Shown: one piece after another, positions 1 through 64,000 of the stretch
Layout of the letters: each line of letters starts with the position of its first letter
Numbering within the stretch: the first letter of the stretch is position 1
Notes under the pieces: generated by a model
Told to the model about the DNA's origin: nothing
Database searches by the model: none
Seen by the model: only the letters and a program-made list of their open reading frames with translations
Source: Oscillospiraceae bacterium
GTDB lineage: Bacteria; Bacillota; Clostridia; Oscillospirales; Acutalibacteraceae
Length of the DNA: 64,000 nucleotides
Assembly (NCBI GenBank): GCA_022650485.1
Contig: JALCPP010000003.1
Span: forward strand, 186,001 to 250,000
Direction of reading: 5' to 3'
Made by a program: the position numbers and the translations under genes

Positions 1-253
1 TATTTCATGCTTTATGAAAGACGCAACGATTAACGAAAATATTTTAGGAAATGTTTGCTCTGAAAGTGGTCGGAAAGAATAGCTAAGATAATTTGAATTT
101 TTATATTACAGAATAATAAATCCTTAATGCACGACAAAATCACGATGATATCCTTGTGACAGATGACGAAATTGTGAAATATACTTGATTTTATTTAAAA
201 TATCTTATAAACTAAAGTCGTAAAAAAGATTGACAGAGTTCAGCTGAAAAAAG
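1..253. other. Left-edge non-coding stretch
   Basis: AT-rich DNA before the first gene. The first 33 bases are open in one + frame and end in a TAA, so they could be the 3' end of a gene that starts outside the window, but ten codons are too few to identify it. A weak promoter-like pair (TTGATT at 185-190, TATAAA at 206-211, 15-base spacer) lies just before the operator upstream of the phosphorylase gene. Nothing else is recognisable. Confidence 0.3.
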
Positions 254-267
254 CGAAAACGTTTTCG
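254..267. promoter_or_regulatory. LacI-family operator / cre-like palindrome
   Basis: CGAAAACGTTTTCG is a perfect 14-base palindrome with a central CG, the usual form of LacI/GalR-family operators and close to catabolite-responsive elements. It lies about 50 bases upstream of the cellobiose phosphorylase start, downstream of the weak promoter-like pair, where a bound repressor would block transcription. A sugar-responsive LacI-type repressor or CcpA is the likely partner. No such regulator gene is in the window. Confidence 0.65.
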
Positions 268-316
268 ATTTCAGGCTGATTGCAATACATTTTGTCGGAA
301 ATGAGGAACGACATCT

Positions 317-2752
317 ATGAAGTTTGGATATTTCGATGATGATAGTCGCGAATATGTGATTAAAAGGCCGGATACGCCCTATCCATGGATTAATTATCTT
401 GGGAATGAAAATTTCTTTTCGCTGATCTCCAATACATCCGGTGGTTATTGCTTTTATAAAGATGCCCGCCTGATGAGGCTGACGCGCTATCGCTATAATT
501 CGGTACCGACGGATGCCGGCGGTCGGTATTTTTATCTTTGTGATGGGGACACGGTTTGGAATCCAGGATGGGCCCCGGTAAAGACCCCGCTGGATTCTTA
601 CCGCTGCCGCCATGGATTGGGATATACTGTGATCGAGTCAGAAAAAAATCAGCTTTATGCCAGCCAGCTTTCGTTTGTGCCAATGGGAGCGGACTGCGAA
701 GTTCACCGGATTCGGCTGAAAAATGACAGTGATGCGGTAAAACAAATCAAGCTGTTTTCTTTTGTGGAATTCTGTCTGTGGAATGCGTATGATGATATGA
801 CCAATTTTCAGCGCAATTACAGCACAGGGGAAGTGGAAGTTGAGGGCGGCGTCATTTACCACAAGACGGAATACCGTGAGCGCCGCTGCCATTACGCGGT
901 GTTTGGGGTGAATGCTCCCATCGACGGATTCGACACGGACCGGGAAAGCTTTTTAGGGCTTTATAACGGATTTGATCACCCGGACGCCGTTTTCCAGGGC
1001 AGACCGGGCAATTCAATGGCGAGCGGATGGGCGCCCATCGGTTCTCACTATCTTGAGGTGAACTTGAAACCCGGCGAGGAAAAAAGCTATATTTTTGTAC
1101 TGGGCTACTGTGAAAATCCGGCGGATCAAAAATGGGAATCGCCGGGTGTGATTAATAAAAAGCCGGCGAAGCGTCTGCTGGACCGATTCCGAACGGAGGA
1201 GCAGATTGATGCGGCGATCGGGGAGCTGAAATCGTATTGGAATAGTCTGTTGTCGCGTTTTTGCCTGCAGAGCGGTGACCCGAAACTGAACCGGATGGTG
1301 AATGTGTGGAACCAGTACCAGTGCATGGTTACTTTTAACATGTCACGCTCGGCGTCTTACTTTGAATCCGGAATCGGGCGCGGTATGGGGTTCCGTGATT
1401 CAGCGCAGGACCTGCTCGGCTTTGTGCATTTAATTCCGTCACGGGCAAGAATCCGCATTCTGGATATTGCCGCGACGCAGATGGAGGACGGAAGCGCTTA
1501 TCATCAATATCAGCCCTTGACCAAGCGCGGAAACCTGCAGGTGGGAAGCGGCTTTAACGACGATCCCCTTTGGTTGATTTTCGGTGTTACCGCATATTTA
1601 AAAGAAACCGGGGACTGGTCGATTCTGAGCGAATGCGTGCCGTTTGATAATGATGAAAGCCGGTCGGCCTCTCTTTTGGAACATCTTAAAAGGTCTTTCG
1701 GCCATGTTTTAAAGAATCTGGGACCGCACAAACTTCCTCTCATCGGCCGTGCTGACTGGAACGACTGCCTGAACCTGAATTGTTTTTCCAGTGTGCCGGG
1801 GGAGTCTTTTCAAACGGTTGAAAACCGGAAAAGCGGTATTGCAGAATCGGTGTTTGTCGCGGGAATGTTTGTATATATTGCTCCGTCTTATGCGGAAATC
1901 CTGCGCCGCAGCGGATTTGAGAAAGAAGCGCAGGATGCATTGAATGCGTCCCGGGAAATGGAACAGGCCGTCATCCGCCATGGATGGGACGGGGACTGGT
2001 ATCTGCGGGCTTATGATGCGTTCGGAAAAGCGGTTGGCTCAAAAGAATGCGACGAGGGCAGGCTGTTTATCGAGCCGCAGGGGTTTTGTGCCATGGCGGG
2101 CATCGGGTTAAAGCAGGGCCTGCCGAAGCGCGCGCTCGATTCCGTTCAAAAATATCTTGATACAAAATACGGCATAGTATTAAATTGGCCTTCTTATACA
2201 TCGTATCGGCTGAATCTGGGTGAAATTTCTTCTTATCCGCCTGGATACAAGGAAAACGGCGGAATTTTCTGCCACAACAACCCGTGGATTTCTATTGCGG
2301 AAACCATGCTTGGCCGCGGAGAACGTGCGTTTGAAATTTACCGAAAAACCTGCCCGGCTTATCTGGAGGATATCAGCGAAATCCACAGGACCGAACCCTA
2401 TGTATATGCGCAGATGATTGCGGGGCGTGATGCGCCAAGGTTCGGGGAAGCAAAGAATTCCTGGCTGACCGGGACAGCGGCATGGACCTTTTATGATATT
2501 TCCCAGTTTATCCTCGGCATTCGGCCGCAGTTTGACGGACTTGAAATTGATCCGTGTATTCCGCAAAACTGCAGGGGATTTACGGTAATGCGTCGGTTCC
2601 GCGGGGCAGAGTATGTAATTGAAGTGCAAAACCCCGAAGGTGTCGAAAAGGGTGTGCGTTCGTTAATGATGGACGGGAACGCAGTTAATGGAACCGTTTT
2701 GCCGGATTGCGCCGACGGCAGAGTACATCATGTTTTGGCTATCATGGGATAG
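317..2752 (+). CDS. cbpA: Cellobiose phosphorylase (GH94)
   Basis: Glycoside hydrolase family 94 enzyme that splits cellobiose with inorganic phosphate into glucose 1-phosphate and glucose, in the cytoplasm. At 811 residues it has the usual length of clostridial cellobiose phosphorylases and matches them end to end: a start rich in [10 protein letters not shown] and [14 protein letters not shown], a central [20 protein letters not shown] block, and the catalytic-acid segment [12 protein letters not shown], in which Asp483 is the expected proton donor. An N-terminal beta-sandwich is followed by the (alpha/alpha)6 barrel. The ATG sits behind GAGG at 303-306. It is monocistronic, with an operator upstream and a strong terminator downstream. 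Cellobiose rather than cellodextrin specificity is inferred from length and overall resemblance. Confidence 0.93.
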
Positions 2753-2788
2753 CATCCTTTTTCATAACTTATTCCTTCCTCAATTTTC

Positions 2789-2840
2789 AAACCACACGGG
2801 CGGGGCGGATGCATTGGCATCAGTCCCGCCCGTGTGGTTT
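2789..2840 (+). terminator. Intrinsic terminator after cellobiose phosphorylase
   Basis: A perfect 16-base inverted repeat (2789-2804 with 2825-2840; arm AAACCACACGGGCGGG) encloses a 20-base loop and ends in TTT. It lies 37 bases after the phosphorylase stop. Confidence 0.85.
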
Positions 2841-2984
2841 GCTGGTTCCTTGACATTCATTTTTAAATCAATTACAGTAAATGAAAAAGCAGAGAAAACA
2901 AAGCCGGAATGAATCGCAAAAACCGGCGCAAAAAAGGGAACGGTAAGTTTTAAATTCAAAAAAAAGAAATGGAAGGCGAATGAA

Positions 2985-3185
2985 ATGGACGGTAAGGTAA
3001 GAAGCCGCATTCAAATAGGGGCGCTGGTTGATATTGTATTAAAAAAAGACCAGCCAACCGGGAAGCTGACGCGCGGGCATGTAAAGCGGATATTGACCAA
3101 AAGCCCGACGCATCCGCACGGCATTAAGGTGATGCTGGAGGAAGAGGATCAGGTCGGCCGCGTGCAGAACATTGTGGAGGAATGA
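2985..3185 (+). CDS. YwbE family protein (DUF2196)
   Basis: A 66-residue protein matching the small conserved YwbE family: IQIGALVDIVLKKDQPTGKL, then TRGHVKRILTKSPTHPHGIKV and a GRVQNIV ending. The family is widespread in Firmicutes and of unknown function. The compact beta-rich, basic sequence suggests a small KOW/SH3-like fold, which is inference. The start has a GGAAGG ribosome binding site upstream, and a terminator follows at 3217. It stands alone between cellobiose phosphorylase and the AT-rich insert. Confidence 0.85.
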   Translation: MDGKVRSRIQIGALVDIVLKKDQPTGKLTRGHVKRILTKSPTHPHGIKVMLEEEDQVGRVQNIVEE

Positions 3186-3216
3186 ATCAGAAAGGTTACG
3201 GAGAAGAGTAAAAAGG

Positions 3217-3259
3217 AATCCCCCGATGACAGGATGTTTCCTGCGGTCGGGGGATTTTT
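3217..3259 (+). terminator. Intrinsic terminator after ywbE
   Basis: AATCCCCCGA (3217-3226) pairs with TCGGGGGATT (3247-3256), with additional inner pairing, and is followed by TTT. Confidence 0.85.
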
Positions 3260-3314
3260 GCGTTCTATCAGCTGTTGATTAAAAATTTAATTGATTCAGC
3301 TGATTCAGTGTGAA

Positions 3315-3368
3315 TTATATTTTCAGAAATTTAACCAGCAGCTTTTCCGTTTCCTGCGGGTTGGCGGG
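3315..3368 (-). pseudogene. Decayed copy of the gatB 3' end
   Basis: Read on the minus strand this gives ANPQETEKLLVKFLKI and a stop, which corresponds to the end of the intact GatB (RANPQETEKLLADIIRR) encoded from 4837. At the DNA level 3335-3367 matches 4857-4889 at 30 of 33 positions. Sequence on the N-terminal side is not recognisable. It is either the displaced 3' end of gatB left behind when the AT-rich segment between the two copies arrived, or the last remnant of a second gatB. Confidence 0.7.
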
Positions 3369-3524
3369 GTTTGAAGCATAAAATCTTCCGAAGCTGTTTA
3401 CCGGTTGAAGTAATATGAGTATATTTTTTTAAAAGAACAATTGACGTTTCCAGATATTGGTGATATTCTAAAATCAAGATTTATTCTAAATTAAAATATA
3501 AAAATAGGTTTGGAGGAATTAGTA

Positions 3525-3994
3525 TTGAAAAAGAACGTGGCTTTTTTGGTTGGCGGCGTTATACTCATTTTATCTATGCTGCTTTTCTATAATAATGTTC
3601 GGATAGGCGGTGCCTATCAGTGGGGCCTCTCCGGGAAAGAATATGCTTTTAATTTTATTCCCTTCAAAGATTTTTTTAGGATGATTGAGTTTTTCGAGAT
3701 TAAAGTTCTACAGAAGATTGCCTATTTTATGGGCTTGGGGTTACTTGAATATTGGACTATTCTCAGCTTGTAAAGGTGAAAACAAAATATTTTATATTGC
3801 CTTCTGTTTGCGTGATCGGTCTTTTGGAACTGCTTGTGGCTTTTTCATCCAGATCTCTGATTGTCATTGACTGCAACAATTTTGTTTTGTACGCTGTCGG
3901 TTTAGCGGTTGGTTATTTGCTGTCTTGCCTGTTGAAAAAGATTTTTGGTTTGCTGAATTTGCAGGTTAAGTTCGTTATAAGCCAAGCTAATTAA
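3525..3994 (+). pseudogene. VanZ-like membrane protein, frameshifted
   Basis: The first part starts at a TTG (3525) 8 bases after GGAGG and encodes a transmembrane helix and a NFIPFK motif like the NLIPF segment of VanZ-family proteins. It stops at 3773. The C-terminal half continues in another frame, open from about 3749, with GLLELLVAFSSRS, an ID pair and VGLAVGYLLS, matching the last two helices of VanZ proteins. One indel between 3749 and 3773 would join them. VanZ-like proteins are small membrane proteins sometimes linked to glycopeptide tolerance; their general role is unknown. As it stands the gene cannot give the full protein. Confidence 0.55.
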
Positions 3995-4083
3995 GATTCG
4001 TTTTTTTAAGCTCGACTATAATACCAGAGAATGACAAGGAATTATTTCTTGTTATGATTTTACGAAAAAAGGAGTGTCTAAAA

Positions 4084-4758
4084 ATGAAGAAAGCATTACT
4101 GTCTATTATGGCTGCTTTACCGTATTGATTGCTTCGGTGAGTTTGTTGGCTTATGCGACCTGCGACCACAGTGAGTGATAAAGCACTTAATGTGGCCCCT
4201 GATGAGGCTAAGAAAATGGCTCAGGAAACAGGCCAAAGTATTATTTGCCATGAGCCCGGTTATTACACTGTAGGGAAAACTATTTTTATTGATGTGAGGA
4301 CTTATAAGAGCGATAATGGTACTTATAATTTAGATGAGATTTACAATAATCCTAATAACACCTTTACGACATCCTCAACGTCTGGTAATGTTATCGCTCC
4401 AAATGGAGCGAATCCTCCAAAAACATCTTCTGTATGGGATTGGTCTGAAGGTTCCTATACTGGAGATTTCAAAGTTAAAGTAAAGGTTTATACTAATTAC
4501 CGCTTTACTGGTTATTCTTCTTACTATACAGATGTGTTTGTAGGTGATGATGGATACACGAATACATCAGGTGCGTTTACAGTCACTGCTATTCAGGATA
4601 ACAATGGTGAGGGTGCAAGCTGGAGCGGCGGTAAAGGTACATATAGAGCAAATATTGTCTTTAGCGGTTGTAATCCTAGCGAACGCTTAGCATTTGCGAT
4701 AAGCAAGCCTAACGATGGAGGGCAAGCAACGGGTTCTATCACGGTAAGCCACCCATAA
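4084..4758 (+). pseudogene. Secreted protein with broken signal peptide
   Basis: A good ribosome binding site (AAGGAG) precedes ATG 4084, which encodes MKKALLSIMAAL and then hits TGA at 4126. The neighbouring frame carries TVLIASVSLLAYAT, the missing hydrophobic core and cleavage region. The original frame resumes near 4160 and is open for about 200 residues to 4758. Two compensating indels in about 50 bases therefore disrupt the signal peptide. The mature part is rich in Ser, Thr, Gly, Asn and Tyr, suggesting an extracellular beta protein. I do not recognise the family. Translation from the internal ATG at 4153 would give a protein without an export signal. Confidence 0.6.
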
Positions 4759-4770
4759 ATGCACTTTAAA

Positions 4771-4807
4771 AAAATGAGAGACTGTCATGAAGGCAGTCTC
4801 TCATTTT
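4771..4807. terminator. Bidirectional intrinsic terminator
   Basis: AAAATGAGAGACTG (4771-4784) and CAGTCTCTCATTTT (4794-4807) form a perfect 14-base stem with a 9-base loop, with U-tracts on both strands. It can end the secreted-protein gene from the left and the aspS-gatCAB operon from the right. Confidence 0.85.
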
Positions 4808-4836
4808 GTATCTTGAAGCGTTCGGTGAAATCTTTA

Positions 4837-6252
4837 TCAACGCCGAATAATGTCCGCCAGCAGTTTTTCTGTTTCCTGCGGGTTGGCGCGGCCGCGCGTC
4901 GCTTTCATGACGGAGCCGAGAATCGCTTTCAGTGCCTTTTCTTTTCCGGCGCGGTAATCCGCGGCGGCCCTTTCGTTGTCTGAAATTGCTTTTTCGCAGA
5001 TTGCCTTTAAATCATCCGCACTGATACCCGCAAGGTCTTTTTCACTTAGAAAATCAGACGCGGGTTTGCCGGAGTCCAGCATCTTTTCCAATGTGGATTT
5101 TACAAGATTCATACGGATTTTTCCCGTGTCCAGCAGCAGAATCAGCGCATGCAGGTTTTCTGGGGAAACCGTAACGTTGAATTGTTCCTTTTCCGCTTCC
5201 GTGCCGAGACGGGCGAAAATCTGCCCTAAGATGCAGTTGGCAGCGGTACGCGGATTTTTTGTGCCCTTTGCCGCCGCTTCAAAGTAATCTGCGATGCGGC
5301 GGTGTTCAATCAGCAAGCGGGCGTCTGCTTCCGGCAGTTGGTATTCCGAAAGAAAGCGCTGAATCCGTTTTTGCGGGTCTTCCGGCATCCTTTTCTGAAT
5401 GGTTTCCCGCATTTCGTCGGAAACCAGAATGGTGACAAGGTCCGGTTCGCGAAAATAGCGGTAATCGTCAGCATCTTCCTTGCCGCGCATTCCCTCGGTA
5501 CAGCCGGAGCTTTCGTCGTAGCGGCGGGTTTCCTGCACAACTTTTTCCCCACTCATCAGCAGGTCAACCTGGCGGTCGTATTCATATTCAATGGCTTTTG
5601 CCATGTGAGCAAAGGAGTTCATGTTTTTAATCTCGGCGCGTGTTCCGAAGGGCTCCTGACCGGCAGGCCGCACGGAAACGTTCACGTCGCACCGCAGGGA
5701 GCCTTCCTGCATTTTACAGTCGGAAACACCGATGTACCGCAGAATCATCTGGAGCTTTTCCACATATTCCTGCACTTCGGCAATGCTGCGCAGGTCAGGT
5801 TCCGTCACGATTTCAATCAGCGGAACGCCGCCGCGGTTGTAGTCGACAAAGGTGTTGCCGCGGTCATGCACCAGCTTGCCCGCGTCCTCTTCAATATGGA
5901 TGCGATTGAGACGGATGCGCCGACCGCTCGACAGTTCGACCCAGCCGTTTCGGCACAACGGCATGTCATACTGAGAAATCTGATATGCTTTGGAAAGGTC
6001 GGGGTACACATAATTTTTCCGGTCCATTTTAGAAACCGGACTGATTTTGCAGTTGGTGGCAAGGCCCGCCATCACAGCGTATTCCACCACGGCTTTATTC
6101 AGCTTGGGCAGAGTGCCCGGCAGACCGATGCAAATCGGGCAGCAGTGCGTGTTCGGCTCGCCGCCGAACTTCGTTGAGCAGGAGCAGAAAATTTTTGTTT
6201 TGGTGGAAAGTTCCACATGGGTTTCCAGCCCGCAGACCAGTTCGTAATTCAT
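4837..6252 (-). CDS. gatB: Asp/Glu-tRNA amidotransferase subunit B
   Basis: Subunit B of the GatCAB amidotransferase, which binds mischarged Asp-tRNA(Asn) and Glu-tRNA(Gln), activates the side chain with ATP and passes it the ammonia released by GatA. The 471 residues span the family: GLETHVELSTKTKIFC at the start, the CCPICIGLPGTLP cysteine segment, YPDLSKAYQISQYDMPL, an RCDVNVS motif, and a C-terminal helical YqeY-like tail. The start codon overlaps the gatA stop by 4 bases (ATGA), so translation is coupled. It is the last gene of aspS-gatC-gatA-gatB, with a terminator just beyond its stop. Confidence 0.97.
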   Translation of the reverse strand: MNYELVCGLETHVELSTKTKIFCSCSTKFGGEPNTHCCPICIGLPGTLPKLNKAVVEYAVMAGLATNCKISPVSKMDRKNYVYPDLSKAYQISQYDMPLCRNGWVELSSGRRIRLNRIHIEEDAGKLVHDRGNTFVDYNRGGVPLIEIVTEPDLRSIAEVQEYVEKLQMILRYIGVSDCKMQEGSLRCDVNVSVRPAGQEPFGTRAEIKNMNSFAHMAKAIEYEYDRQVDLLMSGEKVVQETRRYDESSGCTEGMRGKEDADDYRYFREPDLVTILVSDEMRETIQKRMPEDPQKRIQRFLSEYQLPEADARLLIEHRRIADYFEAAAKGTKNPRTAANCILGQIFARLGTEAEKEQFNVTVSPENLHALILLLDTGKIRMNLVKSTLEKMLDSGKPASDFLSEKDLAGISADDLKAICEKAISDNERAAADYRAGKEKALKAILGSVMKATRGRANPQETEKLLADIIRR

Positions 6253-7715
6253 AGCGCAACCCCCGTTTCCACAGCACGGAAGACATCGCTTCGCGCCGCC
6301 TGTTCGTATTGGAACGCGGTGTTGAGCAGGGCCGGTTCCGAAAAGCGGGCGCCGATGAGCTGCAGCCCGACCGGCATGGAGTCACTGCCGAACCCGCACG
6401 GAACGCTGATGCCCGGCAGACCCGCGATGTTGACCGGAACGGTGCAGATATCGGTCAGATACGTTTCGACCGCGTCCCGCGCGGTGAAGTTCAGCGGGAA
6501 CGCCGTCATCGGGACGGTCGGCGCGGCGATGACGTCACAGTGCGCGAACGCGTCTTCAAACGCTTTAATCAGCGTGCCGCGCAGATTCTGCGCTTTTTTA
6601 TAAAACGCGTCGTAATAGCCGGAACTCAATACATAAGTGCCCAGCAGAATGCGGCGCTTGACTTCGGCGCCGAAACCTTCGCTGCGTGTTTTGCAGATCA
6701 TTTCGTTGCGGTCGGCGTAGTGGTCCGTTCGGTAACCGTAGCGAATCCCGTCGTAACGGCCCAAGTTGGAGGAAGCCTCCGCACAGGCTAGAATGTAGTA
6801 AACAGGCAGGCTGTATTTGATGGAAGGCATGGAAAATTCCACAATCTCCGCCCCGAGGGATTCGTATACCTTCAAAGCGCTTTGAAGGGCGGATTTGACG
6901 TCCTCCCGGATCCCTTCCAGATATTCTTTTGGCACGCCGATTTTAATACCGCGGATGTCTTTTCCCAGGGAGGAAAAGGCGGGAAGTGCCTTTTTGCTGC
7001 TGGTCGAATCCATTGGGTCATATTTTGCAATTGCGTCGTAAACCAGCGCGGAATCCGCCACGCTCTGCGTGAGGGGACCAATCTGGTCAAAGCTGGAAGC
7101 ATAGGCGATCAGACCGTAGCGTGATACGGCTCCATAAGTTGGTTTTAACCCCACAATGCCGCAGAAGCTGGCGGGCTGGCGAATGGAGCCGCCGGTGTCG
7201 GAGCCGAGGCTGAATGCGGCCAGGTTACCCGCAACCGCACAGGCGGCTCCGCCGCTGCTTCCGCCCGCGACGCGCTGTGTGTTATGCGGGTTTTTTGCCC
7301 CGCCGAAACAGGAGGTTTCGCAGGAAGAACCCATGGCGAATTCGTCCATATTGGCTTTGCCGAGCAACACTGCGTGCTGCTCTTTCAAAATTTTCCAGAC
7401 GGTCGCGTCGTATATGGGGACGTAACCCTTCAGAATTTTTGAGCAGCAGGTGGTTTCCATTCCATTGGTCGAAATATTGTCCTTCAGCGTCATCGGAATT
7501 CCGGCCAGCGGAGGAAGTTCCTCTTTGGCGGCGAGTTTGCGGTCTACTTCCGCCGCGGTTTTCAGCGCGGTTTCCGGTGTCAGTTTTACAAAAGCGTTCA
7601 GGCGCTTGTTTTCTTTTTCAGCGGCAGACAGAAATTTTTGGGTCAGCTCTGTGCAGCTGATTTCGCCGGAACGCAGCAGTTTTCCAAGTTTTAAAATCAA
7701 TGAGTACTGTTCCAT
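6249..7715 (-). CDS. gatA: Asp/Glu-tRNA amidotransferase subunit A
   Basis: The glutaminase subunit of GatCAB, an amidase-signature protein of 488 residues (usual length). The Ser-cis-Ser-Lys catalytic parts are visible: Lys in IPMTLKDN, the RVAGGSSGGAA loop, and SDTGGSIRQPA with the nucleophilic serine. It releases ammonia from glutamine for transfer to Asp or Glu on tRNA. It lies 9 bases after gatC and overlaps gatB by 4 bases. A standard intact gene. Confidence 0.97.
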   Translation of the reverse strand: MEQYSLILKLGKLLRSGEISCTELTQKFLSAAEKENKRLNAFVKLTPETALKTAAEVDRKLAAKEELPPLAGIPMTLKDNISTNGMETTCCSKILKGYVPIYDATVWKILKEQHAVLLGKANMDEFAMGSSCETSCFGGAKNPHNTQRVAGGSSGGAACAVAGNLAAFSLGSDTGGSIRQPASFCGIVGLKPTYGAVSRYGLIAYASSFDQIGPLTQSVADSALVYDAIAKYDPMDSTSSKKALPAFSSLGKDIRGIKIGVPKEYLEGIREDVKSALQSALKVYESLGAEIVEFSMPSIKYSLPVYYILACAEASSNLGRYDGIRYGYRTDHYADRNEMICKTRSEGFGAEVKRRILLGTYVLSSGYYDAFYKKAQNLRGTLIKAFEDAFAHCDVIAAPTVPMTAFPLNFTARDAVETYLTDICTVPVNIAGLPGISVPCGFGSDSMPVGLQLIGARFSEPALLNTAFQYEQAARSDVFRAVETGVAL

Positions 7716-7724
7716 CCGGCCCTC

Positions 7725-8003
7725 CTACATCTTTCGCCGAACCAGAAAGTAACCGTCTTCCTGATTGGGTGCGTTTTTCAGAATTTCCTCCCGGTCAAAG
7801 GAGGGGACAACCGTGTCTTCACGGAACACGTTTGCCAGATTATTGAGGTTATCGAAATCGGAGTCCGCGGCGGCGACCGAGTTCACGGTGTCTGCAAAAT
7901 TAATGATACTGTTCATATCTTTTGTCAGGCCGTCGAGCTCTTCCGGTTTGACGGAGAGTTTGGCAAGCCTTGCAATTTTCATAATTTCTTCATGCGTAAC
8001 CAT
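7725..8003 (-). CDS. gatC: Asp/Glu-tRNA amidotransferase subunit C
   Basis: A 92-residue GatC, the belt-like subunit that holds GatA and GatB together. It shows the typical start (VTHEEIMKIARLAKLSV) and a C-terminal LVRRKM ending. The ATG at 8003 is chosen over a TTG at 8009 because the ribosome binding site AAGGAAG lies 8 bases before the ATG but only 2-3 bases before the TTG. The aspS stop ends at 8006, so the two genes almost touch and must share a transcript. Confidence 0.93.
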   Translation of the reverse strand: MVTHEEIMKIARLAKLSVKPEELDGLTKDMNSIINFADTVNSVAAADSDFDNLNNLANVFREDTVVPSFDREEILKNAPNQEDGYFLVRRKM

Positions 8004-8005
8004 TG

Positions 8006-9775
8006 TCAAATCTTCCTTTCGGCCGGTTTGCGCAGCCGGATGTGCACTTCACGCAGCTGCTGTTCCGTTACCTCGTTCGGCGAGCCCATCATCAGGTCCT
8101 GCGCATTGGAGTTCATCGGGAACGCGATGACCTCACGGATATTGTCTTCGCCGGTCAGGAGCATCAGCATGCGGTCGATGCCCGGTGCCATCCCCGCGTG
8201 CGGCGGCGCGCCGAACTGGAACGCATGGTAAAGCGAGGTGAATTTTTCTTTCAGGTCGTTTTCGGTGTAACCGGCAATCTCAAACGCCTTTTTCATGATG
8301 TCGATCCGGTGATTCCGCACGGCTCCGGAAGAAAGCTCCACACCATTGCAGACGATGTCATACTGGTAGGCAAGCACCTCTTCCGGGCGCTTGTTCAAAA
8401 GCGCATCCATGCCGCCCTGCGGCATGGAAAACGGATTGTGGGTAAAGGCCATTTCTCCGGTTTCGGGGTCCGGCTCAAACATCGGGAAGTCGACGATAAA
8501 GCACAAATCGAAGCGGCTTTCGTCAATCCGGCCCAGGCGGCGGCCCAGCTCCGTGCGGACCTGACCTGCCAGTTCAGCGACCGTGTCGGCTTCATCCGCG
8601 ATGAAAAAGATGACGGTGCCGGGTTTCAAATCTGCACGTTTTGTCAGTTCATCACGCTTTTCGTCCGGCAGGTATTTATTGATCGGGCCCTGATACTGCC
8701 CGTTTTCCGCTACTTTAATGTAGCCCAGGCCCTTCATTCCGATGCTTTCGGCAAACCCCAGCATGTTTTCGAAAAAACTTTTCGGCTGTCCGGCGCAGTC
8801 CGGCACGCTGATGGCCCGCACTGTCTTTCCCTGAAACGGCTTAAATGTGGTGCCTTTAAACAGATCCGTGATGTCGAGAATGACGAGCGGGTTACGCAAA
8901 TCCGGTTTATCGGTACCGTATTTCAGCATGGATTCGGCGTAAGGAATGCGCGGAAACGGCGCTTTGGTGACGGTTTTGTCTGAAAACTCGGCGAATGTTT
9001 CTCCAATGACTTCCTCGGCAACTTTGAACACGTCCTCCTGCGTGGCAAACGCAAGTTCAAAATCCAGCTGATAGAATTCTCCCGGCGAACGGTCTGCGCG
9101 CGCGTCTTCATCCCGGAAGCACGGGGCTACCTGGAAATAGCGGTCGAACCCGGAAACCATCAGCAGCTGCTTGAAAATCTGCGGTGCCTGCGGCAAAGCA
9201 TAAAACTTGCCCGGATGCCGCCGGCTGGGAATCAGGTAATCACGCGCGCCTTCCGGCGAGGAGGCGGAGAGCATCGGTGTTTGAATTTCAAGAAAGCCGA
9301 GGTCCGTCATTTTACGGCGCAGGAACGAAATGACCCGTGAGCGCAGGACGATGTTTTGGTGGACCTTCGGGTTGCGCAGGTCCAGATACCGGTACTTCAG
9401 GCGAACGTCTTCCTTGGTTTCCCGGGAAAGGGGCACCTCAAACGGGAGGTTGTCCAGCACTTTTCCAAGCACCGTGAGCTCTTTCACTTTTACTTCAACC
9501 GTACCCGTCGGAATTTTCGGATTGATGGTTTCTTCATCGCGCAGAAGGACGGTTCCGCTGGCGGTCAGGCTGCACTCGCGGCCGACCTCTTGAAGCAGTG
9601 AATCGTCGTAAACGACGATCTGCACCACGCCGGAATGGTCCCTAAGATCAAGGAACTTGATTCCGCCGTGGTCGCGGATATTTTCAACCCATCCCGCGAC
9701 GCGGACTTCCTTTCCGATTTCCTGTTCGCTGACTTCTCCGCAGAAATGCGTGCGGTATTGGTTGGCTAGGTTCAT
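8006..9775 (-). CDS. aspS: Aspartyl-tRNA synthetase, probably non-discriminating
   Basis: A bacterial-type AspRS of 589 residues: N-terminal OB-fold anticodon domain, class II core with motif 2 (FRDEDARADR) and motif 3 (GMAPGIDRMLMLLTG), and the bacterial GAD insertion between them. The N-terminal segment reads RDHGGIKFLDLRD. A histidine at this place (HGG, in contrast to LGS in E. coli) is the pattern of non-discriminating AspRS such as that of Pseudomonas aeruginosa, which charges both tRNA(Asp) and tRNA(Asn). Co-transcription with gatCAB fits: the misacylated Asp-tRNA(Asn) would be amidated by the next three gene products. Not proven by sequence alone. Confidence 0.96.
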   Translation of the reverse strand: MNLANQYRTHFCGEVSEQEIGKEVRVAGWVENIRDHGGIKFLDLRDHSGVVQIVVYDDSLLQEVGRECSLTASGTVLLRDEETINPKIPTGTVEVKVKELTVLGKVLDNLPFEVPLSRETKEDVRLKYRYLDLRNPKVHQNIVLRSRVISFLRRKMTDLGFLEIQTPMLSASSPEGARDYLIPSRRHPGKFYALPQAPQIFKQLLMVSGFDRYFQVAPCFRDEDARADRSPGEFYQLDFELAFATQEDVFKVAEEVIGETFAEFSDKTVTKAPFPRIPYAESMLKYGTDKPDLRNPLVILDITDLFKGTTFKPFQGKTVRAISVPDCAGQPKSFFENMLGFAESIGMKGLGYIKVAENGQYQGPINKYLPDEKRDELTKRADLKPGTVIFFIADEADTVAELAGQVRTELGRRLGRIDESRFDLCFIVDFPMFEPDPETGEMAFTHNPFSMPQGGMDALLNKRPEEVLAYQYDIVCNGVELSSGAVRNHRIDIMKKAFEIAGYTENDLKEKFTSLYHAFQFGAPPHAGMAPGIDRMLMLLTGEDNIREVIAFPMNSNAQDLMMGSPNEVTEQQLREVHIRLRKPAERKI

Positions 9776-9821
9776 GTTCCGTTAATCCCCTTTAAATGCA
9801 ATTTTTATTTTATAAAAACTA

Positions 9822-9850
9822 ATTATACCATAAAAAATCCGGTGGTCCAA
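9822..9850 (-). promoter_or_regulatory. Promoter of the aspS-gatCAB operon
   Basis: On the minus strand TTGGAC (9850-9845), a 17-base spacer and a perfect TATAAT (9827-9822) lie about 45 bases before the aspS ATG. The ribosome binding site is AAGGGG, about 11 bases before the start. I see no T-box in this leader; it is too short. Confidence 0.55.
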
Positions 9851-9896
9851 TGGAAAGCGTGTTTTGCCAAAGAAGAATTCTTTTTCATGGGTATGG

Positions 9897-9936
9897 GGAA
9901 AGCCCCGGCTGTCAGAAGCGGCTGCCGGGGCTTTCC
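9897..9936 (-). terminator. Terminator hairpin between pepT and aspS
   Basis: GGAAAGCCCCGG (9897-9908) pairs with CCGGGGCTTTCC (9925-9936). It lies downstream of pepT on the minus strand and upstream of the aspS promoter. The U-tract is weak on the minus strand (CTTTCC), so termination efficiency is uncertain. Confidence 0.65.
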
Positions 9937-10078
9937 TGAGTTTTCCCGCTTGCAACCTGTGGCTTGCAGCTGAAACTACATGTTTCCTTTACTGCTTTAT
10001 CATACCACATTCCTGCATAAAATGCGATACAAAATTGCAGGTTGTGCTGCGTTCTGCACACAGAAAAAGGTGGAAGTA

Positions 10079-11302
10079 TTACTGGTTTTCAGACGGAACT
10101 TTTACCAGATGAATCAATACTTCTGTCATTTGATCCATCGCCTGAACCGAAATAAATTCAAACCGGCCGTGAAAATTCTGGCCGCCTGTGGGCAGGTTTG
10201 GGCAGGGCAGGCCCATAAAGGAGAGCCGGGCTCCGTCTGTGCCGCCGCGAATCGGCACGGCGGTTGGCTTTACGCCCGCTTCCTGCATGGCCCGCATGGC
10301 ATGCTCAATCAGCTCTGGATGTTCTTCAATTTTTTTCTTCATATTATAGTAAGAGTCGGAAAGGGAAAGCTCAAAGGTTCCGGCACCGTACTTTTCATTC
10401 AGATAATCGGCAATTCTGCGCACGGTTTCTTTTCGTTTGTCAAACTGCGCACGGTCGTGGTCACGGATGATGTAGCGAAGTTCCGCATGTTCCGCATCCC
10501 CGGTTATGCGTGTCAGGTGATAAAATCCCTCATAGCCTTCGGTGTGTTCCGGCGTTTCCGCACTGGGCAGCATCGAGTGGAATTCAATGGCGAACTGCGC
10601 GGCGTTTCGCATCCGGTTTTTTGCGTCGCCTGTATGAACGCTGATGCCGTGAACAGAAATAACGGCATCAGCAGCGTTGAAATTCTCATATTCCAGTTCC
10701 CCGACGGTGCCGCCGTCCACCGTATAGGCGAATCCGGCGCCAAAGTTCTTTACATCGAAATGGTCTGCTCCGCTTCCAATCTCTTCGTCCGTGGTAAATG
10801 CCACGGCAATGGGTCTGTGCGGGATTCTTTCGCGGTTCATTTTTTCCGCGGCCGTCAGAATTTCCGCAATGCCCGCCTTGTCGTCCGCGCCAAGCAGGGT
10901 GGTTCCGTCGGTCACAATCAGGTCGTCGCCGGTATAGTCAGTCAGGTTTTGATAGTCCGCTGTATGCATGACAATGTTTTTTTCCTGGTTGAGCACGATG
11001 TCTCCGCCGTCGTAATTTTTGACGATGCGCGGCTTGATCCCTGCTCCCGGAGCATCTTCTGCGGTATCCATGTGAGAAATCAGCCCGATTGCGGGCAGTT
11101 CCGTTCTGCAATTTGCCGGCAGCATGCCGTAGACATATCCGTATTGATCTCTGCGCACATCTGTAAAACCAAGAGACTTCATTTCTTTCGCCAGCGCGTC
11201 CGCGAAAATCAGTTGGCCGGGCGTGCTGGGGCAGTCTGTGCTGTCTTGATGGGACGTTGTATCGAACGATGTGTAATGAATCAGTCTTTCAGAAGCCTTC
11301 AT
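10079..11302 (-). CDS. pepT: Peptidase T (tripeptide aminopeptidase)
   Basis: An M20B metallopeptidase of 407 residues that removes the N-terminal residue from tripeptides in the cytoplasm. The metal-binding and catalytic motifs are present in order: LISHMDTAEDAPG, DDKAGIAEIL, FTTDEEIGSGADHFD, VDGGTVGELEYENFNA, and RGGTDGARLSFMGLPCPNL with GGQNFHGRFE near the end. Its start overlaps the stop of the upstream MocR regulator by 4 bases, so the two genes are translationally coupled, which is an uncommon pairing. PepT would supply amino acids from peptides. Confidence 0.95.
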   Translation of the reverse strand: MKASERLIHYTSFDTTSHQDSTDCPSTPGQLIFADALAKEMKSLGFTDVRRDQYGYVYGMLPANCRTELPAIGLISHMDTAEDAPGAGIKPRIVKNYDGGDIVLNQEKNIVMHTADYQNLTDYTGDDLIVTDGTTLLGADDKAGIAEILTAAEKMNRERIPHRPIAVAFTTDEEIGSGADHFDVKNFGAGFAYTVDGGTVGELEYENFNAADAVISVHGISVHTGDAKNRMRNAAQFAIEFHSMLPSAETPEHTEGYEGFYHLTRITGDAEHAELRYIIRDHDRAQFDKRKETVRRIADYLNEKYGAGTFELSLSDSYYNMKKKIEEHPELIEHAMRAMQEAGVKPTAVPIRGGTDGARLSFMGLPCPNLPTGGQNFHGRFEFISVQAMDQMTEVLIHLVKVPSENQ

Positions 11303-12696
11303 TTTTTATTTTTCTCCTTTTTTAAAACGTCTTTCCAGGCTGCGTACAGGCACTGGACCGCCTCCTCGATTTGATCGGATGGGATTCCCGCAAAGCCCAG
11401 CAGAATTTTTTTACCGTTCTGCGTGGTTCCGACCCGGACTCCCCGCCGCAGGGCGAGGTCACAGAGCATTTCCACTTTCATGTCCGACTGAACGGTCAAA
11501 ATCATGCTCAGGGGGGTTTCCTGCAAAAGAATGCTGACAGTCGTTCCAAATGCTTGTTTCAGTGCGCGGCTGAGCCGGCTGCATTTAGAGCTGTACAGTT
11601 TTCTCAGGTGCCGCAGGTGCCGTTCCATTTGTCCGCTCCGGATATAATTTGCCAATGCGAGCTGCTCTATTTTTGAGGCAGTTTGGTTGTAATTCTTGGC
11701 ACTGCGGCGGTAGCGTTCCAGCAGCTCCGGTGTCAGCGCCATATAGCCGATGCGGACCGACGGCAGCAGAAGTTTTGAAAACGACCCGATGTAAACCACG
11801 CTCTGGCCTCCGCCCATGCCCTGCAGGGCGGGAATTGGGCGGGCGCGGTAGCGCAGTTCTCCGTTGTGGTCGTCCTCAATCAGGATACCTCCGCACTCGG
11901 AGGCCCACCGCAGCAGTTCCATCCGCCGGCTGATCGGCAGGCTCATTCCGGTACGGATTCGGTTGGACGGGCTGATAAATGCAAGCTTAACGCCGCTTGA
12001 AAGGAGTGCTTCCATCTTTGGCCCGTCATCGTCGCCCGGCAGTTTTATAACTTTGAATCCGCAGTCCGAAAAAACCTGTTCTGCCTGGCGAAAACCGGGT
12101 TCTTCCATGGCAACGGCTGTGTCTTTGTCACCGAGTAAACCGCAAAGGATGGAGAGCAGCGGCTGAGTACCGGCGCCAATGACAATCTGATCAGGAGACG
12201 CCAGTACGCCGCGCATTCCGTAGCTGTAAGCGGAGAGGGCGTGCCGAAGAGCATATTCCCCCTGATGTTCGCCGTATGAGGCAATGATCTCCTGCCGGTT
12301 GAGCACATCTCTGATCTGCCGTTTCCACAGTTTTAAGTCGATATTGGCGCTGTCCACACAGTCACTGCCGAAATTGTAACGCACAGGAGGCCCTGCCACC
12401 CGCCGCGGGGAGCCCGGCGGCACAGTCAGGCGAATCGGTTCGGGTCTCTGTGCTTCCAGCACAAAGTATCCCCGCTGCGGCTGTGCCCGCAGATACCCTT
12501 CTACGCAAAGCTGCTGATAGGCGCTTTCGACCGTGGTGCAGCTGATCTGCAGATCGTTTGCCAGTGCGCGGATGGACGGAAGGCGCTGGCCGGCTTTTAA
12601 GTGCCCCGATTCGACGGCTCGTCGAATCGAATGGTAAAGCTGCTGGTACAGCGGTGCGGGCAGTTCGCGATTCAGTTGTAAAAAATCATAAGTCAT
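11299..12696 (-). CDS. MocR-type regulator (GntR + aminotransferase)
   Basis: A 465-residue MocR/PdxR-family transcription factor. Residues 1-75 form a GntR winged helix (QQLYHSIRRAVESGHLKAGQ, then RLPSIRALANDLQISCTTVE), and the rest is a type I aminotransferase fold with the PLP lysine in YIGSFSKLLLPSVRIGYM. Family members sense pyridoxal phosphate or related compounds; PdxR members control vitamin B6 synthesis or uptake. It is divergent from two ECF transporter S components, which suggests it regulates them. Which ligand it binds, and whether it acts on the downstream pepT, are open. Confidence 0.88.
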   Translation of the reverse strand: MTYDFLQLNRELPAPLYQQLYHSIRRAVESGHLKAGQRLPSIRALANDLQISCTTVESAYQQLCVEGYLRAQPQRGYFVLEAQRPEPIRLTVPPGSPRRVAGPPVRYNFGSDCVDSANIDLKLWKRQIRDVLNRQEIIASYGEHQGEYALRHALSAYSYGMRGVLASPDQIVIGAGTQPLLSILCGLLGDKDTAVAMEEPGFRQAEQVFSDCGFKVIKLPGDDDGPKMEALLSSGVKLAFISPSNRIRTGMSLPISRRMELLRWASECGGILIEDDHNGELRYRARPIPALQGMGGGQSVVYIGSFSKLLLPSVRIGYMALTPELLERYRRSAKNYNQTASKIEQLALANYIRSGQMERHLRHLRKLYSSKCSRLSRALKQAFGTTVSILLQETPLSMILTVQSDMKVEMLCDLALRRGVRVGTTQNGKKILLGFAGIPSDQIEEAVQCLYAAWKDVLKKEKNKK

Positions 12697-12713
12697 TCGC
12701 TATCAAGCGTCCT

Positions 12714-12744
12714 AACTGTACTGAACGTTTTTTTTCAAACTGTA
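12714..12744. promoter_or_regulatory. Direct repeats in the MocR/ECF intergenic region
   Basis: AACTGTA occurs at 12714-12720 and again at 12738-12744, with a further inverted partial copy (ACAGT, about 12759). MocR regulators often bind direct repeats about two helical turns apart beside their own gene, and 24 bases centre to centre is close to that. The site lies between the divergent regulator and transporter genes. The assignment is tentative. Confidence 0.35.
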
Positions 12745-12822
12745 TATTTTAATACAAACAGTCTTTCGCTATTATTATAGCAACGCTATTTTTGCAAATC
12801 AATCCCATGGAAGGTGAAAGTG

Positions 12823-13350
12823 ATGAAAAAAACAAAATCTGCAGGTCTGCCTGTGCTGTCTGCGCTGTTTGCAGCGCTGATTTTTGTCGTGACGGCGTAT
12901 CTTTTCCATATTCCGACTCCGGCAACCGGTGGATATATCCATTTAGGGGACGCTTTTCTGTACCTTGCGGCAAGCGTTCTGCCGGCTCCTTACGCAGTGG
13001 CCGCGGGTGGAATCGGGGAAGCTCTTTCCGACGTTGCTTCCGGCAGTGCCGCTTATGCGCTGCCCACGCTTCTGATTAAGTCGGCGATGGCGCTGTGCTT
13101 TGCTTCATCGGCCAAGACGATCGTTTCCAAACGAAATGTGTTTGCTTGTGTGGCGGCGGGCGGTATCTGTATTGCCGGGTATTATCTGGTGGAAGTTTTT
13201 TTACTGGGCAGCTTTCTGGCTCCTGTGGCAGAAATTCCAGGCAATCTGGTTCAGGCTTCTGCAAGCGCCGTGATTTACATTTTGCTGGGGCGCGCGTTTG
13301 ATCGGCTGAAATTAAAAGATCGTCTGTCCGGTTTGGTAAAACAGCAGTAG
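12823..13350 (+). CDS. ECF transporter S component, first of two
   Basis: A 175-residue integral membrane protein with about six hydrophobic segments and the ECF substrate-binding (S) subunit pattern: basic start, first helix LPVLSALFAALIFVVTAYLF, then GGYIHLGDAFLYLAASVLP and GGIGEALSDVASG, the usual loop-helix region that contacts the shared energizing module. S components bind a vitamin outside the cell and use common EcfA/A'/T subunits, which are not in this window. Start: ATG 12823 is 8 bases after GGAAGG, preferred over GTG 12814. The neighbouring MocR regulator suggests a B6 vitamer as substrate, but this is inference from context. Confidence 0.8.
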   Translation: MKKTKSAGLPVLSALFAALIFVVTAYLFHIPTPATGGYIHLGDAFLYLAASVLPAPYAVAAGGIGEALSDVASGSAAYALPTLLIKSAMALCFASSAKTIVSKRNVFACVAAGGICIAGYYLVEVFLLGSFLAPVAEIPGNLVQASASAVIYILLGRAFDRLKLKDRLSGLVKQQ

Positions 13351-13370
13351 AAAAAAGGGAAAACTTCATT

Positions 13371-13937
13371 ATGAAAAGCAAAAATCCAACAGTTCGTCTT
13401 GCAATGACCGGGTTGATGGCGGCGCTCGTCTTTGTAGCGACTCAGTTTTTTAAGGTTGAAATTCCGGTCGCGGGGGACCGCACAATGATCGGATTTGCCA
13501 ATGTGTTCTGCATTTTGTCCGGACTGCTGCTTGGTCCGCTTTACGGCGGCCTTGCCGCGGGGGTTGGCTCCGGCCTGTTTGATCTGGTTGGGGGCTGGGC
13601 TTCCAGTGCCCCCGTTACGCTTGTGACAAAATTCGCGATGGCATGGATCTGTGGTCTGATTGCATGGGGCGGGCACGAAAAAAGCCAAAAATTATCCCGC
13701 GTGATTACCGCAGCAGTGGCCGGCTCGCTGTCCTACTGCGTGCTGTACCTGTCTTATTCCGCGCTCAAAGGAATCATGCTTGGTTCCGCGGCGCAGTCCG
13801 TGCAGATGATTATGCTGACCAAACTCGGCGCAACGCTGACCAATGCCGTGGCAGCGGATATCATTGCGGTTCCGCTTTTCTTTGCCGTGAAAAAGGCGCT
13901 GGAGCGCAGCCTGCCCGCCGTGGGAAGGCGTGGCTGA
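13371..13937 (+). CDS. ECF transporter S component, second of two
   Basis: A 188-residue membrane protein of the ECF S-component group (DUF1393/ribofla_trS-like): LAMTGLMAALVFVATQFFKV, then MIGFANVFCILSGLLLGPLYGG and a GVGSGLFDLVGGW loop. It follows the first S component by 20 bases, so both are probably made together. The two differ enough not to be a recent duplication. Two S subunits next to one regulator could bind related vitamers or a vitamin and a precursor. The substrate is not shown by the sequence. Confidence 0.8.
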   Translation: MKSKNPTVRLAMTGLMAALVFVATQFFKVEIPVAGDRTMIGFANVFCILSGLLLGPLYGGLAAGVGSGLFDLVGGWASSAPVTLVTKFAMAWICGLIAWGGHEKSQKLSRVITAAVAGSLSYCVLYLSYSALKGIMLGSAAQSVQMIMLTKLGATLTNAVAADIIAVPLFFAVKKALERSLPAVGRRG

Positions 13938-14015
13938 AAATCCGGTTGTGATTCGCCGTAGATGATGCTATAATGACTCCATGCTAAGGGAATGCAAAGG
14001 GTGGAGTTCATTAGA

Positions 14016-15338
14016 ATGAAAGAGAAAAAAGAAAAGAAAATACGCAGCGCGGTGGTGCGCGATTCCATTAATACGTTTGGGACGAATGTATTCGGCGCCG
14101 CGCTGAGTTTGGTTTCTTCCTTTATTGTGCTTCGTCGTGTCGATAAGGTTACCAAGGGGCTTTTTAATCAGATGCAGTTCTGGGGGTCGGGCTTTTTTAC
14201 GATTCTTGCCCTTAGTGTAACTTCCGCGATTATTTATTATGTAGCCCACAATTCGGTCCAGAATGCAAAACGGGCGATTTGGCGGCTGAGTGTGCCGATC
14301 CTGTCGGGCATTGTGCTGATCGGTTCCGTGGTGGTGTTTCTTCTGCGGGACAGTTCTTTTTTTGCGGATACGCCGAGGCAGTTTCTGGCTGCAATCGTCA
14401 TTTACAGCGTGCTGTCGTTTCTTTCCAACGTTTTCATGGCCATTTTGCGCGGAGAGAATAAGTTTAAATCTTACAATCTCGTAAACCTTTTTCAGCGGGT
14501 ATTGATGGCTGGGTTAGCGGTTTTTATTTTTTTTCATCCCAACGCTTATATCTGGGTTTGGAGCGCCGTGGCGGTTTCATTCTGTATGATGCTGTTTGCT
14601 TTGTATGGAGTTTTGCGCTGGAATGGACCGAAGCCGGTTCCGTCCCCGGAAAACGATCTTCCCGTAAGTGGGGGAAGTATGCTGGGGTACAGCTTGAAAT
14701 CCCATGTCAGCAACGTGCTGACATATTTGAATACAAATTTGGGAAGCTATATTGTACAGGGGGTTTATACCATTGCTGATTACGGTGTGTACAATACGGC
14801 GGTTACCATGATGCAGCAGGTTTGGGTGTTGCCGAATTCCGTCAGCCAGGTTATTCTAAGCCGGATTTCCGGCATGAATAATTGGAACGACAAAGTCCGG
14901 CTGACACTGCTTTCTTCAAAAGTTGTAACTTATCTTACGACAGCGGGTGCCGTTGCGCTGTACTGGGTTGCAAAACTGCTGGTGCCGGTTCTTTTTCCGA
15001 TTTATGTAGGGGCGCTTGGGCCGCTGGCTTATTTGTTGATCGGGTCTGTCTTTGTTTCCTATTCCAATGTGCTGGGAAATTCGATTGCCGGATACGGTCA
15101 TCCGGAGCTGAATATCATTCCAACTGCAACAGGAATTGCTTTAAATATTGCTGCCAGTGTGATATTGCTGCCGCTGATGGGAACCGACGGCATCGCGCTT
15201 GCCACATCGATTTCGATGACGGCGCAGGCGGTTACCTGTATTGTGATTTTCTGCCGCTTTTCCCACACACCGTTTTATCGGTTGTTGATTCCGAATCGGG
15301 ACGAACTTGCTATGGTGATGAGAATTTTCCACAAATAA
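14016..15338 (+). CDS. Polysaccharide/lipid flippase-like membrane protein
   Basis: A 440-residue multi-helix protein of the MATE/Wzx (MOP) superfamily. It starts with a Lys-rich cytoplasmic tail, then SINTFGTNVFGAALSLVSSF, the usual first helix of O-antigen/teichoic unit flippases, and about 12-14 further hydrophobic segments, including a late GHPELNIIPTATGIALNI segment typical of the superfamily. It would move a lipid-linked sugar chain across the membrane. Start: ATG 14016 lies 9 bases after GGTGGAG; the upstream ATG at 13992 has its GGGA too close. It is not inside either glycan cluster, so its partner pathway is unknown. A terminator follows. Confidence 0.75.
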   Translation: MKEKKEKKIRSAVVRDSINTFGTNVFGAALSLVSSFIVLRRVDKVTKGLFNQMQFWGSGFFTILALSVTSAIIYYVAHNSVQNAKRAIWRLSVPILSGIVLIGSVVVFLLRDSSFFADTPRQFLAAIVIYSVLSFLSNVFMAILRGENKFKSYNLVNLFQRVLMAGLAVFIFFHPNAYIWVWSAVAVSFCMMLFALYGVLRWNGPKPVPSPENDLPVSGGSMLGYSLKSHVSNVLTYLNTNLGSYIVQGVYTIADYGVYNTAVTMMQQVWVLPNSVSQVILSRISGMNNWNDKVRLTLLSSKVVTYLTTAGAVALYWVAKLLVPVLFPIYVGALGPLAYLLIGSVFVSYSNVLGNSIAGYGHPELNIIPTATGIALNIAASVILLPLMGTDGIALATSISMTAQAVTCIVIFCRFSHTPFYRLLIPNRDELAMVMRIFHK

Positions 15339-15354
15339 GTACTCTTGTGTTGAA

Positions 15355-15389
15355 AAAAAAGCCGGGCGGAATTTTCGCCCGGCTTTTTT
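15355..15389. terminator. Bidirectional terminator
   Basis: AAAAAAGCCGGGCG (15355-15368) pairs perfectly with CGCCCGGCTTTTTT (15376-15389), with a 7-base loop. It serves the flippase gene and the convergent YitT-family gene. Confidence 0.9.
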
Positions 15390-16233
15390 ATTCACTGTGG
15401 AATCCCCTGCCGATAATTTCGCTTGTGTTGCAGATGAGGAGAAATGCGTTTGGTTCGACTCTGCGGATGTGGCGGCTCAGCTGTACCGCCTGGGCGCGGT
15501 TCATAACGGTAAAAATGATGTATTTATGGTGGTGCGAAAAGGCTCCGACTGCGTCGCAGACCGTCGCGCTTCGGTTCAAGTTTTTAACAATGTAGTCCAG
15601 AATGGGTTCCGGTTTGGAGCAGATGACGTTAAAATACTTATTCAGGTTGATGTTTTCGATGACGCTGTCGACAATCAGGGACTTTGCCACCAGACCGAGG
15701 AATGAGAACAGGGCGGTTTTGATATTGAACACAAGAAAAGAGGAAAGTGTAATCAGCAGATCGCTGAAAAACAGCGCTTTTCCAATGTTGACGCTCGTGT
15801 ACTTTTTCAGAATCATGGCGATAATATCGGTGCCGCCGGAGGAGGCTCCTTCGTGAAACAGCAGCGCGGAGCCGAAAGCGGGCAGCAGTACCGCAAATAC
15901 AAGTTCCAGCATCGGTTCGTCGGTCAGCGGTATTTTCAACGGGACCAGCCGCTCGAAAGCCCACACGGTTCCGGAAAGCAGAAAGCTGGTGTAAATCGTT
16001 TTGATTCCAAAACTTTTTCCCAGAAAAAGAAATCCGCAGACAACCAGCAGCGTATTTAAAACGAAGTTGATGCCTGCCGGGGAAAGAGGTGTAATGCGGC
16101 CAAGGACCACGGAAAGTCCGGATACGCCGCCAAAAGTAAAATTATTTGGGAATTTAAAGAAATAAATACCGGCGGATACAATTAATGTGCTGACGGTTAT
16201 AATAGCGTATTCTTTTATGATGCTTTTTTTCAT
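15388..16233 (-). CDS. YitT family membrane protein (DUF161/DUF2179)
   Basis: A 281-residue protein with five to six N-terminal transmembrane helices and a C-terminal cytoplasmic DUF2179 domain (from about residue 215: NLNRSATVCDAVGAFSHHHK and IRRVEPNAFLLICNTSEIIG). The glycine-rich FTFGGVSGLSVVLG and FHEGASSGGTDIIAMIL motifs are those of the YitT family, which is common and often multicopy in Firmicutes and has no settled function. ATG 16233 is preceded by GGAG. It converges on the flippase gene across a shared terminator. Confidence 0.88.
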   Translation of the reverse strand: MKKSIIKEYAIITVSTLIVSAGIYFFKFPNNFTFGGVSGLSVVLGRITPLSPAGINFVLNTLLVVCGFLFLGKSFGIKTIYTSFLLSGTVWAFERLVPLKIPLTDEPMLELVFAVLLPAFGSALLFHEGASSGGTDIIAMILKKYTSVNIGKALFFSDLLITLSSFLVFNIKTALFSFLGLVAKSLIVDSVIENINLNKYFNVICSKPEPILDYIVKNLNRSATVCDAVGAFSHHHKYIIFTVMNRAQAVQLSRHIRRVEPNAFLLICNTSEIIGRGFHSE

Positions 16234-16331
16234 GGTGGCTCCTTCAAAAATTGGGGATGCTTTTTATGAAAGTCATTATAACATGATTTTGTGTGATAGG
16301 ATAGATGATACTGAATCAGTCGTGAACACTA

Positions 16332-16377
16332 TTTACAAATGACAAAAAGCATGCTAGAATAATTGAGAAGAATTATT
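16332..16377 (+). promoter_or_regulatory. perR promoter with overlapping inverted repeat
   Basis: TTTACA (16332-16337), a 17-base spacer and TAGAAT (16355-16360) form a good sigma-A promoter. An inverted repeat, AATAATT (16358-16364) with AATTATT (16371-16377), covers the end of the -10 box and the expected transcription start. The AT-rich dyad resembles Fur/PerR boxes, so the gene probably represses itself. Confidence 0.6.
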
Positions 16378-16404
16378 GTTATTGTGCTTGCCAAGAGGTG
16401 ACCT

Positions 16405-16818
16405 ATGGAAAAAAGACGAAACTACAGCCGAAAACGAGAAGCGATTCTGGCCGCCGTACGTTCCACAACTTCGCATCCTACGGCAGACTGGGTCTATGAG
16501 AAACTGAAACCGGAATATCCTGACTTAAGTCTGGGCACGGTTTATAGAAACCTAGCCCAATTTAAGCAGGACGGGACTATTATCAGCGTAGGTGTTGTAA
16601 ATGGTCAGGAACGATTTGACGGAAATGTCAGGCCGCATACGCATTTTGTCTGTTCAAACTGCGGGTGCGTTTTAGACATTCCAGACGAATATATCAGTTC
16701 AGAACGGGTTGCTCAGGCGGAGCGGAAATACCACTTGCAGATTGATTCAACCGATATTCTGCTTCATGGTGTCTGCCCGGAATGTTTGAGCAAAAAACAG
16801 GAATCCTCGCATGGCTGA
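16405..16818 (+). CDS. perR: PerR-type peroxide-sensing repressor
   Basis: A Fur-superfamily repressor of 137 residues with an N-terminal winged helix (ATSHPTADWVYEKL-like region, then LSLGTVYRNLAQFKQDG) and a C-terminal metal and dimerisation domain. The structural zinc cysteines are two pairs, CSNCG and CPEC. The regulatory metal ligands expected of PerR are visible as a His in the N-terminal half (SHPTADWVYE), Asp in ERFDGNVRPHTHF and the two His after it. PerR members lose DNA binding when the Fe-bound His is oxidised by peroxide. Family assignment to PerR rather than Fur rests on these motifs and the lineage. It has its own promoter and terminator. Confidence 0.82.
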   Translation: MEKRRNYSRKREAILAAVRSTTSHPTADWVYEKLKPEYPDLSLGTVYRNLAQFKQDGTIISVGVVNGQERFDGNVRPHTHFVCSNCGCVLDIPDEYISSERVAQAERKYHLQIDSTDILLHGVCPECLSKKQESSHG

Positions 16819-16825
16819 ACAAGAC

Positions 16826-16857
16826 AAAAAACCGGCGGAATTTCCCGCCGGTTTTTT
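16826..16857 (+). terminator. Intrinsic terminator after perR
   Basis: AAAAAACCGGCGG (16826-16838) with CCGCCGGTTTTTT (16845-16857), a 6-base loop and a six-T tail. Confidence 0.9.
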
Positions 16858-17021
16858 GCTGTTTTAAATTTACAAAGATAAAAAAATAAAGGCTGCTGAA
16901 TTGCTTTTTAAAAAAAACAGGTTGCTTTTCCTAAAATCAGCATAATCCATGAAAAAAAAATTAAATTTAGTGACTAATTATAAAATATTTTGAATATTTT
17001 TCATTAAATCAAAAATAACGC

Positions 17022-17048
17022 TTGACATTCCTTTAGAATTGGTATAAT
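17022..17048 (+). promoter_or_regulatory. Promoter of the tRNA-like leader
   Basis: A perfect TTGACA (17022-17027) and perfect TATAAT (17043-17048) are separated by 15 bases, shorter than ideal, but a TGG before the -10 gives an extended -10 element. Transcription would start near 17055, leaving a leader of about 130 bases before the zinc-ribbon gene. Confidence 0.7.
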
Positions 17049-17054
17049 CTAGGT

Positions 17055-17160
17055 TGCGTAAGGAGTGCAAAACATCCTTCGTTATATGCCCCAGTAGCTG
17101 AACGCAAGAGCATTGGTACTTCCAAAGGTCGTCGGTTCAACTCCGTCCCAGGGCAAAAAA
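17055..17160 (+). ncRNA. Structured leader with tRNA-like domain
   Basis: The predicted leader has two parts. First, a hairpin pairing AAGGA (17060-17064) with TCCTT (17075-17079). Second, 17088-17155 resembles a tRNA: a 3' half with variable loop AGGTC, T-stem GTCGG, T-loop TTCAACT, T-stem CCGTC, then CCAGGGC and A, where GGGC pairs with GCCC at 17088-17091. The 5' half is degenerate: D-arm without the GG pair, anticodon hairpin of only TTGG/CCAA around a 5-base loop, two mismatches in the acceptor stem, about 68 bases in all. It is either a decayed tRNA gene or a tRNA-mimicking regulatory leader of the gene 29 bases downstream. No CCA is encoded. Confidence 0.5.
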
Positions 17161-17183
17161 TTATCACAAGTGAGGTAAAGAAT

Positions 17184-17462
17184 ATGTTTGAAGACAAAAC
17201 GTTAGTCTGTCAGGAATGCGGGAAGGAGTTTGTTTGGACTGCCGGCGAGCAGGAATTTTATTCTGCGAAAGGATTTACCAATGAGCCGAAACGCTGCCCA
17301 GACTGCCGTAAGGCTCGCAGAATGAGCCAGAAGCCCCAGCGCGAGATGTTTGACGCTGTTTGCGCTGCCTGTGGAGCTCCGTGCAAAGTTCCGTTCCAGC
17401 CGACGGAAGGCCGTCCGGTTTACTGCAGTGAGTGCTTCGCGAAAATGAAGGAAGAAGCCTAA
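17184..17462 (+). CDS. Double zinc-ribbon protein
   Basis: A 92-residue cytoplasmic protein with two zinc ribbons. The first (residues 8-42) has CQECGKEFVWTAGEQEFY and CPDCRKARR and belongs to the probable zinc-ribbon family common in Clostridia; the second (about 60-85) has CAACGAPC and CSECF, as in CxxC-CxxC repeat proteins. The family is unassigned; a nucleic-acid or ribosome-associated role would fit the two ribbons and basic linker but is not shown. The leader with the tRNA-like fold makes its regulation noteworthy. The ribosome binding site is GAGGTAAAGA. Confidence 0.85.
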   Translation: MFEDKTLVCQECGKEFVWTAGEQEFYSAKGFTNEPKRCPDCRKARRMSQKPQREMFDAVCAACGAPCKVPFQPTEGRPVYCSECFAKMKEEA

Positions 17463-17513
17463 TTTAAAAATGTAAACACGGTTTTTCCGTGATTTGATTT
17501 AGCGGTAATGAGG

Positions 17514-17550
17514 TACGATAAATGTGGGGGACCGCATTTATCGTATTTTT
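17514..17550 (+). terminator. Intrinsic terminator after the zinc-ribbon gene
   Basis: TACGATAAATG (17514-17524) pairs with CATTTATCGTA (17535-17545) and is followed by TTTTT. The 190 bases from here to 17747 show no gene or other feature. Confidence 0.75.
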
Positions 17551-17747
17551 CTTTAGCCAAAGCCCGGTTTGACGGAGGGGGTCCTTTTTACGGAACAGCA
17601 GGCTGTTTTGCGGAAAGACTCTCTGCGGCATAGGCGGTGGTATTGTGATCGAATCCTTTGTAAAGTAAAAATCCATTTTAAACGGCTACAATCGGTGTTT
17701 TTTCATCATGAGCGTTCCATGAATGAGAAAAGTATTTTTACATTAAA

Positions 17748-17780
17748 AACCGCCTTTTCCTGCAGAGGGAAAAGGCGGTT
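17748..17780 (-). terminator. Intrinsic terminator after nrdG
   Basis: AACCGCCTTTTCC (17748-17760) pairs with GGAAAAGGCGGTT (17768-17780). On the minus strand it is followed by TTTTT, 3 bases beyond the nrdG stop. Confidence 0.85.
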
Positions 17781-17782
17781 AC

Positions 17783-18475
17783 TTATTTATTTCGGTTCAT
17801 ATAAGGCTGAATTGTGGTCATGTGTTCCGCAAAGCCGTCAATTTGTTCCTGCGTCCAGGCAGGGGCATTAATTCGCGCTGTGTCACAGGGCTTGAACTGT
17901 TCCGGTTTCCGGTAACGGTTCAGCGACCAGCGGGGAACGGGCGGAAGTTCAGAAGCCATTTGCAGCAGATCTTTCTCTGTCAGCTGGGGAATGACGGTGG
18001 TGCGGATTTCAAAAGAAACATCGCTGTCCAAAAGCATTTTGATGGTTGTTTGAACCGACTTCGCGTCGGCATGCGGGCCGCAGATTTCATGGTAGCGCGC
18101 TGCCGGAGCTTTATAATCGATCGCATAGTAGCTGCACACGCCGCTTTTCAGTACGGCAGAGACCGCCTCAGGGCTGGAACCGTTGGTATCCAGCTTTACC
18201 TGATATCCCAGTGATTTGAATTTTTGCAGTGTTTCCACCAGGTCGGACTGCAAAGTCGGTTCTCCTCCCGTCAGCACGACGGCGTCCAGCAGACCCGCAC
18301 GTTTTTTTAAGAAAGCCCAGACCGCATTGGGGTCAAGAATTTCGTGCGGACCGCTGAAAAGTGAACGGTTGTGGCAGAAGAAGCAGTCAAAATTACAGCC
18401 TGGTACAAACAGCACACAGGAAACCAGCCCGGGGTAATCAACCAGAGAACTTTTTTGAATTCCGGAAAAAATCAT
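17783..18475 (-). CDS. nrdG: Anaerobic RNR activating enzyme
   Basis: A radical SAM enzyme of 230 residues that installs the glycyl radical on NrdD using S-adenosylmethionine and a 4Fe-4S cluster. The cluster motif is CNFDCFFCHN (CxxxCxxC), followed by VVLTGGEPTLQ, the SAM-binding GGE motif, and KLDTNGSSPE. The start overlaps the nrdD stop by 4 bases, so the pair is translationally coupled. The length fits the longer NrdG/pflA-like form found in Clostridia. Confidence 0.93.
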   Translation of the reverse strand: MIFSGIQKSSLVDYPGLVSCVLFVPGCNFDCFFCHNRSLFSGPHEILDPNAVWAFLKKRAGLLDAVVLTGGEPTLQSDLVETLQKFKSLGYQVKLDTNGSSPEAVSAVLKSGVCSYYAIDYKAPAARYHEICGPHADAKSVQTTIKMLLDSDVSFEIRTTVIPQLTEKDLLQMASELPPVPRWSLNRYRKPEQFKPCDTARINAPAWTQEQIDGFAEHMTTIQPYMNRNK

Positions 18476-20568
18476 AATGTCTGCTCCCGAATTACGTATT
18501 TTTTCCTTTCGTGGTATTCTTCCTGTTTGCCGCGGTTAAAGTTTTGAACCGGACGCAGATAACCGACAACACGGCTCCAGACTTCTGCGGGCTTACCGCA
18601 GTGGGGGCAGGTGAAATGTTCCCCAGGAAGGTAACCGTGGTCGCTGCAGATGGAGAAAGTCGGCGTAAGAGAGATATAGGGGAGCTTGTATTTCGTGAAA
18701 ATTTTGCGAATCAGGCGCTTCGCGGCTTCCGTGTCATGAATTTCTTCCCCAAGGTAGAAATGCAGCACGGTTCCGCCCGTATAAAGGGACTGCAGTTCGT
18801 CCTGAAGGTCCAGTGTCTCAAAAATATCGTCCGTGTAGCCAACCGGGAGCTGGGTGGAGTTGGTGTAATAAGGTTCGCTTGCTCCGGCTGTAATGATTTC
18901 CGGATACCGCGCTTTATCCAGTCTGGCCAAGCTGTAGCTTGCCCCTTCGGCGGGCGTTGCTTCCAAATTATAATAGTGGCCGGTTTCTTCCTGGATGTCA
19001 CGCATAAAGTCACGCATGTAGTTAAGAGTTTTAATCGCAAATTTCTGACCCATTTCGGTGGTCAGGTCACAATCGGCGCCAAACAGATTCATGCAGGCTT
19101 CGTTCATGCCGATTAATCCGATGGTGTTGAAATGGTTGTGCCAGTAATCCCCGGTTTTTGCCTTAACGTCTTTCAGATAATTGCGGGAGTATGGGTACAG
19201 CCCGTGCTCGGTCTGTTCCTCAATCACTTTGCGCTTAATCTCCAGACTTTCTTTTGCAATATTCATTTCCCGCCACAGGCGCATGCGGAATTCGGATTCA
19301 CTTTTTGAAACATAGGCGATGCGCGGCAGATTAATGGTAACGACCCCGATCGAACCGGTCAGCGGATTTGAGCCGAACAGTCCGCCGCCGCGTTTGCGCA
19401 GCTCGCTTTTATCGATGCGCAGACGGCAGCACATGGAAAGTGCGTCTTCCGGCGAAAGGTCTGAGTTAATGTAATTGGAGAAGTAGGGAATTCCGTATTT
19501 GCAGGTGATTTCCATAAAGCGGTTGACAACGGGGCTGTCCCACTGGAAATCTTTTGTTACATTGATGGTCGGAATCGGGAAGGTGAACACACGACCTTTG
19601 CTGTCGCCTTCCATCATCACATCGCAGAAAGCCAGGTTCAGCAGGTCCATCTCTTTTTGGAAATCGCCGTATTTTTCCGGCATAATGGCTCCGCCGACCG
19701 TCACATTCTGGTCGCGAAGGGTGCGCGGCACGACGATGTCGAACGTCAGGTTGGAAAACGGGCACTGAAAACCGACGCGGGTCGGAACATTCAGGTTGAA
19801 AATAAATTCCTGAAGAGCCTGCTTCACGGATTTATAATCCAGATTGTCATAGCGGACGAACGGCGCGCAGTAGGTGTCGAACGAAGACCAGGCCTGGGCA
19901 CCGGCAGTTTCACCTTGTGTTGTAAAGGTGGAGTTGACGATTTGCCCCAGAAAAGCGCGCAGATGCTTTGGCGGCCTGGATTCCACTTTGCCGGGAACCC
20001 CGCCGAAGCCGCCCTGCAAAATCTGGCGCAGGTCCCATCCGGCGCAGTACGGGCCGAAAAACCCGAGGTCGTGGATATGGATGTCACCGGAAAGATGAGC
20101 ATCCCGGATTTCCTGCGGATAGATTTCATGCAGCCAGTAGTTCTTTGTGAACGCCTCGCGAACATAGTTGTTCAGCCCGTTAATGGACTTTTGTGTGTTG
20201 GCGTTTTCATTGATTTTCCAGTCTCTGTCGTTTAAGTATTTGCCGAACATGTTGATGGTTGCGCCGATCAGAGCGTTGGATTCACGCGCGGAACGCCTTT
20301 TTTCACGGTAAAGGATGTAGGCTTTTGCCGTTTTGGCGTGGCCTTCCTCAATCAGAATTTTTTCTACAATATCCTGAATTCCCTCTACCTCGGCGATCCT
20401 GTCCGGGTATTTTTGATCCGCCATTTGCACAACTTTGTTTGCCAGACGTTCCGAGGTCGCAAAATCGTCGCCGCCGACTGCGGTTGCGGCTTTAAAAATC
20501 GCCCAGACGATTTTCTCTTTTTGAAACGGCACTCTGGAACGGTCCCTTTTAATAATGTATTTCAGCAT
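18472..20568 (-). CDS. nrdD: Anaerobic ribonucleoside-triphosphate reductase
   Basis: Class III ribonucleotide reductase, 698 residues, making deoxyribonucleotides from NTPs without oxygen. Order of domains: ATP-cone (about 1-95, YIIKRDRSRVPFQKEKIVWA), the ten-stranded barrel with active-site cysteines, a zinc-binding CPHCG motif near the C-terminus, and the glycyl-radical loop RVVGYLRPVQNFNRGKQEEY, with the radical on the Gly of RVVGYL. ATG 20568 is preceded by GGAGG. Two NrdR-type boxes lie just upstream. An intact, standard gene for an anaerobe. Confidence 0.97.
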   Translation of the reverse strand: MLKYIIKRDRSRVPFQKEKIVWAIFKAATAVGGDDFATSERLANKVVQMADQKYPDRIAEVEGIQDIVEKILIEEGHAKTAKAYILYREKRRSARESNALIGATINMFGKYLNDRDWKINENANTQKSINGLNNYVREAFTKNYWLHEIYPQEIRDAHLSGDIHIHDLGFFGPYCAGWDLRQILQGGFGGVPGKVESRPPKHLRAFLGQIVNSTFTTQGETAGAQAWSSFDTYCAPFVRYDNLDYKSVKQALQEFIFNLNVPTRVGFQCPFSNLTFDIVVPRTLRDQNVTVGGAIMPEKYGDFQKEMDLLNLAFCDVMMEGDSKGRVFTFPIPTINVTKDFQWDSPVVNRFMEITCKYGIPYFSNYINSDLSPEDALSMCCRLRIDKSELRKRGGGLFGSNPLTGSIGVVTINLPRIAYVSKSESEFRMRLWREMNIAKESLEIKRKVIEEQTEHGLYPYSRNYLKDVKAKTGDYWHNHFNTIGLIGMNEACMNLFGADCDLTTEMGQKFAIKTLNYMRDFMRDIQEETGHYYNLEATPAEGASYSLARLDKARYPEIITAGASEPYYTNSTQLPVGYTDDIFETLDLQDELQSLYTGGTVLHFYLGEEIHDTEAAKRLIRKIFTKYKLPYISLTPTFSICSDHGYLPGEHFTCPHCGKPAEVWSRVVGYLRPVQNFNRGKQEEYHERKKYVIREQTL

Positions 20569-20599
20569 GAACCATCCTCCCCTTTTACTTCTCTCTTAG

Positions 20600-20643
20600 A
20601 CAATATATAGTTATCCACTTCGTAACGAATGCTATATATATTA
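20600..20643 (-). promoter_or_regulatory. Paired NrdR boxes before nrdD
   Basis: ACAATATATAGT (20600-20611) and GCTATATATATT (20631-20642) both resemble the NrdR consensus (ACACTATATATTGT in either direction). Their centres are about 31 bases apart, three helical turns, which is the spacing NrdR sites show in known operons. They sit 30-75 bases before the nrdD start. The nrdR gene itself is not in the window. Confidence 0.75.
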
Positions 20644-20694
20644 ATCTTTCCGTTGACAGTTGTCAATAGGAAGGGAGAAAGGATCACCGAAAAA

Positions 20695-21120
20695 TCAGTT
20701 TTTCTTCTTCTTACAGCAGTCCCGGCAGTAGCCGTAAATTTCAAGACTATGGCCCGTTACATCAAAGCCGGTTTGGCAGGTTAGCTTTTTTTCATACGTT
20801 TCCAGCGGGCAGTCGTCAAGCGGAAACATTTTGTGGCAGCCCAGACAGACTAAGTAATGCCGGTGTGTATCGTCAAGTTCAAATAAGGCACCGGACTCAT
20901 CCACGGTGTTCAGGCGGCGCACTGCCTTTTTATTGACCAAAATTTCTAAAACACGGTAAACGGTGGAAAGGCTGACCGTGCCGCCCTGTTGGCGCAGTGC
21001 TAAAAAAATGTTTTCTGCGGAAACGGGGCGTGTGCTTTGTTCCAGAATTTTAATAATTTCACGGCGCTGGCGTGTAATTTTCAGTCCGCAGTTTTTCAAG
21101 CGGCGTTCGCTGTTTTCCAT
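20695..21120 (-). CDS. zur: Fur-family regulator, probably Zur
   Basis: A 141-residue Fur-superfamily repressor: winged helix with LKITRQRREIIKILEQST and VSLSTVYRVLEIL, then a metal-binding domain with HRHYLVCLGCHKMFPL and a C-terminal CRDCC plus a lysine tail. It is the last gene of the znuA-znuC-znuB transcription unit (5 bases after the permease), so a zinc-sensing role is likely: Zn-bound repressor would shut off the transporter. Start: ATG 21120 lies 8 bases after AGGAG; the further in-frame start at 21141 is within the permease gene. Specificity for zinc rather than manganese or iron is inferred from context. Confidence 0.8.
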   Translation of the reverse strand: MENSERRLKNCGLKITRQRREIIKILEQSTRPVSAENIFLALRQQGGTVSLSTVYRVLEILVNKKAVRRLNTVDESGALFELDDTHRHYLVCLGCHKMFPLDDCPLETYEKKLTCQTGFDVTGHSLEIYGYCRDCCKKKKN

Positions 21121-21124
21121 ACAA

Positions 21125-21961
21125 TCAACTCCTGGATTCAACTTTGTGCTGCGCGGCCCGGCGCCGTCCGCGCAGTATGTACACGATGAGGTAACATACA
21201 GCTGACAGGATTACAATGCAGGCTCCCGATGCAATGTTCAATGTGTAGGAAATCCAAAGTCCGGCCAGGCAGAACACAGCTCCGAAAAGGATGGACAAAA
21301 AAATCCGTTTTCCAAAGCTGTTTGTCAGCAATCCCGCCACGGCCGCAGGAGCGGTGAGCAGTGCCAGAACCAGAATAATACCGACTACACGAATCAGGAC
21401 AACGACGGTCATTGCGACCAGAACCAGAAGAATGTAGTTCAGGCGCACGGTGTTGATGCCCATAACGGCGGCAAATTCGCCGTCAAACAAAAACGCCTTC
21501 CAGGTATCGTAAAAGCTGGCCACCGCAATTACGACCAGTGCGGTCAGGCAGAGCATCAAAAGGATATCGCTTTGTGTGACGGACAGAATATTCCCAAACA
21601 GATAGGATGTAATGTCGGGCGGATACCCCGGCGTCAGTGCGATGAAAAGAATGCCCAGCGCCATGCCGAACGACCAGAACAGGCCGATGACAACGTCGGA
21701 GTTGGTTGATTTTCTCCGGCTGATTCGGCCGATGGCAAGGGCACCGCCGACTGCGAACAGAAAGGCACCCAGAATGGGCTCGAATCCCAGCAGGTAGCCC
21801 AGCCCGACACCGCCGTAGGAAGTGTGCGCGATGCCGCCGCTGAGCATGACAAGTTTTTTTTCAATAATGATGACGCCGATGATGCCGCAGACGATGCTGG
21901 AAAGCAGCCCGGCGAGCATGGCATTTTGAAGGAACTGGTATTTTAACAGCGCGGAAATCAT
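21125..21961 (-). CDS. znuB: Zinc/manganese ABC transporter permease
   Basis: A 278-residue ABC-3 family permease with about eight hydrophobic helices. The family motifs GGIAHTSYGGVGLGYLLG and a later LALLTAPAAVAGLLTNSF segment are present, as is the usual basic C-terminus. It forms the membrane channel of the metal importer whose ATPase (21962) and binding lipoprotein (22738) are encoded immediately upstream. It ends 5 bases before the start of the Fur-type regulator. Confidence 0.92.
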   Translation of the reverse strand: MISALLKYQFLQNAMLAGLLSSIVCGIIGVIIIEKKLVMLSGGIAHTSYGGVGLGYLLGFEPILGAFLFAVGGALAIGRISRRKSTNSDVVIGLFWSFGMALGILFIALTPGYPPDITSYLFGNILSVTQSDILLMLCLTALVVIAVASFYDTWKAFLFDGEFAAVMGINTVRLNYILLVLVAMTVVVLIRVVGIILVLALLTAPAAVAGLLTNSFGKRIFLSILFGAVFCLAGLWISYTLNIASGACIVILSAVCYLIVYILRGRRRAAQHKVESRS

Positions 21962-22741
21962 TTACTGGTCCTCCCCATGTGTTTTCAAAACCCGGTGCGG
22001 TACACCGTGCGCGATCAGGTCGACCGGGCAGCCGTACAGAGCATTCACCGTTTTTCGGTCCAGCTCCGGTTCGCCGTGGTATACCAGCCGTCTGTTCAGA
22101 CAGGCAATTCTGTGTACCTGTGACGATACCGCCATCATATCGTGTGTGACGAGTAAAATGGTCATTTTGCGATTGAGGTTTCCGAGCAGGTCAAAAATTT
22201 GTCTGCGCGATTTTGCGTCTACACTTGCGGTTGGTTCGTCGAGCAAAAGAATTCTTGGGTTTTCCGCCAATGCGCGGGCAACCAGCATCTTTTGAAATTC
22301 CCCGCCGGACAGGCCGCCGATTTGACGGCGGGCAAGGCCTGAAATACCGACTTGCCGCATGGCGGAATCGGCAGCCGCGCGGTCCGCGCCTGTGTAACGG
22401 TGAAACGGGAGATGACCCCGCGTCAGGCGGCCGGTCAAAACGACCTCTTGCACGGTGACGGGAAAATGGCGGTCGACAGATGCGAACTGGGGAACATAAC
22501 CGACCAGAGTCCCGGTTCTTCCCGGGGCTTTTCCACAGATCCGGATTGTGCCGGCGCAGGTGGGAACCAGACCGAGAATGGAACGCAGCAGGGTGGTCTT
22601 GCCGCCCCCGTTCGGCCCGATTATTCCCAGGTATTCGCCGGACTTTACCGTTAGATTTACATCGGTTAAGGCAGGCAGTGAGCCGTACTGCACCGAAAGG
22701 TGCTGGATGTGAATGATTTCCTCATTGGGTTGTACTGTCAT
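21962..22741 (-). CDS. znuC: Zinc/manganese ABC transporter ATPase
   Basis: A 259-residue ABC ATPase: Walker A GPNGGGKTT (about residue 42), Q-loop VPQF, signature LSGGEFQKMLVARAL, Walker B ILLLDEPTASVD and the switch His in THDM. It powers uptake through the adjacent permease. It overlaps the substrate-binding gene by 4 bases and abuts the permease gene, so all are translated together. The extra C-terminal stretch after the core may be regulatory. Confidence 0.93.
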   Translation of the reverse strand: MTVQPNEEIIHIQHLSVQYGSLPALTDVNLTVKSGEYLGIIGPNGGGKTTLLRSILGLVPTCAGTIRICGKAPGRTGTLVGYVPQFASVDRHFPVTVQEVVLTGRLTRGHLPFHRYTGADRAAADSAMRQVGISGLARRQIGGLSGGEFQKMLVARALAENPRILLLDEPTASVDAKSRRQIFDLLGNLNRKMTILLVTHDMMAVSSQVHRIACLNRRLVYHGEPELDRKTVNALYGCPVDLIAHGVPHRVLKTHGEDQ

Positions 22742-23625
22742 TTCATAGCCTCCGCCATGGTAGCCGCCATCTTTTTCAAGTTTTCAATATAATCGGCGGC
22801 AAGCGGGGACAAGCCGATGGTTTTTCCACCGATTTCTTCCGCAAAAGCTTTGGACTGTTTACTGTCGATTTCATCCTGATAGAAAATAGCCTTGACTCCC
22901 TGTTCCTTGGCCAGGTCAACCATTTTCTGCAAATGCTGGGGAGTTGCCTCTTTTCCCTCTTCCTGCAACGCATACATGGTCAGGCCATAGTCCTCGGCAA
23001 GGTAGCCGAAGGCCGGGTGGAACACCAGAAAGCTTTTGCTTTCAATTTTTGAAAAAATCTGCTTTAGTTCCTGATCTAATGAGTCAAGATTTTGAGAGTA
23101 TGCTTTCGCGTTTTCCTCATACTGGTCTTTGTTCTGCGGGTCCAGCTCGCCGCATTGTTCCGCAATGGTTTCCACCATAACCTTTGCCCGCTTTGGGGAA
23201 AGCCAGATATGCGGGTCGCGTTCGCCGGAAGCAAAGGTGCGGTCCTCATATTGTTTTGCAACCGCGTCCTGCAGCCGGATGATTTTGGTGCTGCTCTGGT
23301 CTGCAACGACTGGAAGAATCGTTGCTTCCTCCGCCGGCACACCAACTGCAAAATACAGGCTGGCGTTGGCCAGCTCTTCTTTTTCTTTCGGGGTTGGCTC
23401 ATAATTTTCGGGACTGTATCCGGGCGGTACCGAGGTAATGACTGTCATTAAATCTCCGCAGACCGCTTTTGCAAAAGTTGCTTCCGGTACAACGGTGACG
23501 GCTACGACCGGCTTTTTGCCGGAAACTGAAGATGAATCTGCGTTTTGGCTTGAACGGGATGTGCAAGCCGTCAGTGTGGTTAAAAGCAGAAGCAATGCGC
23601 AGGCGGCACTTAACAATCGTTTCAT
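22738..23625 (-). CDS. znuA: Zinc/manganese ABC transporter binding lipoprotein
   Basis: A cluster A-I metal-binding lipoprotein of 295 residues. The signal peptide ends in a lipobox (TTLTAC), so the mature protein is anchored by its Cys outside the membrane. Metal ligands visible are His in RDPHIWLSPK, His in VFHPAFGYLAEDYGL and an acidic residue in YQDEIDSK. The first ligand, normally His in a SPHTYEP motif, is replaced: GYSPENYEPTP. No His-rich loop is present. ATG 23625 follows GGAGAGAG by 4 bases, and a Fur-type dyad lies just upstream. First gene of znuA-znuC-znuB-zur. Confidence 0.9.
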   Translation of the reverse strand: MKRLLSAACALLLLLTTLTACTSRSSQNADSSSVSGKKPVVAVTVVPEATFAKAVCGDLMTVITSVPPGYSPENYEPTPKEKEELANASLYFAVGVPAEEATILPVVADQSSTKIIRLQDAVAKQYEDRTFASGERDPHIWLSPKRAKVMVETIAEQCGELDPQNKDQYEENAKAYSQNLDSLDQELKQIFSKIESKSFLVFHPAFGYLAEDYGLTMYALQEEGKEATPQHLQKMVDLAKEQGVKAIFYQDEIDSKQSKAFAEEIGGKTIGLSPLAADYIENLKKMAATMAEAMK

Positions 23626-23649
23626 CAATCTCTCTCCATTCAAATGCGA

Positions 23650-23671
23650 ATAATTTGCATTAGCATATTAT
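23650..23671 (-). promoter_or_regulatory. Fur/Zur-type operator before znuA
   Basis: A 22-base dyad with ATAAT-TGC on the left and GCA-ATTAT on the right lies 25 bases before the znuA start. The position and AT-rich form are those of a Fur-superfamily operator and fit self-control by the operon's own repressor. Confidence 0.55.
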
Positions 23672-23790
23672 CATGGATTATTGATTTTGTAAAGTGCATT
23701 TTATTTTATGGAGCAGGAGGAAAAATATTTTTGAAAATGTGTATAAATTGTAAATACGCGGAAATATTACATGACGAAAGGGGTAATATC

Positions 23791-24000
23791 ATGCTTGATA
23801 AAATCGCTTTGATTCTTGTTATTGTCGGGGGGTTGAATTGGGGTTCCATCGGCCTTTTCGGGTTTGACATTGTTTCATGGATTTTCGGCGGGCAGCTTAC
23901 GGCAGGCAGCCGTGTCGTCTTTGTTGTGGTGGCAATCTCTGCACTGTGGTGCTTACGGTTTTTATTCCACGACGAGGACGAACCTGTTCACAACGCATAG
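23791..24000 (+). CDS. DUF378 membrane protein
   Basis: A 69-residue protein with two transmembrane helices and the DUF378 (YuzA) signature GGLNWGSIGLFGFDIV between them. The second helix is VVFVVVAISALWCLRFLF, and an acidic tail follows. The family is common in Firmicutes and has no known function. ATG 23791 follows AAAGGGG. It has its own terminator and is divergent from the zinc operon. Confidence 0.88.
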   Translation: MLDKIALILVIVGGLNWGSIGLFGFDIVSWIFGGQLTAGSRVVFVVVAISALWCLRFLFHDEDEPVHNA

Positions 24001-24016
24001 TCTGTTCCAACTTTAA

Positions 24017-24055
24017 AATAGCCGTCGTTTCGGTAAAACCGGAACGGCGGCTTTT
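24017..24055 (+). terminator. Intrinsic terminator after the DUF378 gene
   Basis: AGCCGTCGTTTCGG (24020-24033) pairs with CCGGAACGGCGGCT (24039-24052), with G-T pairs, followed by TTTT. Confidence 0.75.
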
Positions 24056-24080
24056 GTAATGCCGGATTTTAAAAAAGCAA

Positions 24081-24845
24081 TCAGGCTTTGTTCTTTTCGT
24101 AAATCATTCGCAGCCCCTGCAAAAGGAGGGTGTCACTGTATATGATTTTTCGTTCGCACTGTTCAATGATTTCCTTTGAAAGGCCGCCTGTTGCGACCGT
24201 GCTGCATTTTTTTCCCAGTTCCCGTTCCATGTGGGCGCACATGCCGTCAATCATGCAGGCGGTTCCGTTAATGAGGCCGGAGCGCATGGATTCAGCTGTG
24301 TTGCCGCCGATAAAGTGTGCGGGCGCTTCCAGACTGACGGAAGGGAGCTGTGCCGTGCGGTTGGTCAGGGCATCCAGTGAAATGCCGACTCCCGGGGCGA
24401 TTGCGCCGCCAAGCATCCGCCGGTTTTCATCCAGTACCACAAAGGTGGTCGCGGTGCCCATATCAATAATAATGCAGGGCCCGCCGAACAGCTGTGCGGC
24501 AGCGGCACAACCGACGATCAGGTCTGCGCCCACCACTTCGGAATTGATGTCGATTTGAATGCCGGTTTTTGTTTTCGGCCCGACACAGACCGGGTCTGCT
24601 CCGGTCAGGCGGCGGATTGCCCGCTTGAGAGAAAGATTGACGGAAGGAACGACCGAACTGATTGCCGTGCCTTCAATCTGCTGAAAGGAAACGCCGTGAA
24701 TATCCAGAATTTCCCGCAGTTCGATTGCATACTGGTCTTCCATCCTCATGCGGTCCGTTGCCATACGCGAAACGAAGAGCAGCTTGTCCTCTTGATAGAC
24801 GCCCAGTGTGATGTTGGTGTTGCCGATATCCAGAACCAAAATCAT
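24081..24845 (-). CDS. coaX: Type III pantothenate kinase
   Basis: CoaX, 254 residues, phosphorylates pantothenate in the first step of coenzyme A synthesis. Typical motifs are present: DIGNTNITLGVY at the start (phosphate-binding), GADLIVGCAAA, IDMGTATTFVVLDE and GGAIAPGVGISLDALTNRTA. The chosen ATG 24845 begins directly with MILVLDIGNTN, as in the family, and has AGGAG upstream; longer upstream reading does not resemble CoaX. It stands alone and has no obvious terminator of its own. Confidence 0.95.
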   Translation of the reverse strand: MILVLDIGNTNITLGVYQEDKLLFVSRMATDRMRMEDQYAIELREILDIHGVSFQQIEGTAISSVVPSVNLSLKRAIRRLTGADPVCVGPKTKTGIQIDINSEVVGADLIVGCAAAAQLFGGPCIIIDMGTATTFVVLDENRRMLGGAIAPGVGISLDALTNRTAQLPSVSLEAPAHFIGGNTAESMRSGLINGTACMIDGMCAHMERELGKKCSTVATGGLSKEIIEQCERKIIYSDTLLLQGLRMIYEKNKA

Positions 24846-25035
24846 ATTCCATTCGCTCCTGCTGAGGAAACCGGAGAGTCCTTTGCCCTTTATGTCCCCG
24901 TTTCCGTCATAAAATACCCATATTATAGCAAAGGACGTGCGGAAATGCAACGTGCGGCACCGGGAAAATTATTGGATTTTTTGCGGATTGTGATTTATAA
25001 TACAGAATAAAAGAAGGCGAGGAGGAGGGCAATGT

Positions 25036-25935
25036 ATGGAGAACACTGTTTACCCCGGCCGAAAGCGCAGGTTTGGTGACCACTATGATGCGTTCCGTAT
25101 TCGCAAGGGGGACCCGTTCTTTGCGGTCATTCCCCATGTGATGAAGAACAGAACAGGCAGCATGGTCCTTTTTGAGGAAAGTATCGAAATTACCCGTTTG
25201 GAACAATTCATTCGCCGCATGCGCAGGGAAACTGAAATGACGGATTTAAGTACCCTGCATGTTGTTATGGCTGCGGCGGTGCGGCTGTTTGCAATGCATC
25301 CGGGCCTGAACCGCTATATATCCGGCAGAAAGCTGTATGCAAGAAATCAGATTGCCCTTTCTATTGCCGTAAAAAATACAATGAGTGAAAAAGGGCAGGA
25401 AACGACCCTGAAGCTGGATTTTCCGCCCACAGATTCACTGGAGGATATCTGGAAAAAACTTCATGGAGAGATTGAAGCGGTCAAATGTTCCGCACAGAAT
25501 AACGATACATACCGCACCGCAGAGCTTTTAAAGCGGATGCCTGTTTGGATGCTCCGGTTTGTTGTGTTCCTTTTATGGCATATGGATGAAGGGGGCGTGA
25601 TGCCTCAGGCAATTCACGGTGTTTCTCCGTTTCACGCAAGCGCTTTTGTGGTCGATATCGGCTCCACCGGCATCGGTTCCGTCTATCATCACCTTTACGA
25701 TTTCGGGTCCTGCTCTACTTTTCTGTCCATCGGAAAAAAGGAAACATCATTTCGGCGGGGGCGTTACGGGAGCGTGCGGCCGGTTCGAACCATCAATTTT
25801 CGCTTTGTTGTGGATGAGCGGATTTGCGACGGCTATTATTATGCGCGGGCCATGCGCCATTTCCGGCGTATTTTAAGGCATCCCGAAGTTTTGCTGACCC
25901 CTTTGACAAAGGCTGTGCCGGACCCATGGCTCTGA
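25036..25935 (+). CDS. 2-oxoacid dehydrogenase E2-like protein, catalytic His missing
   Basis: A free-standing 299-residue protein with the chloramphenicol-acetyltransferase-like catalytic fold of dihydrolipoyl acyltransferases, but without lipoyl or peripheral-binding domains. The C-terminal segment is the counterpart of the E2 active-site motif HxxxDG; here it reads DERICDGYYYARAMRHF, with Glu261 in place of His. Asp265 and Gly266 are kept. Without the His, ordinary acyl transfer is unlikely; it may be a structural or binding protein. No E1 or E3 gene is nearby. Start: GAGGAGG is followed by ATG codons at 25032 and 25036; only 25036 is in frame. Convergent with feoB. Confidence 0.7.
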   Translation: MENTVYPGRKRRFGDHYDAFRIRKGDPFFAVIPHVMKNRTGSMVLFEESIEITRLEQFIRRMRRETEMTDLSTLHVVMAAAVRLFAMHPGLNRYISGRKLYARNQIALSIAVKNTMSEKGQETTLKLDFPPTDSLEDIWKKLHGEIEAVKCSAQNNDTYRTAELLKRMPVWMLRFVVFLLWHMDEGGVMPQAIHGVSPFHASAFVVDIGSTGIGSVYHHLYDFGSCSTFLSIGKKETSFRRGRYGSVRPVRTINFRFVVDERICDGYYYARAMRHFRRILRHPEVLLTPLTKAVPDPWL

Positions 25936-25941
25936 CCAATG

Positions 25942-27786
25942 TCAAAAGTGTAGTTTTTGAAACAGCCGTGCCAGCTGGTAAAACAGTGCGGAAACATACC
26001 AGGCGGTTACAAACTGGTAAAAGGCGCTGAACAGGGCGAAACGCAGACCGGATTCGCGCCGGATCGCCGCAAGCGCGGCGGAGCATGGGGTGTAAAGAAG
26101 AATAAAAATCAGGTAAGCGGATGCACTTGCCCGGCTGAACAGTTCTTTCAGCCCATCGGCGGCATTGCCGGGGCAAAGAACGCCGTAGGTCCCCACAATG
26201 GATTCTTTGGCGACCAGTCCCGTCAGGAGTGCGACGGATTGCTGCCATCCCCCGAAGCCGCAGAGGGAGAAAATCGGCGCAATGGCGTGTCCTGCCGCTG
26301 CGAGAAGGCTTTGGGAACTGTCGGAAGTGATATGGAAATCGATTGATATGGATTGCAGCAGCCAGATGACAATGGTTGCAAGGAAAACGGCGGTTCCGGC
26401 TCGGCGCAGGAAATCCCGAACCCGCATACCAACATGTTTTCGGATGTTGCCGGGCGAGGGCATCCGGTAGTCCGGCAGTTCCATTAGAAACGGGGCGGGC
26501 TCGCCGCGCAGTACCGTGCTTTTGAAAAAGACGGCGGACAGAAGACCCATCGCGACCCCCAATAGATAGAGAAGAAACATGGCCGCCGGTTGATGCCCGG
26601 CAAAGAAAACGCCGAGGAACAGGGAATAGACGGGCATTTTTGCACTGCATGACATAAACGGGACCATCAGCACGGTCAGGCGCCTGTCTTTTTGATGTTC
26701 GAGAATTCTCGTACCCATAACAGCCGGGACCGTGCAGCCGAACCCCATTAATAATGGAATGAACGACCGGCCGGATAACCCGATTTTTCTCATCGGCGCA
26801 TCCATGATAAACGCGGCACGTGCCATATATCCGCTGTCTTCCAGGAAAGAGAGAAGCAGGAACAGAAGGGCAATTTGGGGCAGAAATTTCAGCACCGCCC
26901 CAACACCGGAGAGAATTCCGTTTAGAACCAGTCCCTGAATCCAGAGCGAAACCCCGGCGGATTTCAGCAAGGCACCCAGCATCTGGGTTACGGAGGTGAG
27001 CAGGCAGCCCATGGCAGATACCAGAGCCTGCCCGACGGTGCCGAAAGTTACGGCGAAAACCGCCATAATGATAAGAAAAAAAAGGGGAATGGACAGATAG
27101 CGGTTGGTGGCAATCCGGTCAATTCGTTCGGTTGCCGTGTGCTGACCGGCACCGGTGGAAGCAGTTTTAGAGGCAATGGCGTGAATGCGCCGATAGCGGG
27201 ACTGGGCGGCATCAAGGTCAGGGTCGCGCCCGCCGGAAGACAGTCGGTTGTGCCACGCCGGTGGGCGCGGGGAATCCATTGCGTGGAATGCCGCTTTCAA
27301 AAGAGCTTCCGTGCCCTGACTGCGGGTTGCGCAGATGGGAATGACCGGCACACCGAGCAGGGCCGAAAGAAGGCTGCAGTTTATCTTCCCGCCGCGCCGG
27401 GCAAGTGCATCCGTCATGCTCAGTGCGGCAATGACCGGAATTCCCAGCTCCAGCAACTGAGTGGTCAGATACAAACTGCGCTCCAGACGGGTGGCGTCGA
27501 TGACATTCAGGATAAGGTCAGGCTTTTCACGATGAAGGAACGTTTCGGTCAGCTTTTCCTCCGGGGTGTAGGGAACGAGGGAATAGACACCTGGCAGGTC
27601 GACAACGCGAGCGCTGCTGCTGCCCAACCGGACGATACCGCTTTTCTTTTCCACCGTGACGCCCGGCCAGTTGCCCACGGTTGCGCTGGAACCGGTCAGC
27701 CGGTTAAAGAGCGTCGTTTTTCCGCTGTTTGGGTTTCCGGCCAGGGTCCAAACTGCCTTTGGCTGCCGCAAAGTCTGTTCCATCAT
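25942..27786 (-). CDS. feoB: FeoB-type ferrous iron transporter
   Basis: A 614-residue FeoB: N-terminal G domain with G1 GNPNSGKTTLFNRLTG and G3 DLPGVYSLVPYT, a spacer, and a membrane domain with GFGCTVPAVMGTRILE and MSCSAKMPVYSLFL, the usual FeoB core motifs. It is at the short end of the family. The G4 motif, usually NMxD, reads SMTD, which may weaken guanine selectivity. It imports Fe2+. It overlaps spmB by 4 bases, giving the operon spmA-spmB-feoB. No FeoA is present. Confidence 0.88.
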   Translation of the reverse strand: MMEQTLRQPKAVWTLAGNPNSGKTTLFNRLTGSSATVGNWPGVTVEKKSGIVRLGSSSARVVDLPGVYSLVPYTPEEKLTETFLHREKPDLILNVIDATRLERSLYLTTQLLELGIPVIAALSMTDALARRGGKINCSLLSALLGVPVIPICATRSQGTEALLKAAFHAMDSPRPPAWHNRLSSGGRDPDLDAAQSRYRRIHAIASKTASTGAGQHTATERIDRIATNRYLSIPLFFLIIMAVFAVTFGTVGQALVSAMGCLLTSVTQMLGALLKSAGVSLWIQGLVLNGILSGVGAVLKFLPQIALLFLLLSFLEDSGYMARAAFIMDAPMRKIGLSGRSFIPLLMGFGCTVPAVMGTRILEHQKDRRLTVLMVPFMSCSAKMPVYSLFLGVFFAGHQPAAMFLLYLLGVAMGLLSAVFFKSTVLRGEPAPFLMELPDYRMPSPGNIRKHVGMRVRDFLRRAGTAVFLATIVIWLLQSISIDFHITSDSSQSLLAAAGHAIAPIFSLCGFGGWQQSVALLTGLVAKESIVGTYGVLCPGNAADGLKELFSRASASAYLIFILLYTPCSAALAAIRRESGLRFALFSAFYQFVTAWYVSALFYQLARLFQKLHF

Positions 27787-28307
27787 GATGAAAAAAACAG
27801 CCGCACCGTGAGGGCGGCGAGAATACAGACGGTCAGGTCGGCGGTCAGTGCGGCAGGAATAGCGTGACGGGTTTTCTTGATTCCGACAGCGCCAAAATAG
27901 ACGGCAATGGCATAGAACGTGGTTTCTGTCGAACCGGACATTACGGAAGCAACACGGCCGATGAAGCTGTCGGGTCCGCTGTCTTGAAAGATTTGAAGCA
28001 GAACGGCTGTCGATCCGCTGCCGGAGATGGGCCGGATCAGTGCAAGCGGCATTGCCTGCTTCGGCAGACCGATCAGACGTGCGGCAGGGGCCAGAAAAGA
28101 GGAAAGAAGGTCCAGTGCGCCGGATGCGCTGAGCATGGAAACGGCCATAATCAGACCGATTAGTGACGGAAGAATCGATACGGTGGAAAGCAGACCTTCT
28201 TTGGCACCGGAAACAAATGTGTCAAACACCGGCACTTTCCGGATAAATCCGAACAGAATAATACATAGTACTACGGCGGGAATTACCCAAATTCCAAGAT
28301 TATCCAC
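27783..28307 (-). CDS. spmB: Spore maturation protein B
   Basis: A 174-residue membrane protein with the nucleoside-recognition (Gate) motif LIRPISGSGSTAVLLQIF and VMSGSTETTFYAIAVYFGAV, as in SpmB. In Bacillus subtilis SpmA and SpmB are needed for proper spore core dehydration. It overlaps spmA by 8 bases and feoB by 4 bases. Coupling to FeoB, whose membrane part also contains Gate repeats, is notable. Confidence 0.9.
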   Translation of the reverse strand: MDNLGIWVIPAVVLCIILFGFIRKVPVFDTFVSGAKEGLLSTVSILPSLIGLIMAVSMLSASGALDLLSSFLAPAARLIGLPKQAMPLALIRPISGSGSTAVLLQIFQDSGPDSFIGRVASVMSGSTETTFYAIAVYFGAVGIKKTRHAIPAALTADLTVCILAALTVRLFFSS

Positions 28308-28887
28308 TGGAAAAGCCCTCCATTACCTTCGCCGCCGCCAGCCCCACAATTACGGAACACAGGGAGGTAACCCAGACAGCGGGCAGAATGTCAAACGGCG
28401 CTGCGGAGTTGTACTGTGCCCTCATGGTGCCGAGAAATGTGGGAATCACCTGGATGGACGCCGTATTCAGGACAACAAATGTTACCATGGAATTGTCCGC
28501 GGTTTGTGTCGGGTTGTTTTTCTTCAGTTCCTGCATGGCGGCAATCCCCAGGGGAGTGGCGGCGTTGCCAAGGCCGAGCAGGTTGGCCGTGATGTTCATG
28601 CACATGGCCTTTACGGCGGGACCGCCCGCTTTGCAGTCTGGAAAAAGCCTGCGCATCAGCGGGTTCAAAGCCTTTGACAACAGCAGAGTCAATCCGCCTT
28701 CGTCCGCAATTTTCATTAGGCCGGTCCAGGCGCACATCATGCCGGTCATGGATAACACCAGAGTCACCGCATCGGAAGCGCCGCTTAAAACGGAAGTGGA
28801 AAGCTGCTCCATTCTTCCGGTCGCGGCGGCGCAGATTACGCTGAACAGAATCATGCCCGCCCAGATATAATTTAACAGTTTGTTCAT
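28300..28887 (-). CDS. spmA: Spore maturation protein A
   Basis: SpmA, a Gate-motif membrane protein of 195 residues with NITANLLGLGNAATPLGIAA and VTFVVLNTASIQVIPTFLG, the conserved pair of this family. Start: ATG 28887 gives MNKLLNYIWAGMILFSV, the usual family start, but its AAGGGG lies directly against the ATG. A further in-frame ATG at 28947 has no ribosome binding site. The true start is therefore uncertain by up to 20 residues. First gene of the spmA-spmB-feoB unit. Confidence 0.88.
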   Translation of the reverse strand: MNKLLNYIWAGMILFSVICAAATGRMEQLSTSVLSGASDAVTLVLSMTGMMCAWTGLMKIADEGGLTLLLSKALNPLMRRLFPDCKAGGPAVKAMCMNITANLLGLGNAATPLGIAAMQELKKNNPTQTADNSMVTFVVLNTASIQVIPTFLGTMRAQYNSAAPFDILPAVWVTSLCSVIVGLAAAKVMEGFSSG

Positions 28888-28981
28888 CCCCTTAATGAAA
28901 TTTGACTGTATAATAACTATTCGCGACTTAAATTTAATATTATTCATGTAAGAAAAAATTTAAGTTTTTTAGTGTAACCAA

Positions 28982-29010
28982 TTGACAAAATTGGAAAATT
29001 ATACTATAAT
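28982..29010 (+). promoter_or_regulatory. Consensus sigma-A promoter of the AbrB-type gene
   Basis: TTGACA (28982-28987), a 17-base spacer and TATAAT (29005-29010): both hexamers are perfect, with ideal spacing. About 50 bases of leader precede the TTG start. This should be a strong promoter unless repressed. Confidence 0.85.
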
Positions 29011-29062
29011 CTTTCCGTCCCAGTAGAAAAAAGCGCATTATTGGTGAAAGGAAGTACTATTA

Positions 29063-29326
29063 TTGAAATCAACAGGAATCGTAAGAAAAGTTGATGAATT
29101 AGGCCGCATTGTGCTGCCGAAGGAACTGAGGGTAACTTTGAATATTCATGAAAAAGACCCTCTGGAAATCTTTGTAGACGACGATAACCGCATCATTCTT
29201 CAAAAATATGAGCCTGCGTGTGTCTTTTGCAACGGAATGAACGGGATTATCAATTTTGGCGGGCATAATATCTGCCATGACTGTCTTGAAAAACTGGCGA
29301 AAAAAGTGAATGACGAGTCGAAATAA
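29063..29326 (+). CDS. AbrB-family regulator with zinc finger
   Basis: An 87-residue protein. Residues 1-50 form the AbrB/SpoVT swapped-hairpin DNA-binding domain (GIVRKVDELGRIVLPKEL and a DPLEIFVDDDNRIILQKY strand pair). The C-terminal part has CVFCNG and CHDCLEKL, a four-cysteine zinc site. Such proteins act as transition-state regulators in spore formers. It starts at TTG 29063, 9 bases after GGAAG, behind a consensus promoter. Confidence 0.9.
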   Translation: MKSTGIVRKVDELGRIVLPKELRVTLNIHEKDPLEIFVDDDNRIILQKYEPACVFCNGMNGIINFGGHNICHDCLEKLAKKVNDESK

Positions 29327-29394
29327 ATCGATTGGCGCATTTGCTTTCCACCGGCAATTGTTAGCTCCTGATAACCGGAGAGGCGAAATGACCT

Positions 29395-29871
29395 ATGGAT
29401 CTGTCGATGAGCGAAAAAACATATTTTAAGCAGTGTGTTTCAGAACTGCTCTGTTCGGAACAGGTACGCATGATGGATACGTTTATCCAGCATGCGGATG
29501 TTTCCTGTCTGGACCATTGCCTTTCAGTTGCTTACACCAGCTTTTGGATGAGCAGGCGGCTTGGCATTTCGGTGGACCGGCGCAGTATGATTCGGGGCGC
29601 GTTGCTGCACGACTTTTTTCTGTATGACTGGCACAAGAAAAGTAACAGAAAAGGATTGCACGGGTTTACACATCCCAGAACGGCTTTAGAAAACGCACAG
29701 CATCAATTTCAGCTCAATGAGCGGGAAAAGGATATCATATTGCGGCATATGTGGCCGCTGACGCCGATTCCCCCGAAATACCGCGAAAGTTTTCTTGTCA
29801 GTTTTGCGGATAAGTTCTGTTCCGTGATGGAAACGCTCCGGCTGCGCCGTCCGGGTCATGTGACGGTCTGA
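29395..29871 (+). CDS. HD-domain family hydrolase
   Basis: A 158-residue metal-dependent phosphohydrolase-like protein: DHCLSVAYTSFWMSRRLG, then GALLHDFFLYDWH, HGFTHPRTALENA and ILRHMWPLTPIPP, giving the H-HD-H-H type metal ligands. This compact family, common in Clostridia, is uncharacterised; the metal site suggests phosphate-ester hydrolysis. It follows the AbrB gene by 68 bases and ends at a strong terminator. The ribosome binding site GGAGAGG is 12 bases before the ATG. Confidence 0.82.
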   Translation: MDLSMSEKTYFKQCVSELLCSEQVRMMDTFIQHADVSCLDHCLSVAYTSFWMSRRLGISVDRRSMIRGALLHDFFLYDWHKKSNRKGLHGFTHPRTALENAQHQFQLNEREKDIILRHMWPLTPIPPKYRESFLVSFADKFCSVMETLRLRRPGHVTV

Positions 29872-29880
29872 AGACAAAAG

Positions 29881-29917
29881 AAAAGGGTTTTCCCAGTGGG
29901 AAAACCCTTTTGCTTTT
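29881..29917. terminator. Bidirectional terminator
   Basis: AAAAGGGTTTTCCC (29881-29894) pairs with GGGAAAACCCTTTT (29898-29911), with a 3-base loop. It separates the HD gene from the convergent aminotransferase gene. Confidence 0.88.
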
Positions 29918-29944
29918 GTGCCATTGCAAGCTGTGCCGTGCAGC

Positions 29945-31123
29945 TTATTTATGATATGTTTCGACAATATCGCGGACAGCGGCAACGACATAATCCGACT
30001 GTTCCTCCGTCAAAGTCGGGTACAGCGGAAGAGAAACAATACGCTCAAAATGTTTTTCCGTGTTGGGGAAATCGCCCGCTTTGAATCCAAACCGCTTGGT
30101 GTAGGCGCTCATGCCCGTAACCGGGATGAAGTGTACGCTGGTGCCCACGTTGCGGTCGTTCAGTTCGGTGATAAACCGGTCGCGGTCAATGGTGAGCTTT
30201 TCCGGAACGATTCTGAGAACGTACAGATGCCAGGAATGGGTGGTGTAATCCGGAACGAACGGCGTTTCCACCGCGTCGATTTTTCCGAATTCACGCTGGT
30301 ATTTTTCCGCTATTTTCAGGCGGTTTGCCTGCATTTCGCCGATGCGGGAAAGCTGGACAAGGCCGAGTGCGGCCTGAATATCAAACATATTATATTTAAA
30401 GCCCGGTTCGCAGATGTCGTACTGCCAGGTGCCGCCTTTTGCGTAACGGTTCCAGGCATTGTGGCTCATGCCCTGCCCGGCCCAGATGCGTGCTTTTGCA
30501 TCGATGTCGTCGCTGTCGGTAACCAGCATGCCGCCTTCGCCGGTGGTCAGGTTTTTCGTTGCGTAAAAACTGTAGGAAGCGGCACCTTTCAGCTTGTTGC
30601 CGATCAAACGGCCTTTGTAGCGGCTTTCAAGCGCGTGGGCGGCATCTTCTGAAACAAACAGACCGTGGCGGTCGGCAATTTCATAGATGCGGTCCAAATC
30701 ACAGACCTGCCCGCTGTAATGAACCGGAACAATTGCTTTTGTTTTGCCGGTGATCTTCTTTTCTATTTCATCCGGGTCGATGCAGCCGGTTTTATAGTCG
30801 ATGTCTGCGAAAACCGGTGTCGCGCCGCAGTGAATGACGGTGTTGGCGGTGGAGGCGAACGTCATCGGTGTGGTGATGACTTCATCGCCGGGGCCGATCC
30901 CGGCGGATAAAAGCGCCACGTGAAGGGCCGCTGTGCAGGAATTCATAGCAACCGCATGTTTGGCGCCCAGATGTTCCGCAAATTCCTGTTCGAATTTAGC
31001 GGTGCGCGGGCCTTTGGCAACCCAAAGCGATTTCAGGGTCTTTTCCACTTCGTCAACCTCGGCCTGGGTTAAATCCGGAAGATTATATGGGATAAAGGTT
31101 TCTCTTTTTTGAAATTTGCTCAT
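29945..31123 (-). CDS. DegT/DnrJ/EryC1 sugar aminotransferase
   Basis: A 392-residue PLP-dependent enzyme of the sugar aminotransferase family (ArnB/PglE/LegC-like), which aminates keto sugars bound to nucleotides. Motifs: VAMNSCTAALHVALLSAG, TTPMTFASTANTVIH, SEDAAHALESRYKG and the PLP lysine in SFYATKNLTTGEGG. Start: ATG 31123 follows AAAGGA by 6 bases. It is transcribed away from the UDP-ManNAc3NAcA genes from a mirrored promoter. No dehydratase that would make its substrate lies next to it, so the substrate is unknown. It differs in sequence from the WbpE-type enzyme at 31956. Confidence 0.88.
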   Translation of the reverse strand: MSKFQKRETFIPYNLPDLTQAEVDEVEKTLKSLWVAKGPRTAKFEQEFAEHLGAKHAVAMNSCTAALHVALLSAGIGPGDEVITTPMTFASTANTVIHCGATPVFADIDYKTGCIDPDEIEKKITGKTKAIVPVHYSGQVCDLDRIYEIADRHGLFVSEDAAHALESRYKGRLIGNKLKGAASYSFYATKNLTTGEGGMLVTDSDDIDAKARIWAGQGMSHNAWNRYAKGGTWQYDICEPGFKYNMFDIQAALGLVQLSRIGEMQANRLKIAEKYQREFGKIDAVETPFVPDYTTHSWHLYVLRIVPEKLTIDRDRFITELNDRNVGTSVHFIPVTGMSAYTKRFGFKAGDFPNTEKHFERIVSLPLYPTLTEEQSDYVVAAVRDIVETYHK

Positions 31124-31200
31124 TTCTTGTCCTTTCATTTTCCTTGTTATTTTTCTCCGAAATTTGTTTATCATGACGGAAAACTCAAAAGATATAAATA

Positions 31201-31286
31201 AATATAGTACCAATCCCCGATAAAGTCAATCAAAGGTGGATTCCGTGTCGGTTTTGATTGACTATGAGGGTGCTTGGGGATATAAT
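31201..31286. promoter_or_regulatory. Symmetric divergent promoter pair
   Basis: Leftward: TTGACT (31229-31224), 17 bases, TATATT (31206-31201). Rightward: TTGACT (31258-31263), 17 bases, TATAAT (31281-31286). The two -35 boxes lie inside an exact inverted repeat, AGTCAATCAAA (31224-31234) with TTTGATTGACT (31253-31263), separated by 18 bases. Both promoters are near consensus. The repeat could be a shared operator for the divergent sugar genes. Confidence 0.8.
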
Positions 31287-31374
31287 ATACGGGTTAAGGT
31301 GGAATATTCTCCGTTGGAAACGGTATTTGGTGCGGCTCATTTAATTTGATATGTATAGAAACGGTGGATTGTCT

Positions 31375-31956
31375 GTGAAGGAATCTGATAAATATTTTGC
31401 TCATCCGAGCGCTTGCGTAGACGAAGGCGCCGAGATCGGCGCCGGGACGAAAATCTGGCACTTCTGTCACATCAGCGGCGGGTGCTCTGTCGGCAGCGGC
31501 TGTACCATCGGGCAGAATGTGTTTGTAGCGCCCGGTGTGAAAATCGGGGACCATTGCAAACTTCAGAACAATGTGTCCGTCTATGAGGGCGTGGAACTTG
31601 GCGATTATGTTTTCTGCGGCCCGTCTATGGTGTTTACCAATGTGCAGCGTCCCCGCTGCCACTATCCGCAGAGGGGATCACAATTTTACGCCCATACCCC
31701 CGTTGGGGACGGTGCCAGCATCGGCGCGAATGCGACGATTGTCTGCGGACATCGGATTGGAAGAAACTCTTTTATCGCGGCGGGAAGCGTTGTGACCAAA
31801 GATGTGCCTGACCACGCGATTATGATGGGGACCCCGGCGCGCCGGCGCGGATGGGCCTGCGAATGCGGGGAAAAGTTGGGCGAGGATCTTGTCTGCCCCA
31901 AATGCGGCAGACACTATGTGCAGGGCGAAAACGGCCTGAAGGAGGAGCAGAAATAA
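31375..31956 (+). CDS. UDP-amino-sugar N-acetyltransferase (WbpD/WlbB type)
   Basis: A left-handed beta-helix acetyltransferase of 193 residues: repeated hexapeptides such as [20 protein letters not shown], a central [13 protein letters not shown], and [20 protein letters not shown]. The [14 protein letters not shown] end and the CECG/CPKCG zinc ribbon are those of WbpD-family enzymes, which acetylate the 3-amino group of UDP-GlcNAc(3NH2)A. The next four genes provide the other steps. Start: GTG 31375 has GGTGGA 6 bases before it; ATG 31351 has none. Confidence 0.87.
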
Positions 31957-33083
31957 TGCAGAAACTTGCATTTAATGACCTTGGCGCTCAGTACCGCCAT
32001 TTAAAAAAAGAAATTGATGCGGGAATTGCGGATGTAATCGCGGGTTCCCACTTCATCTCCGGTCCGCAGGTGGAACAGCTGGAAAAAGAGCTGGCCGCCT
32101 ATGTGGGAAGAAAGTACTGTGTTTCGGTTGCGAGCGGCACAGATGCGCTGCGGATGCCGTTAATGGCGGAAGAAATCGGAAAGGGAGACGCGGTGTTTGT
32201 TCCGGCGTTTACTTTCTTTGCTACGGCGGAGGTCGCCAGCCTGTGCGGTGCAACGCCTGTTTTCTGCGACTCCGACCCGGACACGTTTAACCTGAGCCCG
32301 CAGTCTTTGGAAAAGCAGATTAAGAAGACGCTGGGCGATGGTAAGCTGAAACCCAGGGCGGTCATTGCGGTCGACCTGTTCGGTCAGCCGGCGGACTTCC
32401 CGGCGATTCAACAAATTTGTGATCAGTACGGCCTGATTTTAGTGGAAGACGCCGCACAGGGCTTTGGCGGCGCAATCGGAGACAAGAGAGCCTGTTCGTT
32501 CGGAAAATATTCCGGTACCAGCTTTTTCCCGGCTAAGGCGCTGGGCTGCTACGGTGACGGCGGCGCGGTCTTTACCGATGACGAAGAGGCCTATCGGCTG
32601 CTCTTATCCCTGCGTGTGCATGGAAAGGGAAGCTTTAAATATGAAAATGTGCGCATTGGGCTCAATGCCCGCCTTGATACCCTTCAGGCGGCTATTTTGC
32701 TGCCGAAACTGCATGCGTTTGATCAGGAAAACGAGCACCGCAAAAAGGCGGCGGCGCTCTATGAAAAGCAGTTAAGAGACCGCTTTTCCACCCCTGTCAT
32801 CAAAAAGGGGTTTTCGTCCGGATTTGGGTACTATACACTGAAAGCGGAAAGCCCGGAAGAGCGGGAAAGAATTGTGGGTGGACTCAAAGCGGCCGGTATC
32901 CCGGCGATGGTCTATTACCCCAAACCGCTTCACCTGCAGAAGGTGTACGAGCCTCTCGGGTATCAAGCCGGCGATCTGCCGAACGCGGAGCGGCTTTGTA
33001 ATATTGTGTTCAGCCTGCCAATGCACGGCTATATTACAGAGGAAGAAATCGGGCTGGTCTGCACGGCACTCAATAATCTTTAA
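31956..33083 (+). CDS. Sugar 3-aminotransferase (WbpE/WlbC type)
   Basis: A 375-residue DegT-family PLP enzyme. It converts the 3-keto sugar made by a WbpB-type oxidoreductase into the 3-amino sugar. Motifs: HFISGPQVEQLEKELAAYVG, SVASGTDALRMPLMAEEIG, VEDAAQGFGGAIGD and the PLP lysine in FFPAKALGCYGDGGAVF. Its start codon shares one base with the acetyltransferase stop (TAATG), with GGAGGAG upstream. The GTDAL and FPAKALG patterns are those of WbpE/WlbC rather than the ArnB group. Confidence 0.88.
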   Translation: MQKLAFNDLGAQYRHLKKEIDAGIADVIAGSHFISGPQVEQLEKELAAYVGRKYCVSVASGTDALRMPLMAEEIGKGDAVFVPAFTFFATAEVASLCGATPVFCDSDPDTFNLSPQSLEKQIKKTLGDGKLKPRAVIAVDLFGQPADFPAIQQICDQYGLILVEDAAQGFGGAIGDKRACSFGKYSGTSFFPAKALGCYGDGGAVFTDDEEAYRLLLSLRVHGKGSFKYENVRIGLNARLDTLQAAILLPKLHAFDQENEHRKKAAALYEKQLRDRFSTPVIKKGFSSGFGYYTLKAESPEERERIVGGLKAAGIPAMVYYPKPLHLQKVYEPLGYQAGDLPNAERLCNIVFSLPMHGYITEEEIGLVCTALNNL

Positions 33084-33106
33084 TTTGATGGAGCGAGGAA
33101 AGTAAA

Positions 33107-34426
33107 ATGTCGAATGTAAAAAGGGAACTGTTGGACAAAATCGAAAATAAAACAGCCGTGGTCGGCATTGTCGGCCTAGGTTATGTCGGGCTGCCGCTCG
33201 CGGTTGAGTTTGCCAAGGCGGGCTACCGGACAATCGGCTTTGACGTTCAGGCAAAAAAGGTGGAATCCGTCAACGCGGGCCACAATTATATCGGGGATAT
33301 TGTGGGCGATACGCTGAAAAAAATGGTGGAGAGCGGAAAACTTTCCGCAACCTCTGACTTTTCGTTCATTAAAAAAGTGGACGCTGTGGCGATCTGCGTA
33401 CCGACCCCGCTGGATAAATATCAGCAGCCGGATATCAGCTTTGTCAAAGGCTCTACCGAATCCGTCGCCCAATATGCCCACGGCGGCATGCTGGTGATTC
33501 TGGAATCGACCACTTATCCGGGTACGACCGAAGAATTGCTGAAACCGATTTTTGAAGAAAAAGGCCTGACCTGCGGCAAGGACTTCTACCTTGCGTTTTC
33601 ACCGGAGCGTGTCGACCCGGGCAACAAGCAGTATAAGACGAAAAACACACCGAAGGTTGTCGGCGGAATTGGTGAGGATTCCACGACGGTTGCGGCGGCG
33701 CTTTACCGCAGTGTGCTGGCCGGCGGAGTTTTTGAAGTATCCTGCCCGGCTGTGGCCGAAATGGAAAAACTGCTGGAAAACACTTACCGCAACATCAATA
33801 TTGGCCTGGTCAATGAAATGGCGATTATCTGCCACCGCATGGGCATCAATGTCTGGGAGGTGATTGAGGCTGCAAAGACAAAACCCTACGGATTCCAGGC
33901 GTTTTATCCGGGCCCCGGTCTCGGCGGTCACTGCATCCCGCTTGATCCGTTCTATCTGGCTTGGAAGGCCCGTGAATATGATTACCACACACGGCTGATC
34001 GAAACCTCCGGCGAAATCAACACAAGCATGCCGGAATACGTGGTTCAGCGCGCCATGGGAGTCTTGAACCGCGACAAGAAGGCACTGAATGGTGCGAAAG
34101 TTTTAGTCCTCGGCGTCGCTTACAAAGCCGATATCGATGACTACCGTGAAAGCCCGGCGCTCAACGTGGTTGACCTGCTGCTTTCCAAAGGGGCCGACGC
34201 CACGTTCTACGACCCGTATATTCCGCAGTACAAGCATAAAGGAAAGGTCCATACCGGCGCCAAAGAGCTGACGGACGACATGCTCCGCGAAGCGGACATC
34301 GTCATTGTGTGTACGGCTCATTCCTGTTTCGACTATTCCAAAATTCAAAAGCTGTCGCAGGAAGTCTTTGATACCCGCAACGCCATGAAAGATGTGAAAG
34401 ATCGTTCCAAGATTGAACTGCTGTAA
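33107..34426 (+). CDS. wbpA: UDP-GlcNAc 6-dehydrogenase (WbpA type)
   Basis: A 439-residue UDP-sugar dehydrogenase that oxidises C6 of UDP-GlcNAc to the uronic acid with two NAD+. Order: Rossmann GIVGLGYVGLPLAVEFAKAG, CVPTPLDKYQQPD, ESTTYPGTTEE, AFSPERVDPGN, and the catalytic cysteine Cys276 in PGLGGHCIPLDPFYL. The PGLGGHCIP and FSPERVDPGN patterns are those of the UDP-HexNAc dehydrogenase group rather than UDP-glucose dehydrogenase. It follows the aminotransferase by 23 bases. A hairpin terminator lies between it and the next gene. Confidence 0.92.
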   Translation: MSNVKRELLDKIENKTAVVGIVGLGYVGLPLAVEFAKAGYRTIGFDVQAKKVESVNAGHNYIGDIVGDTLKKMVESGKLSATSDFSFIKKVDAVAICVPTPLDKYQQPDISFVKGSTESVAQYAHGGMLVILESTTYPGTTEELLKPIFEEKGLTCGKDFYLAFSPERVDPGNKQYKTKNTPKVVGGIGEDSTTVAAALYRSVLAGGVFEVSCPAVAEMEKLLENTYRNINIGLVNEMAIICHRMGINVWEVIEAAKTKPYGFQAFYPGPGLGGHCIPLDPFYLAWKAREYDYHTRLIETSGEINTSMPEYVVQRAMGVLNRDKKALNGAKVLVLGVAYKADIDDYRESPALNVVDLLLSKGADATFYDPYIPQYKHKGKVHTGAKELTDDMLREADIVIVCTAHSCFDYSKIQKLSQEVFDTRNAMKDVKDRSKIELL

Positions 34427-34432
34427 TCAAAT

Positions 34433-34467
34433 ATTCCCCCGTTTTCCGGCGAAAGCGGGGGATTTTT
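34433..34467 (+). terminator. Terminator-like hairpin inside the sugar locus
   Basis: TCCCCCGTTTTC pairs with GAAAGCGGGGGA (with a G-T pair) and is followed by TTTTT. Its place between the first three and the last three genes means that the second half is transcribed by read-through or from its own promoter between 34467 and 34640. Confidence 0.75.
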
Positions 34468-34639
34468 CGGCAGTGTGATGCCGCATCCCATGACCTTCGT
34501 GTATGATTCGAGACAGGCATTTGCTGGATGTGTGTGCGGCCGGAGTATTTCGGCCCTTTTGTGTCACCTGCAGTTTTATATTTTTCTGAATAGGAAAGAC
34601 TTCAGGAAGCAAGATATAACAAAAGAACAGGGGATTAAA

Positions 34640-35740
34640 ATGAAGAAATATCGTTTTATGCTGATCGGCTGCGGCCGAATCTCTAAAAATCATATTGCCG
34701 CCGCCGCGGCGAATCGCGACATGATGGAATTGGCTGCCGTCTGCGATCCGGTATTGGAAAAAGCGGAACGCAAAGCGGACGACTGTATGCAGGCTGCCGG
34801 ATATCGGCCGAAGGTGTACGCCGATTATCACAAGGCGCTTGCAGAGCTGGAACTGGACTGCTGTTCCATCGCGACCGAGAGCGGCTACCACGCGCAGATC
34901 GCGCTCGACTGTATCCGCGCGGGCAAAAATGTGCTGGTGGAAAAGCCGATGGCGCTTTCCACCCGGGACGCGCAGCTGATGCTCAGCGAAGCCAAGGCGC
35001 ATCATGTGACCGTCGGCGTATGCCACCAAAACCGTTTCAATGCGCCGGTGCAGCAGCTGCACAAAGCACTGGAAAACGGTCGGTTCGGCAAACTGGTCAG
35101 CGGTACTGCCCGTATTCTGTGGAACCGCTCGATGCCCTATTACGAACAGGCACCGTGGCGCGGCACCTGGGCGCAGGACGGCGGAACGCTGATGAATCAG
35201 TGCATTCACGGCATTGATCTGCTGCAGTGGAGCCTGGGCGGCGAGCCGGACACCATTATGGCGATGACCGGGAATTATCTGCGCGACATCGAAGCGGAAG
35301 ATTTCGGCTCGATTCTGATCCGTTTCAAGAACGGCGCCATCGGAATTGTGGAAGGGACAGCCTGCGTTTATCCGAAAAATCTGGAAGAGACGCTTTCCGT
35401 GTTTGGTGAGTCCGGAGCAGCCGTGATTGGCGGGCTGGCGGTCAACCGTATTCAGACCTGGAACTTTGCTTCTCCCGCCGCGCAGGACGCGGAAGTGGAA
35501 AAGCTGGCCGGAACCGACCCGAAGGATGTTTACGGAAGCGGCCATAACTCGCTTTATAAAAATTATATCGAAGCGATCGACAGCCATACGTCTCCGCTGG
35601 TCAGCGGCGAAGAAGGCATTAAGGGAATGAAGATCATTCTTGCGGCCTACAAATCACAGAAGACGGGTCTGCCGGTAAAATTCGACGACCTCGATTTTTC
35701 CACGCTGGACATGTCACACGAAGACGTTCGGGTCAATTAA
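34640..35740 (+). CDS. Gfo/Idh/MocA sugar dehydrogenase (WbpB/WlbA type)
   Basis: A 366-residue NAD(P)-dependent oxidoreductase: GCGRISKNHIAAA at the start of the Rossmann domain, ATESGYHAQIALDCIRAGKN, then VLVEKPMALSTRDAQ with the EKP catalytic lysine, and a C-terminal beta-sheet domain (GGTLMNQCIHGIDLLQWSLG). Placed among WbpA, D, E and I types, it should oxidise the 3-hydroxyl of UDP-GlcNAcA. Family sequence alone does not fix the substrate. Start: ATG 34640 follows AGGGG; the longer reading upstream is not family-like. Confidence 0.85.
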   Translation: MKKYRFMLIGCGRISKNHIAAAAANRDMMELAAVCDPVLEKAERKADDCMQAAGYRPKVYADYHKALAELELDCCSIATESGYHAQIALDCIRAGKNVLVEKPMALSTRDAQLMLSEAKAHHVTVGVCHQNRFNAPVQQLHKALENGRFGKLVSGTARILWNRSMPYYEQAPWRGTWAQDGGTLMNQCIHGIDLLQWSLGGEPDTIMAMTGNYLRDIEAEDFGSILIRFKNGAIGIVEGTACVYPKNLEETLSVFGESGAAVIGGLAVNRIQTWNFASPAAQDAEVEKLAGTDPKDVYGSGHNSLYKNYIEAIDSHTSPLVSGEEGIKGMKIILAAYKSQKTGLPVKFDDLDFSTLDMSHEDVRVN

Positions 35741-35753
35741 GGGGAGTCAAACT

Positions 35754-36845
35754 ATGAAACTGGTAACCGTAGTCGGCGCAAGGCCGCAGTTTATCAAGGC
35801 TTCGGTGGTGTCGATGGCTCTGGCGGATGTCTGTAATGAAGTGATTGTTCACACCGGGCAGCATTACGACCACAATATGTCCGATGTCTTTTTTGAAGAA
35901 CTGAACATCCCAAAACCCGCATACAACCTGGGGGTGGGCAGCGGAACGCACGGAAAACAGACCGGCGAGATGCTGATTAAAATTGAAGAGGTACTGATGC
36001 GGGAAAAGCCGGACGCCATGCTTGTTTACGGGGATACCAATTCCACCCTGGCAGGGGCGCTGGCCGCAGTGAAACTGCATATCCCTGTTTTGCACGTCGA
36101 AGCGGGTCTGCGTTCTTTTAACCGCCGGATGCCGGAGGAAATCAATCGTGTCTTAACGGACCATATATCCAATTTGCTGTTCTGCCCCACGGAAACGGCC
36201 GTTCGTAACCTTACAAAAGAAGGTGTGACGGCGGGTGTGCAGAACAGCGGCGACGTGATGCTCGATTCGGTTCTGCATTTTTCGAAACTGGCGCGGAACA
36301 ATCCGGAAAAGACGGCCATTTTTGCCCAGCTTGGCATTCAGCCGAAGCAGTACAGGCTGGCAACGCTGCACCGTGCGGAAACGACGGACGGGGGTTTGCC
36401 GGCAATCGCCCGCATTTTCCGTGCGTTCGAGCGCCTGCCGCAGAAGGTTGTCATTCCGATTCATCCGCGCACCCGCGCGCTGGCGGAGCAGGCGGTCTCC
36501 CAGTATGGGTTCCGCAATATTCAGCTGATTGACCCGGTCGGATATCTGGAAATGCTGCTGCTGACGTCCAATGCGTGCCAGGTTCTGACCGATTCCGGCG
36601 GGCTGCAGAAAGAGGCGTGGTTTCTGGAGGTTCCCTGCGTTACGCTGCGCAGCGAAACCGAGTGGTTGGAAACCCTTGCCGGAAATTGGAATGTGCTTTC
36701 CGCGCTGGACACGGACGAAATCTATGACAAGGCGGTCAACACCAAAGTGGACCCCGCGGCGCGCATGAAAAAGCCGTTCGGCGATGGAAATGCCTCCGGC
36801 AAAATCGCGGACGCTTTATCCCGGATGGGGGAAAATGCAACGTGA
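35754..36845 (+). CDS. UDP-GlcNAc3NAcA 2-epimerase (WbpI type)
   Basis: A 363-residue non-hydrolysing UDP-sugar 2-epimerase with GARPQFIKASVVS, HTGQHYDHNMSDVFF, YGDTNSTLAGALAA, HVEAGLRSFNRRMPEEINR and a late DSGGLQKEAWFLEVPC. The neighbours indicate UDP-2,3-diacetamido-glucuronate as substrate, giving the mannuronate, as for WbpI; WecB-type use of UDP-GlcNAc cannot be ruled out from motifs. It follows the dehydrogenase by 13 bases, and its stop overlaps the next start by 4 bases (GTGA). Confidence 0.9.
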   Translation: MKLVTVVGARPQFIKASVVSMALADVCNEVIVHTGQHYDHNMSDVFFEELNIPKPAYNLGVGSGTHGKQTGEMLIKIEEVLMREKPDAMLVYGDTNSTLAGALAAVKLHIPVLHVEAGLRSFNRRMPEEINRVLTDHISNLLFCPTETAVRNLTKEGVTAGVQNSGDVMLDSVLHFSKLARNNPEKTAIFAQLGIQPKQYRLATLHRAETTDGGLPAIARIFRAFERLPQKVVIPIHPRTRALAEQAVSQYGFRNIQLIDPVGYLEMLLLTSNACQVLTDSGGLQKEAWFLEVPCVTLRSETEWLETLAGNWNVLSALDTDEIYDKAVNTKVDPAARMKKPFGDGNASGKIADALSRMGENAT

Positions 36846-38074
36846 ATATTCTGTATATTAATCATTATGCCGGTTCCCGCAGGCACGGCATGGAATTTCG
36901 CCCTTGGTTCATGGCAAAGCGGTGGGCGCAGGCGGGGCATAACGTCACCATTGCGGCAAGCTCTTATTCACATCTGCGCACGAGGAATCCCGATCTGAAC
37001 GGAAAAAAATTCAGTGAGGAAACAGTGGATGGTATTCGTTATTTCTGGATTTCCGGACCCGAATACCACGGCAACGGAGTTGGGCGGATTAAAAATATGC
37101 TGTCGTTTCTCAGCGGGCTGTACCGCTATGGGAAAGAGCTGACGGTACACGGTGTTCCCGACGCGGTGATTGCTTCTTCCACGTATCCGCTTGATATTTA
37201 CCCCGCGCATCATATTGCAAAAAAATACGGTGCGGCGCTCATTTACGAGGTTCATGACCTTTGGCCGCTCAGCCCGATCGAGCTTGGCGGCATGAGCCCG
37301 AAGCATCCCTACATTCAGGTCATGCAGGCGGCAGAAAACTACTGCTACCGGCACAGTGACCGTGTGGTTTCGCTTTTGCCGAATGCAAAGGCACACATGG
37401 TGGAGCACGGGTTGGCGCCGGAAAAGTTTTTCTATGTTCCGAATGGAATTGAAAAAGCGGACTGGGAAAAGCCGTTTGGGGAGCCGCCGGTGTACAGTGA
37501 GCAGCTTTCTCGGTACCATGAGCAGGGCGAGTTTTTAATCGGTTATGCCGGTGCTCACGGAATCGCGAATGCGCTTGACAGCTTTGTGGATGCGGGTGAT
37601 CTTCTTCGCGGTAAAAAGATCAGGCTTCTTCTGGTCGGCCCCGGTCCGGAGCGTGAACGGCTGATTCAGAAGGCAAAAGAAAAAAATCTGGATGATGTGG
37701 TTACCTTTCTGCCGCCGGTGGGGCGCGGTCAGATTCCGGAGCTGCTGAGTCAGATGGATGCTCTTTATATCGGTCTGCAGCGCCAGCCGCTGTTCCGGTT
37801 CGGCGTCAGCCCCAATAAGCTGATGGATTATATGATGGCTGGAAAACCGGTGATTTTTGCCATTGATGCGCCGAACGACATGGTGGCCGAGGCCGGGTGC
37901 GGTGTTTCCATCCCGCCGGAGGACAGCGCCGCAATCGCGCGGGCGGCGGAACAGCTTTCGTCCTGCACGAAAGAAAAACTGGAGCAGATGGGCCGGCATG
38001 GCCGCGAATATATTCTCAAAAACAATGAGTACGACGTGTTGTCCCGCAGATTCTTAGAGGCTCTGCGAAGATAG
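36842..38074 (+). CDS. GT4 glycosyltransferase (WbuB-like)
   Basis: A 410-residue GT-B glycosyltransferase of family 4. It begins NILYINHYAGSRRHGMEFRP, the usual WbuB/WbpH-type start, has EVHDLWPLSPIELG, and a C-terminal nucleotide-binding domain with LVGPGPERERLIQKA and FGVSPNKLMDYMMAGKPV (E(x7)E region replaced by SPNKLMDYM). It starts at GTG 36842 and overlaps the epimerase stop by 4 bases. Its place as the last gene suggests it transfers the ManNAc3NAcA made by the enzymes before it, which is inference. Confidence 0.87.
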   Translation: MNILYINHYAGSRRHGMEFRPWFMAKRWAQAGHNVTIAASSYSHLRTRNPDLNGKKFSEETVDGIRYFWISGPEYHGNGVGRIKNMLSFLSGLYRYGKELTVHGVPDAVIASSTYPLDIYPAHHIAKKYGAALIYEVHDLWPLSPIELGGMSPKHPYIQVMQAAENYCYRHSDRVVSLLPNAKAHMVEHGLAPEKFFYVPNGIEKADWEKPFGEPPVYSEQLSRYHEQGEFLIGYAGAHGIANALDSFVDAGDLLRGKKIRLLLVGPGPERERLIQKAKEKNLDDVVTFLPPVGRGQIPELLSQMDALYIGLQRQPLFRFGVSPNKLMDYMMAGKPVIFAIDAPNDMVAEAGCGVSIPPEDSAAIARAAEQLSSCTKEKLEQMGRHGREYILKNNEYDVLSRRFLEALRR

Positions 38075-38094
38075 ATGCGCGATTATGCTGAAAT

Positions 38095-38135
38095 AAAAAG
38101 GTCTGGCTGCACGATGAATGCAGCCGGACCTTTTT
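38095..38135. terminator. Bidirectional terminator
   Basis: AAAAAGGTCTGGCTGCA (38095-38111) pairs with TGCAGCCGGACCTTTTT (38119-38135). It ends the glycosyltransferase operon and can serve the convergent LysM-GH18 gene. Confidence 0.88.
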
Positions 38136-38155
38136 GAAATCGTTTTTTTTGGTGC

Positions 38156-39436
38156 TTAAAGGACCTTGGTGACATCAAACAAAGAGGAAAGCACCAGCCA
38201 GTTCTGTGAAAAATAGCTGTTGGCGGTCCAATAGCTGACTCCGGAGAGGCCGTACCGATGGGCGAGTTCCAGCTTGGCACGGATGCTCCGCGCGTCTTCA
38301 AACCATACGGTATGCTTTTTGCCTTCGGCGGAGAAATAGTTAAAATGAGGGGACTGTGCCTCTTCGTCGAAGAGAATATTGGCGCCGACTTTTGCGGCAA
38401 GTTCCACGGCGCCGGGGTTGGTCAGCGACCGGGCGGAGGTGCCGCGGACAAAGGGGAGAGTCCAGTCGTAGCCGTAGTTGGGCATGCCCATCAGAATTTT
38501 TTCGGGAGGGATGACGGAAACCGCGTACTGAATGACTTTTTCCACCAGATTCAGCGGAGCGACCGGGCGCGCCGGGCCATAGGTGTATCCCCACTCGTAG
38601 GTCATCAAAATGATATAGTCCGCGTGTTCCCCGTGGGCGGGATAATCGTGCGCCTCGTACAAAAGGCCGGGCTGTTCCGCGCTGTTTTTCGGGGCGAGGG
38701 AAGTCACAACGATATAGCCCAGTGAATGCATCTTTTCAACGGCGTTTTGAAGAAAGCGATTATAGCTTTCTCTGTCCGCCGGGTAAATATATTCGAAATC
38801 AAGATTGAGTCCGTAATAATTTTTTTCCTGCATGGTTCGGACAATATTGTCCAGAAGGGTGTCCTGCACCTGCTGATTGGTCAGAATTGCATCGGCAACC
38901 TCACTGCTGAATCCGCCTTCCGGCTGCATGTTGGTGACCACCATCAGCGGCGCCGTGTTCTGTGCCCGGGCGGTGGTAATAACGGGCTGGTCTTCAATCG
39001 GGATCAGCGAACCATCTGCTTTTGCCATATAGCTGAAAATGCTGACAAAGGTCAAATATGGCAGTGTGCGTTCCAGCGTGTTTTGGTTGACAGAAGGGTA
39101 TACGTAGCCGTTGACAATCATAGAACCTAATTTTTTTGATGTAACCGGGATGGTCAATACCTGGCCCGTCTGAATCCGTGCCGGGTCAGTCACCTGAGGA
39201 TTTGCTGCAAGCAGCTGGTCGATGGAAATTCCGTACAGTGCCGCAATGGAATAGAGGGACTGACCGGAACCAACCGTGTGTTCTACGCTGTCCGTCATCA
39301 GTACCAGGGCCTGGCCGACCACAAGCTGTTTTGGGTCGCGAATCTGGTTGTCGTCCAGAATTTTTTGTTCGGGTATGCCGTACAGCCGGGACAATTGATA
39401 GATGCTGTCCCCCGGCCTGATTCTGTAAATCACCAT
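38156..39436 (-). CDS. LysM-GH18 spore cortex/peptidoglycan hydrolase (SleL/YaaH type)
   Basis: A 426-residue protein with two N-terminal LysM repeats (about 2-47, IYRIRPGDSIYQLSRLYGIP, and 51-97, EHTVGSGQSLYSIAALYGIS), then a GH18 domain from about residue 105 with the acid in YGLNLDFEYIYPADRESYN and LMTYEWGYTYGPARPVAPLN. This is the architecture of SleL/YaaH, N-acetylglucosaminidases that degrade cortex muropeptides at spore germination. There is no signal peptide, also as in SleL. Start: ATG 39436 follows AAAGGTGGA. Confidence 0.9.
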   Translation of the reverse strand: MVIYRIRPGDSIYQLSRLYGIPEQKILDDNQIRDPKQLVVGQALVLMTDSVEHTVGSGQSLYSIAALYGISIDQLLAANPQVTDPARIQTGQVLTIPVTSKKLGSMIVNGYVYPSVNQNTLERTLPYLTFVSIFSYMAKADGSLIPIEDQPVITTARAQNTAPLMVVTNMQPEGGFSSEVADAILTNQQVQDTLLDNIVRTMQEKNYYGLNLDFEYIYPADRESYNRFLQNAVEKMHSLGYIVVTSLAPKNSAEQPGLLYEAHDYPAHGEHADYIILMTYEWGYTYGPARPVAPLNLVEKVIQYAVSVIPPEKILMGMPNYGYDWTLPFVRGTSARSLTNPGAVELAAKVGANILFDEEAQSPHFNYFSAEGKKHTVWFEDARSIRAKLELAHRYGLSGVSYWTANSYFSQNWLVLSSLFDVTKVL

Positions 39437-39641
39437 GCCGATTCCACCTTTAAATCAATAAGCATTGATTGCAGATTTGTATTTCTTTCATATATATGAA
39501 GCGGCGGGCATGGGAATTACCAATTTTGCAAAATACAGAAAAAAGGAAAACAAGGCGGCATGGGAACTTCCTTGTTTTGCAGCTTTATCGGAACGGAAAC
39601 TTAGAATCAGACTGATTAAAATAAAATATAGGAGGGAAGAA

Positions 39642-40342
39642 ATGAATAGAAAGAAACCATTATCTATTATGCTTATCATGGTTACCCTATTACTCCTTTT
39701 GACTGGGTGCCACACTCAAAAAAGCATCATTGGCGACCCACCTGTTTCAATGAAAACTGTTACACAAAACAGCAATGAAGGTCTGGCAACTTTCGAATTT
39801 CTGCTGCCGAAGGGTGGACTTCTGGCCCTAAATATAATTTAGCTGTTCTTGCTTGTCCTGAGAATACCGTTTATAAAAAATTTAAAACAGAACAAGATTA
39901 CTCGCCTTATACCATAACGATCAGCAATTACTATTATCCAGGTTTGGCAATATCTGAAGAAGACAAGCAAATGTATCGGTACTTGTTTGCTGGTAAAACC
40001 AGCGCATATGAAGAACATATGAAACAATCGTTTGCGAATACCGCAAATATGTTAAGCTCGCATTCATCGAGTACATTGAATCCGCCAAAAGTTGATTTTA
40101 AATATCAACATTACAACGGTACTGATGGTAACATAACAGAAGTTCAATATTCCTATACTTACAACGGTAAAAAGACCAACATAATACAATGCTATCGAGA
40201 GGATATTCCTTATTTAGTTACCGGAGCATTTGACGATTCGGTTGATTTATCTTCTGGAAAAATTGCACTCTGGGTTGCCAATTCTTTAAAGGTGACAGAA
40301 CATTTTACAATAAAAGATAACATAATACGAAAGGAGGACTGA
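39642..40342 (+). pseudogene. Lipoprotein gene, frameshifted
   Basis: The first frame, from ATG 39642 behind AGGAGGG, encodes a lipoprotein signal (IMLIMVTLLLLLTGC) and about 65 residues, ending at a TAG at 39841. The second frame is open through 39815-40342 and encodes LAVLACPENTVYKKFK and a further stretch without known motifs. One indel near 39815-39835 would restore one continuous protein of about 230 residues. I do not recognise the family. Low GC, like the broken genes at 3.5-4.8 kb. Confidence 0.6.
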
Positions 40343-40361
40343 AATCAGCCCTCTTAATTGT

Positions 40362-40535
40362 ATTCCCAACTTTTCACGCAAGAAGGATAAGGCTTGCCCC
40401 ATTTTTCTTTGAAACGGCTGAGATTTTCCAGGGTTTCTTCTTCGGTCACGGCTCTTATAGACGAGCTTCAGGTCTTTTAATATCCTTGTAGCTGACAGAA
40501 CGGGTACTGGATCGAAACCATTTTCGCATAGCACA
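40362..40535 (-). pseudogene. IS256-family transposase remnant (C-terminal part)
   Basis: Minus-strand frames together give STRSVSYKDIK, then DLKLVYK, then AVTEEETLENLSRFKEKWGK and PYPSCVKSWEYN, in the order of canonical IS256-family transposases (the segment before their conserved KSW region). At least two frameshifts separate the pieces, and no start or end remains. Dead remnant at the left edge of the second glycan island. Confidence 0.75.
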
Positions 40536-40937
40536 CCATCCTGTATTTTTTAATTTTATCACATTTGGTGCGCTTGAAAGTCTCTTAAAGGCTCAGTATG
40601 ATCAAGCTTCAGATGATTTAACATGCGCATGTGCAACCCGGTGATAAACACAGGCCGCTTGCACTACTTCTTTCTTTCCGGTAAATCTCGAAAGGCTCAA
40701 TCGACCTATATACAGCAAATGTGGCAAATGGTATAATAATAAATATATATACTACAAATATATTATTTGGACAGTATGACAGAAACAGTTCGATTAGCAA
40801 TAAGTAAAAAAACAAAAGATATGTAACATCTGCTTGCTGAAAGTTATAGTGAATTGGAGCTTTATTTTAGGTATTGGTATATGTAATGGACAAAGTTAAA
40901 ATTTAAAAATTAATTAGAAATGGGAGGAAGCGGAAAA
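40536..40937. other. AT-rich gap before the radical SAM gene
   Basis: Visibly AT-rich DNA. I find no gene, no clear terminator and no promoter that I would defend. The ribosome binding site of the next gene (GGGAGG at 40922) lies at its end. Confidence 0.4.
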
Positions 40938-42044
40938 ATGATTTTAAGAGCGAAAACGAAGACTCTATTTGAAGGCAAAACATTAACGGAAAAGCAAAAA
41001 CAAAACAGTGACTTGAATTTATCTGAGATAGACAGGAAATGTACAGTTTTAAAATCGCTGCCACGCCGATTGGTTCTAGAACTGACCAATGCGTGTAATT
41101 TGAATTGTGTCATGTGCGGCAGAAATGCCGCAAAATTTCAGCCTACAGCATTTCATCTTGACTGGCTTCAGTGGCTGGAGCCAATTTTGGATGATATAGA
41201 AGAAGTAACACTGATGGGGTGGGGAGAGCCTACGATCCATCCTGATTTTACAAAAATGCTGGAAATTATCAACAGACATTCAGCGCGAAAGTATTTTTGC
41301 AGCAATGGAATGAATTTAAAAAACATAACCGATGCGATTTTTCAATATAAAGTCGATGTATTTGCAGTAAGTGTGGATGGAGCCACGGCTGAAACCAATG
41401 CTAAAATACGAAAAGGGTCCGATTTGAATCAGATTGCTAACAATTTGCAAAATATTGTCGATATTAAACATAGGGAAAGCTTAAAGTATCCCTATATCAA
41501 TTTTGTTTTTTGCGCAATGAAATCAAATCTTCATGAACTGCCGGGTGTTGTAAAACTTGCGGGTGAGCTTGGCCTCGAAGAAGTCAAGGTGGTTTACCTG
41601 ACCGCTTTTGACTCGAACCTTATGGGAGAGAGCCTTTGGAACTGCCAGAGTGAGGTTGAAAAAGTATTTCACGAAGCACAAAAATTAGGCGAAAAGCTGG
41701 GAGTGGCATTAAAACTGCCATATATACAAGGCCACGATGTAGCGCTTAATAAAAATCACCGGGATTGTTTCGTTTCGTGGCGCGATTTTTTCCTTGGCTC
41801 CGACGGATATGTAAGACCCTGTATGTCTACGCATGTTAAATTTTTTAAGTTTGATACAGATAGAAGCTTTATGGATATGTGGAATGACAAAGCATATCAA
41901 TCGTACAGGAAACATGTAAATGATTCTTTGAAAATGGATGAAGCTTGCAAAAAATGCTATCAATCGTCGCATTGCAACTGGAATTTAAAGCGCTCTTTTC
42001 TGCAATATAACGAAGAGTTTGCTCCGAAGTGGGAGAAAAAATAA
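40938..42044 (+). CDS. Radical SAM/SPASM protein
   Basis: A 368-residue radical SAM enzyme with the cluster motif C53-N-L-N-C57-V-M-C60, TLMGWGEPTIHPDF as the SAM-binding segment and a C-terminal SPASM-type region (DCFVSWRDFFLGSDGYVRPC and ACKKCYQSSHCNW). Such SPASM proteins hold extra iron-sulphur clusters and modify peptides, proteins or sugars. It opens a set of sugar-nucleotide and glycosyltransferase genes, so a glycan or glycoprotein role is likely but not shown. Start: ATG 40938 follows GGGAGG. The 3' end overlaps the next reading frame by 26 bases. Confidence 0.85.
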   Translation: MILRAKTKTLFEGKTLTEKQKQNSDLNLSEIDRKCTVLKSLPRRLVLELTNACNLNCVMCGRNAAKFQPTAFHLDWLQWLEPILDDIEEVTLMGWGEPTIHPDFTKMLEIINRHSARKYFCSNGMNLKNITDAIFQYKVDVFAVSVDGATAETNAKIRKGSDLNQIANNLQNIVDIKHRESLKYPYINFVFCAMKSNLHELPGVVKLAGELGLEEVKVVYLTAFDSNLMGESLWNCQSEVEKVFHEAQKLGEKLGVALKLPYIQGHDVALNKNHRDCFVSWRDFFLGSDGYVRPCMSTHVKFFKFDTDRSFMDMWNDKAYQSYRKHVNDSLKMDEACKKCYQSSHCNWNLKRSFLQYNEEFAPKWEKK

Positions 42045-42417
42045 GCAATTTTACGACTTCTGGGTCAATAATGTGAGATTAATGTATGCCTGTTGCAAAG
42101 AATTTAATATTCCGTTTTTATGCTTCCTGCAGCCTTATGCTTTATATGAAAATAATAAGCTTGCAATGGAAGAAAAAAATAAAATTTTACTTAACCCTAT
42201 TTCTAAATCTTATTGTAAACAGGCAATACAGTTTTATGAGCACATAACGACTGTTAGCAAGGGGTATCCTTATATTGTCGATCTAACCGGCATCTTTGAC
42301 AATCAAACAGATTGTTTTCGACATGGTGATCCAATCCATTGGAATGAAAAAGGAAATCAAATGATCGCGGATGCTATTTTCCGATATCTTATGAAATATG
42401 ACTTTTTAAAAAAATAG
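42019..42417 (+). pseudogene. SGNH-type hydrolase, 5'-truncated
   Basis: The frame encodes 132 residues with the C-terminal hallmark of SGNH/GDSL-like sugar O-acetyl hydrolases: GDPIHWNEKGNQMIADAI, containing the DxxH catalytic pair. The N-terminal half with the nucleophilic Ser (GDS motif) is missing. The frame begins inside the radical SAM gene's 3' end, so it looks like a deletion joint. A functional small protein cannot be fully excluded, but a catalytic triad is not available. Confidence 0.6.
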
Positions 42418-42491
42418 TAATGATAGCAGCGGTAGATGTTTTTCAGGTTCAGAATAAAAATTCAACGTCAATTTTGAAGGCTGGTTATTTT

Positions 42492-44093
42492 ATGAAAAAG
42501 CCAAAAATAACATTTATGATGATCGCTTACAATTCAGAAAATACAATAAACAGGGCTGTCAAGAGTATTCTCAACCAGACGGAAAGAGAGATCAATCTGA
42601 TTGTTCGCAATAACGGGTCAGAGGACAGGACGGGGGAATATTTGAACGAAGCGGCAAAAACAGATCCGCGCCTGCATGTTGTTGAAAACAAAGTAAATTG
42701 GAAAGATAAAGAGGGCAGATCCTTTACATCAGATGGAGTGATACGGATTTGGTCCGTTGAAAATACGGAATTACTCGGAGAATATATTTCAATTGTCGAT
42801 TCCGATGACTGGCTAAGCCCGGAATTTGCCTCTAAAATGTATCATGCTGCAAAAACAAATGATGCGGATATGACAATATGCGGAAATGAGTTTATGGCTG
42901 ATGAAAATAAAAGCGTAGGGGTCCGGTTGCCGCCTGTTTTTTCTGCAAACGGAGAACAGGAAATCGGCAGGGTGGTGCAAGACCGTTATCCTGAACTTCA
43001 CAATTCACTGCGAACATGGTGGGGCAAACTTTTTAAAACAGAATTTTTTCGGTCAAACTACGATGATGTTTGGAAAGCGGTGGGCGGCAAAAACGGCGAT
43101 GTCCTTGACACCGCGGTGATGCTGCGGTACCTGTGCAAGGCGAAAAGCATTGTTGGTGTAGCGGATCCTTTATATAAGTTTTATCGGTCACCCGGTTCGA
43201 CGTATTCAATTGGCAGACCGGTTAATTTTTTTCGTGTACTAGAAGCGGACGAGCTATTTACGCAGAGCTTGGACTGTTTGAAAAATTTTAAGGCAGGCAA
43301 TGCAAATAACATTCATTGGCTTTGCCGAATTCACTGGGTCTATCTTTGTGAGGCTATGGATACGCTTCGGTATCCACACGAAGGCTTTTCGGCTCAGCAG
43401 GAACTGTCGGGCCTTGCGGCTCTTGGAAACAGCGCAGTGCTGCCTGTTTATTATCAGCAAAGCATTAACAAAGTTTATCAAAAACTGATGCAGTCTGTCG
43501 AATCAGTGATGACACGCAGGCCGGATGACAGGAGTCTGTATACATCGTATTTGACCCGGCTGTATTATATCCAAAATGAACTCCATTCTGGAAACCGCAG
43601 TTTGCTGCTGTATCCGATCTGGTGCGGATGTTTATATGACCGGGAAAATCGGAACAAAATAGGGTATCATTTGTTGCAGGAAGTAACAAGTCGCCCATTT
43701 GCTGATCTGGTTGCCGGCGCTTGCGATTATCAGGCGAAGGAAATGCATTCCTGTGTTTCCTGCCCAGCTTTTTGGCCCGATAGTTTATCAATTCAGAAGA
43801 AGACTGCTCTTCTTGAGGCGCGGCTCATAGAGGCGTTTCATAGGAAAAATTTTGATGATTTTGGAAAACTATATGAGAAAATTATGATGACGGATCCACT
43901 TAATCGTACGGCAATATATTATTTCATTAAACTGATGCAGCTTTCCCATGAAAAAAATACGGTTCTGTATGTCCTTGCCGGCACTGGCATTGCTCTTTGG
44001 CCTGCCGATCGTGAAATGCAGAGTTTATGCTGGAGCGTGCTTGCAAACGGAGAAAAAGAAGTGGAAAACAATGAAAAACATAAGTCAGCCTAA
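42492..44093 (+). CDS. GT2 glycosyltransferase with large C-terminal domain
   Basis: A 533-residue protein. Residues 1-110 form a GT-A glycosyltransferase 2 domain (TFMMIAYNSENTINRAVKSI and the DxD-type metal site in YISIVDSDDWLSP). The C-terminal 300 residues are helical without a known motif, perhaps binding acceptor or partner. It transfers a sugar from a nucleotide donor. The start ATG 42492 has only a weak AAGG upstream; reading from 42420 would add 24 atypical residues. It overlaps the next gene by 23 bases. Confidence 0.83.
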   Translation: MKKPKITFMMIAYNSENTINRAVKSILNQTEREINLIVRNNGSEDRTGEYLNEAAKTDPRLHVVENKVNWKDKEGRSFTSDGVIRIWSVENTELLGEYISIVDSDDWLSPEFASKMYHAAKTNDADMTICGNEFMADENKSVGVRLPPVFSANGEQEIGRVVQDRYPELHNSLRTWWGKLFKTEFFRSNYDDVWKAVGGKNGDVLDTAVMLRYLCKAKSIVGVADPLYKFYRSPGSTYSIGRPVNFFRVLEADELFTQSLDCLKNFKAGNANNIHWLCRIHWVYLCEAMDTLRYPHEGFSAQQELSGLAALGNSAVLPVYYQQSINKVYQKLMQSVESVMTRRPDDRSLYTSYLTRLYYIQNELHSGNRSLLLYPIWCGCLYDRENRNKIGYHLLQEVTSRPFADLVAGACDYQAKEMHSCVSCPAFWPDSLSIQKKTALLEARLIEAFHRKNFDDFGKLYEKIMMTDPLNRTAIYYFIKLMQLSHEKNTVLYVLAGTGIALWPADREMQSLCWSVLANGEKEVENNEKHKSA

Positions 44094-45015
44094 AGTCAGT
44101 GTGGTCATGCTGACCTATTTTCATGAGCCATATGTTCGCCATGCACTGGAAAGCATACGGATGCAAAAAGTTAACTTTCCGTATGAGGTGCTTGTTGGGG
44201 ATGATGCGTCAAAAGATGGAACGCAGGTAATCCTGAAAGAATATGCGCGTAACTATCCAGACATTTTCAAAGTGACGCTCAGAAAGACAAACTTAGGCGC
44301 GAATCGAAATGCGTATGACCTTTTGATGCGGGCCCGCGGTCAGTATATTGCAATGCTGGAGGGGGATGACTATTGGACGGACCCTGAAAAATTGCAGACA
44401 CAGGTTGATTTTTTAGACAGCCATCCCCGGTTTATTGGCTGTGCGCACAAATGTGTCGTTGTCAATGAGAAGGAACGGCCGGATTATACTGCGTCGCCTC
44501 ATTGGACCATTCCCAAAAAAATATTTACGCTTGATGATTTTTTAAAACAGGAAGAAACGCCGGGTCAGTCCAGCACGGAAGTGTTTCGCAACATTTTTCT
44601 GGACAAAAGCAAAGATTACACGGCGCTTTATCGAGTGCATCCAATCGTAGGGGATAAGACAAGAACTCTGATGCTTTTATCGCAAGGGAACTATTATTGC
44701 TGGAATAAAGTGATGAGTGCGTACCGGTTTGTCATCAAAAAAGATGGGAAGAACTGGTTTTCCATTCATCACTCAAATCCCAATTGGCAGTGTGATGCCT
44801 TTATGAGACCGGTGAGACTGCAAAAGTATGCAAAGACTCTTGGAATCCACGCTAATATTGGACCAAGGCGCGATTATCATTATGTTTCGCTGCTTGACAC
44901 AATCATGAAAGAGCCAACATTGACACGGTTGAAGCACTTTGCAAAGATGACTGTGTGCAGCGGCAGGCCATTGCACTGTATGAATCTGATAGGAAAGTAT
45001 TTTATTTTAAAGTAA
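44071..45015 (+). CDS. GT2 glycosyltransferase
   Basis: A 314-residue family 2 glycosyltransferase: SVVMLTYFHEPYVRHALESI, YEVLVGDDASKDGTQ and the DxD-type AMLEGDDYWTDPEKLQ. This is the pattern of transferases that add single sugars to surface glycans. ATG 44071 lies within the end of the preceding gene, a 23-base overlap. A second glycosyltransferase in one island suggests a short chain or side group. Confidence 0.87.
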   Translation: MKNISQPKVSVVMLTYFHEPYVRHALESIRMQKVNFPYEVLVGDDASKDGTQVILKEYARNYPDIFKVTLRKTNLGANRNAYDLLMRARGQYIAMLEGDDYWTDPEKLQTQVDFLDSHPRFIGCAHKCVVVNEKERPDYTASPHWTIPKKIFTLDDFLKQEETPGQSSTEVFRNIFLDKSKDYTALYRVHPIVGDKTRTLMLLSQGNYYCWNKVMSAYRFVIKKDGKNWFSIHHSNPNWQCDAFMRPVRLQKYAKTLGIHANIGPRRDYHYVSLLDTIMKEPTLTRLKHFAKMTVCSGRPLHCMNLIGKYFILK

Positions 45016-45055
45016 TTAAGTAATGAATCATAACAAATATAAAAGGGGAAAAACA

Positions 45056-46456
45056 ATGAAATTTTGTGACCGGCCCTTTAACAGCATTCACATTTTACCC
45101 GGAGGTGATGTCTGGGCATGTGGATGGATGCATTTGAAGTTTGGTAACCTGGTTAGTCAAAGTCTTCCGGAAGTGTGGAACAGCAAAATGGCCCAAAAAG
45201 CCAGAGAGTCCATTTTAGACGGTTCCTTTCGCTATTGCCGCAAGGAATCCTGTCCGTTTCTTGAAAATGATTCTTTGCCGGATCTTAATGAAGAACAGGT
45301 AAGAAATCAATCGATTTTGACGGAGGTTCCTTCACAGGGCAGCATCGCCTGCGACTTTACCTGCAATCATATGTGTCCGTCCTGCCGGTCAGAAATATTT
45401 CAACCCACTGAAAAATATGAAAATGATTTACATACAATTATTTCGAGGCTTTTTCCGTATATCAATCGGTTCAAAAAAATGACTACTAATGGCAACGGTG
45501 AGGTATTTGCAAGCAAGCAGCTCATGGAAATGCTTGCGAGATTGCAGCCTGAAAACCCGGATTTTCAGTTGAATCTTGAAACAAACGGGTCGCTGTTTGA
45601 TGAAGCGCATTGGAAACAAATCTCTCATCTTGAAAAGTACGAGATCAGTACGACTGTGACTCCGAACAGCTTTGAAACGGATACATTTAAATATTTAAGC
45701 GGCGGGGATGCCGATGTGGACAGACTGACTCATAATCTTGCTTTTATCAGGGATTTACGGGATACCGGAAAAATCAATCATTATTTCGTCTCCATTGTTG
45801 TGCAGGACCGCAATTTCAGAGAGCTTCCCTCTTTCACGAAACGGTGTTTAGAAGAATTTCATGTTGATGAAGTTGTCATTAAGCCTGTTTATCAATGGTT
45901 TGGTATGAAAGAGGATGTTTACTGGTTTAAAAATGTCCGCAACCCGCTTCATCCTTATTTTAATGAATACAGAGAGATGCTTCGGGATCCGGTGTTTGAT
46001 GATCGGCATGTGTTTTTCTGGGGCAATAGAAAAAATATGACAGCTTCCAAGTCCCATCCGGCATACCAGTACAAAATCAATGAGGATATTCTTCTAGAGC
46101 TGATAAAAGTTCCGGATGCCGGTACACAGCTCTGCGCGGCGCTTAAAAAACTTGGATGCACAAAGGTGGCCGTTTATACCCCGGAGGATCAAATGGGGGT
46201 GCTTCTTGCCGACTTTCTGACGAGGGGCGGTTTGACTCCAAAATGTTTTTTGCAAAGATTTTTTCCAAAAGAGACGAAAAAAAATGGTTTGCCTGTTTAC
46301 GGTTTTCCAGATATGGATTTTCAAGCGGTTGATATGATTCTTGTTACAGATGATTACCATCTGGAAAAAGTTTCAAAAGATATCCAAAACAGTCATTACA
46401 CCGGTAAAATTCTTTCGTTTCAGGAGTTAACAAAGTTGGCTGGTGAGCGGGGATGA
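45056..46456 (+). CDS. Permuted radical SAM protein with Rossmann-like tail
   Basis: A 466-residue protein with an unusual domain order. Residues 1-70 look like a SPASM segment (FCDRPFNSIHILPGGDVWAC, WMHLKFGN, then YCRKESCPF). The radical SAM cluster motif follows at C103-N-H-M-C107-P-S-C110. A SAM-barrel body extends to about residue 345, and from about 346 comes a Rossmann-like domain (ALKKLGCTKVAVYTPEDQMG, DMILVTDDYHLEKVSKDI). In most family members SPASM is C-terminal. The tail resembles the core of the next gene product. It starts at ATG 45056, 8 bases after AAGGGG, and overlaps the next start by 4 bases. Confidence 0.78.
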   Translation: MKFCDRPFNSIHILPGGDVWACGWMHLKFGNLVSQSLPEVWNSKMAQKARESILDGSFRYCRKESCPFLENDSLPDLNEEQVRNQSILTEVPSQGSIACDFTCNHMCPSCRSEIFQPTEKYENDLHTIISRLFPYINRFKKMTTNGNGEVFASKQLMEMLARLQPENPDFQLNLETNGSLFDEAHWKQISHLEKYEISTTVTPNSFETDTFKYLSGGDADVDRLTHNLAFIRDLRDTGKINHYFVSIVVQDRNFRELPSFTKRCLEEFHVDEVVIKPVYQWFGMKEDVYWFKNVRNPLHPYFNEYREMLRDPVFDDRHVFFWGNRKNMTASKSHPAYQYKINEDILLELIKVPDAGTQLCAALKKLGCTKVAVYTPEDQMGVLLADFLTRGGLTPKCFLQRFFPKETKKNGLPVYGFPDMDFQAVDMILVTDDYHLEKVSKDIQNSHYTGKILSFQELTKLAGERG

Positions 46457-47001
46457 AGGCTAGAAATTCGGCGTTACTCGCTGGAGCCGCCGCTTTAGGA
46501 GCAGGTGCGTTGGTAAAGTACTTATGGAAGCAGAAGTACAGAGAAGAAAACAAGCTTGTGAAACAAAACGAAAAAAAATATTGGCTCTATTATCATTGGA
46601 TTCTTTTGAAACATCATCGTGTCGGGTTGGACCAATACTTTCAAAACAGGGAAATCCACAGTGTTGCCGTCATGGACCTGTCACCGCAGGGACGTCAGCT
46701 TATCTCAGAAATTGAAGGAACGAATGTAACAGTCAGCTATGCAATTGAAAAAGAAAATCTGGCGGCAGTCCATGAGACGTTGCAGGTTCTGCGCCTGCAT
46801 GAGGATGCGCTCCCGAAGGTAGACGCAGTTGTTCTCTGCTCACTGAATGACGTTAAACGGGTGAGTGAAGAAGTTACCCGGGAAGTAAATGCCGAGTGCA
46901 AGGTGATTGCGCTGGAAACGGTTATCCTGGATTCTTTAAAAGATAATCACTTGGGATTTCAAGACGGTGTATTACGCTCTTCACCTTATTCAGGTGAATG
47001 A
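46453..47001 (+). CDS. Membrane-anchored Rossmann-like protein, function unknown
   Basis: A 182-residue protein with an N-terminal hydrophobic stretch (ALLAGAAALGAGALVKYLW), a basic helix and a Rossmann-like C-terminal domain (HSVAVMDLSPQGRQLISEIE, VDAVVLCSLNDVKRVSEEV). The last segment resembles the tail of the preceding radical SAM protein. The family is unknown to me. Start overlaps the radical SAM stop by 4 bases (ATGA), so the two are co-translated. A membrane-bound partner of that enzyme would fit. Confidence 0.6.
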   Translation: MKARNSALLAGAAALGAGALVKYLWKQKYREENKLVKQNEKKYWLYYHWILLKHHRVGLDQYFQNREIHSVAVMDLSPQGRQLISEIEGTNVTVSYAIEKENLAAVHETLQVLRLHEDALPKVDAVVLCSLNDVKRVSEEVTREVNAECKVIALETVILDSLKDNHLGFQDGVLRSSPYSGE

Positions 47002-47044
47002 AATTAGATTAATCAGTCCTAGAAAAGTGGAATCGGGTGATTAT

Positions 47045-47947
47045 GTGTCAAAAACTAAAATTTTGATTACCGGCGCCGGTGGCCTGATCGGCAGTGAACT
47101 TGTCAGGCAGTTGTCCATAAATAATCATTTTGAACTTTATGCTTTAACTTCCGGTTACCGACAGCGAAATTTTCCCGGCAATGTTCACCACATTACGGCC
47201 GATTTGCTCCGGAATGGCCAGTGTCGTCAAATGATAGAAACGGTTGAACCGGATATCTTGATTCATCTGGCATGGGATTTGTCAGATGAAAAATTTATAA
47301 ATGCGTTGCAAAATCTGTTGTGGCAGGAAGTTAGTCTGCAGCTTCTTTATAATTTTATAGAGCACGGCGGAACAAAATTTGTGTTTGCCGGTTCCAGTGC
47401 AGAGTATGGTACAATGTATCGGCAGTGTTCGGAAAATCTTTTGTTGAAACCGGAAAATCTTTACGGCAGGTGCAAATCTTCGTTTGAAGAAACAGCAGTA
47501 AATGCCTGTAAAGAAAGGAATTTAAGCTTTACAAGTATTAGATATTTTCCGGTTTATGGTGAAAAAGACATCCGGAAAAAAGCCGCGATTCCAGAATCAA
47601 TCCGCAGCTTTATGGCGGGAAAGCCTTTTTTATGCAAAGCCCCGGAAAACGTGTGGGATTTTATTTATGTGGAAGATGCGGCAGAAGCTACCGTGAAGAT
47701 ATTAGAAAGCGGTTTTACCGGAAGCATCAATGTTGCCAATGGGATTCCTTTGAGAATGCGCGATGTTTTTCATGAAATTGCGGCTCAGATGGATTGTGAG
47801 GAATTGCTTGCCTTTTCCAAGAATCGTCAAAGTGAATCGTTGGTAGCGGATACGTCGTTGTTGCAGAATCAAATAGGTTTTTTGTGTAGAATATCGCTGA
47901 GGGAAGGTCTGCGGAGAACAATCAAGTGGTGGAAAGCGAAAGGATAG
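47045..47947 (+). CDS. NAD-dependent sugar epimerase/dehydratase
   Basis: A 300-residue extended SDR: KILITGAGGLIGSELVRQL at the start, FAGSSAEYGTM and the catalytic YGRCK (YxxxK), then a sugar-binding half ending in IKWWKAKG. It most resembles nucleotide-sugar 4-epimerases or reductases. The chosen start, GTG 47045, has GGGTG 5 bases upstream and begins right before the Rossmann domain. Its substrate is not fixed by sequence; a 4-keto-6-deoxy sugar or UDP-glucose/galactose are possible. Confidence 0.8.
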   Translation: MSKTKILITGAGGLIGSELVRQLSINNHFELYALTSGYRQRNFPGNVHHITADLLRNGQCRQMIETVEPDILIHLAWDLSDEKFINALQNLLWQEVSLQLLYNFIEHGGTKFVFAGSSAEYGTMYRQCSENLLLKPENLYGRCKSSFEETAVNACKERNLSFTSIRYFPVYGEKDIRKKAAIPESIRSFMAGKPFLCKAPENVWDFIYVEDAAEATVKILESGFTGSINVANGIPLRMRDVFHEIAAQMDCEELLAFSKNRQSESLVADTSLLQNQIGFLCRISLREGLRRTIKWWKAKG

Positions 47948-47954
47948 ACGTGTT

Positions 47955-49124
47955 TTGAACTATGATTTGATCATTGTGGGCTGTGGATTAACAGGCAGTA
48001 CAATTGCTTATCTTGCAGCAAACAGAAAAAACCTTCATGTTCTTTTAATAGAAAAACGCAGCCATGTGGGGGGGAATCTGTACGACGAAACGGACCCTGA
48101 CACAAAAATCGTAGTGCAGAAATATGGCCCTCATTCTTTTCATACAGACAAAAAGGCTGTGTATCGTCTGATGTGTGAAGTGGGCGGCTGGGAACCATAT
48201 ACGTTGCGTGCCAGAGTTAGGATCAAGGGCAGGCTGACCCCGTCTCCCTTTAATTTTAAAACAATTGATACCTATTATTCAGCCGATCGTGCGAAACAAA
48301 TCAAAAAACATCTTGTCGATGAATTTGACTACGCACCTAAAGTAACGATTTTACAGATGCTGAACAGTACAGACCCGGTTATCAAGGAGTATGCGCAGTT
48401 TCTGTTTGAAAATGATTACAAGCCGTATACAGCCAAACAATGGGGGATTTCTCCTGAAGGACTTGACCCGATTGTATTGAAAAGAGTGCCTGTAAGGCTG
48501 TCATATACGGACGCATATTTTGATGACCGGTATCAAATGATGCCTGAGGGAGGATTTACGTCATTTTTCAGGAAAATGCTGAAAAACCGGTTGATTACTG
48601 TACAGACGGGGGAAGATGCTTTAGACCATATCCGCCCCGGGGCGGGGGGAACGTTGCTTTTTGACGGTGAGCCTCTCCAAATACCGGTTGTGTACACAGG
48701 CGCGCTTGACGAGTTCTTTGGATGCTGTTTTGGCCAACTGCCGTATCGTTCCCTGCGCTTCAAATATCAAACGCTGAATATGGCCAGCTTTCAGGAAACG
48801 TCGGGGGTCGCTTATCCCATGGCGGACGGATTTACACGAATTACCGAATTTACAAAGCTGCCATACCAGGACGGTCACGGTAATACAATAGTGGCTTATG
48901 AATATCCTGAGCCGTATGGGACGGAACAGGGTAGAATTCCCTATTATCCGGTGCTGACTGAAAACTCGGAAAAGGCTTTTGAATGTTACAGGAGGAAAGC
49001 CTCTGAATATTCATATCTCTTTCCGTGCGGCCGACTCGCGGATTTTCGCTATTATAATATGGACGATGCCGTTGAGCGTGCCATGGAAATGTTTGATATG
49101 TTATTGAAAAGCAAAGTGATGTAG
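47955..49124 (+). CDS. glf: UDP-galactopyranose mutase
   Basis: An FAD enzyme of 389 residues that interconverts UDP-galactopyranose and UDP-galactofuranose. Motifs: YDLIIVGCGLTGSTIAYLAA (FAD-binding), KRSHVGGNLYDE, YGPHSFHTDK, NDYKPYTAKQWG and RYQMMPEGGFTSFF. It starts at a TTG (47955), 8 bases after the epimerase stop. Galactofuranose in a Clostridial surface glycan is implied. Confidence 0.95.
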   Translation: MNYDLIIVGCGLTGSTIAYLAANRKNLHVLLIEKRSHVGGNLYDETDPDTKIVVQKYGPHSFHTDKKAVYRLMCEVGGWEPYTLRARVRIKGRLTPSPFNFKTIDTYYSADRAKQIKKHLVDEFDYAPKVTILQMLNSTDPVIKEYAQFLFENDYKPYTAKQWGISPEGLDPIVLKRVPVRLSYTDAYFDDRYQMMPEGGFTSFFRKMLKNRLITVQTGEDALDHIRPGAGGTLLFDGEPLQIPVVYTGALDEFFGCCFGQLPYRSLRFKYQTLNMASFQETSGVAYPMADGFTRITEFTKLPYQDGHGNTIVAYEYPEPYGTEQGRIPYYPVLTENSEKAFECYRRKASEYSYLFPCGRLADFRYYNMDDAVERAMEMFDMLLKSKVM

Positions 49125-49154
49125 CAATTGACCATGAAGATGGAGGCGGATAAG

Positions 49155-49964
49155 ATGAAGATTGATTATGCAGAAAAAGCAAAAGAGTTACGCCGCTCGA
49201 TTATTACAATGTTGCATGATGCAAATGGATCATTCAGCGGAGGAGCCTTGAGTTGTACAGATATTATCACCGTGCTGTTTAACAGTTTTATGCGGGTCAA
49301 TCCCCAAAATCCCAATGATCCGCAGAGAGATATGTTTATTCTCAGCAAAGGGCATTGTTCGTCTGCTATGTATGCGGCACTTGTTTCAGTTGGGTTAATA
49401 CCAAAAAATGAATTAAAAAAATATGGAAAAAACGGTACGCGGATGTTTATTCATCCGAAACGTGGAACATATCCTGGGGTAGAAGTCAGCACCGGCTCTC
49501 TTGGCCATGGCTTGCCGCTGGGAACAGGCAGTGCACTGGCTGCTAAAATTTTGGGTTGTGATGCCAGAGTTTATGTTCTGATGGGAGACGGCGAATGCAA
49601 CGAAGGTTCGGTTTGGGAAAATGCGGCTTTTGCATCTTTTCAAAAGCTGAACAATCTCATTGTCATTGTAGACCGCAACGGTCTTCAGGGATGTGGGAGA
49701 GACAGCCAGATCTTAAATTATGGGGATATGGGGGCAAAGTTCCGCGCGTTTGGATTCCACACAATTGATATTGATGGCCATAGTTACGCAGAAATTGAAA
49801 ATGCGTTTCAACAGGCAACCACACTGCATCAGGATCGGCCGACAGCGATTATTGCACACACGGTGAAGGGCAAGGGCGTTTCCTTCATGGAAGATCGTTT
49901 GGAATGGCATTACAAATCTCCGGATGATGAGCAATTTTCAGCTGCAATGGAGGAACTATCATGA
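49155..49964 (+). CDS. Transketolase-like protein, N-terminal subunit
   Basis: The thiamine-diphosphate (PP) half of a split transketolase, 269 residues: LSKGHCSSAMYAALVSVG, GSLGHGLPLGTGSAL and the GDG-(x)-N cofactor motif in VLMGDGECNEGSVWENAAF and VDRNG. The partner half is the next gene, overlapping by 4 bases. Start: ATG 49155 is 8 bases after GGAGG. Its place beside CDP-sugar genes rather than pentose-phosphate genes suggests transfer of a two-carbon unit to a keto sugar; this is inference. Confidence 0.88.
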   Translation: MKIDYAEKAKELRRSIITMLHDANGSFSGGALSCTDIITVLFNSFMRVNPQNPNDPQRDMFILSKGHCSSAMYAALVSVGLIPKNELKKYGKNGTRMFIHPKRGTYPGVEVSTGSLGHGLPLGTGSALAAKILGCDARVYVLMGDGECNEGSVWENAAFASFQKLNNLIVIVDRNGLQGCGRDSQILNYGDMGAKFRAFGFHTIDIDGHSYAEIENAFQQATTLHQDRPTAIIAHTVKGKGVSFMEDRLEWHYKSPDDEQFSAAMEELS

Positions 49965-50884
49965 GAAATCTTTTTGTTGATGAGATTTATAAAATGATGG
50001 GCGAGGACAGCGGGATTGTCTTTTTGACAGCTGAATGCGGGTTTAACGTGGTCGAAAAGATAGAGCGGAAATATCCTGAGCGGTTTTTCAATACCGGCAT
50101 AGCAGAGCAAAGTTTGGTGGGTACGGCTGCCGGTGTTTCTCTGCGGGGGCTGAGGCCGGTTGCGTATACCATGGCAATGTTTCTTGCCATGCGTGCCTAT
50201 GAGCAAATTAGGGATGATGTCGCCTATCAGAATCTTCCTGTTGTGTTGGCCGGTGTTATCCCGGGGCTTGGCTATGGAAATTCAGGAACTACCCATCATG
50301 CGGTGGAAGACACTGCACTGATGAGGATTCTTCCGAATATGACGGTGGTTTACCCGTCGTGCGAAACGGATGTCAGAACTTTGACGAGAAAAATATTTCA
50401 ACGAAACACCCCGTGTTATATCGGCCTTGCGCGCGCGTCTGCGGATTATCAGCCAAATTATGATGCGGGTGCCATTGAAATTGGAAAGGCCATTCAGTTG
50501 ACTCCTGGAAGAGATGCCGCACTTTTCGCCTTTGGCTCCATGATTCCTGCTGCGGTGCGGGCGGCGGATATTCTGAAAAAAGATGGTATTGGTTTGAGCG
50601 TGTATAACATGCACACGGTAAAACCGCTTGATGCAGAGGCTGTTCGCAAGGCCGCAAAAGAATGCGGCTTGATTTTTACCCTCGAAGAGGAGAATGTCCT
50701 TGGGGGGCTTGGAGGAGCCGTTGCAGAGATTCTTGCGGAAGAGAAGAATGTTTCCTGCCAATTGAAAAGACTTGGTATTCCGGACGAGTATTGTGATGTA
50801 AATGGTACTCAGTCATGGCTTCATGTTCATTATGGCATCGATGCGCAAGGAGTGGCGGCTGCGGTAAGGGAGAAACTTAAATGA
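49961..50884 (+). CDS. Transketolase-like protein, C-terminal subunit
   Basis: The pyrimidine-binding and C-terminal half of the split transketolase, 307 residues: RFFNTGIAEQSLVGTAAGVS, with the conserved Glu that activates thiamine diphosphate, GVIPGLGYGNSGTTHHAVED, and a C-terminal domain (VYNMHTVKPLDAEAVRKAA). It overlaps the N-terminal subunit and the following CDP-glucose dehydratase by 4 bases each, so all three are translationally coupled. The two subunits together form one active site. Confidence 0.88.
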   Translation: MRNLFVDEIYKMMGEDSGIVFLTAECGFNVVEKIERKYPERFFNTGIAEQSLVGTAAGVSLRGLRPVAYTMAMFLAMRAYEQIRDDVAYQNLPVVLAGVIPGLGYGNSGTTHHAVEDTALMRILPNMTVVYPSCETDVRTLTRKIFQRNTPCYIGLARASADYQPNYDAGAIEIGKAIQLTPGRDAALFAFGSMIPAAVRAADILKKDGIGLSVYNMHTVKPLDAEAVRKAAKECGLIFTLEEENVLGGLGGAVAEILAEEKNVSCQLKRLGIPDEYCDVNGTQSWLHVHYGIDAQGVAAAVREKLK

Positions 50885-51954
50885 CTCTCGCCAGTGAGGT
50901 AAATAAATCATTTTACTGCGGAAAACGGGTTTTTGTAACTGGGAATACCGGGTTTAAGGGTGCGTGGTTGACCGCAATCTTGCACGAACTGAAAGCAAAA
51001 GCCAGAGGATATGCTTTAAAACCGGAAAAGGGCAGCTTGTATGAAAAAATAGCAGGGGATCAACTGATTGACAATATTTATGGCGATGTGCGTGATGGAG
51101 ATGCTTTAACCACTGCTTTGTGCAGCTTTCAGCCGGAAATTGTAATACATCTTGCAGCAATGGCAACGGTAAATGAATGTTATATGTATCCACGAGATGC
51201 GTATGAAACCAATGTAATGGGTACGGTCAATCTGCTGGAAGCGGTGAAATCGTGCGAAAATGTTAAAAGTGTGGTCATTGTAACGACCGATAAAGTCTAT
51301 GACAATAAAGGGGACGGTGCGATTTACAAAGAAACCGATCCTTTGGGCGGCAATGACCCATACGCAAGCAGCAAAACATGTATAGAATATATTGTCAATG
51401 CCTATCGACACTCTTATTTGCAGACCAATACAAGGATGACGGGCGTGTCTACCGTTCGAGCCAGTAATGTTTTGGGCGGCGGTGACCACATTCAGACGCG
51501 GCTGATACCGTCTTTACTTCAGTCTTTTGCAGACGGAAGCGAAATCAAGCTCCGCCATCCTTCCCAAACAAGGCCGTGGCAGTCGGTTTTGGATGCGCTG
51601 AATGGTTACTTGACTGTTGCAAGAAAAATGGTACAATCGCCCCAGAAATATTCCAGCCAATGGAATATTGGTCCGGTAAAAGATGGGATAAAAAGTGTAT
51701 TTTGGGTAGTGAAAAAAATGCAGCAGTGTTATCACAACTATTCTGATTATGAATTTGCAAATGAGATTGAGGTGCAAGAATCCTCCACCCTCGGTCTGGA
51801 TATTTCAAAATCGCTTCAGTGCCTCGGCTGGAAACCGGAAATGAGCTGTGCGGAGTTGTTTTCAGAAATTGTGAATTTCTTTCAGCAGCAGCAGGCGGGT
51901 GTGCCGGAGCGGGATATTTGTTTAGGGCAGGTGAAAAAATTTTACAGAATATGA
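50881..51954 (+). CDS. rfbG: CDP-glucose 4,6-dehydratase
   Basis: A 357-residue extended SDR: GKRVFVTGNTGFKGAWLTAI, HLAAMATVNECYMYPRDAYE, VIVTTDKVYDNKGDG and DPYASSKTCIEYIV with the catalytic Tyr and Lys. It converts CDP-glucose into CDP-4-keto-6-deoxyglucose, the entry to CDP-dideoxy and branched sugars. GNTGFKG and TTDKVYDN are features of RfbG rather than of RmlB. The matching cytidylyltransferase is at 53907. No RfbH (3-dehydrase) gene is present. It overlaps both neighbours by 4 bases. Confidence 0.9.
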   Translation: MTLASEVNKSFYCGKRVFVTGNTGFKGAWLTAILHELKAKARGYALKPEKGSLYEKIAGDQLIDNIYGDVRDGDALTTALCSFQPEIVIHLAAMATVNECYMYPRDAYETNVMGTVNLLEAVKSCENVKSVVIVTTDKVYDNKGDGAIYKETDPLGGNDPYASSKTCIEYIVNAYRHSYLQTNTRMTGVSTVRASNVLGGGDHIQTRLIPSLLQSFADGSEIKLRHPSQTRPWQSVLDALNGYLTVARKMVQSPQKYSSQWNIGPVKDGIKSVFWVVKKMQQCYHNYSDYEFANEIEVQESSTLGLDISKSLQCLGWKPEMSCAELFSEIVNFFQQQQAGVPERDICLGQVKKFYRI

Positions 51955-52877
51955 AAAAGGCAATTGTAGTAGGTGGAGCCGGTTTTGTCGGCAGTGCTGT
52001 GGTAAGGGAACTGATTGCTCGCGGCGTTGAAACGTGGGCTGTCGTCAGACCAGGGTTTGGGGTAAAAAAAGCGAACCACCGATTGGATGGATTAAATGTA
52101 CATATCATCGAGTGTGACTTGAAAAATATCAAAAATATGACGGATATTTTTACGGATAGCCCGGTTGATGTTTGGTATCAATTTGCCTGGGATGGTTTAT
52201 TTAATGGTCCTTTGCTTGACTATACAACGCAGATTATGAATGTTAAGTATGCGATGGATGCTGTAGAAACTGCGGCAAAACTAGACTGCAGAAAGTTTAT
52301 AGGCGCAGGGAGCATATCTCAGTATGAGCTGGAAAGATGCAGAAGTCAGGTCGATCGGAGGGATAAGCACCAGGTTTACAAAGCTGCAAAAGCTGCATGT
52401 GAGTACATGGGGCTTAGTGTTGCTGCAAAAAATGGAATCAGCTTTATCTGGCCAATCATAACAAATATTTTCGGACCGGGAGAGAATTCCCCCCGGCTGA
52501 TTAATACGATGATACGCAACTTGATTCAAGGAAAGAGGCAATCGCTGAGCGAGGGGAATCAGTATTATGATTTCATATATATTTCAGATGCAGCAGCAGC
52601 TTTTGTTGACATAGGGGAGAGTGGAAAAACGGCAGGGCGTTATGTAATCGGCTCCGGGCAAGCGCAGCCGCTTAAAAATTTTCTTTTTCAGCTTCGCAAT
52701 ATTGTTTCGCCGAACGCTGAACTTGGATTTGGAGAGATGGAGTTCAATGGTATTTATCTTCCGAAACAATGTTACGATATCACTGAATTGACGGATGATA
52801 CCGGCTTTATGCCGAAGGTTGTTTTTGCGGAAGGAATCAAAAAGACAGCAGAATGGATCAGAAAGGAATTGGTATAA
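51951..52877 (+). CDS. NAD-dependent sugar reductase/epimerase
   Basis: A 308-residue extended SDR: KKAIVVGGAGFVGSAVVREL, YQFAWDGLFNGPLLDYTTQI, and the catalytic YKAAK in HQVYKAAKAACEYM, then WPIITNIFGPGENSPR. It resembles ketoreductases of nucleotide-sugar pathways. Following CDP-glucose dehydratase it probably reduces a keto group (C4) of the CDP sugar. Start: ATG 51951 overlaps the dehydratase stop by 4 bases. Confidence 0.83.
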   Translation: MKKAIVVGGAGFVGSAVVRELIARGVETWAVVRPGFGVKKANHRLDGLNVHIIECDLKNIKNMTDIFTDSPVDVWYQFAWDGLFNGPLLDYTTQIMNVKYAMDAVETAAKLDCRKFIGAGSISQYELERCRSQVDRRDKHQVYKAAKAACEYMGLSVAAKNGISFIWPIITNIFGPGENSPRLINTMIRNLIQGKRQSLSEGNQYYDFIYISDAAAAFVDIGESGKTAGRYVIGSGQAQPLKNFLFQLRNIVSPNAELGFGEMEFNGIYLPKQCYDITELTDDTGFMPKVVFAEGIKKTAEWIRKELV

Positions 52878-53118
52878 TTCAAAAACCATGTATATTTTCC
52901 TGCTGCTTTTGAAGAAGACCAATTTGGTGCGAGTCGTGATAAAGTGTTCCGGGGAAGAAATGTTTTTATATCCAATAGTAGCCCGTAAAGCGCTTCCAGG
53001 ACGGGGAGGACTTGGTTGCTGCTGTATTTGTTCGTATGAGTTGTCAGTTAGAGAAATGTAATGGCTGCTAAATAGAATTTCTTTAGAGACGGAACAAAAC
53101 GGAAATGGGGGTATTGAT
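52878..53118. other. Gap with in-frame protein-like stretch
   Basis: The 241 bases after the reductase gene contain, in the same frame right after its stop, 36 codons reading FKNHVYFPAAFEEDQFGASR and then RDKVFRGRNVFISNSSP, before another stop. The composition is protein-like, but I know no match; it may be a lost C-terminal extension or a remnant. The last bases hold the ribosome binding site of the next gene. Confidence 0.3.
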
Positions 53119-53895
53119 ATGGAACAATTGGTCATATTGGCAGGCGGACTGCCAAGCTCCATCAATGACGATCCACAGCAAATTCCGAAACCTATGATTG
53201 ATATAGGGGGAAGACCTTTGCTTTGGCATATTATGAAGTATTATTCTCAGTTTGGCATACGTGATTTTATTATTTGTGCAGGATATAAGTCGGATGTGAT
53301 CAAACAATATTTTCTGAACTATTACATCTATCGTTCTGATATAACGATTGATTTGTCTAAAAATAAAGTTGAGCTCCATAATAAAATAACCGAGCCATGG
53401 TATGTTACAGTGCTTGACACAGGGATTCATGCAACGACTGCTTCCCGCATCAAACAGGTGGAAGACTATGTGGAGAATGATGTATTTCTGATTACATATG
53501 GTGACTGTCTTTCTAATATTTCAGTGATTGATTTAAAAAATTTATTTAAAAGCAGCCATAAAACGATGACGGTTGCGGCGGCCGCGCCAACAGGGCGGAA
53601 TAAAGTGCTCAATATCAGCAGTTCTGGTAATATTTGTGTAGAAAAAAATCAAGCGGATTCAACGACTTCCTGGACAAATGCATGTACTATGGCTGCAGAT
53701 CATCGTATTTTTCATTATTTAAATCATGATGATATATTTGAAACTGAAACAATCCAAAAACTTGCGGCTGTCCATGAGACAAATGTGTTCTACCACCACG
53801 GCTTTTGGTGCCCCGTGGAAACCGTAAGGGACAAAAACTATGTAGAAACTCTTTGGAATCATAAAAAAGCACCATGGAAAATCTGGAATGATTGA
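53119..53895 (+). CDS. Degenerate glucose-1-phosphate cytidylyltransferase paralogue
   Basis: A 258-residue sister of the next gene product, matching along its whole length (KPMIDIGGRPLLWHIMKYYS, FIICAGYKSDVIKQYFLNYY, YHHGFWCPVETVRDKNYVE). The nucleotide-binding signature GGxGTR is lost: it reads LAGGLPSSINDDPQQIPKPM, and the later catalytic TYGDGVGDVN is TYGDCLSNIS. It probably cannot transfer CMP. It may be an allosteric or assembly partner of the intact enzyme. It ends 11 bases before that gene. Confidence 0.78.
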   Translation: MEQLVILAGGLPSSINDDPQQIPKPMIDIGGRPLLWHIMKYYSQFGIRDFIICAGYKSDVIKQYFLNYYIYRSDITIDLSKNKVELHNKITEPWYVTVLDTGIHATTASRIKQVEDYVENDVFLITYGDCLSNISVIDLKNLFKSSHKTMTVAAAAPTGRNKVLNISSSGNICVEKNQADSTTSWTNACTMAADHRIFHYLNHDDIFETETIQKLAAVHETNVFYHHGFWCPVETVRDKNYVETLWNHKKAPWKIWND

Positions 53896-53906
53896 CAGGT
53901 GAAAAG

Positions 53907-54683
53907 ATGAAGGTAGTTATTTTAGCTGGCGGTAAAGGGACGAGGTTTGTAGAAGAAACGGTTTACAAGCCAAAGCCTATGATAGAAATCTGTGGGAAGC
54001 CAATATTGTGGCATATTATGAACTGGTATGCATCTTTTGGATATACAGAGTTTATCATCTGTTGTGGCTACAAAGGAAAGATGATAAAAGAATATTTTTT
54101 AAATTATTTCATGGAAAATTCCAGCGTTCGAATTGATCTTCAGACTGGCAAACTTCACTGGCTTTTTGGTTCTGTTGAACCGTGGAAAGTGACGCTTGTT
54201 AATACTGGATTGGATACTCCGACTGCTGGAAGACTGCTGCAAGTGAGAAAATATATTGACAGTGACACGTTTATGCTTACATATGGGGATGGAGTGGGTG
54301 ATGTGAATATCAATGAGCTGCTGCAATATCATCACAGCAGCGGCAAGATAGCAACAGTTTCCGTGACGAAACCAGAGGGTCGATTCGGCGCCGTGAAAAT
54401 TGATGACCAGACGGGTTTGGTACAGGGTTTCCGAGAAAAGGCGCGTGTTGATCAGTCTTGGGTGAATATTGGTTTTGCCGTGTTTTCCACAGATGTTTTT
54501 GATTACTTGGGCAATGGCAGCAGTATGTTGGAACAGAGGCCATACGAAAAACTTGCAGACGATGGTCAGATGTCCGCCTATCATCATCAAGGTTTTTGGT
54601 CACCGATGGATACGATTAAAGATAAGTTGTACCTTGAAAATCTGGTGAAAAGTAACAATGCGCCTTGGATTGTCAAACGTTGA
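53907..54683 (+). CDS. rfbF: Glucose-1-phosphate cytidylyltransferase
   Basis: RfbF, 258 residues, makes CDP-glucose from CTP and glucose 1-phosphate, the donor for CDP-glucose 4,6-dehydratase. Intact motifs: VVILAGGKGTRFVEETVYKP and KPMIEICGKPILWHIMNWY, LTYGDGVGDVNINEL and HHQGFWSPMDTIKDK. It starts at ATG 53907 behind AGGTGA; a TTG 15 bases earlier is less likely. Last gene of the island. Confidence 0.92.
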   Translation: MKVVILAGGKGTRFVEETVYKPKPMIEICGKPILWHIMNWYASFGYTEFIICCGYKGKMIKEYFLNYFMENSSVRIDLQTGKLHWLFGSVEPWKVTLVNTGLDTPTAGRLLQVRKYIDSDTFMLTYGDGVGDVNINELLQYHHSSGKIATVSVTKPEGRFGAVKIDDQTGLVQGFREKARVDQSWVNIGFAVFSTDVFDYLGNGSSMLEQRPYEKLADDGQMSAYHHQGFWSPMDTIKDKLYLENLVKSNNAPWIVKR

Positions 54684-54751
54684 ACATTTTTTAATTTTTA
54701 TTGATGCAAAGCAATAGAAGCATATGTTAAAATTCGAGTAAATAAAAATAG

Positions 54752-54779
54752 CCACCATTCTTGTCTGCAAGAATGGTGG
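54752..54779. repeat. Inverted repeat / possible terminator
   Basis: CCACCATTCTTG (54752-54763) and CAAGAATGGTGG (54768-54779) form a perfect 12-base stem with a 4-base loop, about 70 bases after rfbF. There is no strong U-tract. It may end the island's transcript or be part of an old mobile-element end. Confidence 0.5.
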
Positions 54780-54839
54780 GATCGTTGTAAGAAAGCGCGG
54801 GCAAAATTGCGGGACCCATGCCCGCAGTCGTATCTGAAA

Positions 54840-54960
54840 TGGCCAGTAACGACTCCCATAAGCCGGTCGCACAGCCACTCCAGCATGGTCAGCATCGGAT
54901 TGGGCAGTGAGACACATTTCAGTAGCAATTCTGTTAGGTTTGGGGTAGATTTTTTTGAAT
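54840..54960 (-). pseudogene. IS256-family transposase remnant (N-terminal part)
   Basis: On the minus strand, PNLTELLLKCVSLPNPMLTM and LEWLCDRLM match the N-terminal region of a second IS256 subgroup (where the text runs MLEWLCxxLMEAEV). After the LM the reading decays. The subgroup differs from the C-terminal remnant at 40362, so these are two different elements, one at each side of the glycan island. Confidence 0.6.
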
Positions 54961-55151
54961 CATCGGGTTTCTCTCCTTTTGAATGTTTATTCGTACGATT
55001 CATTCTATGGGAGCTCCCGATGATTTTCTTTACCCATTTATAAATTGCAAACTTTTTGACTCTATCGTTGTGAGTACACCATGGCATACAATGCAGAAAT
55101 TGTTAAATCCTATTTTATCAGCCGTTCAAGTTCATTGTCAAATATTTTTTA

Positions 55152-55187
55152 AAAATAGAATTATTTATTGGAAAATAGAATTATTTA
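55152..55187. repeat. 16-base direct repeat upstream of the protease gene
   Basis: AAAATAGAATTATTTA occurs exactly at 55152-55167 and 55172-55187, 20 bases apart (about two helical turns). It lies about 160 bases before the secreted protease gene and may be a tandem binding site. The rest of 54961-55342 shows no gene; the last bases carry the GAGGTG ribosome binding site. Confidence 0.55.
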
Positions 55188-55342
55188 ATAAGTGTTTGCT
55201 ATTATAATAATTCTAATGATGAAAATATTGGCCGGTTGATAGTATGCTTAAGAAAGTATGAAATTACTTTCTACTACTTATAGAAAGGATGTGACACGTC
55301 AAAAAAATATGATTTACCGGCTAAAAATGATGAGGTGAAAAA

Positions 55343-58051
55343 ATGAAAGTTTCAAAGAAGGCTCTGGCGCTTGTGCTGTCCGTTGCAATGGTGGTTAGTT
55401 CGTTTGCCGGAACCACGGCTTTTGCAGCAGACAAGGGTTCTCTTGATTTGGCAAGCGCTGAATTATCATATTCGCCCAATCAGTCAGGCGGCGGGATTGT
55501 TCCATTGTTTGATACTTCCAACATGCTTCGTTCAGGGAAGCACTCTCGTCTTGGCCAGAATGCCAGTTTCGAAGACAGTTACAACCTTGTAAAAGACAGC
55601 GGAATGACCCCGAATTTAAGAGATCAGGCCTCTTGGGGAACCTGTTGGGCATTTAGTGCATTAGGTTCTGCTGAATCTTCGCTTTATGATGAGGAACACC
55701 TGAAAGATTCCCAGTTTTCTGCACGGCATTTAGCGTATTTCACTTATAACAGCGCTAATAATCCTGATGTGCCGGAGGATGGGACACAGGGAGATACTTA
55801 TTGGGCTGAAGATCCATTTCAAAATGGTGGAAACGTTTATATGGCCATTGCTACTCTCGCACGGGAAGAAGGGGCAGAGCTGGAAAGTGAGGTTCCTTAT
55901 CCTGCACCGAGTGATTTTAATGATGATTTTGATGCTCCCGAATTCAATACGGTAGATCCGGAGTATCAATTTGATTCCGTCTATCAGCTGAAAGAAGCAA
56001 ATTTTCTGCCCAATAAAGATGCTGATGGAAATCTAGACGGATCAGCCATTAAACAGGCTTTGCTCGGCGGCACATCGGTGAGTGTATTCCTTTTTTATAT
56101 GCGTCCATATCTTGTTCAAAAAGTAGATGATGTGGAATATCCCACTTATTTCAATAACAACCGTGTGTCATTTAATAATCATCTGGTTCAAATTGTCGGC
56201 TGGGATGACACTATTTCAGCGGAAAATTTTTCAGATGAATCCGGTAATTCCCCTGACGGGGACGGCGGCTGGCTGATTAGAAATTCCTGGGGAGAACAGG
56301 ACGACCATGGATGCGGGTATTTTTATATTTCTTATGAAGATTCAACTATGGCTATGTTCTGTACTCTTGATATGGACAGACAGCAAAACCGGTACGCACA
56401 TAATTACCAGTATGATGGACTTGGTATGTGCAATCAAATAGGCATCAGCGAAGAAACAACACCGGTCAAAATGGCAAATGTATTTACAGCAACCGGAGAT
56501 CAAACTCTTGACGCGGTGTCTTTTTACACCACAGATCCGGGTGCAGAATACAGCATTCAGGTTTATACTGAATTGAGCGGAAGTGATCCGACCCATGGAA
56601 TCGCCGCTTACGAAACGGAACAGTCCGGTACGGAAGAATATGCCGGATATCATACCATTGGTTTAAACCGGGCAGTCAATCTGTCAGAGGGCGACAAATA
56701 CTCTGTTGTCGTGTCCTTAAAGAACGTCGGCGGAGGTGCATATCCTGTTGCTGTTGAATATGGCGAAGAGGACTGGTCAGTAACCGATATCGAGGAAAAT
56801 CAAAGCTATTTGTATAATGGAACAAATTGGTATGATCTAAAAGATATTAACGAGATGGGAGACGAAAGTTATGGAAATGTCTGCCTGAAAGCGTTTACAA
56901 CGGACGGACAGACAGGCTTTACACCAACCAAGCCATCACAGCCATCAAAACCATCAAAACCATCAAAGCATCACCATTCAAACGATTCTTCCGACAACGA
57001 TTCTTTCATCACTGCGGAGCCGTTTACCCCCAGCACAATTGCCCCGACTAAAAACGAGGATGGCGTCACAACTGTTACAGTGACCTGTGTGCCGGATTCC
57101 ACGCCGACGGTCAGCGGCAACACTTCCACATTCAGCGTGACAGTCCCGACCAACGCGGCGTCTGCCGCCATATCTTCCGGGACAGTTCAGCAGCATGCCC
57201 GGGTGGATGTTACTTTGCCGAATGACACGATTATCAGCCAGCTGAATAACAGCGCTGTGCAGTCGGTGGTCATGACGATAAAGGCACCTTCCAACATTGC
57301 TTATGGTACAGCCCCGAATGTTGATGTCAGCATTATGCTGGATGCAGCAGTTCTGCAAGCCGCTGCTGCAGCGAAGAAGGATGTTACGATTTCCATTTTG
57401 GATCAAACAACCGGAAAAGTTGCTTATACATGGACTTTTAAAGGCAGTGATTTGGCTCAGTCCGGAAACACATTTAGAAGTATCAACCTTGCGGCAACAA
57501 CGCTGACCACAACACTGGATGCCGAGGTTAGCAGAACCATTCCGGCTTCTGTAAAGGGCGTTGTTCTGTCTTTTGCAGATAACGGAGTATTACCGGCTGT
57601 GGCAAATATCAGTGTTTATGTTGGAGATCAGGGTTTCCACGCTGGTCAGCCAGCGTATCTGTATTACTACAATGAGGATACGAAGCAGCTGGAAACAGTT
57701 GGCAATAACAAACTGGAAATTGATGCGAACTGTTATGCGCACATGCCAATCAGCCATTGCTCAAAGTATGTGCTGCTTCCGGCACAGGTTACTGCCGTAA
57801 CTCCGGTCAAACTGGATACGGGCAGACAGCTTTCGGTCAAAGCCGGAAAAAGCTATCAATTTAAGGTAACGGCTTCCCGGAAACCAACTTTCATTTCCGG
57901 TAACAGCGCTGTTTTTCAAGTTAAAGAAACCTATTCTAAAGGAAACAATTATTTCTTTAAAGTGACGGCTGTTGGTAAAGTTGGCGCCGGCGCCGGTTTC
58001 TATGTGAACGGTGAAAAGACACCGCGCACCATTGCGACGATTATAAAATAG
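55343..58051 (+). CDS. Secreted papain-like (C1A) cysteine protease
   Basis: A 902-residue exported protein. Signal peptide: residues 1-28 (KKALALVLSVAMVVSSFAG, then AFA cleavage). The C1A domain covers about 80-330: catalytic Cys101 in WGTCWAFSALGSAES, His280 in NNHLVQIVGWD, Asn314 in WLIRNSWGE. A lectin-like domain follows (about 350-520), then a flexible PSQPSKPSKPSKPSK linker, and C-terminal beta domains with no sorting motif. Such proteases process surface or host proteins. It may be tethered non-covalently to the wall. Monocistronic. Confidence 0.9.
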   Translation: MKVSKKALALVLSVAMVVSSFAGTTAFAADKGSLDLASAELSYSPNQSGGGIVPLFDTSNMLRSGKHSRLGQNASFEDSYNLVKDSGMTPNLRDQASWGTCWAFSALGSAESSLYDEEHLKDSQFSARHLAYFTYNSANNPDVPEDGTQGDTYWAEDPFQNGGNVYMAIATLAREEGAELESEVPYPAPSDFNDDFDAPEFNTVDPEYQFDSVYQLKEANFLPNKDADGNLDGSAIKQALLGGTSVSVFLFYMRPYLVQKVDDVEYPTYFNNNRVSFNNHLVQIVGWDDTISAENFSDESGNSPDGDGGWLIRNSWGEQDDHGCGYFYISYEDSTMAMFCTLDMDRQQNRYAHNYQYDGLGMCNQIGISEETTPVKMANVFTATGDQTLDAVSFYTTDPGAEYSIQVYTELSGSDPTHGIAAYETEQSGTEEYAGYHTIGLNRAVNLSEGDKYSVVVSLKNVGGGAYPVAVEYGEEDWSVTDIEENQSYLYNGTNWYDLKDINEMGDESYGNVCLKAFTTDGQTGFTPTKPSQPSKPSKPSKHHHSNDSSDNDSFITAEPFTPSTIAPTKNEDGVTTVTVTCVPDSTPTVSGNTSTFSVTVPTNAASAAISSGTVQQHARVDVTLPNDTIISQLNNSAVQSVVMTIKAPSNIAYGTAPNVDVSIMLDAAVLQAAAAAKKDVTISILDQTTGKVAYTWTFKGSDLAQSGNTFRSINLAATTLTTTLDAEVSRTIPASVKGVVLSFADNGVLPAVANISVYVGDQGFHAGQPAYLYYYNEDTKQLETVGNNKLEIDANCYAHMPISHCSKYVLLPAQVTAVTPVKLDTGRQLSVKAGKSYQFKVTASRKPTFISGNSAVFQVKETYSKGNNYFFKVTAVGKVGAGAGFYVNGEKTPRTIATIIK

Positions 58052-58078
58052 CTTAAATTCGGTCATTCATTCAGTGAT

Positions 58079-58129
58079 ATGCTCCCTTTATGAGAGACAG
58101 TAAACAGCTGTTAATTATGAAGGGAGCAT
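58079..58129. repeat. Inverted repeat after the protease gene
   Basis: ATGCTCCCTT (58079-58088) and AAGGGAGCAT (58120-58129) with a 31-base loop. It could be the end of the IS3 remnant that follows or a weak terminator. Confidence 0.4.
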
Positions 58130-58133
58130 TGCT

Positions 58134-58430
58134 ATGTCAAAAAAATGTAAGAATAGAAAGGGGAGATGCCTTTCACAAGTGAGGCAAGGCCATATTTACA
58201 GGGCGATAAAAGAATGCCGTGTGAACACGATGGATCCCCCATTAAAGGTTCCTGCAAGCTGCTTCATGTGGCTCGTTCCGCCTATGACGAGTGGGTTTCC
58301 GGCAAACAGAGCTGCAGGACTTTCGAAAATGAACAACTCTCCCAAAAGATCGAGAAAATCCATATGGAAAGCCCAGACAAAGGCTACCGCCGACGCCCTT
58401 CTTTCGGTTGTCAGCGGGGAAAATAACGGC
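58134..58430 (+). pseudogene. IS3-family transposase remnant (orfB N-terminus)
   Basis: Two frames together give SQVRQGHIYRAIKEC, EHDGSPIKGSCKLLHVARSA, YDEWVSGKQS and ENEQLSQKIEKIHMESPDKG, matching the start of IS3/IS150 orfB transposases. The DDE domain is missing. At least one frameshift splits it near 58208-58220. Confidence 0.75.
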
Positions 58431-58609
58431 TCCGAATTGGACGCACTGAAAAAAACTTTCCGGCCTTGACGGTCAAATAAATAATTTAGTCGATGATCTC
58501 TCTGGCGGCCTCAATAGTGCCGCTGTGCGGGATAAGCTCACCGAGTACGAGGGAAACAAGCGCGTACTTGAGCAAAAAAAGAGCTCTATAATAAATGTTG
58601 GGGTATATT
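58431..58609 (+). pseudogene. Serine recombinase C-terminal remnant
   Basis: SELDALKKTF, then in the next frame GLDGQINNLVDDLSGGLNSA and AVRDKLTEYEGNKRVLEQKK match the coiled-coil C-terminal part of large serine recombinases. No catalytic domain is present. It is fused in place to the IS3 remnant. Confidence 0.65.
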
Positions 58610-58684
58610 GAATAGAGCCGGAGAAAAAACAAAAAAAGTAGAGCATATTCGATGAAAAACCTTTAAGAGGTAATCGTAAAAAAT

Positions 58685-59179
58685 GTAAGGCAATTGCCCG
58701 ATCGGACAGAGATTGTCATTGAATTGCCCCAAAAGCCGCATCTCTGCCCATGCTGCGGACATAAAACCAGCAATATTCATGATTACCGTTGGCAAACGGT
58801 AAAAGATATTCCCGCCTTTGGAAAACACACGGTTTTGATATTCCGAAAGCGACGATATCGCTGCCCTTCCTGTGGAAAACGTTTCTTTGAAGAGAACTCA
58901 TTTCTGCCACGATATTACCGCATAACAAACCGGTTTGCTGCATACATCATTTCAAAGCTCACGGATGTGCGTTCCTTTACCAGCGTAGCCCGTGAAAGTA
59001 ACCTTTCTGTTTCAACCGTTATCCGTATCTTTGATTATATCGATTATGGAAAACCAAGGCAGCTGCCCGCAGTTGTCTCCATCGGTGAATTCAAAGGCAA
59101 TACGGGCAGAGAAAAATATCAATGTATCCTCACAGACCCGTTACAGCCATCAGCTTACAGGATATTTCAGCCAGCTTGA
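58685..59179 (+). pseudogene. ISL3-family transposase remnant
   Basis: Zinc-finger part CPCCGHKTSNIHDYRWQTVK and RYRCPSCGKRFFEENSF, HTH part TSVARESNLSVSTVIRIFD, then LPAVVSIGEFKGNTGREKYQ. The first DDE aspartate (normally SIDEFKG) is a Gly, and the frame stops at the start of the catalytic domain. The 5' end is also missing. Confidence 0.8.
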
Positions 59180-59256
59180 CGCTGCTCCCTAACCATTCCG
59201 TTTTAGGGTCACCCCAACTATTGACATAGAGCCTTGATATTATTATGGCAAAAGAA

Positions 59257-59290
59257 AAAACCCAGCAGCCGCATGGCTACTGGGTTTTGT
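59257..59290. terminator. Hairpin terminator
   Basis: AAACCCAGCAGCC pairs with GGCTACTGGGTTT (one mismatch), followed by TT. Between the ISL3 remnant and the conjugative module. No gene is seen in 59180-59401. Confidence 0.65.
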
Positions 59291-59401
59291 TTGGTGCGAG
59301 TGTTCTTACGGCATTTATTCAAAGAAGTCAGTAATACCAAGGGCTTACGGGCAATTAAGAAGCAGTATTTACCCCCAAAAATCGAATAAGTTCATCATAT
59401 T

Positions 59402-59437
59402 TTAAGGGCGTTCCGTAAAAAGGAACGTCCTTTTTCT
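59402..59437 (+). terminator. Terminator just before parA
   Basis: AAGGGCGTTCC (59404-59414) pairs with GGAACGTCCTT (59422-59432), followed by TTT. It insulates the conjugative-module genes from upstream transcription, or acts as an attenuator. Confidence 0.75.
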
Positions 59438-59463
59438 ATTTCAGCGGGAGGTGAAAAAATCAC

Positions 59464-60282
59464 ATGACCAATGTAATTGCCGTTGCCAATCAAAAGGGCG
59501 GCGTCGGCAAGACCACAACTTGTGCCAATCTCGGCATCGGGCTGGCGCAGGAAGGGAAAAAGGTGCTTTTGGTGGACAGCGACCCGCAGGGTTCCCTGAC
59601 CATCAGTTTGGGCAATCCCCAGCCTGACCAACTGCCCGTGACGCTGGCGACGATCATGGGTAAGGTGCTGAACGAGGAAACCATCGTCCCCGGTGAGGGC
59701 CTTTTGCATCATGACGAAGGCGTTGACCTGATGCCCGCCAACATCGAGCTTTCCGGCATGGAGGTTTCGCTCGTCAACGCAATGAGCCGTGAAAAGATTC
59801 TGAAACAGTATCTGGACGGCGTGAAGCGTCAGTACGACTATGTGCTTCTGGACTGTATGCCCTCGCTGGGGATGTTGACCGTCAACGCGCTGGCCGCAGC
59901 CGACAGCGTTCTTATTCCCGTTCAGGCGCAGTACCTTCCGGCAAAGGGCCTCGAACAGCTTTTGCAGACGATCAACAAGGTGCGGCGACAGACCAATCCG
60001 AAGCTCAAAATCGACGGTATTCTTCTGACGATGGTGGACAGCCGTACCAACTACACCAAAGAAATCAGCGCCCTGCTGCGGGACACCTACGGCTCAAAGC
60101 TGAAAGTGTTCGACGTGGAGATTCCTCATTCCGTCCGTGCCGCCGAAATCAGTGCGGAGGGCAAGAGCATTTTTGCCCACGACCCAAAGGGCAAGGTTGC
60201 CGAAGCATACCGGGAACTGACAAAGGAGGTGTTGAAGATTGAAAAGCAGCGCCAAAAACATAAGTCTGAACAGCTACGATGA
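59464..60282 (+). CDS. parA: ParA-family partition ATPase
   Basis: A 272-residue ParA/Soj ATPase of a mobile element: deviant Walker A VANQKGGVGKTTTCANLG, Walker A' LVDSDPQGSLT and YVLLDCMPSLGMLTVNA. It moves or stabilises the element's DNA with ParB. The gene overlaps parB by 44 bases. The ribosome binding site is GGGAGGTG. GC content is clearly higher than in the preceding 20 kb. Confidence 0.93.
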   Translation: MTNVIAVANQKGGVGKTTTCANLGIGLAQEGKKVLLVDSDPQGSLTISLGNPQPDQLPVTLATIMGKVLNEETIVPGEGLLHHDEGVDLMPANIELSGMEVSLVNAMSREKILKQYLDGVKRQYDYVLLDCMPSLGMLTVNALAAADSVLIPVQAQYLPAKGLEQLLQTINKVRRQTNPKLKIDGILLTMVDSRTNYTKEISALLRDTYGSKLKVFDVEIPHSVRAAEISAEGKSIFAHDPKGKVAEAYRELTKEVLKIEKQRQKHKSEQLR

Positions 60283-61165
60283 TATTTTCTCCACGGAGGA
60301 AACCCGAGAGGATGCCAAGCGAGAAAAGGTCACGGACATGCCTCTTTCGGAACTGCACCCATTCCCCGACCATCCGTTTCAGGTGCGGAATGATGATTCC
60401 ATGAAAGAAACCGTGGATAGTATCAAAGAATACGGCGTACTGGTTCCCGCCATTGTCCGTCCCCGTGCGGACGGCGGCTATGAGCTTATTTCCGGCCACC
60501 GGCGCAAACATGCCTGTGAGTTGGCGGGGCTTTCCACCATGCCGGTTATTGTCCGCGATCTGGACGATGACGCCGCGACCATCATCATGGTTGACAGCAA
60601 TATTCAGCGTGAAAATATCCTGCCGAGCGAGCGGGCCAAGGCGTACAAAATGAAGCTGGACGCCATAAAACATCAGGGGCAGAGAACGGATTTAACCTCG
60701 CCGCAAATTGCGGCGAAGTTCCGCAGTGACGATAAAGTGGCAGAAGGCACTAATATCAGTGGCGATACTGTGCGCCGATATATTCGGCTGAATGAGCTAA
60801 CGCCGCAACTTCAACAGATGGTGGACGATAAAAGAATCGCCATGACCCCCGCCGTGGAGCTGTCGTACCTCAAACCGGAGGAACAGACGCTTTTGCTCGA
60901 CACCATCGAAAGCGAACAGGCTACCCCCTCGCTCTCGCAGGCCCAGCGACTGAAAAAGTTTAGTCAGGAAGGGCATTTGAACGAGGACAGTATGCTGGCC
61001 ATTATGTCGGAGGAAAAGAAACCGGAGAAAAACGACCTAACCATTAAGGCGGATAAGCTCCAGAAGTATTTTCCCAAATCGTATACCCCGCAGCAAATGG
61101 AGCAGGTCATTATCCGGTTGCTGGACGGATGGCAGAAAAAGCGGCAGCGGGAGCAGGAGCGATAA
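60239..61165 (+). CDS. parB: ParB-family partition protein
   Basis: A 308-residue ParB/Spo0J-like protein: ParB/Srx domain with ELHPFPDHPFQVRNDDSMKE and YELISGHRRKHACELAG, then MVDSNIQRENILPSERAKAY and a HTH region. It starts at a TTG (60239) behind GGAGG, inside the parA gene. It binds parS-like sites and works with ParA. Confidence 0.92.
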   Translation: MKSSAKNISLNSYDDIFSTEETREDAKREKVTDMPLSELHPFPDHPFQVRNDDSMKETVDSIKEYGVLVPAIVRPRADGGYELISGHRRKHACELAGLSTMPVIVRDLDDDAATIIMVDSNIQRENILPSERAKAYKMKLDAIKHQGQRTDLTSPQIAAKFRSDDKVAEGTNISGDTVRRYIRLNELTPQLQQMVDDKRIAMTPAVELSYLKPEEQTLLLDTIESEQATPSLSQAQRLKKFSQEGHLNEDSMLAIMSEEKKPEKNDLTIKADKLQKYFPKSYTPQQMEQVIIRLLDGWQKKRQREQER

Positions 61166-61237
61166 TTCACGACGCTTCAGGTTTTTTCAACCGGAACGTC
61201 TATTTTTATGCCTACCGCCAAAAAGGAGATGTTTTAT

Positions 61238-62089
61238 ATGGCGGTTTTTCGTGTGGAACGGACGCGGGATTACACGGTCATGAGCAACCATCACCTGAAA
61301 AACAGGGCTTTGTCCCTGAAAGCGAAAGGGCTGCTGTCCGTGATGCTCTCCCTTCCGGACGATTGGGATTACACCACGCGGGGCCTTGCCTCCATCTGCC
61401 GCGAGGGAGTGGACGCCATCGGAAAGGCGCTCAAGGAACTGGAAAACGCGGGCTATATGGAGCGCCGCCAGCTTCGCGGTAAAGACGGGCGCATCACGGA
61501 CACCGAATACACCATTTATGAGCAGCCGCGCAAGCCGCCGGGTACGCCTTTCCCGGATACGGATTCACCAGATACGGAAAAGCCGGATCTGGATAACCCG
61601 GATATGGAAAAACCGGATACGGAAAAGCCCTCGCAATTAAATACTAAGGGAACTAATATCCCTAAAAAATCAAATACGTATGGAGTAAATCCTTATCAAT
61701 CCAATCCGGCTGATACGATGGATGCGACGGACGCCTACCGCGAAATCATCAAGGAGAATATTTCCTACGACGTCCTGCGTCAGCGATGCGACCCGGAGCG
61801 TCTGGATGAAATCGTGGGCATTATGCTCGACACCGTGTGCAGTCGGAAAAAGGAGATTCGGATCGCCGGTGAGAACATGTCCGCCGAAACGGTGAAAAGC
61901 AGGCTTTTGAAGCTCGACGACAGCCACATCGAATATGTGCTTGAGTGTCTCGACAAAAACACCACCGACGTCCGCAACATCCGAAGCTACATTCTGACCG
62001 CGCTGTATCAGGCTCCGACCACTATCAGCAGCTATTATTCGGCGCTGGTCAATCACGACATGTACGGAAGCGGCCCACCCGGACGGTAA
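61238..62089 (+). CDS. RepA_N-type replication initiator
   Basis: A 283-residue protein. Residues 1-95 are a RepA N-terminal domain (VERTRDYTVMSNHHLKNRAL and GLLSVMLSLPDDWDYTTRGL), followed by a Pro-Asp repeat linker (PDTDSPDTEKPDLDNP-like) and a C-terminal domain with VGIMLDTVCSRKKEIRIAGE as in DUF6017. Such proteins are found in clostridial conjugative transposons and plasmids. Start: ATG 61238 follows AAAGGAGAT. Confidence 0.85.
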   Translation: MAVFRVERTRDYTVMSNHHLKNRALSLKAKGLLSVMLSLPDDWDYTTRGLASICREGVDAIGKALKELENAGYMERRQLRGKDGRITDTEYTIYEQPRKPPGTPFPDTDSPDTEKPDLDNPDMEKPDTEKPSQLNTKGTNIPKKSNTYGVNPYQSNPADTMDATDAYREIIKENISYDVLRQRCDPERLDEIVGIMLDTVCSRKKEIRIAGENMSAETVKSRLLKLDDSHIEYVLECLDKNTTDVRNIRSYILTALYQAPTTISSYYSALVNHDMYGSGPPGR

Positions 62090-62146
62090 ACGTCCCGCGC
62101 GGGCTGTTTTTATCCCCGACAAAAATCGGAAAGGAGAAATTTTACC

Positions 62147-62512
62147 ATGAAACGACCCCTCGCATATATCACCGCCCCGTGGAGTGCGGATGAAATGGAA
62201 AATACCGAGGATGCGGCGCGGTACTGCCGCAAAATTTATGACGCGGGCTTTTCGCCCATCTGCCCGGTTCTGTTCCTGCCGCTTTTCCTCAACGACGCCA
62301 TCCCGCAGGAGCACAAGGACGGCGTTGACATCGCCTGCAATTTTCTGCGCCGCGCCCATGTACTGGTGGTCTGCGGCAGGAACGTGGACGAAACCGTGAA
62401 AAACGACATTGCCACGGCGGAACGGCTGCACATCACCGCCACCACGCTGGACGGCATCCTCACCATCAAGGGGCAGGGCCGGGAAAAAGACGCGGAAAAG
62501 GAGCGGAGGTAA
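62147..62512 (+). CDS. DUF4406/nucleoside deoxyribosyltransferase-like protein
   Basis: A 121-residue protein: LAYITAPWSADEMENTEDAA, FSPICPVLFLPLFLND and AHVLVVCGRNVDETVKNDIA. These fit the small DUF4406-type Rossmann-like proteins near nucleoside 2-deoxyribosyltransferases, common on Clostridial conjugative elements. Function unknown. ATG 62147 follows AAAGGAGAA. Confidence 0.75.
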   Translation: MKRPLAYITAPWSADEMENTEDAARYCRKIYDAGFSPICPVLFLPLFLNDAIPQEHKDGVDIACNFLRRAHVLVVCGRNVDETVKNDIATAERLHITATTLDGILTIKGQGREKDAEKERR

Positions 62513-62513
62513 C

Positions 62514-62726
62514 GTGCCGGATTATCAGAAAATGTACCACTCGCTGTTTAACGACGTGACCGACGCCATTTCAAAGCTCCAGCAGGCGCAGCAGAAAACC
62601 GAGGAAATGTACATGGACAGCAAAGAAACCGTTCTTACCCCATTTTTGAAAAAGAGTGAGGAACAGAAAAATGGCCGGAAACCGGCCCCGGCAAAGAAAA
62701 AACCGCCCTCTCACGACGAACGGTAA
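62514..62726 (+). CDS. Small conjugative-element protein
   Basis: A 70-residue acidic-to-basic protein (PDYQKMYHSLFNDVTDAISK, then a helix-forming QQAQQKTEEMY and a Lys-rich tail). The start is GTG 62514 after GGAGGT. This type of short coiled-coil protein is common between replication and transfer genes in such elements. Its stop lies inside the next terminator hairpin. Confidence 0.65.
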   Translation: MPDYQKMYHSLFNDVTDAISKLQQAQQKTEEMYMDSKETVLTPFLKKSEEQKNGRKPAPAKKKPPSHDER

Positions 62727-62739
62727 GGAGGGCGGTTTT
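62701..62739 (+). terminator. Attenuator-like hairpin before pcfB
   Basis: AACCGCCCTC (62701-62710) pairs with GAGGGCGGTT (62728-62737), followed by TT. It overlaps the end of the upstream gene and lies 20 bases before pcfB, so it may limit expression of the transfer genes. Confidence 0.6.
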
Positions 62740-62761
62740 CTCATGACAGGAGGTGTTTTGT

Positions 62762-63253
62762 TTGCAGGAAGAAATCGAAAACCGTTCCGTGACGCTCATC
62801 ATCAGCGGCACGAAGCTCACGGGTCGGGTGCTCAAAGCGGCGATTGCCAAGTATCTGGCCCACCGAAAGGAAAAGAAAAACGCCAAGGCCCGCGCCGGTC
62901 CCGTGGTTCCGCGCGGCAGGCAGACGGTGAAGCAGCTCGTCGGACAGAACGCGGGCGTGTCCAACATGGAAATCACCGACAGCAACATCCGTTCCTTTGA
63001 CCGCGTGGCTCGGAAATACGGCGTGGATTACGCCGTCAAAAAGGACCGCAGCGTGTCGCCGCCGAAATATCTCGTCTTTTTCAAGGCGCGGGACGCGGAC
63101 GCGCTCACCGCCGCTTTTACCGAGTTCACGGCCAAAACGGTGAACCGGGCGAAAAAGCCCTCCGTCCTCTCGCGGCTCCGGCAGTTCAAGGATCTGGTCA
63201 AAGCGAATACCGTTGACCGGGTAAGGCATAAGGAACAGGAGCGGGCGCGATGA
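62762..63253 (+). CDS. pcfB: PcfB family conjugation protein (DUF3801)
   Basis: A 163-residue protein matching PcfB of conjugative plasmids and transposons: QEEIENRSVTLIISGTKLTG, RVLKAAIAKYLAHRKEKK, and GVDYAVKKDRSVSPPKYLVF. It is an accessory to the relaxase or coupling protein. Start: TTG 62762 is 8 bases after GGAGG. Stop overlaps the VirD4 start by 4 bases (ATGA). Confidence 0.85.
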   Translation: MQEEIENRSVTLIISGTKLTGRVLKAAIAKYLAHRKEKKNAKARAGPVVPRGRQTVKQLVGQNAGVSNMEITDSNIRSFDRVARKYGVDYAVKKDRSVSPPKYLVFFKARDADALTAAFTEFTAKTVNRAKKPSVLSRLRQFKDLVKANTVDRVRHKEQERAR

Positions 63254-64000
63254 ACACAAAAACAAAAAAGCTGCTCCTGATGAATCTGCCGTATCTGTTC
63301 ATCGCGCTGTTCGCCACCAAGTTCGGGCAGGCGTGGCGGCTGGCCGGAGGCGCGGACGCTTCGGGGAAGCTCCTACACCTGATGGACGGACTTACCGCCG
63401 CGTTTTCTTCCCCGCTGCCGAGCTTTGATCCGGCTGACCTCGGCGTTGGCGTCCTTCTCGCCGCCGCGCTCCGGCTGGCGGTCTATGTTAAGGGCCGGAA
63501 CGCCAAGAAATTCCGCAAAAACGTGGAATACGGTTCGGCCCGCTGGGGCAAGGCCGAGGACATCAAGCCGTACATTGACCCCGTTTTTGAAAACAACGTC
63601 ATTCTCACGCAGACGGAACGGCTCACCATGAACAGCCGACCGAAGGACCCTAAGACGTCACGGAACAAAAACGTGCTGGTCATCGGCGGCTCCGGCTCCG
63701 GCAAAACGCGGTTTTTCATCAAGTCGAACCTGATGCAGTGCGATTCCAAGGACTATCCGACAAGCTTCGTTGTTACGGACCCGAAGGGCAGCATCGTCGT
63801 GGAATGCGGAAATCTTCTGCAGCGCAGGGGCTACCGCATCAAAATTCTCAACACCATCAACTTCAAAAAATCGATGCGTTACAACCCTTTTGCCTACATT
63901 CACAGTGAAAAGGACATTTTGAAGCTGGTCACGGCGCTGATCGCCAACACCAAGGGGAACGGCAAATCCGGAGATGACTTCTGGGAAAAGGCAGAGACCC
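63250..64000 (+). CDS. VirD4/TraG-type coupling protein (partial at edge)
   Basis: The first 250 residues of a type IV secretion coupling ATPase: two N-terminal hydrophobic stretches, EYGSARWGKAEDIKPYI, NKNVLVIGGSGSGKTRFF with Walker A, and VVTDPKGSIVVECG, as in VirD4. It links the relaxosome to the conjugation channel. The gene runs off the window at 64000; the rest is not visible. ATG 63250 overlaps pcfB. Confidence 0.9.
   Translation, partial: MNTKTKKLLLMNLPYLFIALFATKFGQAWRLAGGADASGKLLHLMDGLTAAFSSPLPSFDPADLGVGVLLAAALRLAVYVKGRNAKKFRKNVEYGSARWGKAEDIKPYIDPVFENNVILTQTERLTMNSRPKDPKTSRNKNVLVIGGSGSGKTRFFIKSNLMQCDSKDYPTSFVVTDPKGSIVVECGNLLQRRGYRIKILNTINFKKSMRYNPFAYIHSEKDILKLVTALIANTKGNGKSGDDFWEKAET

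Follow-up and report, generated by a model that had tools for sequence, protein, structure and literature searches.

What does a split transketolase do in the middle of a set of CDP-sugar genes? The window, a stretch of 64,000 nucleotides from an Oscillospiraceae bacterium (contig JALCPP010000003.1), encodes such a two-subunit enzyme (TktN and TktC) directly beside a CDP-glucose 4,6-dehydratase. An earlier note on this DNA had suggested that the pair attaches a two-carbon branch to a CDP-4-keto sugar, which a reductase of the short-chain dehydrogenase type (SDR) then reduces.

Organization of the cassette and its CDP-sugar enzymes

All genes of the cassette are encoded on the forward strand. 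The N-terminal, ThDP-binding transketolase subunit TktN (49128–49964; Pfam Transketolase_N, PF00456, 141.6 bits), the pyrimidine-binding and C-terminal subunit TktC (49961–50884; Transket_pyr, PF02779, and Transketolase_C, PF02780), the CDP-glucose 4,6-dehydratase RfbG (50881–51954; TIGR02622, 361 bits, cut-off 278) and the reductase/epimerase SDR ‘b’ (51951–52877; Pfam Epimerase, 115 bits) are linked by three 4-base overlaps, as the earlier note had described, and their families were confirmed by Pfam and NCBIfam. The UDP-galactopyranose mutase gene glf (47955–49124; TIGR00031, 347 bits, cut-off 304) stops 3 bases upstream of the TTG start of TktN, for which an in-frame ATG is present at 49134, so that the tight run consists of five genes and not of four. 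Upstream of Glf lies SDR ‘a’ (46967–47947), a member of the NAD-dependent epimerase/dehydratase family (Pfam Epimerase, 118 bits). Homologues of SDR ‘a’ adjoin the transketolase pair in L005, L006, L007 and L011 of the window’s subclade, and Glf sits between RfbG and TktN in L008–L010. The range 45056–54683 opens with a radical-SAM/SPASM-type gene and a gene for a protein of 182 amino acids without family.

The cytidylyltransferase placed behind the run by the earlier note is in fact two genes, the first of which is degenerate and begins after a gap of about 240 bases. The second, RfbF (53907–54683; its open reading frame starts with a TTG at 53892, followed by the ATG at 53907), is a glucose-1-phosphate cytidylyltransferase that exceeds the TIGR02623 cut-off of 300 with 341 bits and carries the GxGTR motif. 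In the RfbF-like paralogue (53119–53895), which stays below this cut-off with 276 bits, alignment with 1TZF shows AGGLPSSI in place of GxGTR, a motif retained in every other RfbF of the comparison set, and the protein is probably inactive or altered. RfbG is closest to the CDP-glucose 4,6-dehydratase structures 1WVG/1RKX (E = 7e-83) and keeps the TDK and YxxxK catalytic motifs in the alignment with 1WVG. Judged from their sequences, RfbF should be capable of CDP-glucose synthesis and RfbG of forming the 4-keto-6-deoxy sugar.

The 3-dehydrase RfbH was found neither in the window nor in the whole genome, where the best match is an ordinary DegT protein with 30% identity. This absence, pointed out before, is a trait of the window’s genome and not of the system, as RfbH is present in 15 of the 32 other CDP-linked loci, including L005, which is among the window’s closest relatives. 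A YerE-like enzyme was sought across the same genome, and only matches of 29% identity at the level of acetolactate synthase were obtained; both RfbH and YerE, the marks of a yersiniose-type pathway, are thus missing.

Linkage across genomes

Relatives were gathered by TktN similarity alone, which gave 80 loci, and linkage was defined as RfbF/RfbG within 9 kb. The genome search proposed in the earlier note bore out the association: 32 of the 80 loci and the window itself are CDP-linked, making 33 loci in about nine phyla, and in the window’s own clade (SH-aLRT 99) all 17 members are linked. Since just 29 of 291 Clostridia genomes contain RfbG, this linkage is more than expected by chance. RfbG touches or overlaps the transketolase pair in at least 12 loci, often without SDR ‘b’. 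RfbG precedes TktN in Lachnospiraceae and follows TktC in the window’s subclade, and thus the adjacency has outlasted gene reordering; the cross-phylum linkage and the permuted gene orders rule out a chance neighbourhood. Frequent occurrence of the pair away from CDP-sugar genes, named earlier as an observation that would speak against the proposal, applies in part to relatives below ~45% identity and to none in the window’s clade. Viewed from the side of RfbG, such a partner is uncommon, which weighs against the proposal: a non-canonical pair was found beside it only in L101 among 28 other Clostridia RfbG loci. In L114, a distant transketolase pair lies 7 kb from RfbG. The transketolase near RfbG in G135 (L119) keeps the sequence THAGLTVGEDG and is canonical, and we take its nearness as coincidence.

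In three loci (L101, L034 and L047), RfbF-RfbG-RfbH is followed by TktN-TktC and then by an SDR, while the order in two loci of other Clostridia (L099 and L102) is RfbG-RfbH-YerE-like-SDR, so that the transketolase pair takes the slot held elsewhere by the YerE-like enzyme. In seven Lachnospiraceae loci of the window’s clade, a YerE-like enzyme is encoded some kilobases away and could there consume the keto sugar, which speaks against a role of the pair in its conversion.

Proposed pathway

The best reading, to which we assign a probability of about 0.58, is that TktN/TktC transfers a ketol unit onto a CDP-4-keto sugar and that the cassette serves to build a branched-chain sugar for a surface polysaccharide. 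This reading draws on the cross-phylum linkage, the adjacency to RfbG, the exchange with YerE, a fusion of SDR and TktN, the loss of acceptor residues, which is shared by the pairs of apiose operons, and the presence of extra transketolase copies. The idea of a ThDP-dependent branching enzyme in a CDP-keto-sugar pathway is clearly strengthened by these observations, and its predicted chemistry would proceed as follows. RfbF would provide CDP-glucose and RfbG the CDP-4-keto-6-deoxy sugar. With ThDP, TktN/TktC would take a two-carbon ketol at the level of glycolaldehyde from a ketose phosphate or hydroxypyruvate and add it to the C4 ketone. The product, CDP-6-deoxy-4-C-glycoloyl-hexose, would be a tertiary alcohol that carries a hydroxyacetyl branch, and the SDR would then reduce the branch ketone to a 1,2-dihydroxyethyl group. 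The pair would hereby fill the role that the unrelated ThDP enzyme YerE has in yersiniose, with the branch here being hydroxylated. Because the window’s genome lacks RfbH, the hydroxyl group at C3 would be kept. Less certainly, Glf might turn the product into a furanose. The mass shift of 42–44 Da predicted earlier is wrong, since a transketolase adds C2H4O2, corresponding to +60.02 Da, and +62.04 Da after reduction. A shift of +44 Da would denote a YerE-type acetaldehyde unit.

The role of SDR ‘b’

Evidence on the proposed branch reductase points in two directions. In its favour, a relative of SDR ‘b’ is truly fused to TktN in L030, from the isolate Paenibacillus plantiphilus, and SDR ‘b’ relatives accompany YerE-like enzymes in other cassettes. 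However, the nearest relatives in the tree (SH-aLRT 100) are SDRs of cassettes with the order RfbF-RfbG-SDR-PF00908 (RmlC-type, 3,5-epimerase) that lack a ThDP or branching enzyme, and SDR ‘b’ may therefore reduce C4 instead of the branch. The apparent SDR-TktN fusion in L037 is spurious, as the frames differ and the joined reading is an open-frame artefact of high-GC DNA, which leaves L030 as the sole true fusion.

The grouping of SDR ‘b’ also favours an explanation that we regard as unlikely but as the strongest competitor, namely that RfbF, RfbG and the SDR produce an unbranched CDP-6-deoxyhexose and that the transketolase pair has a different carbonyl compound of the same polysaccharide as its substrate, for instance an aldehyde or a further nucleotide keto sugar. 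That related pairs accompany LuxC/LuxE and HldE/GmhA genes, and acceptors hence vary, is in line with such a division. It is more difficult to reconcile with the direct contact between RfbG and the pair, frequently without SDR ‘b’, with the fusion in L030, with the same-family SDRs beside the branching enzyme in YerE-like cassettes and with the absence of a PF00908 epimerase from the window’s cassette.

Active site of the transketolase pair

With the ThDP/PP domain in TktN and the Pyr and C-terminal domains in TktC, the architecture of a split transketolase is complete (Pfam). The best solved relatives are the split transketolase 6YAK for TktN (E = 5e-73) and 6YAJ for TktC (E = 3e-55). In the numbering of E. 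coli transketolase, used throughout, TktN keeps the GDG motif (GDGECNE), H66, H100 and H261, and TktC keeps the catalytic glutamate E411 (GIAEQ) and H473; two further residues with a part in phosphate binding, R358 and R520, are also retained in the pair. The acceptor and phosphate set of the pentose-phosphate type is replaced, with H26F and R91G in TktN and H461I and D469S in TktC. In the E. coli enzyme, H461 binds phosphate and the variants D469S/T/A, H461S and H26Y change acceptor use or selectivity (PMC3657141, PMC5073344). R91, H461 and D469 are missing in 33 of 33 CDP-linked pairs, which retain E411 and H473, while the loss of H26 to F is a trait of the window’s subclade. All these residues are present in 6YAK/6YAJ and in the two further, canonical split transketolases of the same genome (L001, L002), and other transketolases were found in six of six isolate genomes. 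These features mark TktN/TktC as a full split transketolase that differs from the housekeeping enzymes. Loss of H461/D469 was rejected as a marker of CDP-sugar use, because R91, H461 and D469 are absent as well from pairs that accompany heptose (HldE/GmhA), LuxC/LuxE or apiose genes.

An ordinary pentose-phosphate transketolase that is merely located in the polysaccharide island, or feeds sugar phosphate to it, would account for the fold, the catalytic residues and the kept R358 and R520, and pairs linked to HldE/GmhA could provide sedoheptulose 7-phosphate. We consider this improbable, since H461, D469 and R91, and in the window’s subclade H26, are gone whereas both canonical pairs of the genome retain them, since synthesis of CDP-glucose requires no transketolase product, and since the pair keeps its RfbF/RfbG neighbourhood across phyla. 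Very improbable is branching of the CDP-keto sugar from another donor, either pyruvate (giving an acetyl branch, as with YerE and split PDH-type octose enzymes) or a longer hydroxylated 2-keto acid: YerE-like enzymes accept keto acids from pyruvate up to C8 (PMC12247030), TktC scores 187.9 bits with the DXS profile versus 181.5 bits with transketolase, and H26, which contacts the substrate in E. coli transketolase (PMC3657141), is F in the window’s subclade, but TktN is nearest to transketolase and not to DXS or PDH E1, and the TktC of the catabolic pair L095 leans towards DXS as well.

Comparison with known systems and significance

The yersiniose A pathway (RfbF-RfbG-RfbH-YerE and a reductase) shares with the window the entry via CDP-glucose, the 4,6-dehydratase, a C-C bond-forming ThDP enzyme and the SDR, and its gene order is matched in several relatives of the window. 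YerE, however, is a decarboxylase-type enzyme using pyruvate (PMC12247030), whereas the window has a split transketolase and no RfbH. By description, the split-gene transketolases of miharamycin and amipurimycin biosynthesis are also similar, as they are likewise proposed to transfer a hydroxyacetyl group to a keto sugar; the 13 sequences of this type in a 2025 review, none of them tested in vitro, are all from Streptomyces (PMC12247030) and belong to nucleoside antibiotics, unlike the window’s cassette. The ThDP enzymes for the octoses of avilamycin, paulomycin and trioxacarcin consist of two subunits and extend a keto sugar by a branch of two carbons (PMC4753412, PMC12247030), but they are of the PDH-like superfamily and use TDP sugars and an acetyl unit, in contrast to a transketolase type and a CDP sugar in the window.

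The same review ranks ketone-accepting transketolases among the most promising enzymes, with tertiary-alcohol formation in vitro shown for none, and credits branching in surface polysaccharides to YerE-like enzymes only (PMC12247030). Our literature search found no paper joining a transketolase to CDP-glucose or to the biosynthesis of branched-chain sugars, O-antigen or polysaccharides, and the single paper that came up for a transketolase together with glucose-1-phosphate cytidylyltransferase was unrelated. We tentatively extend the ketol-transfer reading to a widespread group of split transketolases without R91, H461 and D469 that would be dedicated to CDP-4-keto sugars, make surface octoses with a hydroxyacetyl or 1,2-dihydroxyethyl branch at C4 in about nine phyla and have replaced YerE several times; in the window’s subclade, H26F and Glf would point to a different stereochemistry and possibly to a furanose product. 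If this is true, ordinary isolates offer many testable ketone-accepting transketolases, whose active-site changes match those from directed evolution of the E. coli enzyme, and a class of branched octoses open to structural search is predicted in gut and environmental bacteria.

The nearest solved structure, the split transketolase of Carboxydothermus hydrogenoformans (6YAJ/6YAK), has the same two-chain build and keeps H26, R91, H461 and D469, unlike the window pair. Apulose-4-phosphate transketolase (AptA/AptB type) cleaves a tertiary alcohol to release a ketone, dihydroxyacetone phosphate. It has split subunits and has lost R91, H461 and D469 like the window pair, but it keeps H26, acts on a small phosphorylated substrate and no nucleotide sugar, and belongs to a catabolic operon with an FGGY kinase. 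The pairs of apiose operons in our set, which also lack R91, H461 and D469, are encoded in an operon with a Pfam Apiosidase gene.

Gene arrangement

In the window, a split transketolase pair (TktN, TktC), a CDP-glucose 4,6-dehydratase (RfbG) and an SDR are encoded on the + strand at 49128-52877 and are linked by three 4-base overlaps, as had been noticed earlier. The gene of a UDP-galactopyranose mutase (Glf; 347 bits, cut-off 304) ends on the same strand 3 bases 5' of TktN, and therefore the tight run comprises five genes. RfbG exceeds its family cut-off and keeps TDK and YxxxK in the alignment with solved CDP-glucose 4,6-dehydratases. Among solved structures, the two chains of the split transketolase from Carboxydothermus are closest to TktN and TktC. 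About 240 bases downstream of the SDR follow two genes of the RfbF type. The second scores above the profile cut-off for glucose-1-phosphate cytidylyltransferase; the first (53119-53895), directly 5' of this intact RfbF, falls under it, carries AGGLPSSI instead of the nucleotide-binding GxGTR, a replacement unique among the RfbFs of the set, and may be a non-catalytic partner or a copy in decay. Further upstream, a SPASM protein (45023-46456) with weak similarity to metalloenzyme maturases did not match the Radical_SAM family of Pfam at the cut-off applied; its gene overlaps by 4 bases with that of a 182-aa protein (46453-47001) without a Pfam or NCBIfam match.

When 84,980 species genomes were scanned with TktN only, 80 loci were returned. 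RfbF or RfbG lies within 9 kb in 32 of these and in the window, which makes 33 CDP-linked pairs. They belong to Bacillota, Acidobacteriota, Thermodesulfobacteriota, Nitrospirota, Fibrobacterota, Pseudomonadota, Bdellovibrionota, Planctomycetota and one candidate phylum. A Bacteroidota locus (L020) is near-identical to a Blautia locus and may reflect a binning error; the Acidobacteriota assignment of L006 is MAG-derived as well. In a quick-search tree of the joined subunits, with SH-aLRT support only, all rows of the window's 17-row group are CDP-linked (SH-aLRT 99), and the linkage label requires 7 changes versus 26 in shuffles. At four unlinked loci inside CDP-rich groups (L023, L027, L032, L038) the contigs end shortly 5' of the pair.

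The transketolase-RfbG arrangement pointed out in the earlier note recurs: besides the window, 11 loci (L005, L006, L007, L012, L014, L015, L016, L020, L025, L028, L055) have RfbG abutting or overlapping the pair, and in L008-L010 Glf alone lies between them, also overlapping. RfbG stands 3' of TktC in the window's subclade and 5' of TktN in Lachnospiraceae. The reported absence of the 3-dehydrase RfbH holds for the own genome, where neither RfbH nor a YerE-like enzyme was found, but not for the class, as RfbH occurs in 15 of the 32 other CDP-linked loci. The order RfbF-RfbG-RfbH-(0-1 gene)-TktN-TktC-SDR was found in Geobacter, Nitrospirae, Chitinispirillales and a Clostridia genome (G252, L101), and L099 and L102 have RfbG-RfbH-YerE-like-SDR. 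In an unbiased look at 28 Clostridia RfbG loci, a YerE-like enzyme was commoner in the pair's place; this family was named via one relative, whose best solved match, 8RPH, is mentioned in the JanthE paper (PMC12188165). The isolate Paenibacillus plantiphilus encodes a natural SDR-TktN fusion (L030, 9071-10825; one ORF, 584 aa; SDR 13-315, TktN 314-580) within an RfbF-RfbG-methyltransferase cassette. C-methyltransferase-like genes are near the pair in L024 and L040, and in L030 as judged by eye.

Active site

With E. coli TktA as alignment and numbering reference, the catalytic Glu E411 and H473 are kept in all CDP-linked pairs, and H461, D469 and R91 are each kept in 0 of 33. The canonical pairs of the own genome and 6YAK/6YAJ retain all three. 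H26 is replaced by F in the window's subclade (window, L005, L006, L007, L011). In E. coli transketolase, D469 contacts H26 and its salt-bridge partner R91, and H461 is tied to phosphate binding; H461S increases activity on non-phosphorylated aldehydes, D469S/T/A perform better with non-hydroxylated acceptors, and H26Y and D469Y reverse selectivity (PMC3657141, PMC5073344). R91, H461 and D469 are also lost in the Listeria apiose-operon pairs and in related Rhizobium and own-genome pairs. The apulose-4-phosphate transketolase of apiose operons reportedly cleaves dihydroxyacetone phosphate, a ketone, off a tertiary alcohol. Because the apiose-operon pairs share the loss and the E. coli mutants shift acceptor use, loss of the network is compatible with a ketone or otherwise unusual acceptor. 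On its own it does not specify which, since the loss also occurs in pairs that go with LuxC/LuxE or HldE/GmhA genes.

LuxC/LuxE-type acyl reductase genes and an SDR accompany sister-group pairs (L044, L056, L059, L060, L066-L068, L077), often with a radical-SAM gene nearby (Pfam-checked in L056 only); these pairs may act on acid-derived aldehydes. HldE-like (PfkB plus cytidylyltransferase) and GmhA-like (SIS) genes lie next to a different group of pairs (L018, L035, L050, L052, L054, L064, L070, L076, L083 and L084), where heptose-related sugars are possibly involved.

Proposed reaction

Judged by sequence, the entry enzymes and a complete transketolase are present; acceptor, donor, site and product of the transfer are what we infer. 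In the best reading, the pair would move a ketol unit from a ketose donor onto C4 of the CDP-4-keto sugar, and the branched product would then be reduced. The earlier note expected a gain of 42-44 Da; a ketol-transfer product should instead be CDP-4-keto-6-deoxyglucose + 60.02 Da, or + 62.04 once reduced.

The main doubt concerns the SDR, which in the tree is sister to SDRs from RfbF-RfbG-SDR-PF00908 epimerase cassettes. These would reduce C4, so it is possible that the SDR is a C4 reductase and that the pair acts elsewhere. A second doubt about ketol transfer is that a YerE-like enzyme accompanies the pair in some Lachnospiraceae loci. The Lachnospiraceae/Oscillospiraceae loci with both are L008, L010, L014, L015, L017, L025 and L026, several of which also have a DegT-type gene.

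A review from 2025 on ThDP enzymes that form tertiary alcohols assigns YerE-like decarboxylases to LPS sugars and PDH-type pairs to antibiotics. Split transketolases appear in it as proposals only, in connection with miharamycin and amipurimycin; its 13 candidates are all Streptomyces sequences, none of them tested (PMC12247030). The reaction type has therefore been proposed before, in another setting. No link between transketolase and a CDP-glucose pathway was found in the literature searched, which covered few subscription journals, and this class of CDP-linked pairs, like its distribution, appears to be undescribed.

Genomic context

All six isolate genomes with CDP-linked pairs encode other transketolases, full-length in five and split in Fonticella, the latter of canonical type by score and length only. 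The own genome has three further TktN genes: L001 and L002 belong to canonical pairs, and L003 is part of a sugar operon that also encodes an FGGY kinase, an alcohol dehydrogenase and an ABC transporter. L095 (6063-9376; own genome, C4) holds a catabolic split transketolase together with an FGGY kinase and a sugar transporter; it is related to the Listeria and Rhizobium pairs and likely serves apiose use, because the related Listeria operon has an Apiosidase gene.

Few Clostridia genomes carry RfbG (29 of 291), and it was found in 0 of 11 sampled genomes from the same family or order. The GC content of the island (40000-56000) is 0.39-0.46 against mostly 0.50-0.55 in its surroundings, which suggests that it was acquired, near a mobile element. 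A transposase-like ORF lies at 58694, and ParA/ParB-like genes start from 59464.

Follow-up and report, generated by a model that had tools for sequence, protein, structure and literature searches.

It was found that a gene in a glycan-synthesis cluster of an Oscillospiraceae bacterium encodes a radical SAM enzyme which, as judged from the sequences of the enzyme and its homologs, has a permuted BtrN-like architecture. From the N-terminus, the protein consists of a twitch domain, the radical SAM core, and a Rossmann-like tail. The tail is homologous to a module of the next protein, P2, which is putatively anchored in the membrane. The enzyme-P2 pair is not obligatory, and the steadier neighbour of the enzyme is a GT2 glycosyltransferase rather than P2. 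I would give a probability of about 40% to the reading that the protein is a sugar-modifying radical enzyme docked beside the GT2 by paired Rossmann modules, and held at the membrane, in the present case, via P2.

The window is the whole stretch of DNA that was analysed, 64,000 nucleotides in length (GCA_022650485.1, contig JALCPP010000003.1, positions 186,001 to 250,000, forward strand). The enzyme gene (45056..46456, forward strand) has an ATG at 45056 and the stop codon TGA at 46454-46456, and its ORF encodes 466 amino acid residues. A second in-frame ATG lies upstream at 45023, but it is probably not the start, since the homologs begin at the Met of ATG 45056. The P2 gene (46453..47001, forward strand; 182 amino acid residues) starts with the ATG at 46453 and overlaps with the enzyme gene by four bases, ATGA. 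Directly upstream of the enzyme gene lies a gene for a GT2 glycosyltransferase (44071..45015, forward strand; Pfam Glycos_transf_2, 80 bits). The start at 44071 is the likely one and was picked by eye, while the longest ORF is 43948-45015.

Domain order of the enzyme and its known relatives

A preliminary description, made from the sequence alone, had pointed out SPASM-like cysteines in front of a CxxxCxxC motif. The N-terminal region indeed matches PF13186 (SPASM) over residues 4-66, with 40.1 bits against a cut-off of 21.5. For conservation, an alignment of 14 sequences (A3) was used, which consists of the window enzyme, the homolog of a second genome (G189), two Lachnospiraceae homologs (L005 and L006), and ten sequences from family f52; the protein of locus L051, which is interrupted by a stop codon, was left out. 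C4, G17, C22, C61, C66, C103, C107, and C110 are invariant in 14/14, which rules out chance cysteines. C103, C107, and C110 form the CxxxCxxC motif exactly at the positions first described. The N-terminal motif reads CX12GX4C...CX4C (C4-X12-G17-X4-C22 ... C61-X4-C66). CX9-15GX4C is the auxiliary-cluster motif pattern of SPASM/twitch enzymes, and C4-X12-G17-X4-C22 agrees with it. A full SPASM domain has seven cysteines and two auxiliary clusters, while only four cysteines are invariant in the N-terminal domain of this enzyme. Thus, the domain is assigned to the twitch type, with one predicted auxiliary cluster, and the earlier description stands with this refinement.

The twitch domain (residues 1-70; 45056..45265, forward strand) is delimited by the PF13186 match, the invariant cysteines, and the match to BtrN described below. 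It lies N-terminal to the radical SAM core (approximately residues 92-335; 45329..46060, forward strand), and not C-terminal to it, in the Pfam matches, in the alignment, and in the structural model. The core was assigned from the CxxxCxxC motif, the match to BtrN residues 7-135, and the fold matches. Pfam Radical_SAM (PF04055) gives 17.4 bits over residues 103-224 of the window enzyme, which is under its cut-off of 29.5, but all 14 homologs match this family, with a best E of 1.2e-9. The AlphaFold2 model of the enzyme is ordered throughout, with a mean pLDDT of 89.2. Residues 1-80 lie at 88-96, so that a disordered N-terminus is ruled out.

The permuted order, which had also been proposed before, was borne out by a comparison of the 14-sequence enzyme profile with PDB sequences. 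BtrN came first (E 2.9e-7) and NifB came next (0.0018). The alignment with BtrN falls into two swapped stretches: profile positions 92-221 lie on BtrN 7-135, and profile positions 4-77 lie on BtrN 169-241, which is the C-terminal twitch of BtrN. The E-value of 2.9e-7 belongs to the whole sequence, while either stretch alone is weak (i-Evalue of about 0.05). BtrN (4m7s/4m7t) is the radical SAM 2-deoxy-scyllo-inosamine dehydrogenase, a sugar-alcohol dehydrogenase. Both proteins combine a radical SAM core with a four-Cys twitch, whose first Cys pair is CX12GX4C in both. In contrast, the domain order is reversed, BtrN has CX2C where the enzyme has CX4C, and the Rossmann tail is an addition of the enzyme. 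In passages of a 2021 review (PMC9012708), SPASM and twitch domains are described as C-terminal extensions, and BtrN is described as an aminocyclitol oxidase with four Cys ligands on its auxiliary cluster.

N-terminal-twitch enzymes are already catalogued in NCBIfam (NF033640, N_Twi_rSAM), and the arrangement is not new as such. As in the present enzyme, the twitch of this family comes first and the core follows. Residues 2-273 of the enzyme align with profile positions 3-305 in one stretch, but score only 31.3 bits where the cut-off is 170. All 14 homologs match NF033640 weakly, but sub-cut-off matches were also found in 14/14 control genomes, so that such weak matches say little and NF033640 failed as a marker of the arrangement. 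Neither a Rossmann tail nor a membrane partner was seen for the NF033640 family, in contrast to the window enzyme. In the open-access literature, no paper was found on N-terminal SPASM or twitch enzymes, nor on radical SAM enzymes in polysaccharide clusters.

In the fold search with the enzyme model, DesII was top among the matches listed (Z 15.0, rmsd 6.4 over 267), followed by MoaA, SkfB, and viperin-like proteins (Z 14.3-14.4) and by BlsE (13.7). These are effectively tied within about 1.3 Z, and thus the structural ranking picks no substrate. BtrN was absent from the best 50 rows of either structural list, and it may be present lower down. Single-sequence searches of the PDB by phmmer, with the enzyme and with P2, gave no useful match. 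A permuted twitch enzyme offers a clean case for asking what the position of an auxiliary cluster does.

The Rossmann-like tail, P2, and the GT2 neighbour

The C-terminal tail (residues 345-466; 46088..46453, forward strand) was delimited by the alignment, by hhalign comparison with P2, and by the AlphaFold2 model, in which strands and helices alternate. It had been suggested from the sequence that the next protein has one membrane helix and a Rossmann-like core similar to this tail. The similarity is real. When the profile of 14 tails was compared with that of 11 P2-like modules, the probability was 98.7% (E 2.9e-16, 101 columns), and against the six stand-alone P2-like proteins alone it was 98.3%. 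As controls, the tail gave 0.6% against SDR and 0.3% against GT2, and the P2 set gave 0.2% against SDR; a tail that is unrelated to P2 is thus ruled out. Plain BLAST between the window's own two sequences did not detect the homology (E 5.6).

The P2 model (pLDDT 85.3) agrees with the suggested layout. By DSSP, one long helix spans residues 6-54 (46468..46614, forward strand), and an alternating alpha/beta domain follows. The first 20 residues or so of the helix make a putative membrane segment, which is Ala/Gly-rich and only moderately hydrophobic (best 17-residue hydropathy, 1.62). The iterated module profile places the Rossmann-like module at residues 49-166 (46597..46950, forward strand; E of about 2e-13), in line with the fold matches given below. 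Pfam and NCBIfam gave no match on the window P2.

Do the enzyme and P2 travel together? In the 2.55-Mb genome of the window, the P2-type module profile matched nothing but P2 and the tail, which are adjacent. Likewise, among the window ORFs of at least 80 residues, the iterated module profile found only P2 and the enzyme (2/59 proteins). Among 200 genomes of the same family, the enzyme is present in two, and a stand-alone P2 is present in the same two; the third P2-type match among the 200 falls on the C-terminal end of a GT2 (L013). The other of the two genomes (G189, locus L004) has the genes arranged as GT2 - P2 - enzyme, while the window has GT2 - enzyme - P2, and the two GT2s are 46% identical. 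The pairing is thus close in that the profile finds only two module copies in the genome, adjacent to each other, and in that both genes occur in the same 2/200 genomes. To this extent, the preliminary description is supported.

A fixed two-part enzyme, on the other hand, is not supported by the relatives. A stand-alone membrane-anchored copy lies within 2 kb of the enzyme gene in only 4/16 close loci, namely the window, L004, L051, and L052, and L051 is interrupted by stop codons. On the tree, the loci with an adjacent P2 fall into two separate enzyme clades and are not clustered (61/500 shuffles were as low). Some distant enzymes have an N-terminal Rossmann part; four such loci were fetched, and two of them (L055 and L057) have a P2-like gene next door. 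As for the enzyme itself, it was found in 22/397 genomes of family f52 (E <= 1e-15), 12 of which have close relatives (E <= 7e-73), and class-wide in 3/391 genomes (E <= 1e-20), the window's own included. A contig scan with one protein found only two loci. A plasmid search gave two distant matches, neither of which covers 80% of the query. A viral origin was set aside, as none of the 26 stretches that matched a pattern in viral contigs encodes a relative.

P2-like domains were found in 16/24 enzyme-bearing genomes (11/19 of those not supplying the search profile) and in 2/36 other genomes (Fisher 3.4e-5). When the enzymes' own tails are left out, 22/43 P2-like matches are no more than 15 kb from an enzyme gene, whereas 0.41 would be expected with uniform placement. 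Both the co-occurrence and the proximity would also follow from membership in one type of cluster. P2-like proteins are also encoded in glycan clusters where no such radical SAM gene was seen in the stretch, and thus P2 is no exclusive partner of the enzyme.

In locus L051 (G1174:C16:42217-44107), the P2-like gene and the adjoining radical SAM gene have one in-frame TAG each. This may be joint decay, sequencing error, or recoding.

The GT2 gene is the steadier neighbour. A GT2 homolog lies within seven same-strand genes of the enzyme gene in 13/15 other close loci, and it is at position +1 or -1 in seven (L005, L006, L042, L043, L044, L046, and L048). No GT2 homolog was found in the fetched stretches of L045 and L051. 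In eight loci (L005, L006, L042, L043, L044, L046, L049, and L050), the GT2 itself has a C-terminal module, while in six (the window, L004, L047, L048, L052, and L053) it has none; in the window GT2, the iterated module profile found no module. A stand-alone membrane-anchored copy was found within 20 kb in 0/8 loci with a module-bearing GT2, but nearby in 5/6 loci with a module-free GT2 (17 kb away in L047 and 8 kb away in L048). This swap pattern has a Fisher value of 0.003, although the loci are related and not independent, and the eight loci with a GT2-borne module form one clade, so that the swap is partly confounded by the tree.

The sixth locus with a module-free GT2, L053, lacks the tail as well, and its genome gave no P2-like match, which fits the docking reading. 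L045 speaks against that reading, since its enzyme carries the tail although neither a GT2 homolog in the fetched stretch nor a P2-like match in the genome was found. In the search for stand-alone copies, L005 and L006 were checked with profile A2 only, and the other module-bearing loci with profile A4; the L043 contig is only 6.6 kb in length. The L006 genome has one P2-like match, with an internal stop codon, about 3 Mb away, and the genomes of L044 and L050 carry stand-alone copies, though on contigs other than those of the loci. The swap pattern can be read as one module with two modes of supply, in cis as part of the GT2 and in trans as P2.

Docking in a glycan cluster or a common accessory module

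The pair is not known to have a role in glycan synthesis. This had been stated in the preliminary description and holds for the pair, although the two genes lie within a cluster for the synthesis of a glycan. Genes for a UDP-GlcNAc 2-epimerase, a nucleotide-sugar dehydrogenase, and aminotransferases lie at 29.9-36.8 kb of the window, and those for a UDP-galactopyranose mutase, a split transketolase, a CDP-glucose 4,6-dehydratase, and glucose-1-phosphate cytidylyltransferases lie at 47.9-54.7 kb. Across 15 loci, the 135 proteins encoded around the enzyme gene include 17 GT2s, 7 DegT aminotransferases, and 4 WbqC proteins. Sugar genes thus surround the enzyme gene in the window and in its relatives, and a sugar of this glycan is the likely substrate.

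Some of these sugar genes have features of their own. The split transketolase pair (49128-50884) adjoins the CDP-glucose 4,6-dehydratase gene, and a pair that looks similar by eye is found in L005 (3816-5509), several genes ahead of the gene for the enzyme. The split transketolase pair is perhaps part of a route to a branched-chain sugar. The glucose-1-phosphate cytidylyltransferase genes (53119-53895 and 53892-54683) are adjacent and score 276 and 341 bits against a cut-off of 300; since the first is below the family cut-off, its product may have another substrate.

If the enzyme is a sugar-modifying one docked beside the GT2, the radical SAM core would make a 5'-deoxyadenosyl radical, which would take hydrogen from a hydroxyl carbon of the sugar. 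The twitch cluster would then accept an electron to give a keto sugar, or the hydrogen would be returned to give an epimer. The substrate may be a sugar donor or a lipid-linked saccharide of the cluster's surface glycan. The tail would be non-catalytic and would dock to a homologous module, which some loci would supply as the C-terminal part of the partner GT2 and others, like the window, on P2 with its putative membrane anchor. Such docking would keep the radical enzyme at the inner face of the membrane, close to the GT2 by which its substrate is made or used. If this holds true, gut-type anaerobes use radical chemistry in the assembly of surface glycans, and the two genes offer a small system for asking whether a shared docking module organises glycan enzymes at the membrane.

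The chief alternative, which is quite possible, is that the tail and P2 belong to a common accessory Rossmann family of glycan clusters and make no physical contact, the module itself binding a nucleotide sugar or another ligand. In family f52 and related stretches the module is widespread. Here the iterated module profile matched 152/426 proteins in 32 loci, compared with 2/59 in the window, although the former figure is inflated since presence of the enzyme or the module was the criterion by which the 32 loci were picked. Methyltransferases, GT families, sulfotransferase-like proteins, and radical SAM proteins are among the carriers, and some of the modules are PglD_N or C2185-like_N by Pfam. 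This variety of enzyme types is what an accessory family would produce, and the many P2-like genes away from the enzyme gene and the absence of the tail from the L053 protein point in the same direction. In the window genome, however, the profile finds only two copies, which are adjacent, and both genes are present in the same 2/200 family genomes. The GT2/P2 swap pattern also argues against an accessory family without contact.

The docking reading might also be extended to the whole cluster. One docking module would then serve many enzymes, attached N- or C-terminally to glycosyltransferases and methyltransferases as well as to radical SAM enzymes, and would exist as a membrane copy too. Like modules would pair, with a partner in cis (the GT2) or in trans (the membrane anchor), to build an assembly line for surface sugars, and the window, with just two copies found in its genome, would be the minimal form. 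I regard this extension as rather unlikely.

The module is found on many unrelated glycan enzymes (L093-L102, L042-L057, and L013), with stand-alone membrane-anchored copies beside them. Among 129 longer carriers, it is located at the N-terminus in 61 and at the C-terminus in 65.

Fold relatives of the module and two improbable alternatives

The P2 model matched 2g6t (Z 9.2, rmsd 2.8 over 94 residues), Rex repressors (up to Z 8.7, rmsd 4.2 over 104), and 3nkl (Z 8.4, rmsd 4.1 over 95). It also matched the Rossmann domain of WbaP (8t53; Z 7.5, rmsd 2.8 over 85 residues), where a structural Z under 8 may mean only a common arrangement. In sequence, the tail profile matched 3nkl (E 6e-5) and Rex (E 6e-4) in the PDB, while the P2-type profile A5 found no credible match among PDB sequences (best E 0.05).

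Rex and other NAD-binding folds near P2 and the tail are what a redox version of the two-part enzyme of the preliminary description would lead one to expect, in which the tail and P2 would bind NAD(P) and pass electrons to or from the iron-sulfur clusters at the membrane. This explanation seems improbable. The GxGxxG motif is lost in both window domains and is present in 5/14 tails and 3/11 P2-like modules, which argues against a conserved NAD(P) site and a general NAD(P) role. In addition, P2 has no Pfam match, and most close enzymes have no adjoining P2.

The PglD_N and C2185-like_N domains (PF17836 and PF22674; 2g6t and 3nkl) resemble the module in fold and in their appended position in glycan enzymes. 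In contrast, the window P2 stands alone on a putative membrane helix and has lost the glycine motif. Neither the window P2 nor the window enzyme matched these two Pfam families, and one enzyme homolog matched C2185-like_N with an E of 0.038. WbaP is also similar in that a Rossmann domain is attached to a membrane glycan enzyme, but WbaP has a catalytic domain of its own and P2 has none. No paper on WbaP and such Rossmann domains was found in the open-access literature, where PglD and Rossmann domains led to one review and WbqC to two general genome papers.

Peptides or cofactors are frequent substrates of twitch and SPASM enzymes, a point against a sugar as the substrate. A maturase of a peptide or a metal cofactor, standing in the glycan cluster by chance, for which SkfB is near in fold and the best NCBIfam scores are those of TIGR04317 (47.5 bits) and TIGR04311 (44.7 bits), far under their cut-offs of 380 and 400, is hardly likely, given the sugar genes around the enzyme in the window and its relatives and given that the closest PDB sequence is that of the sugar-alcohol dehydrogenase BtrN.

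A few other genes of the window may be mentioned. The gene at 40920-42044, 3 kb upstream of the enzyme gene, also encodes a radical SAM protein, but one in which the SPASM domain is C-terminal; the best NCBIfam match of this protein is TIGR04317, with 156 bits against the cut-off of 380. A 132-residue ORF with a TTG start (42019-42417) matches only the end of GDSL lipase (122-208 of 208) below the Pfam cut-off, and it probably represents either a gene remnant or a gene with a misassigned start. The glycan cluster is followed by a gene (55343-58051) whose 902-residue product combines a papain-type protease domain with a lectin-like one.
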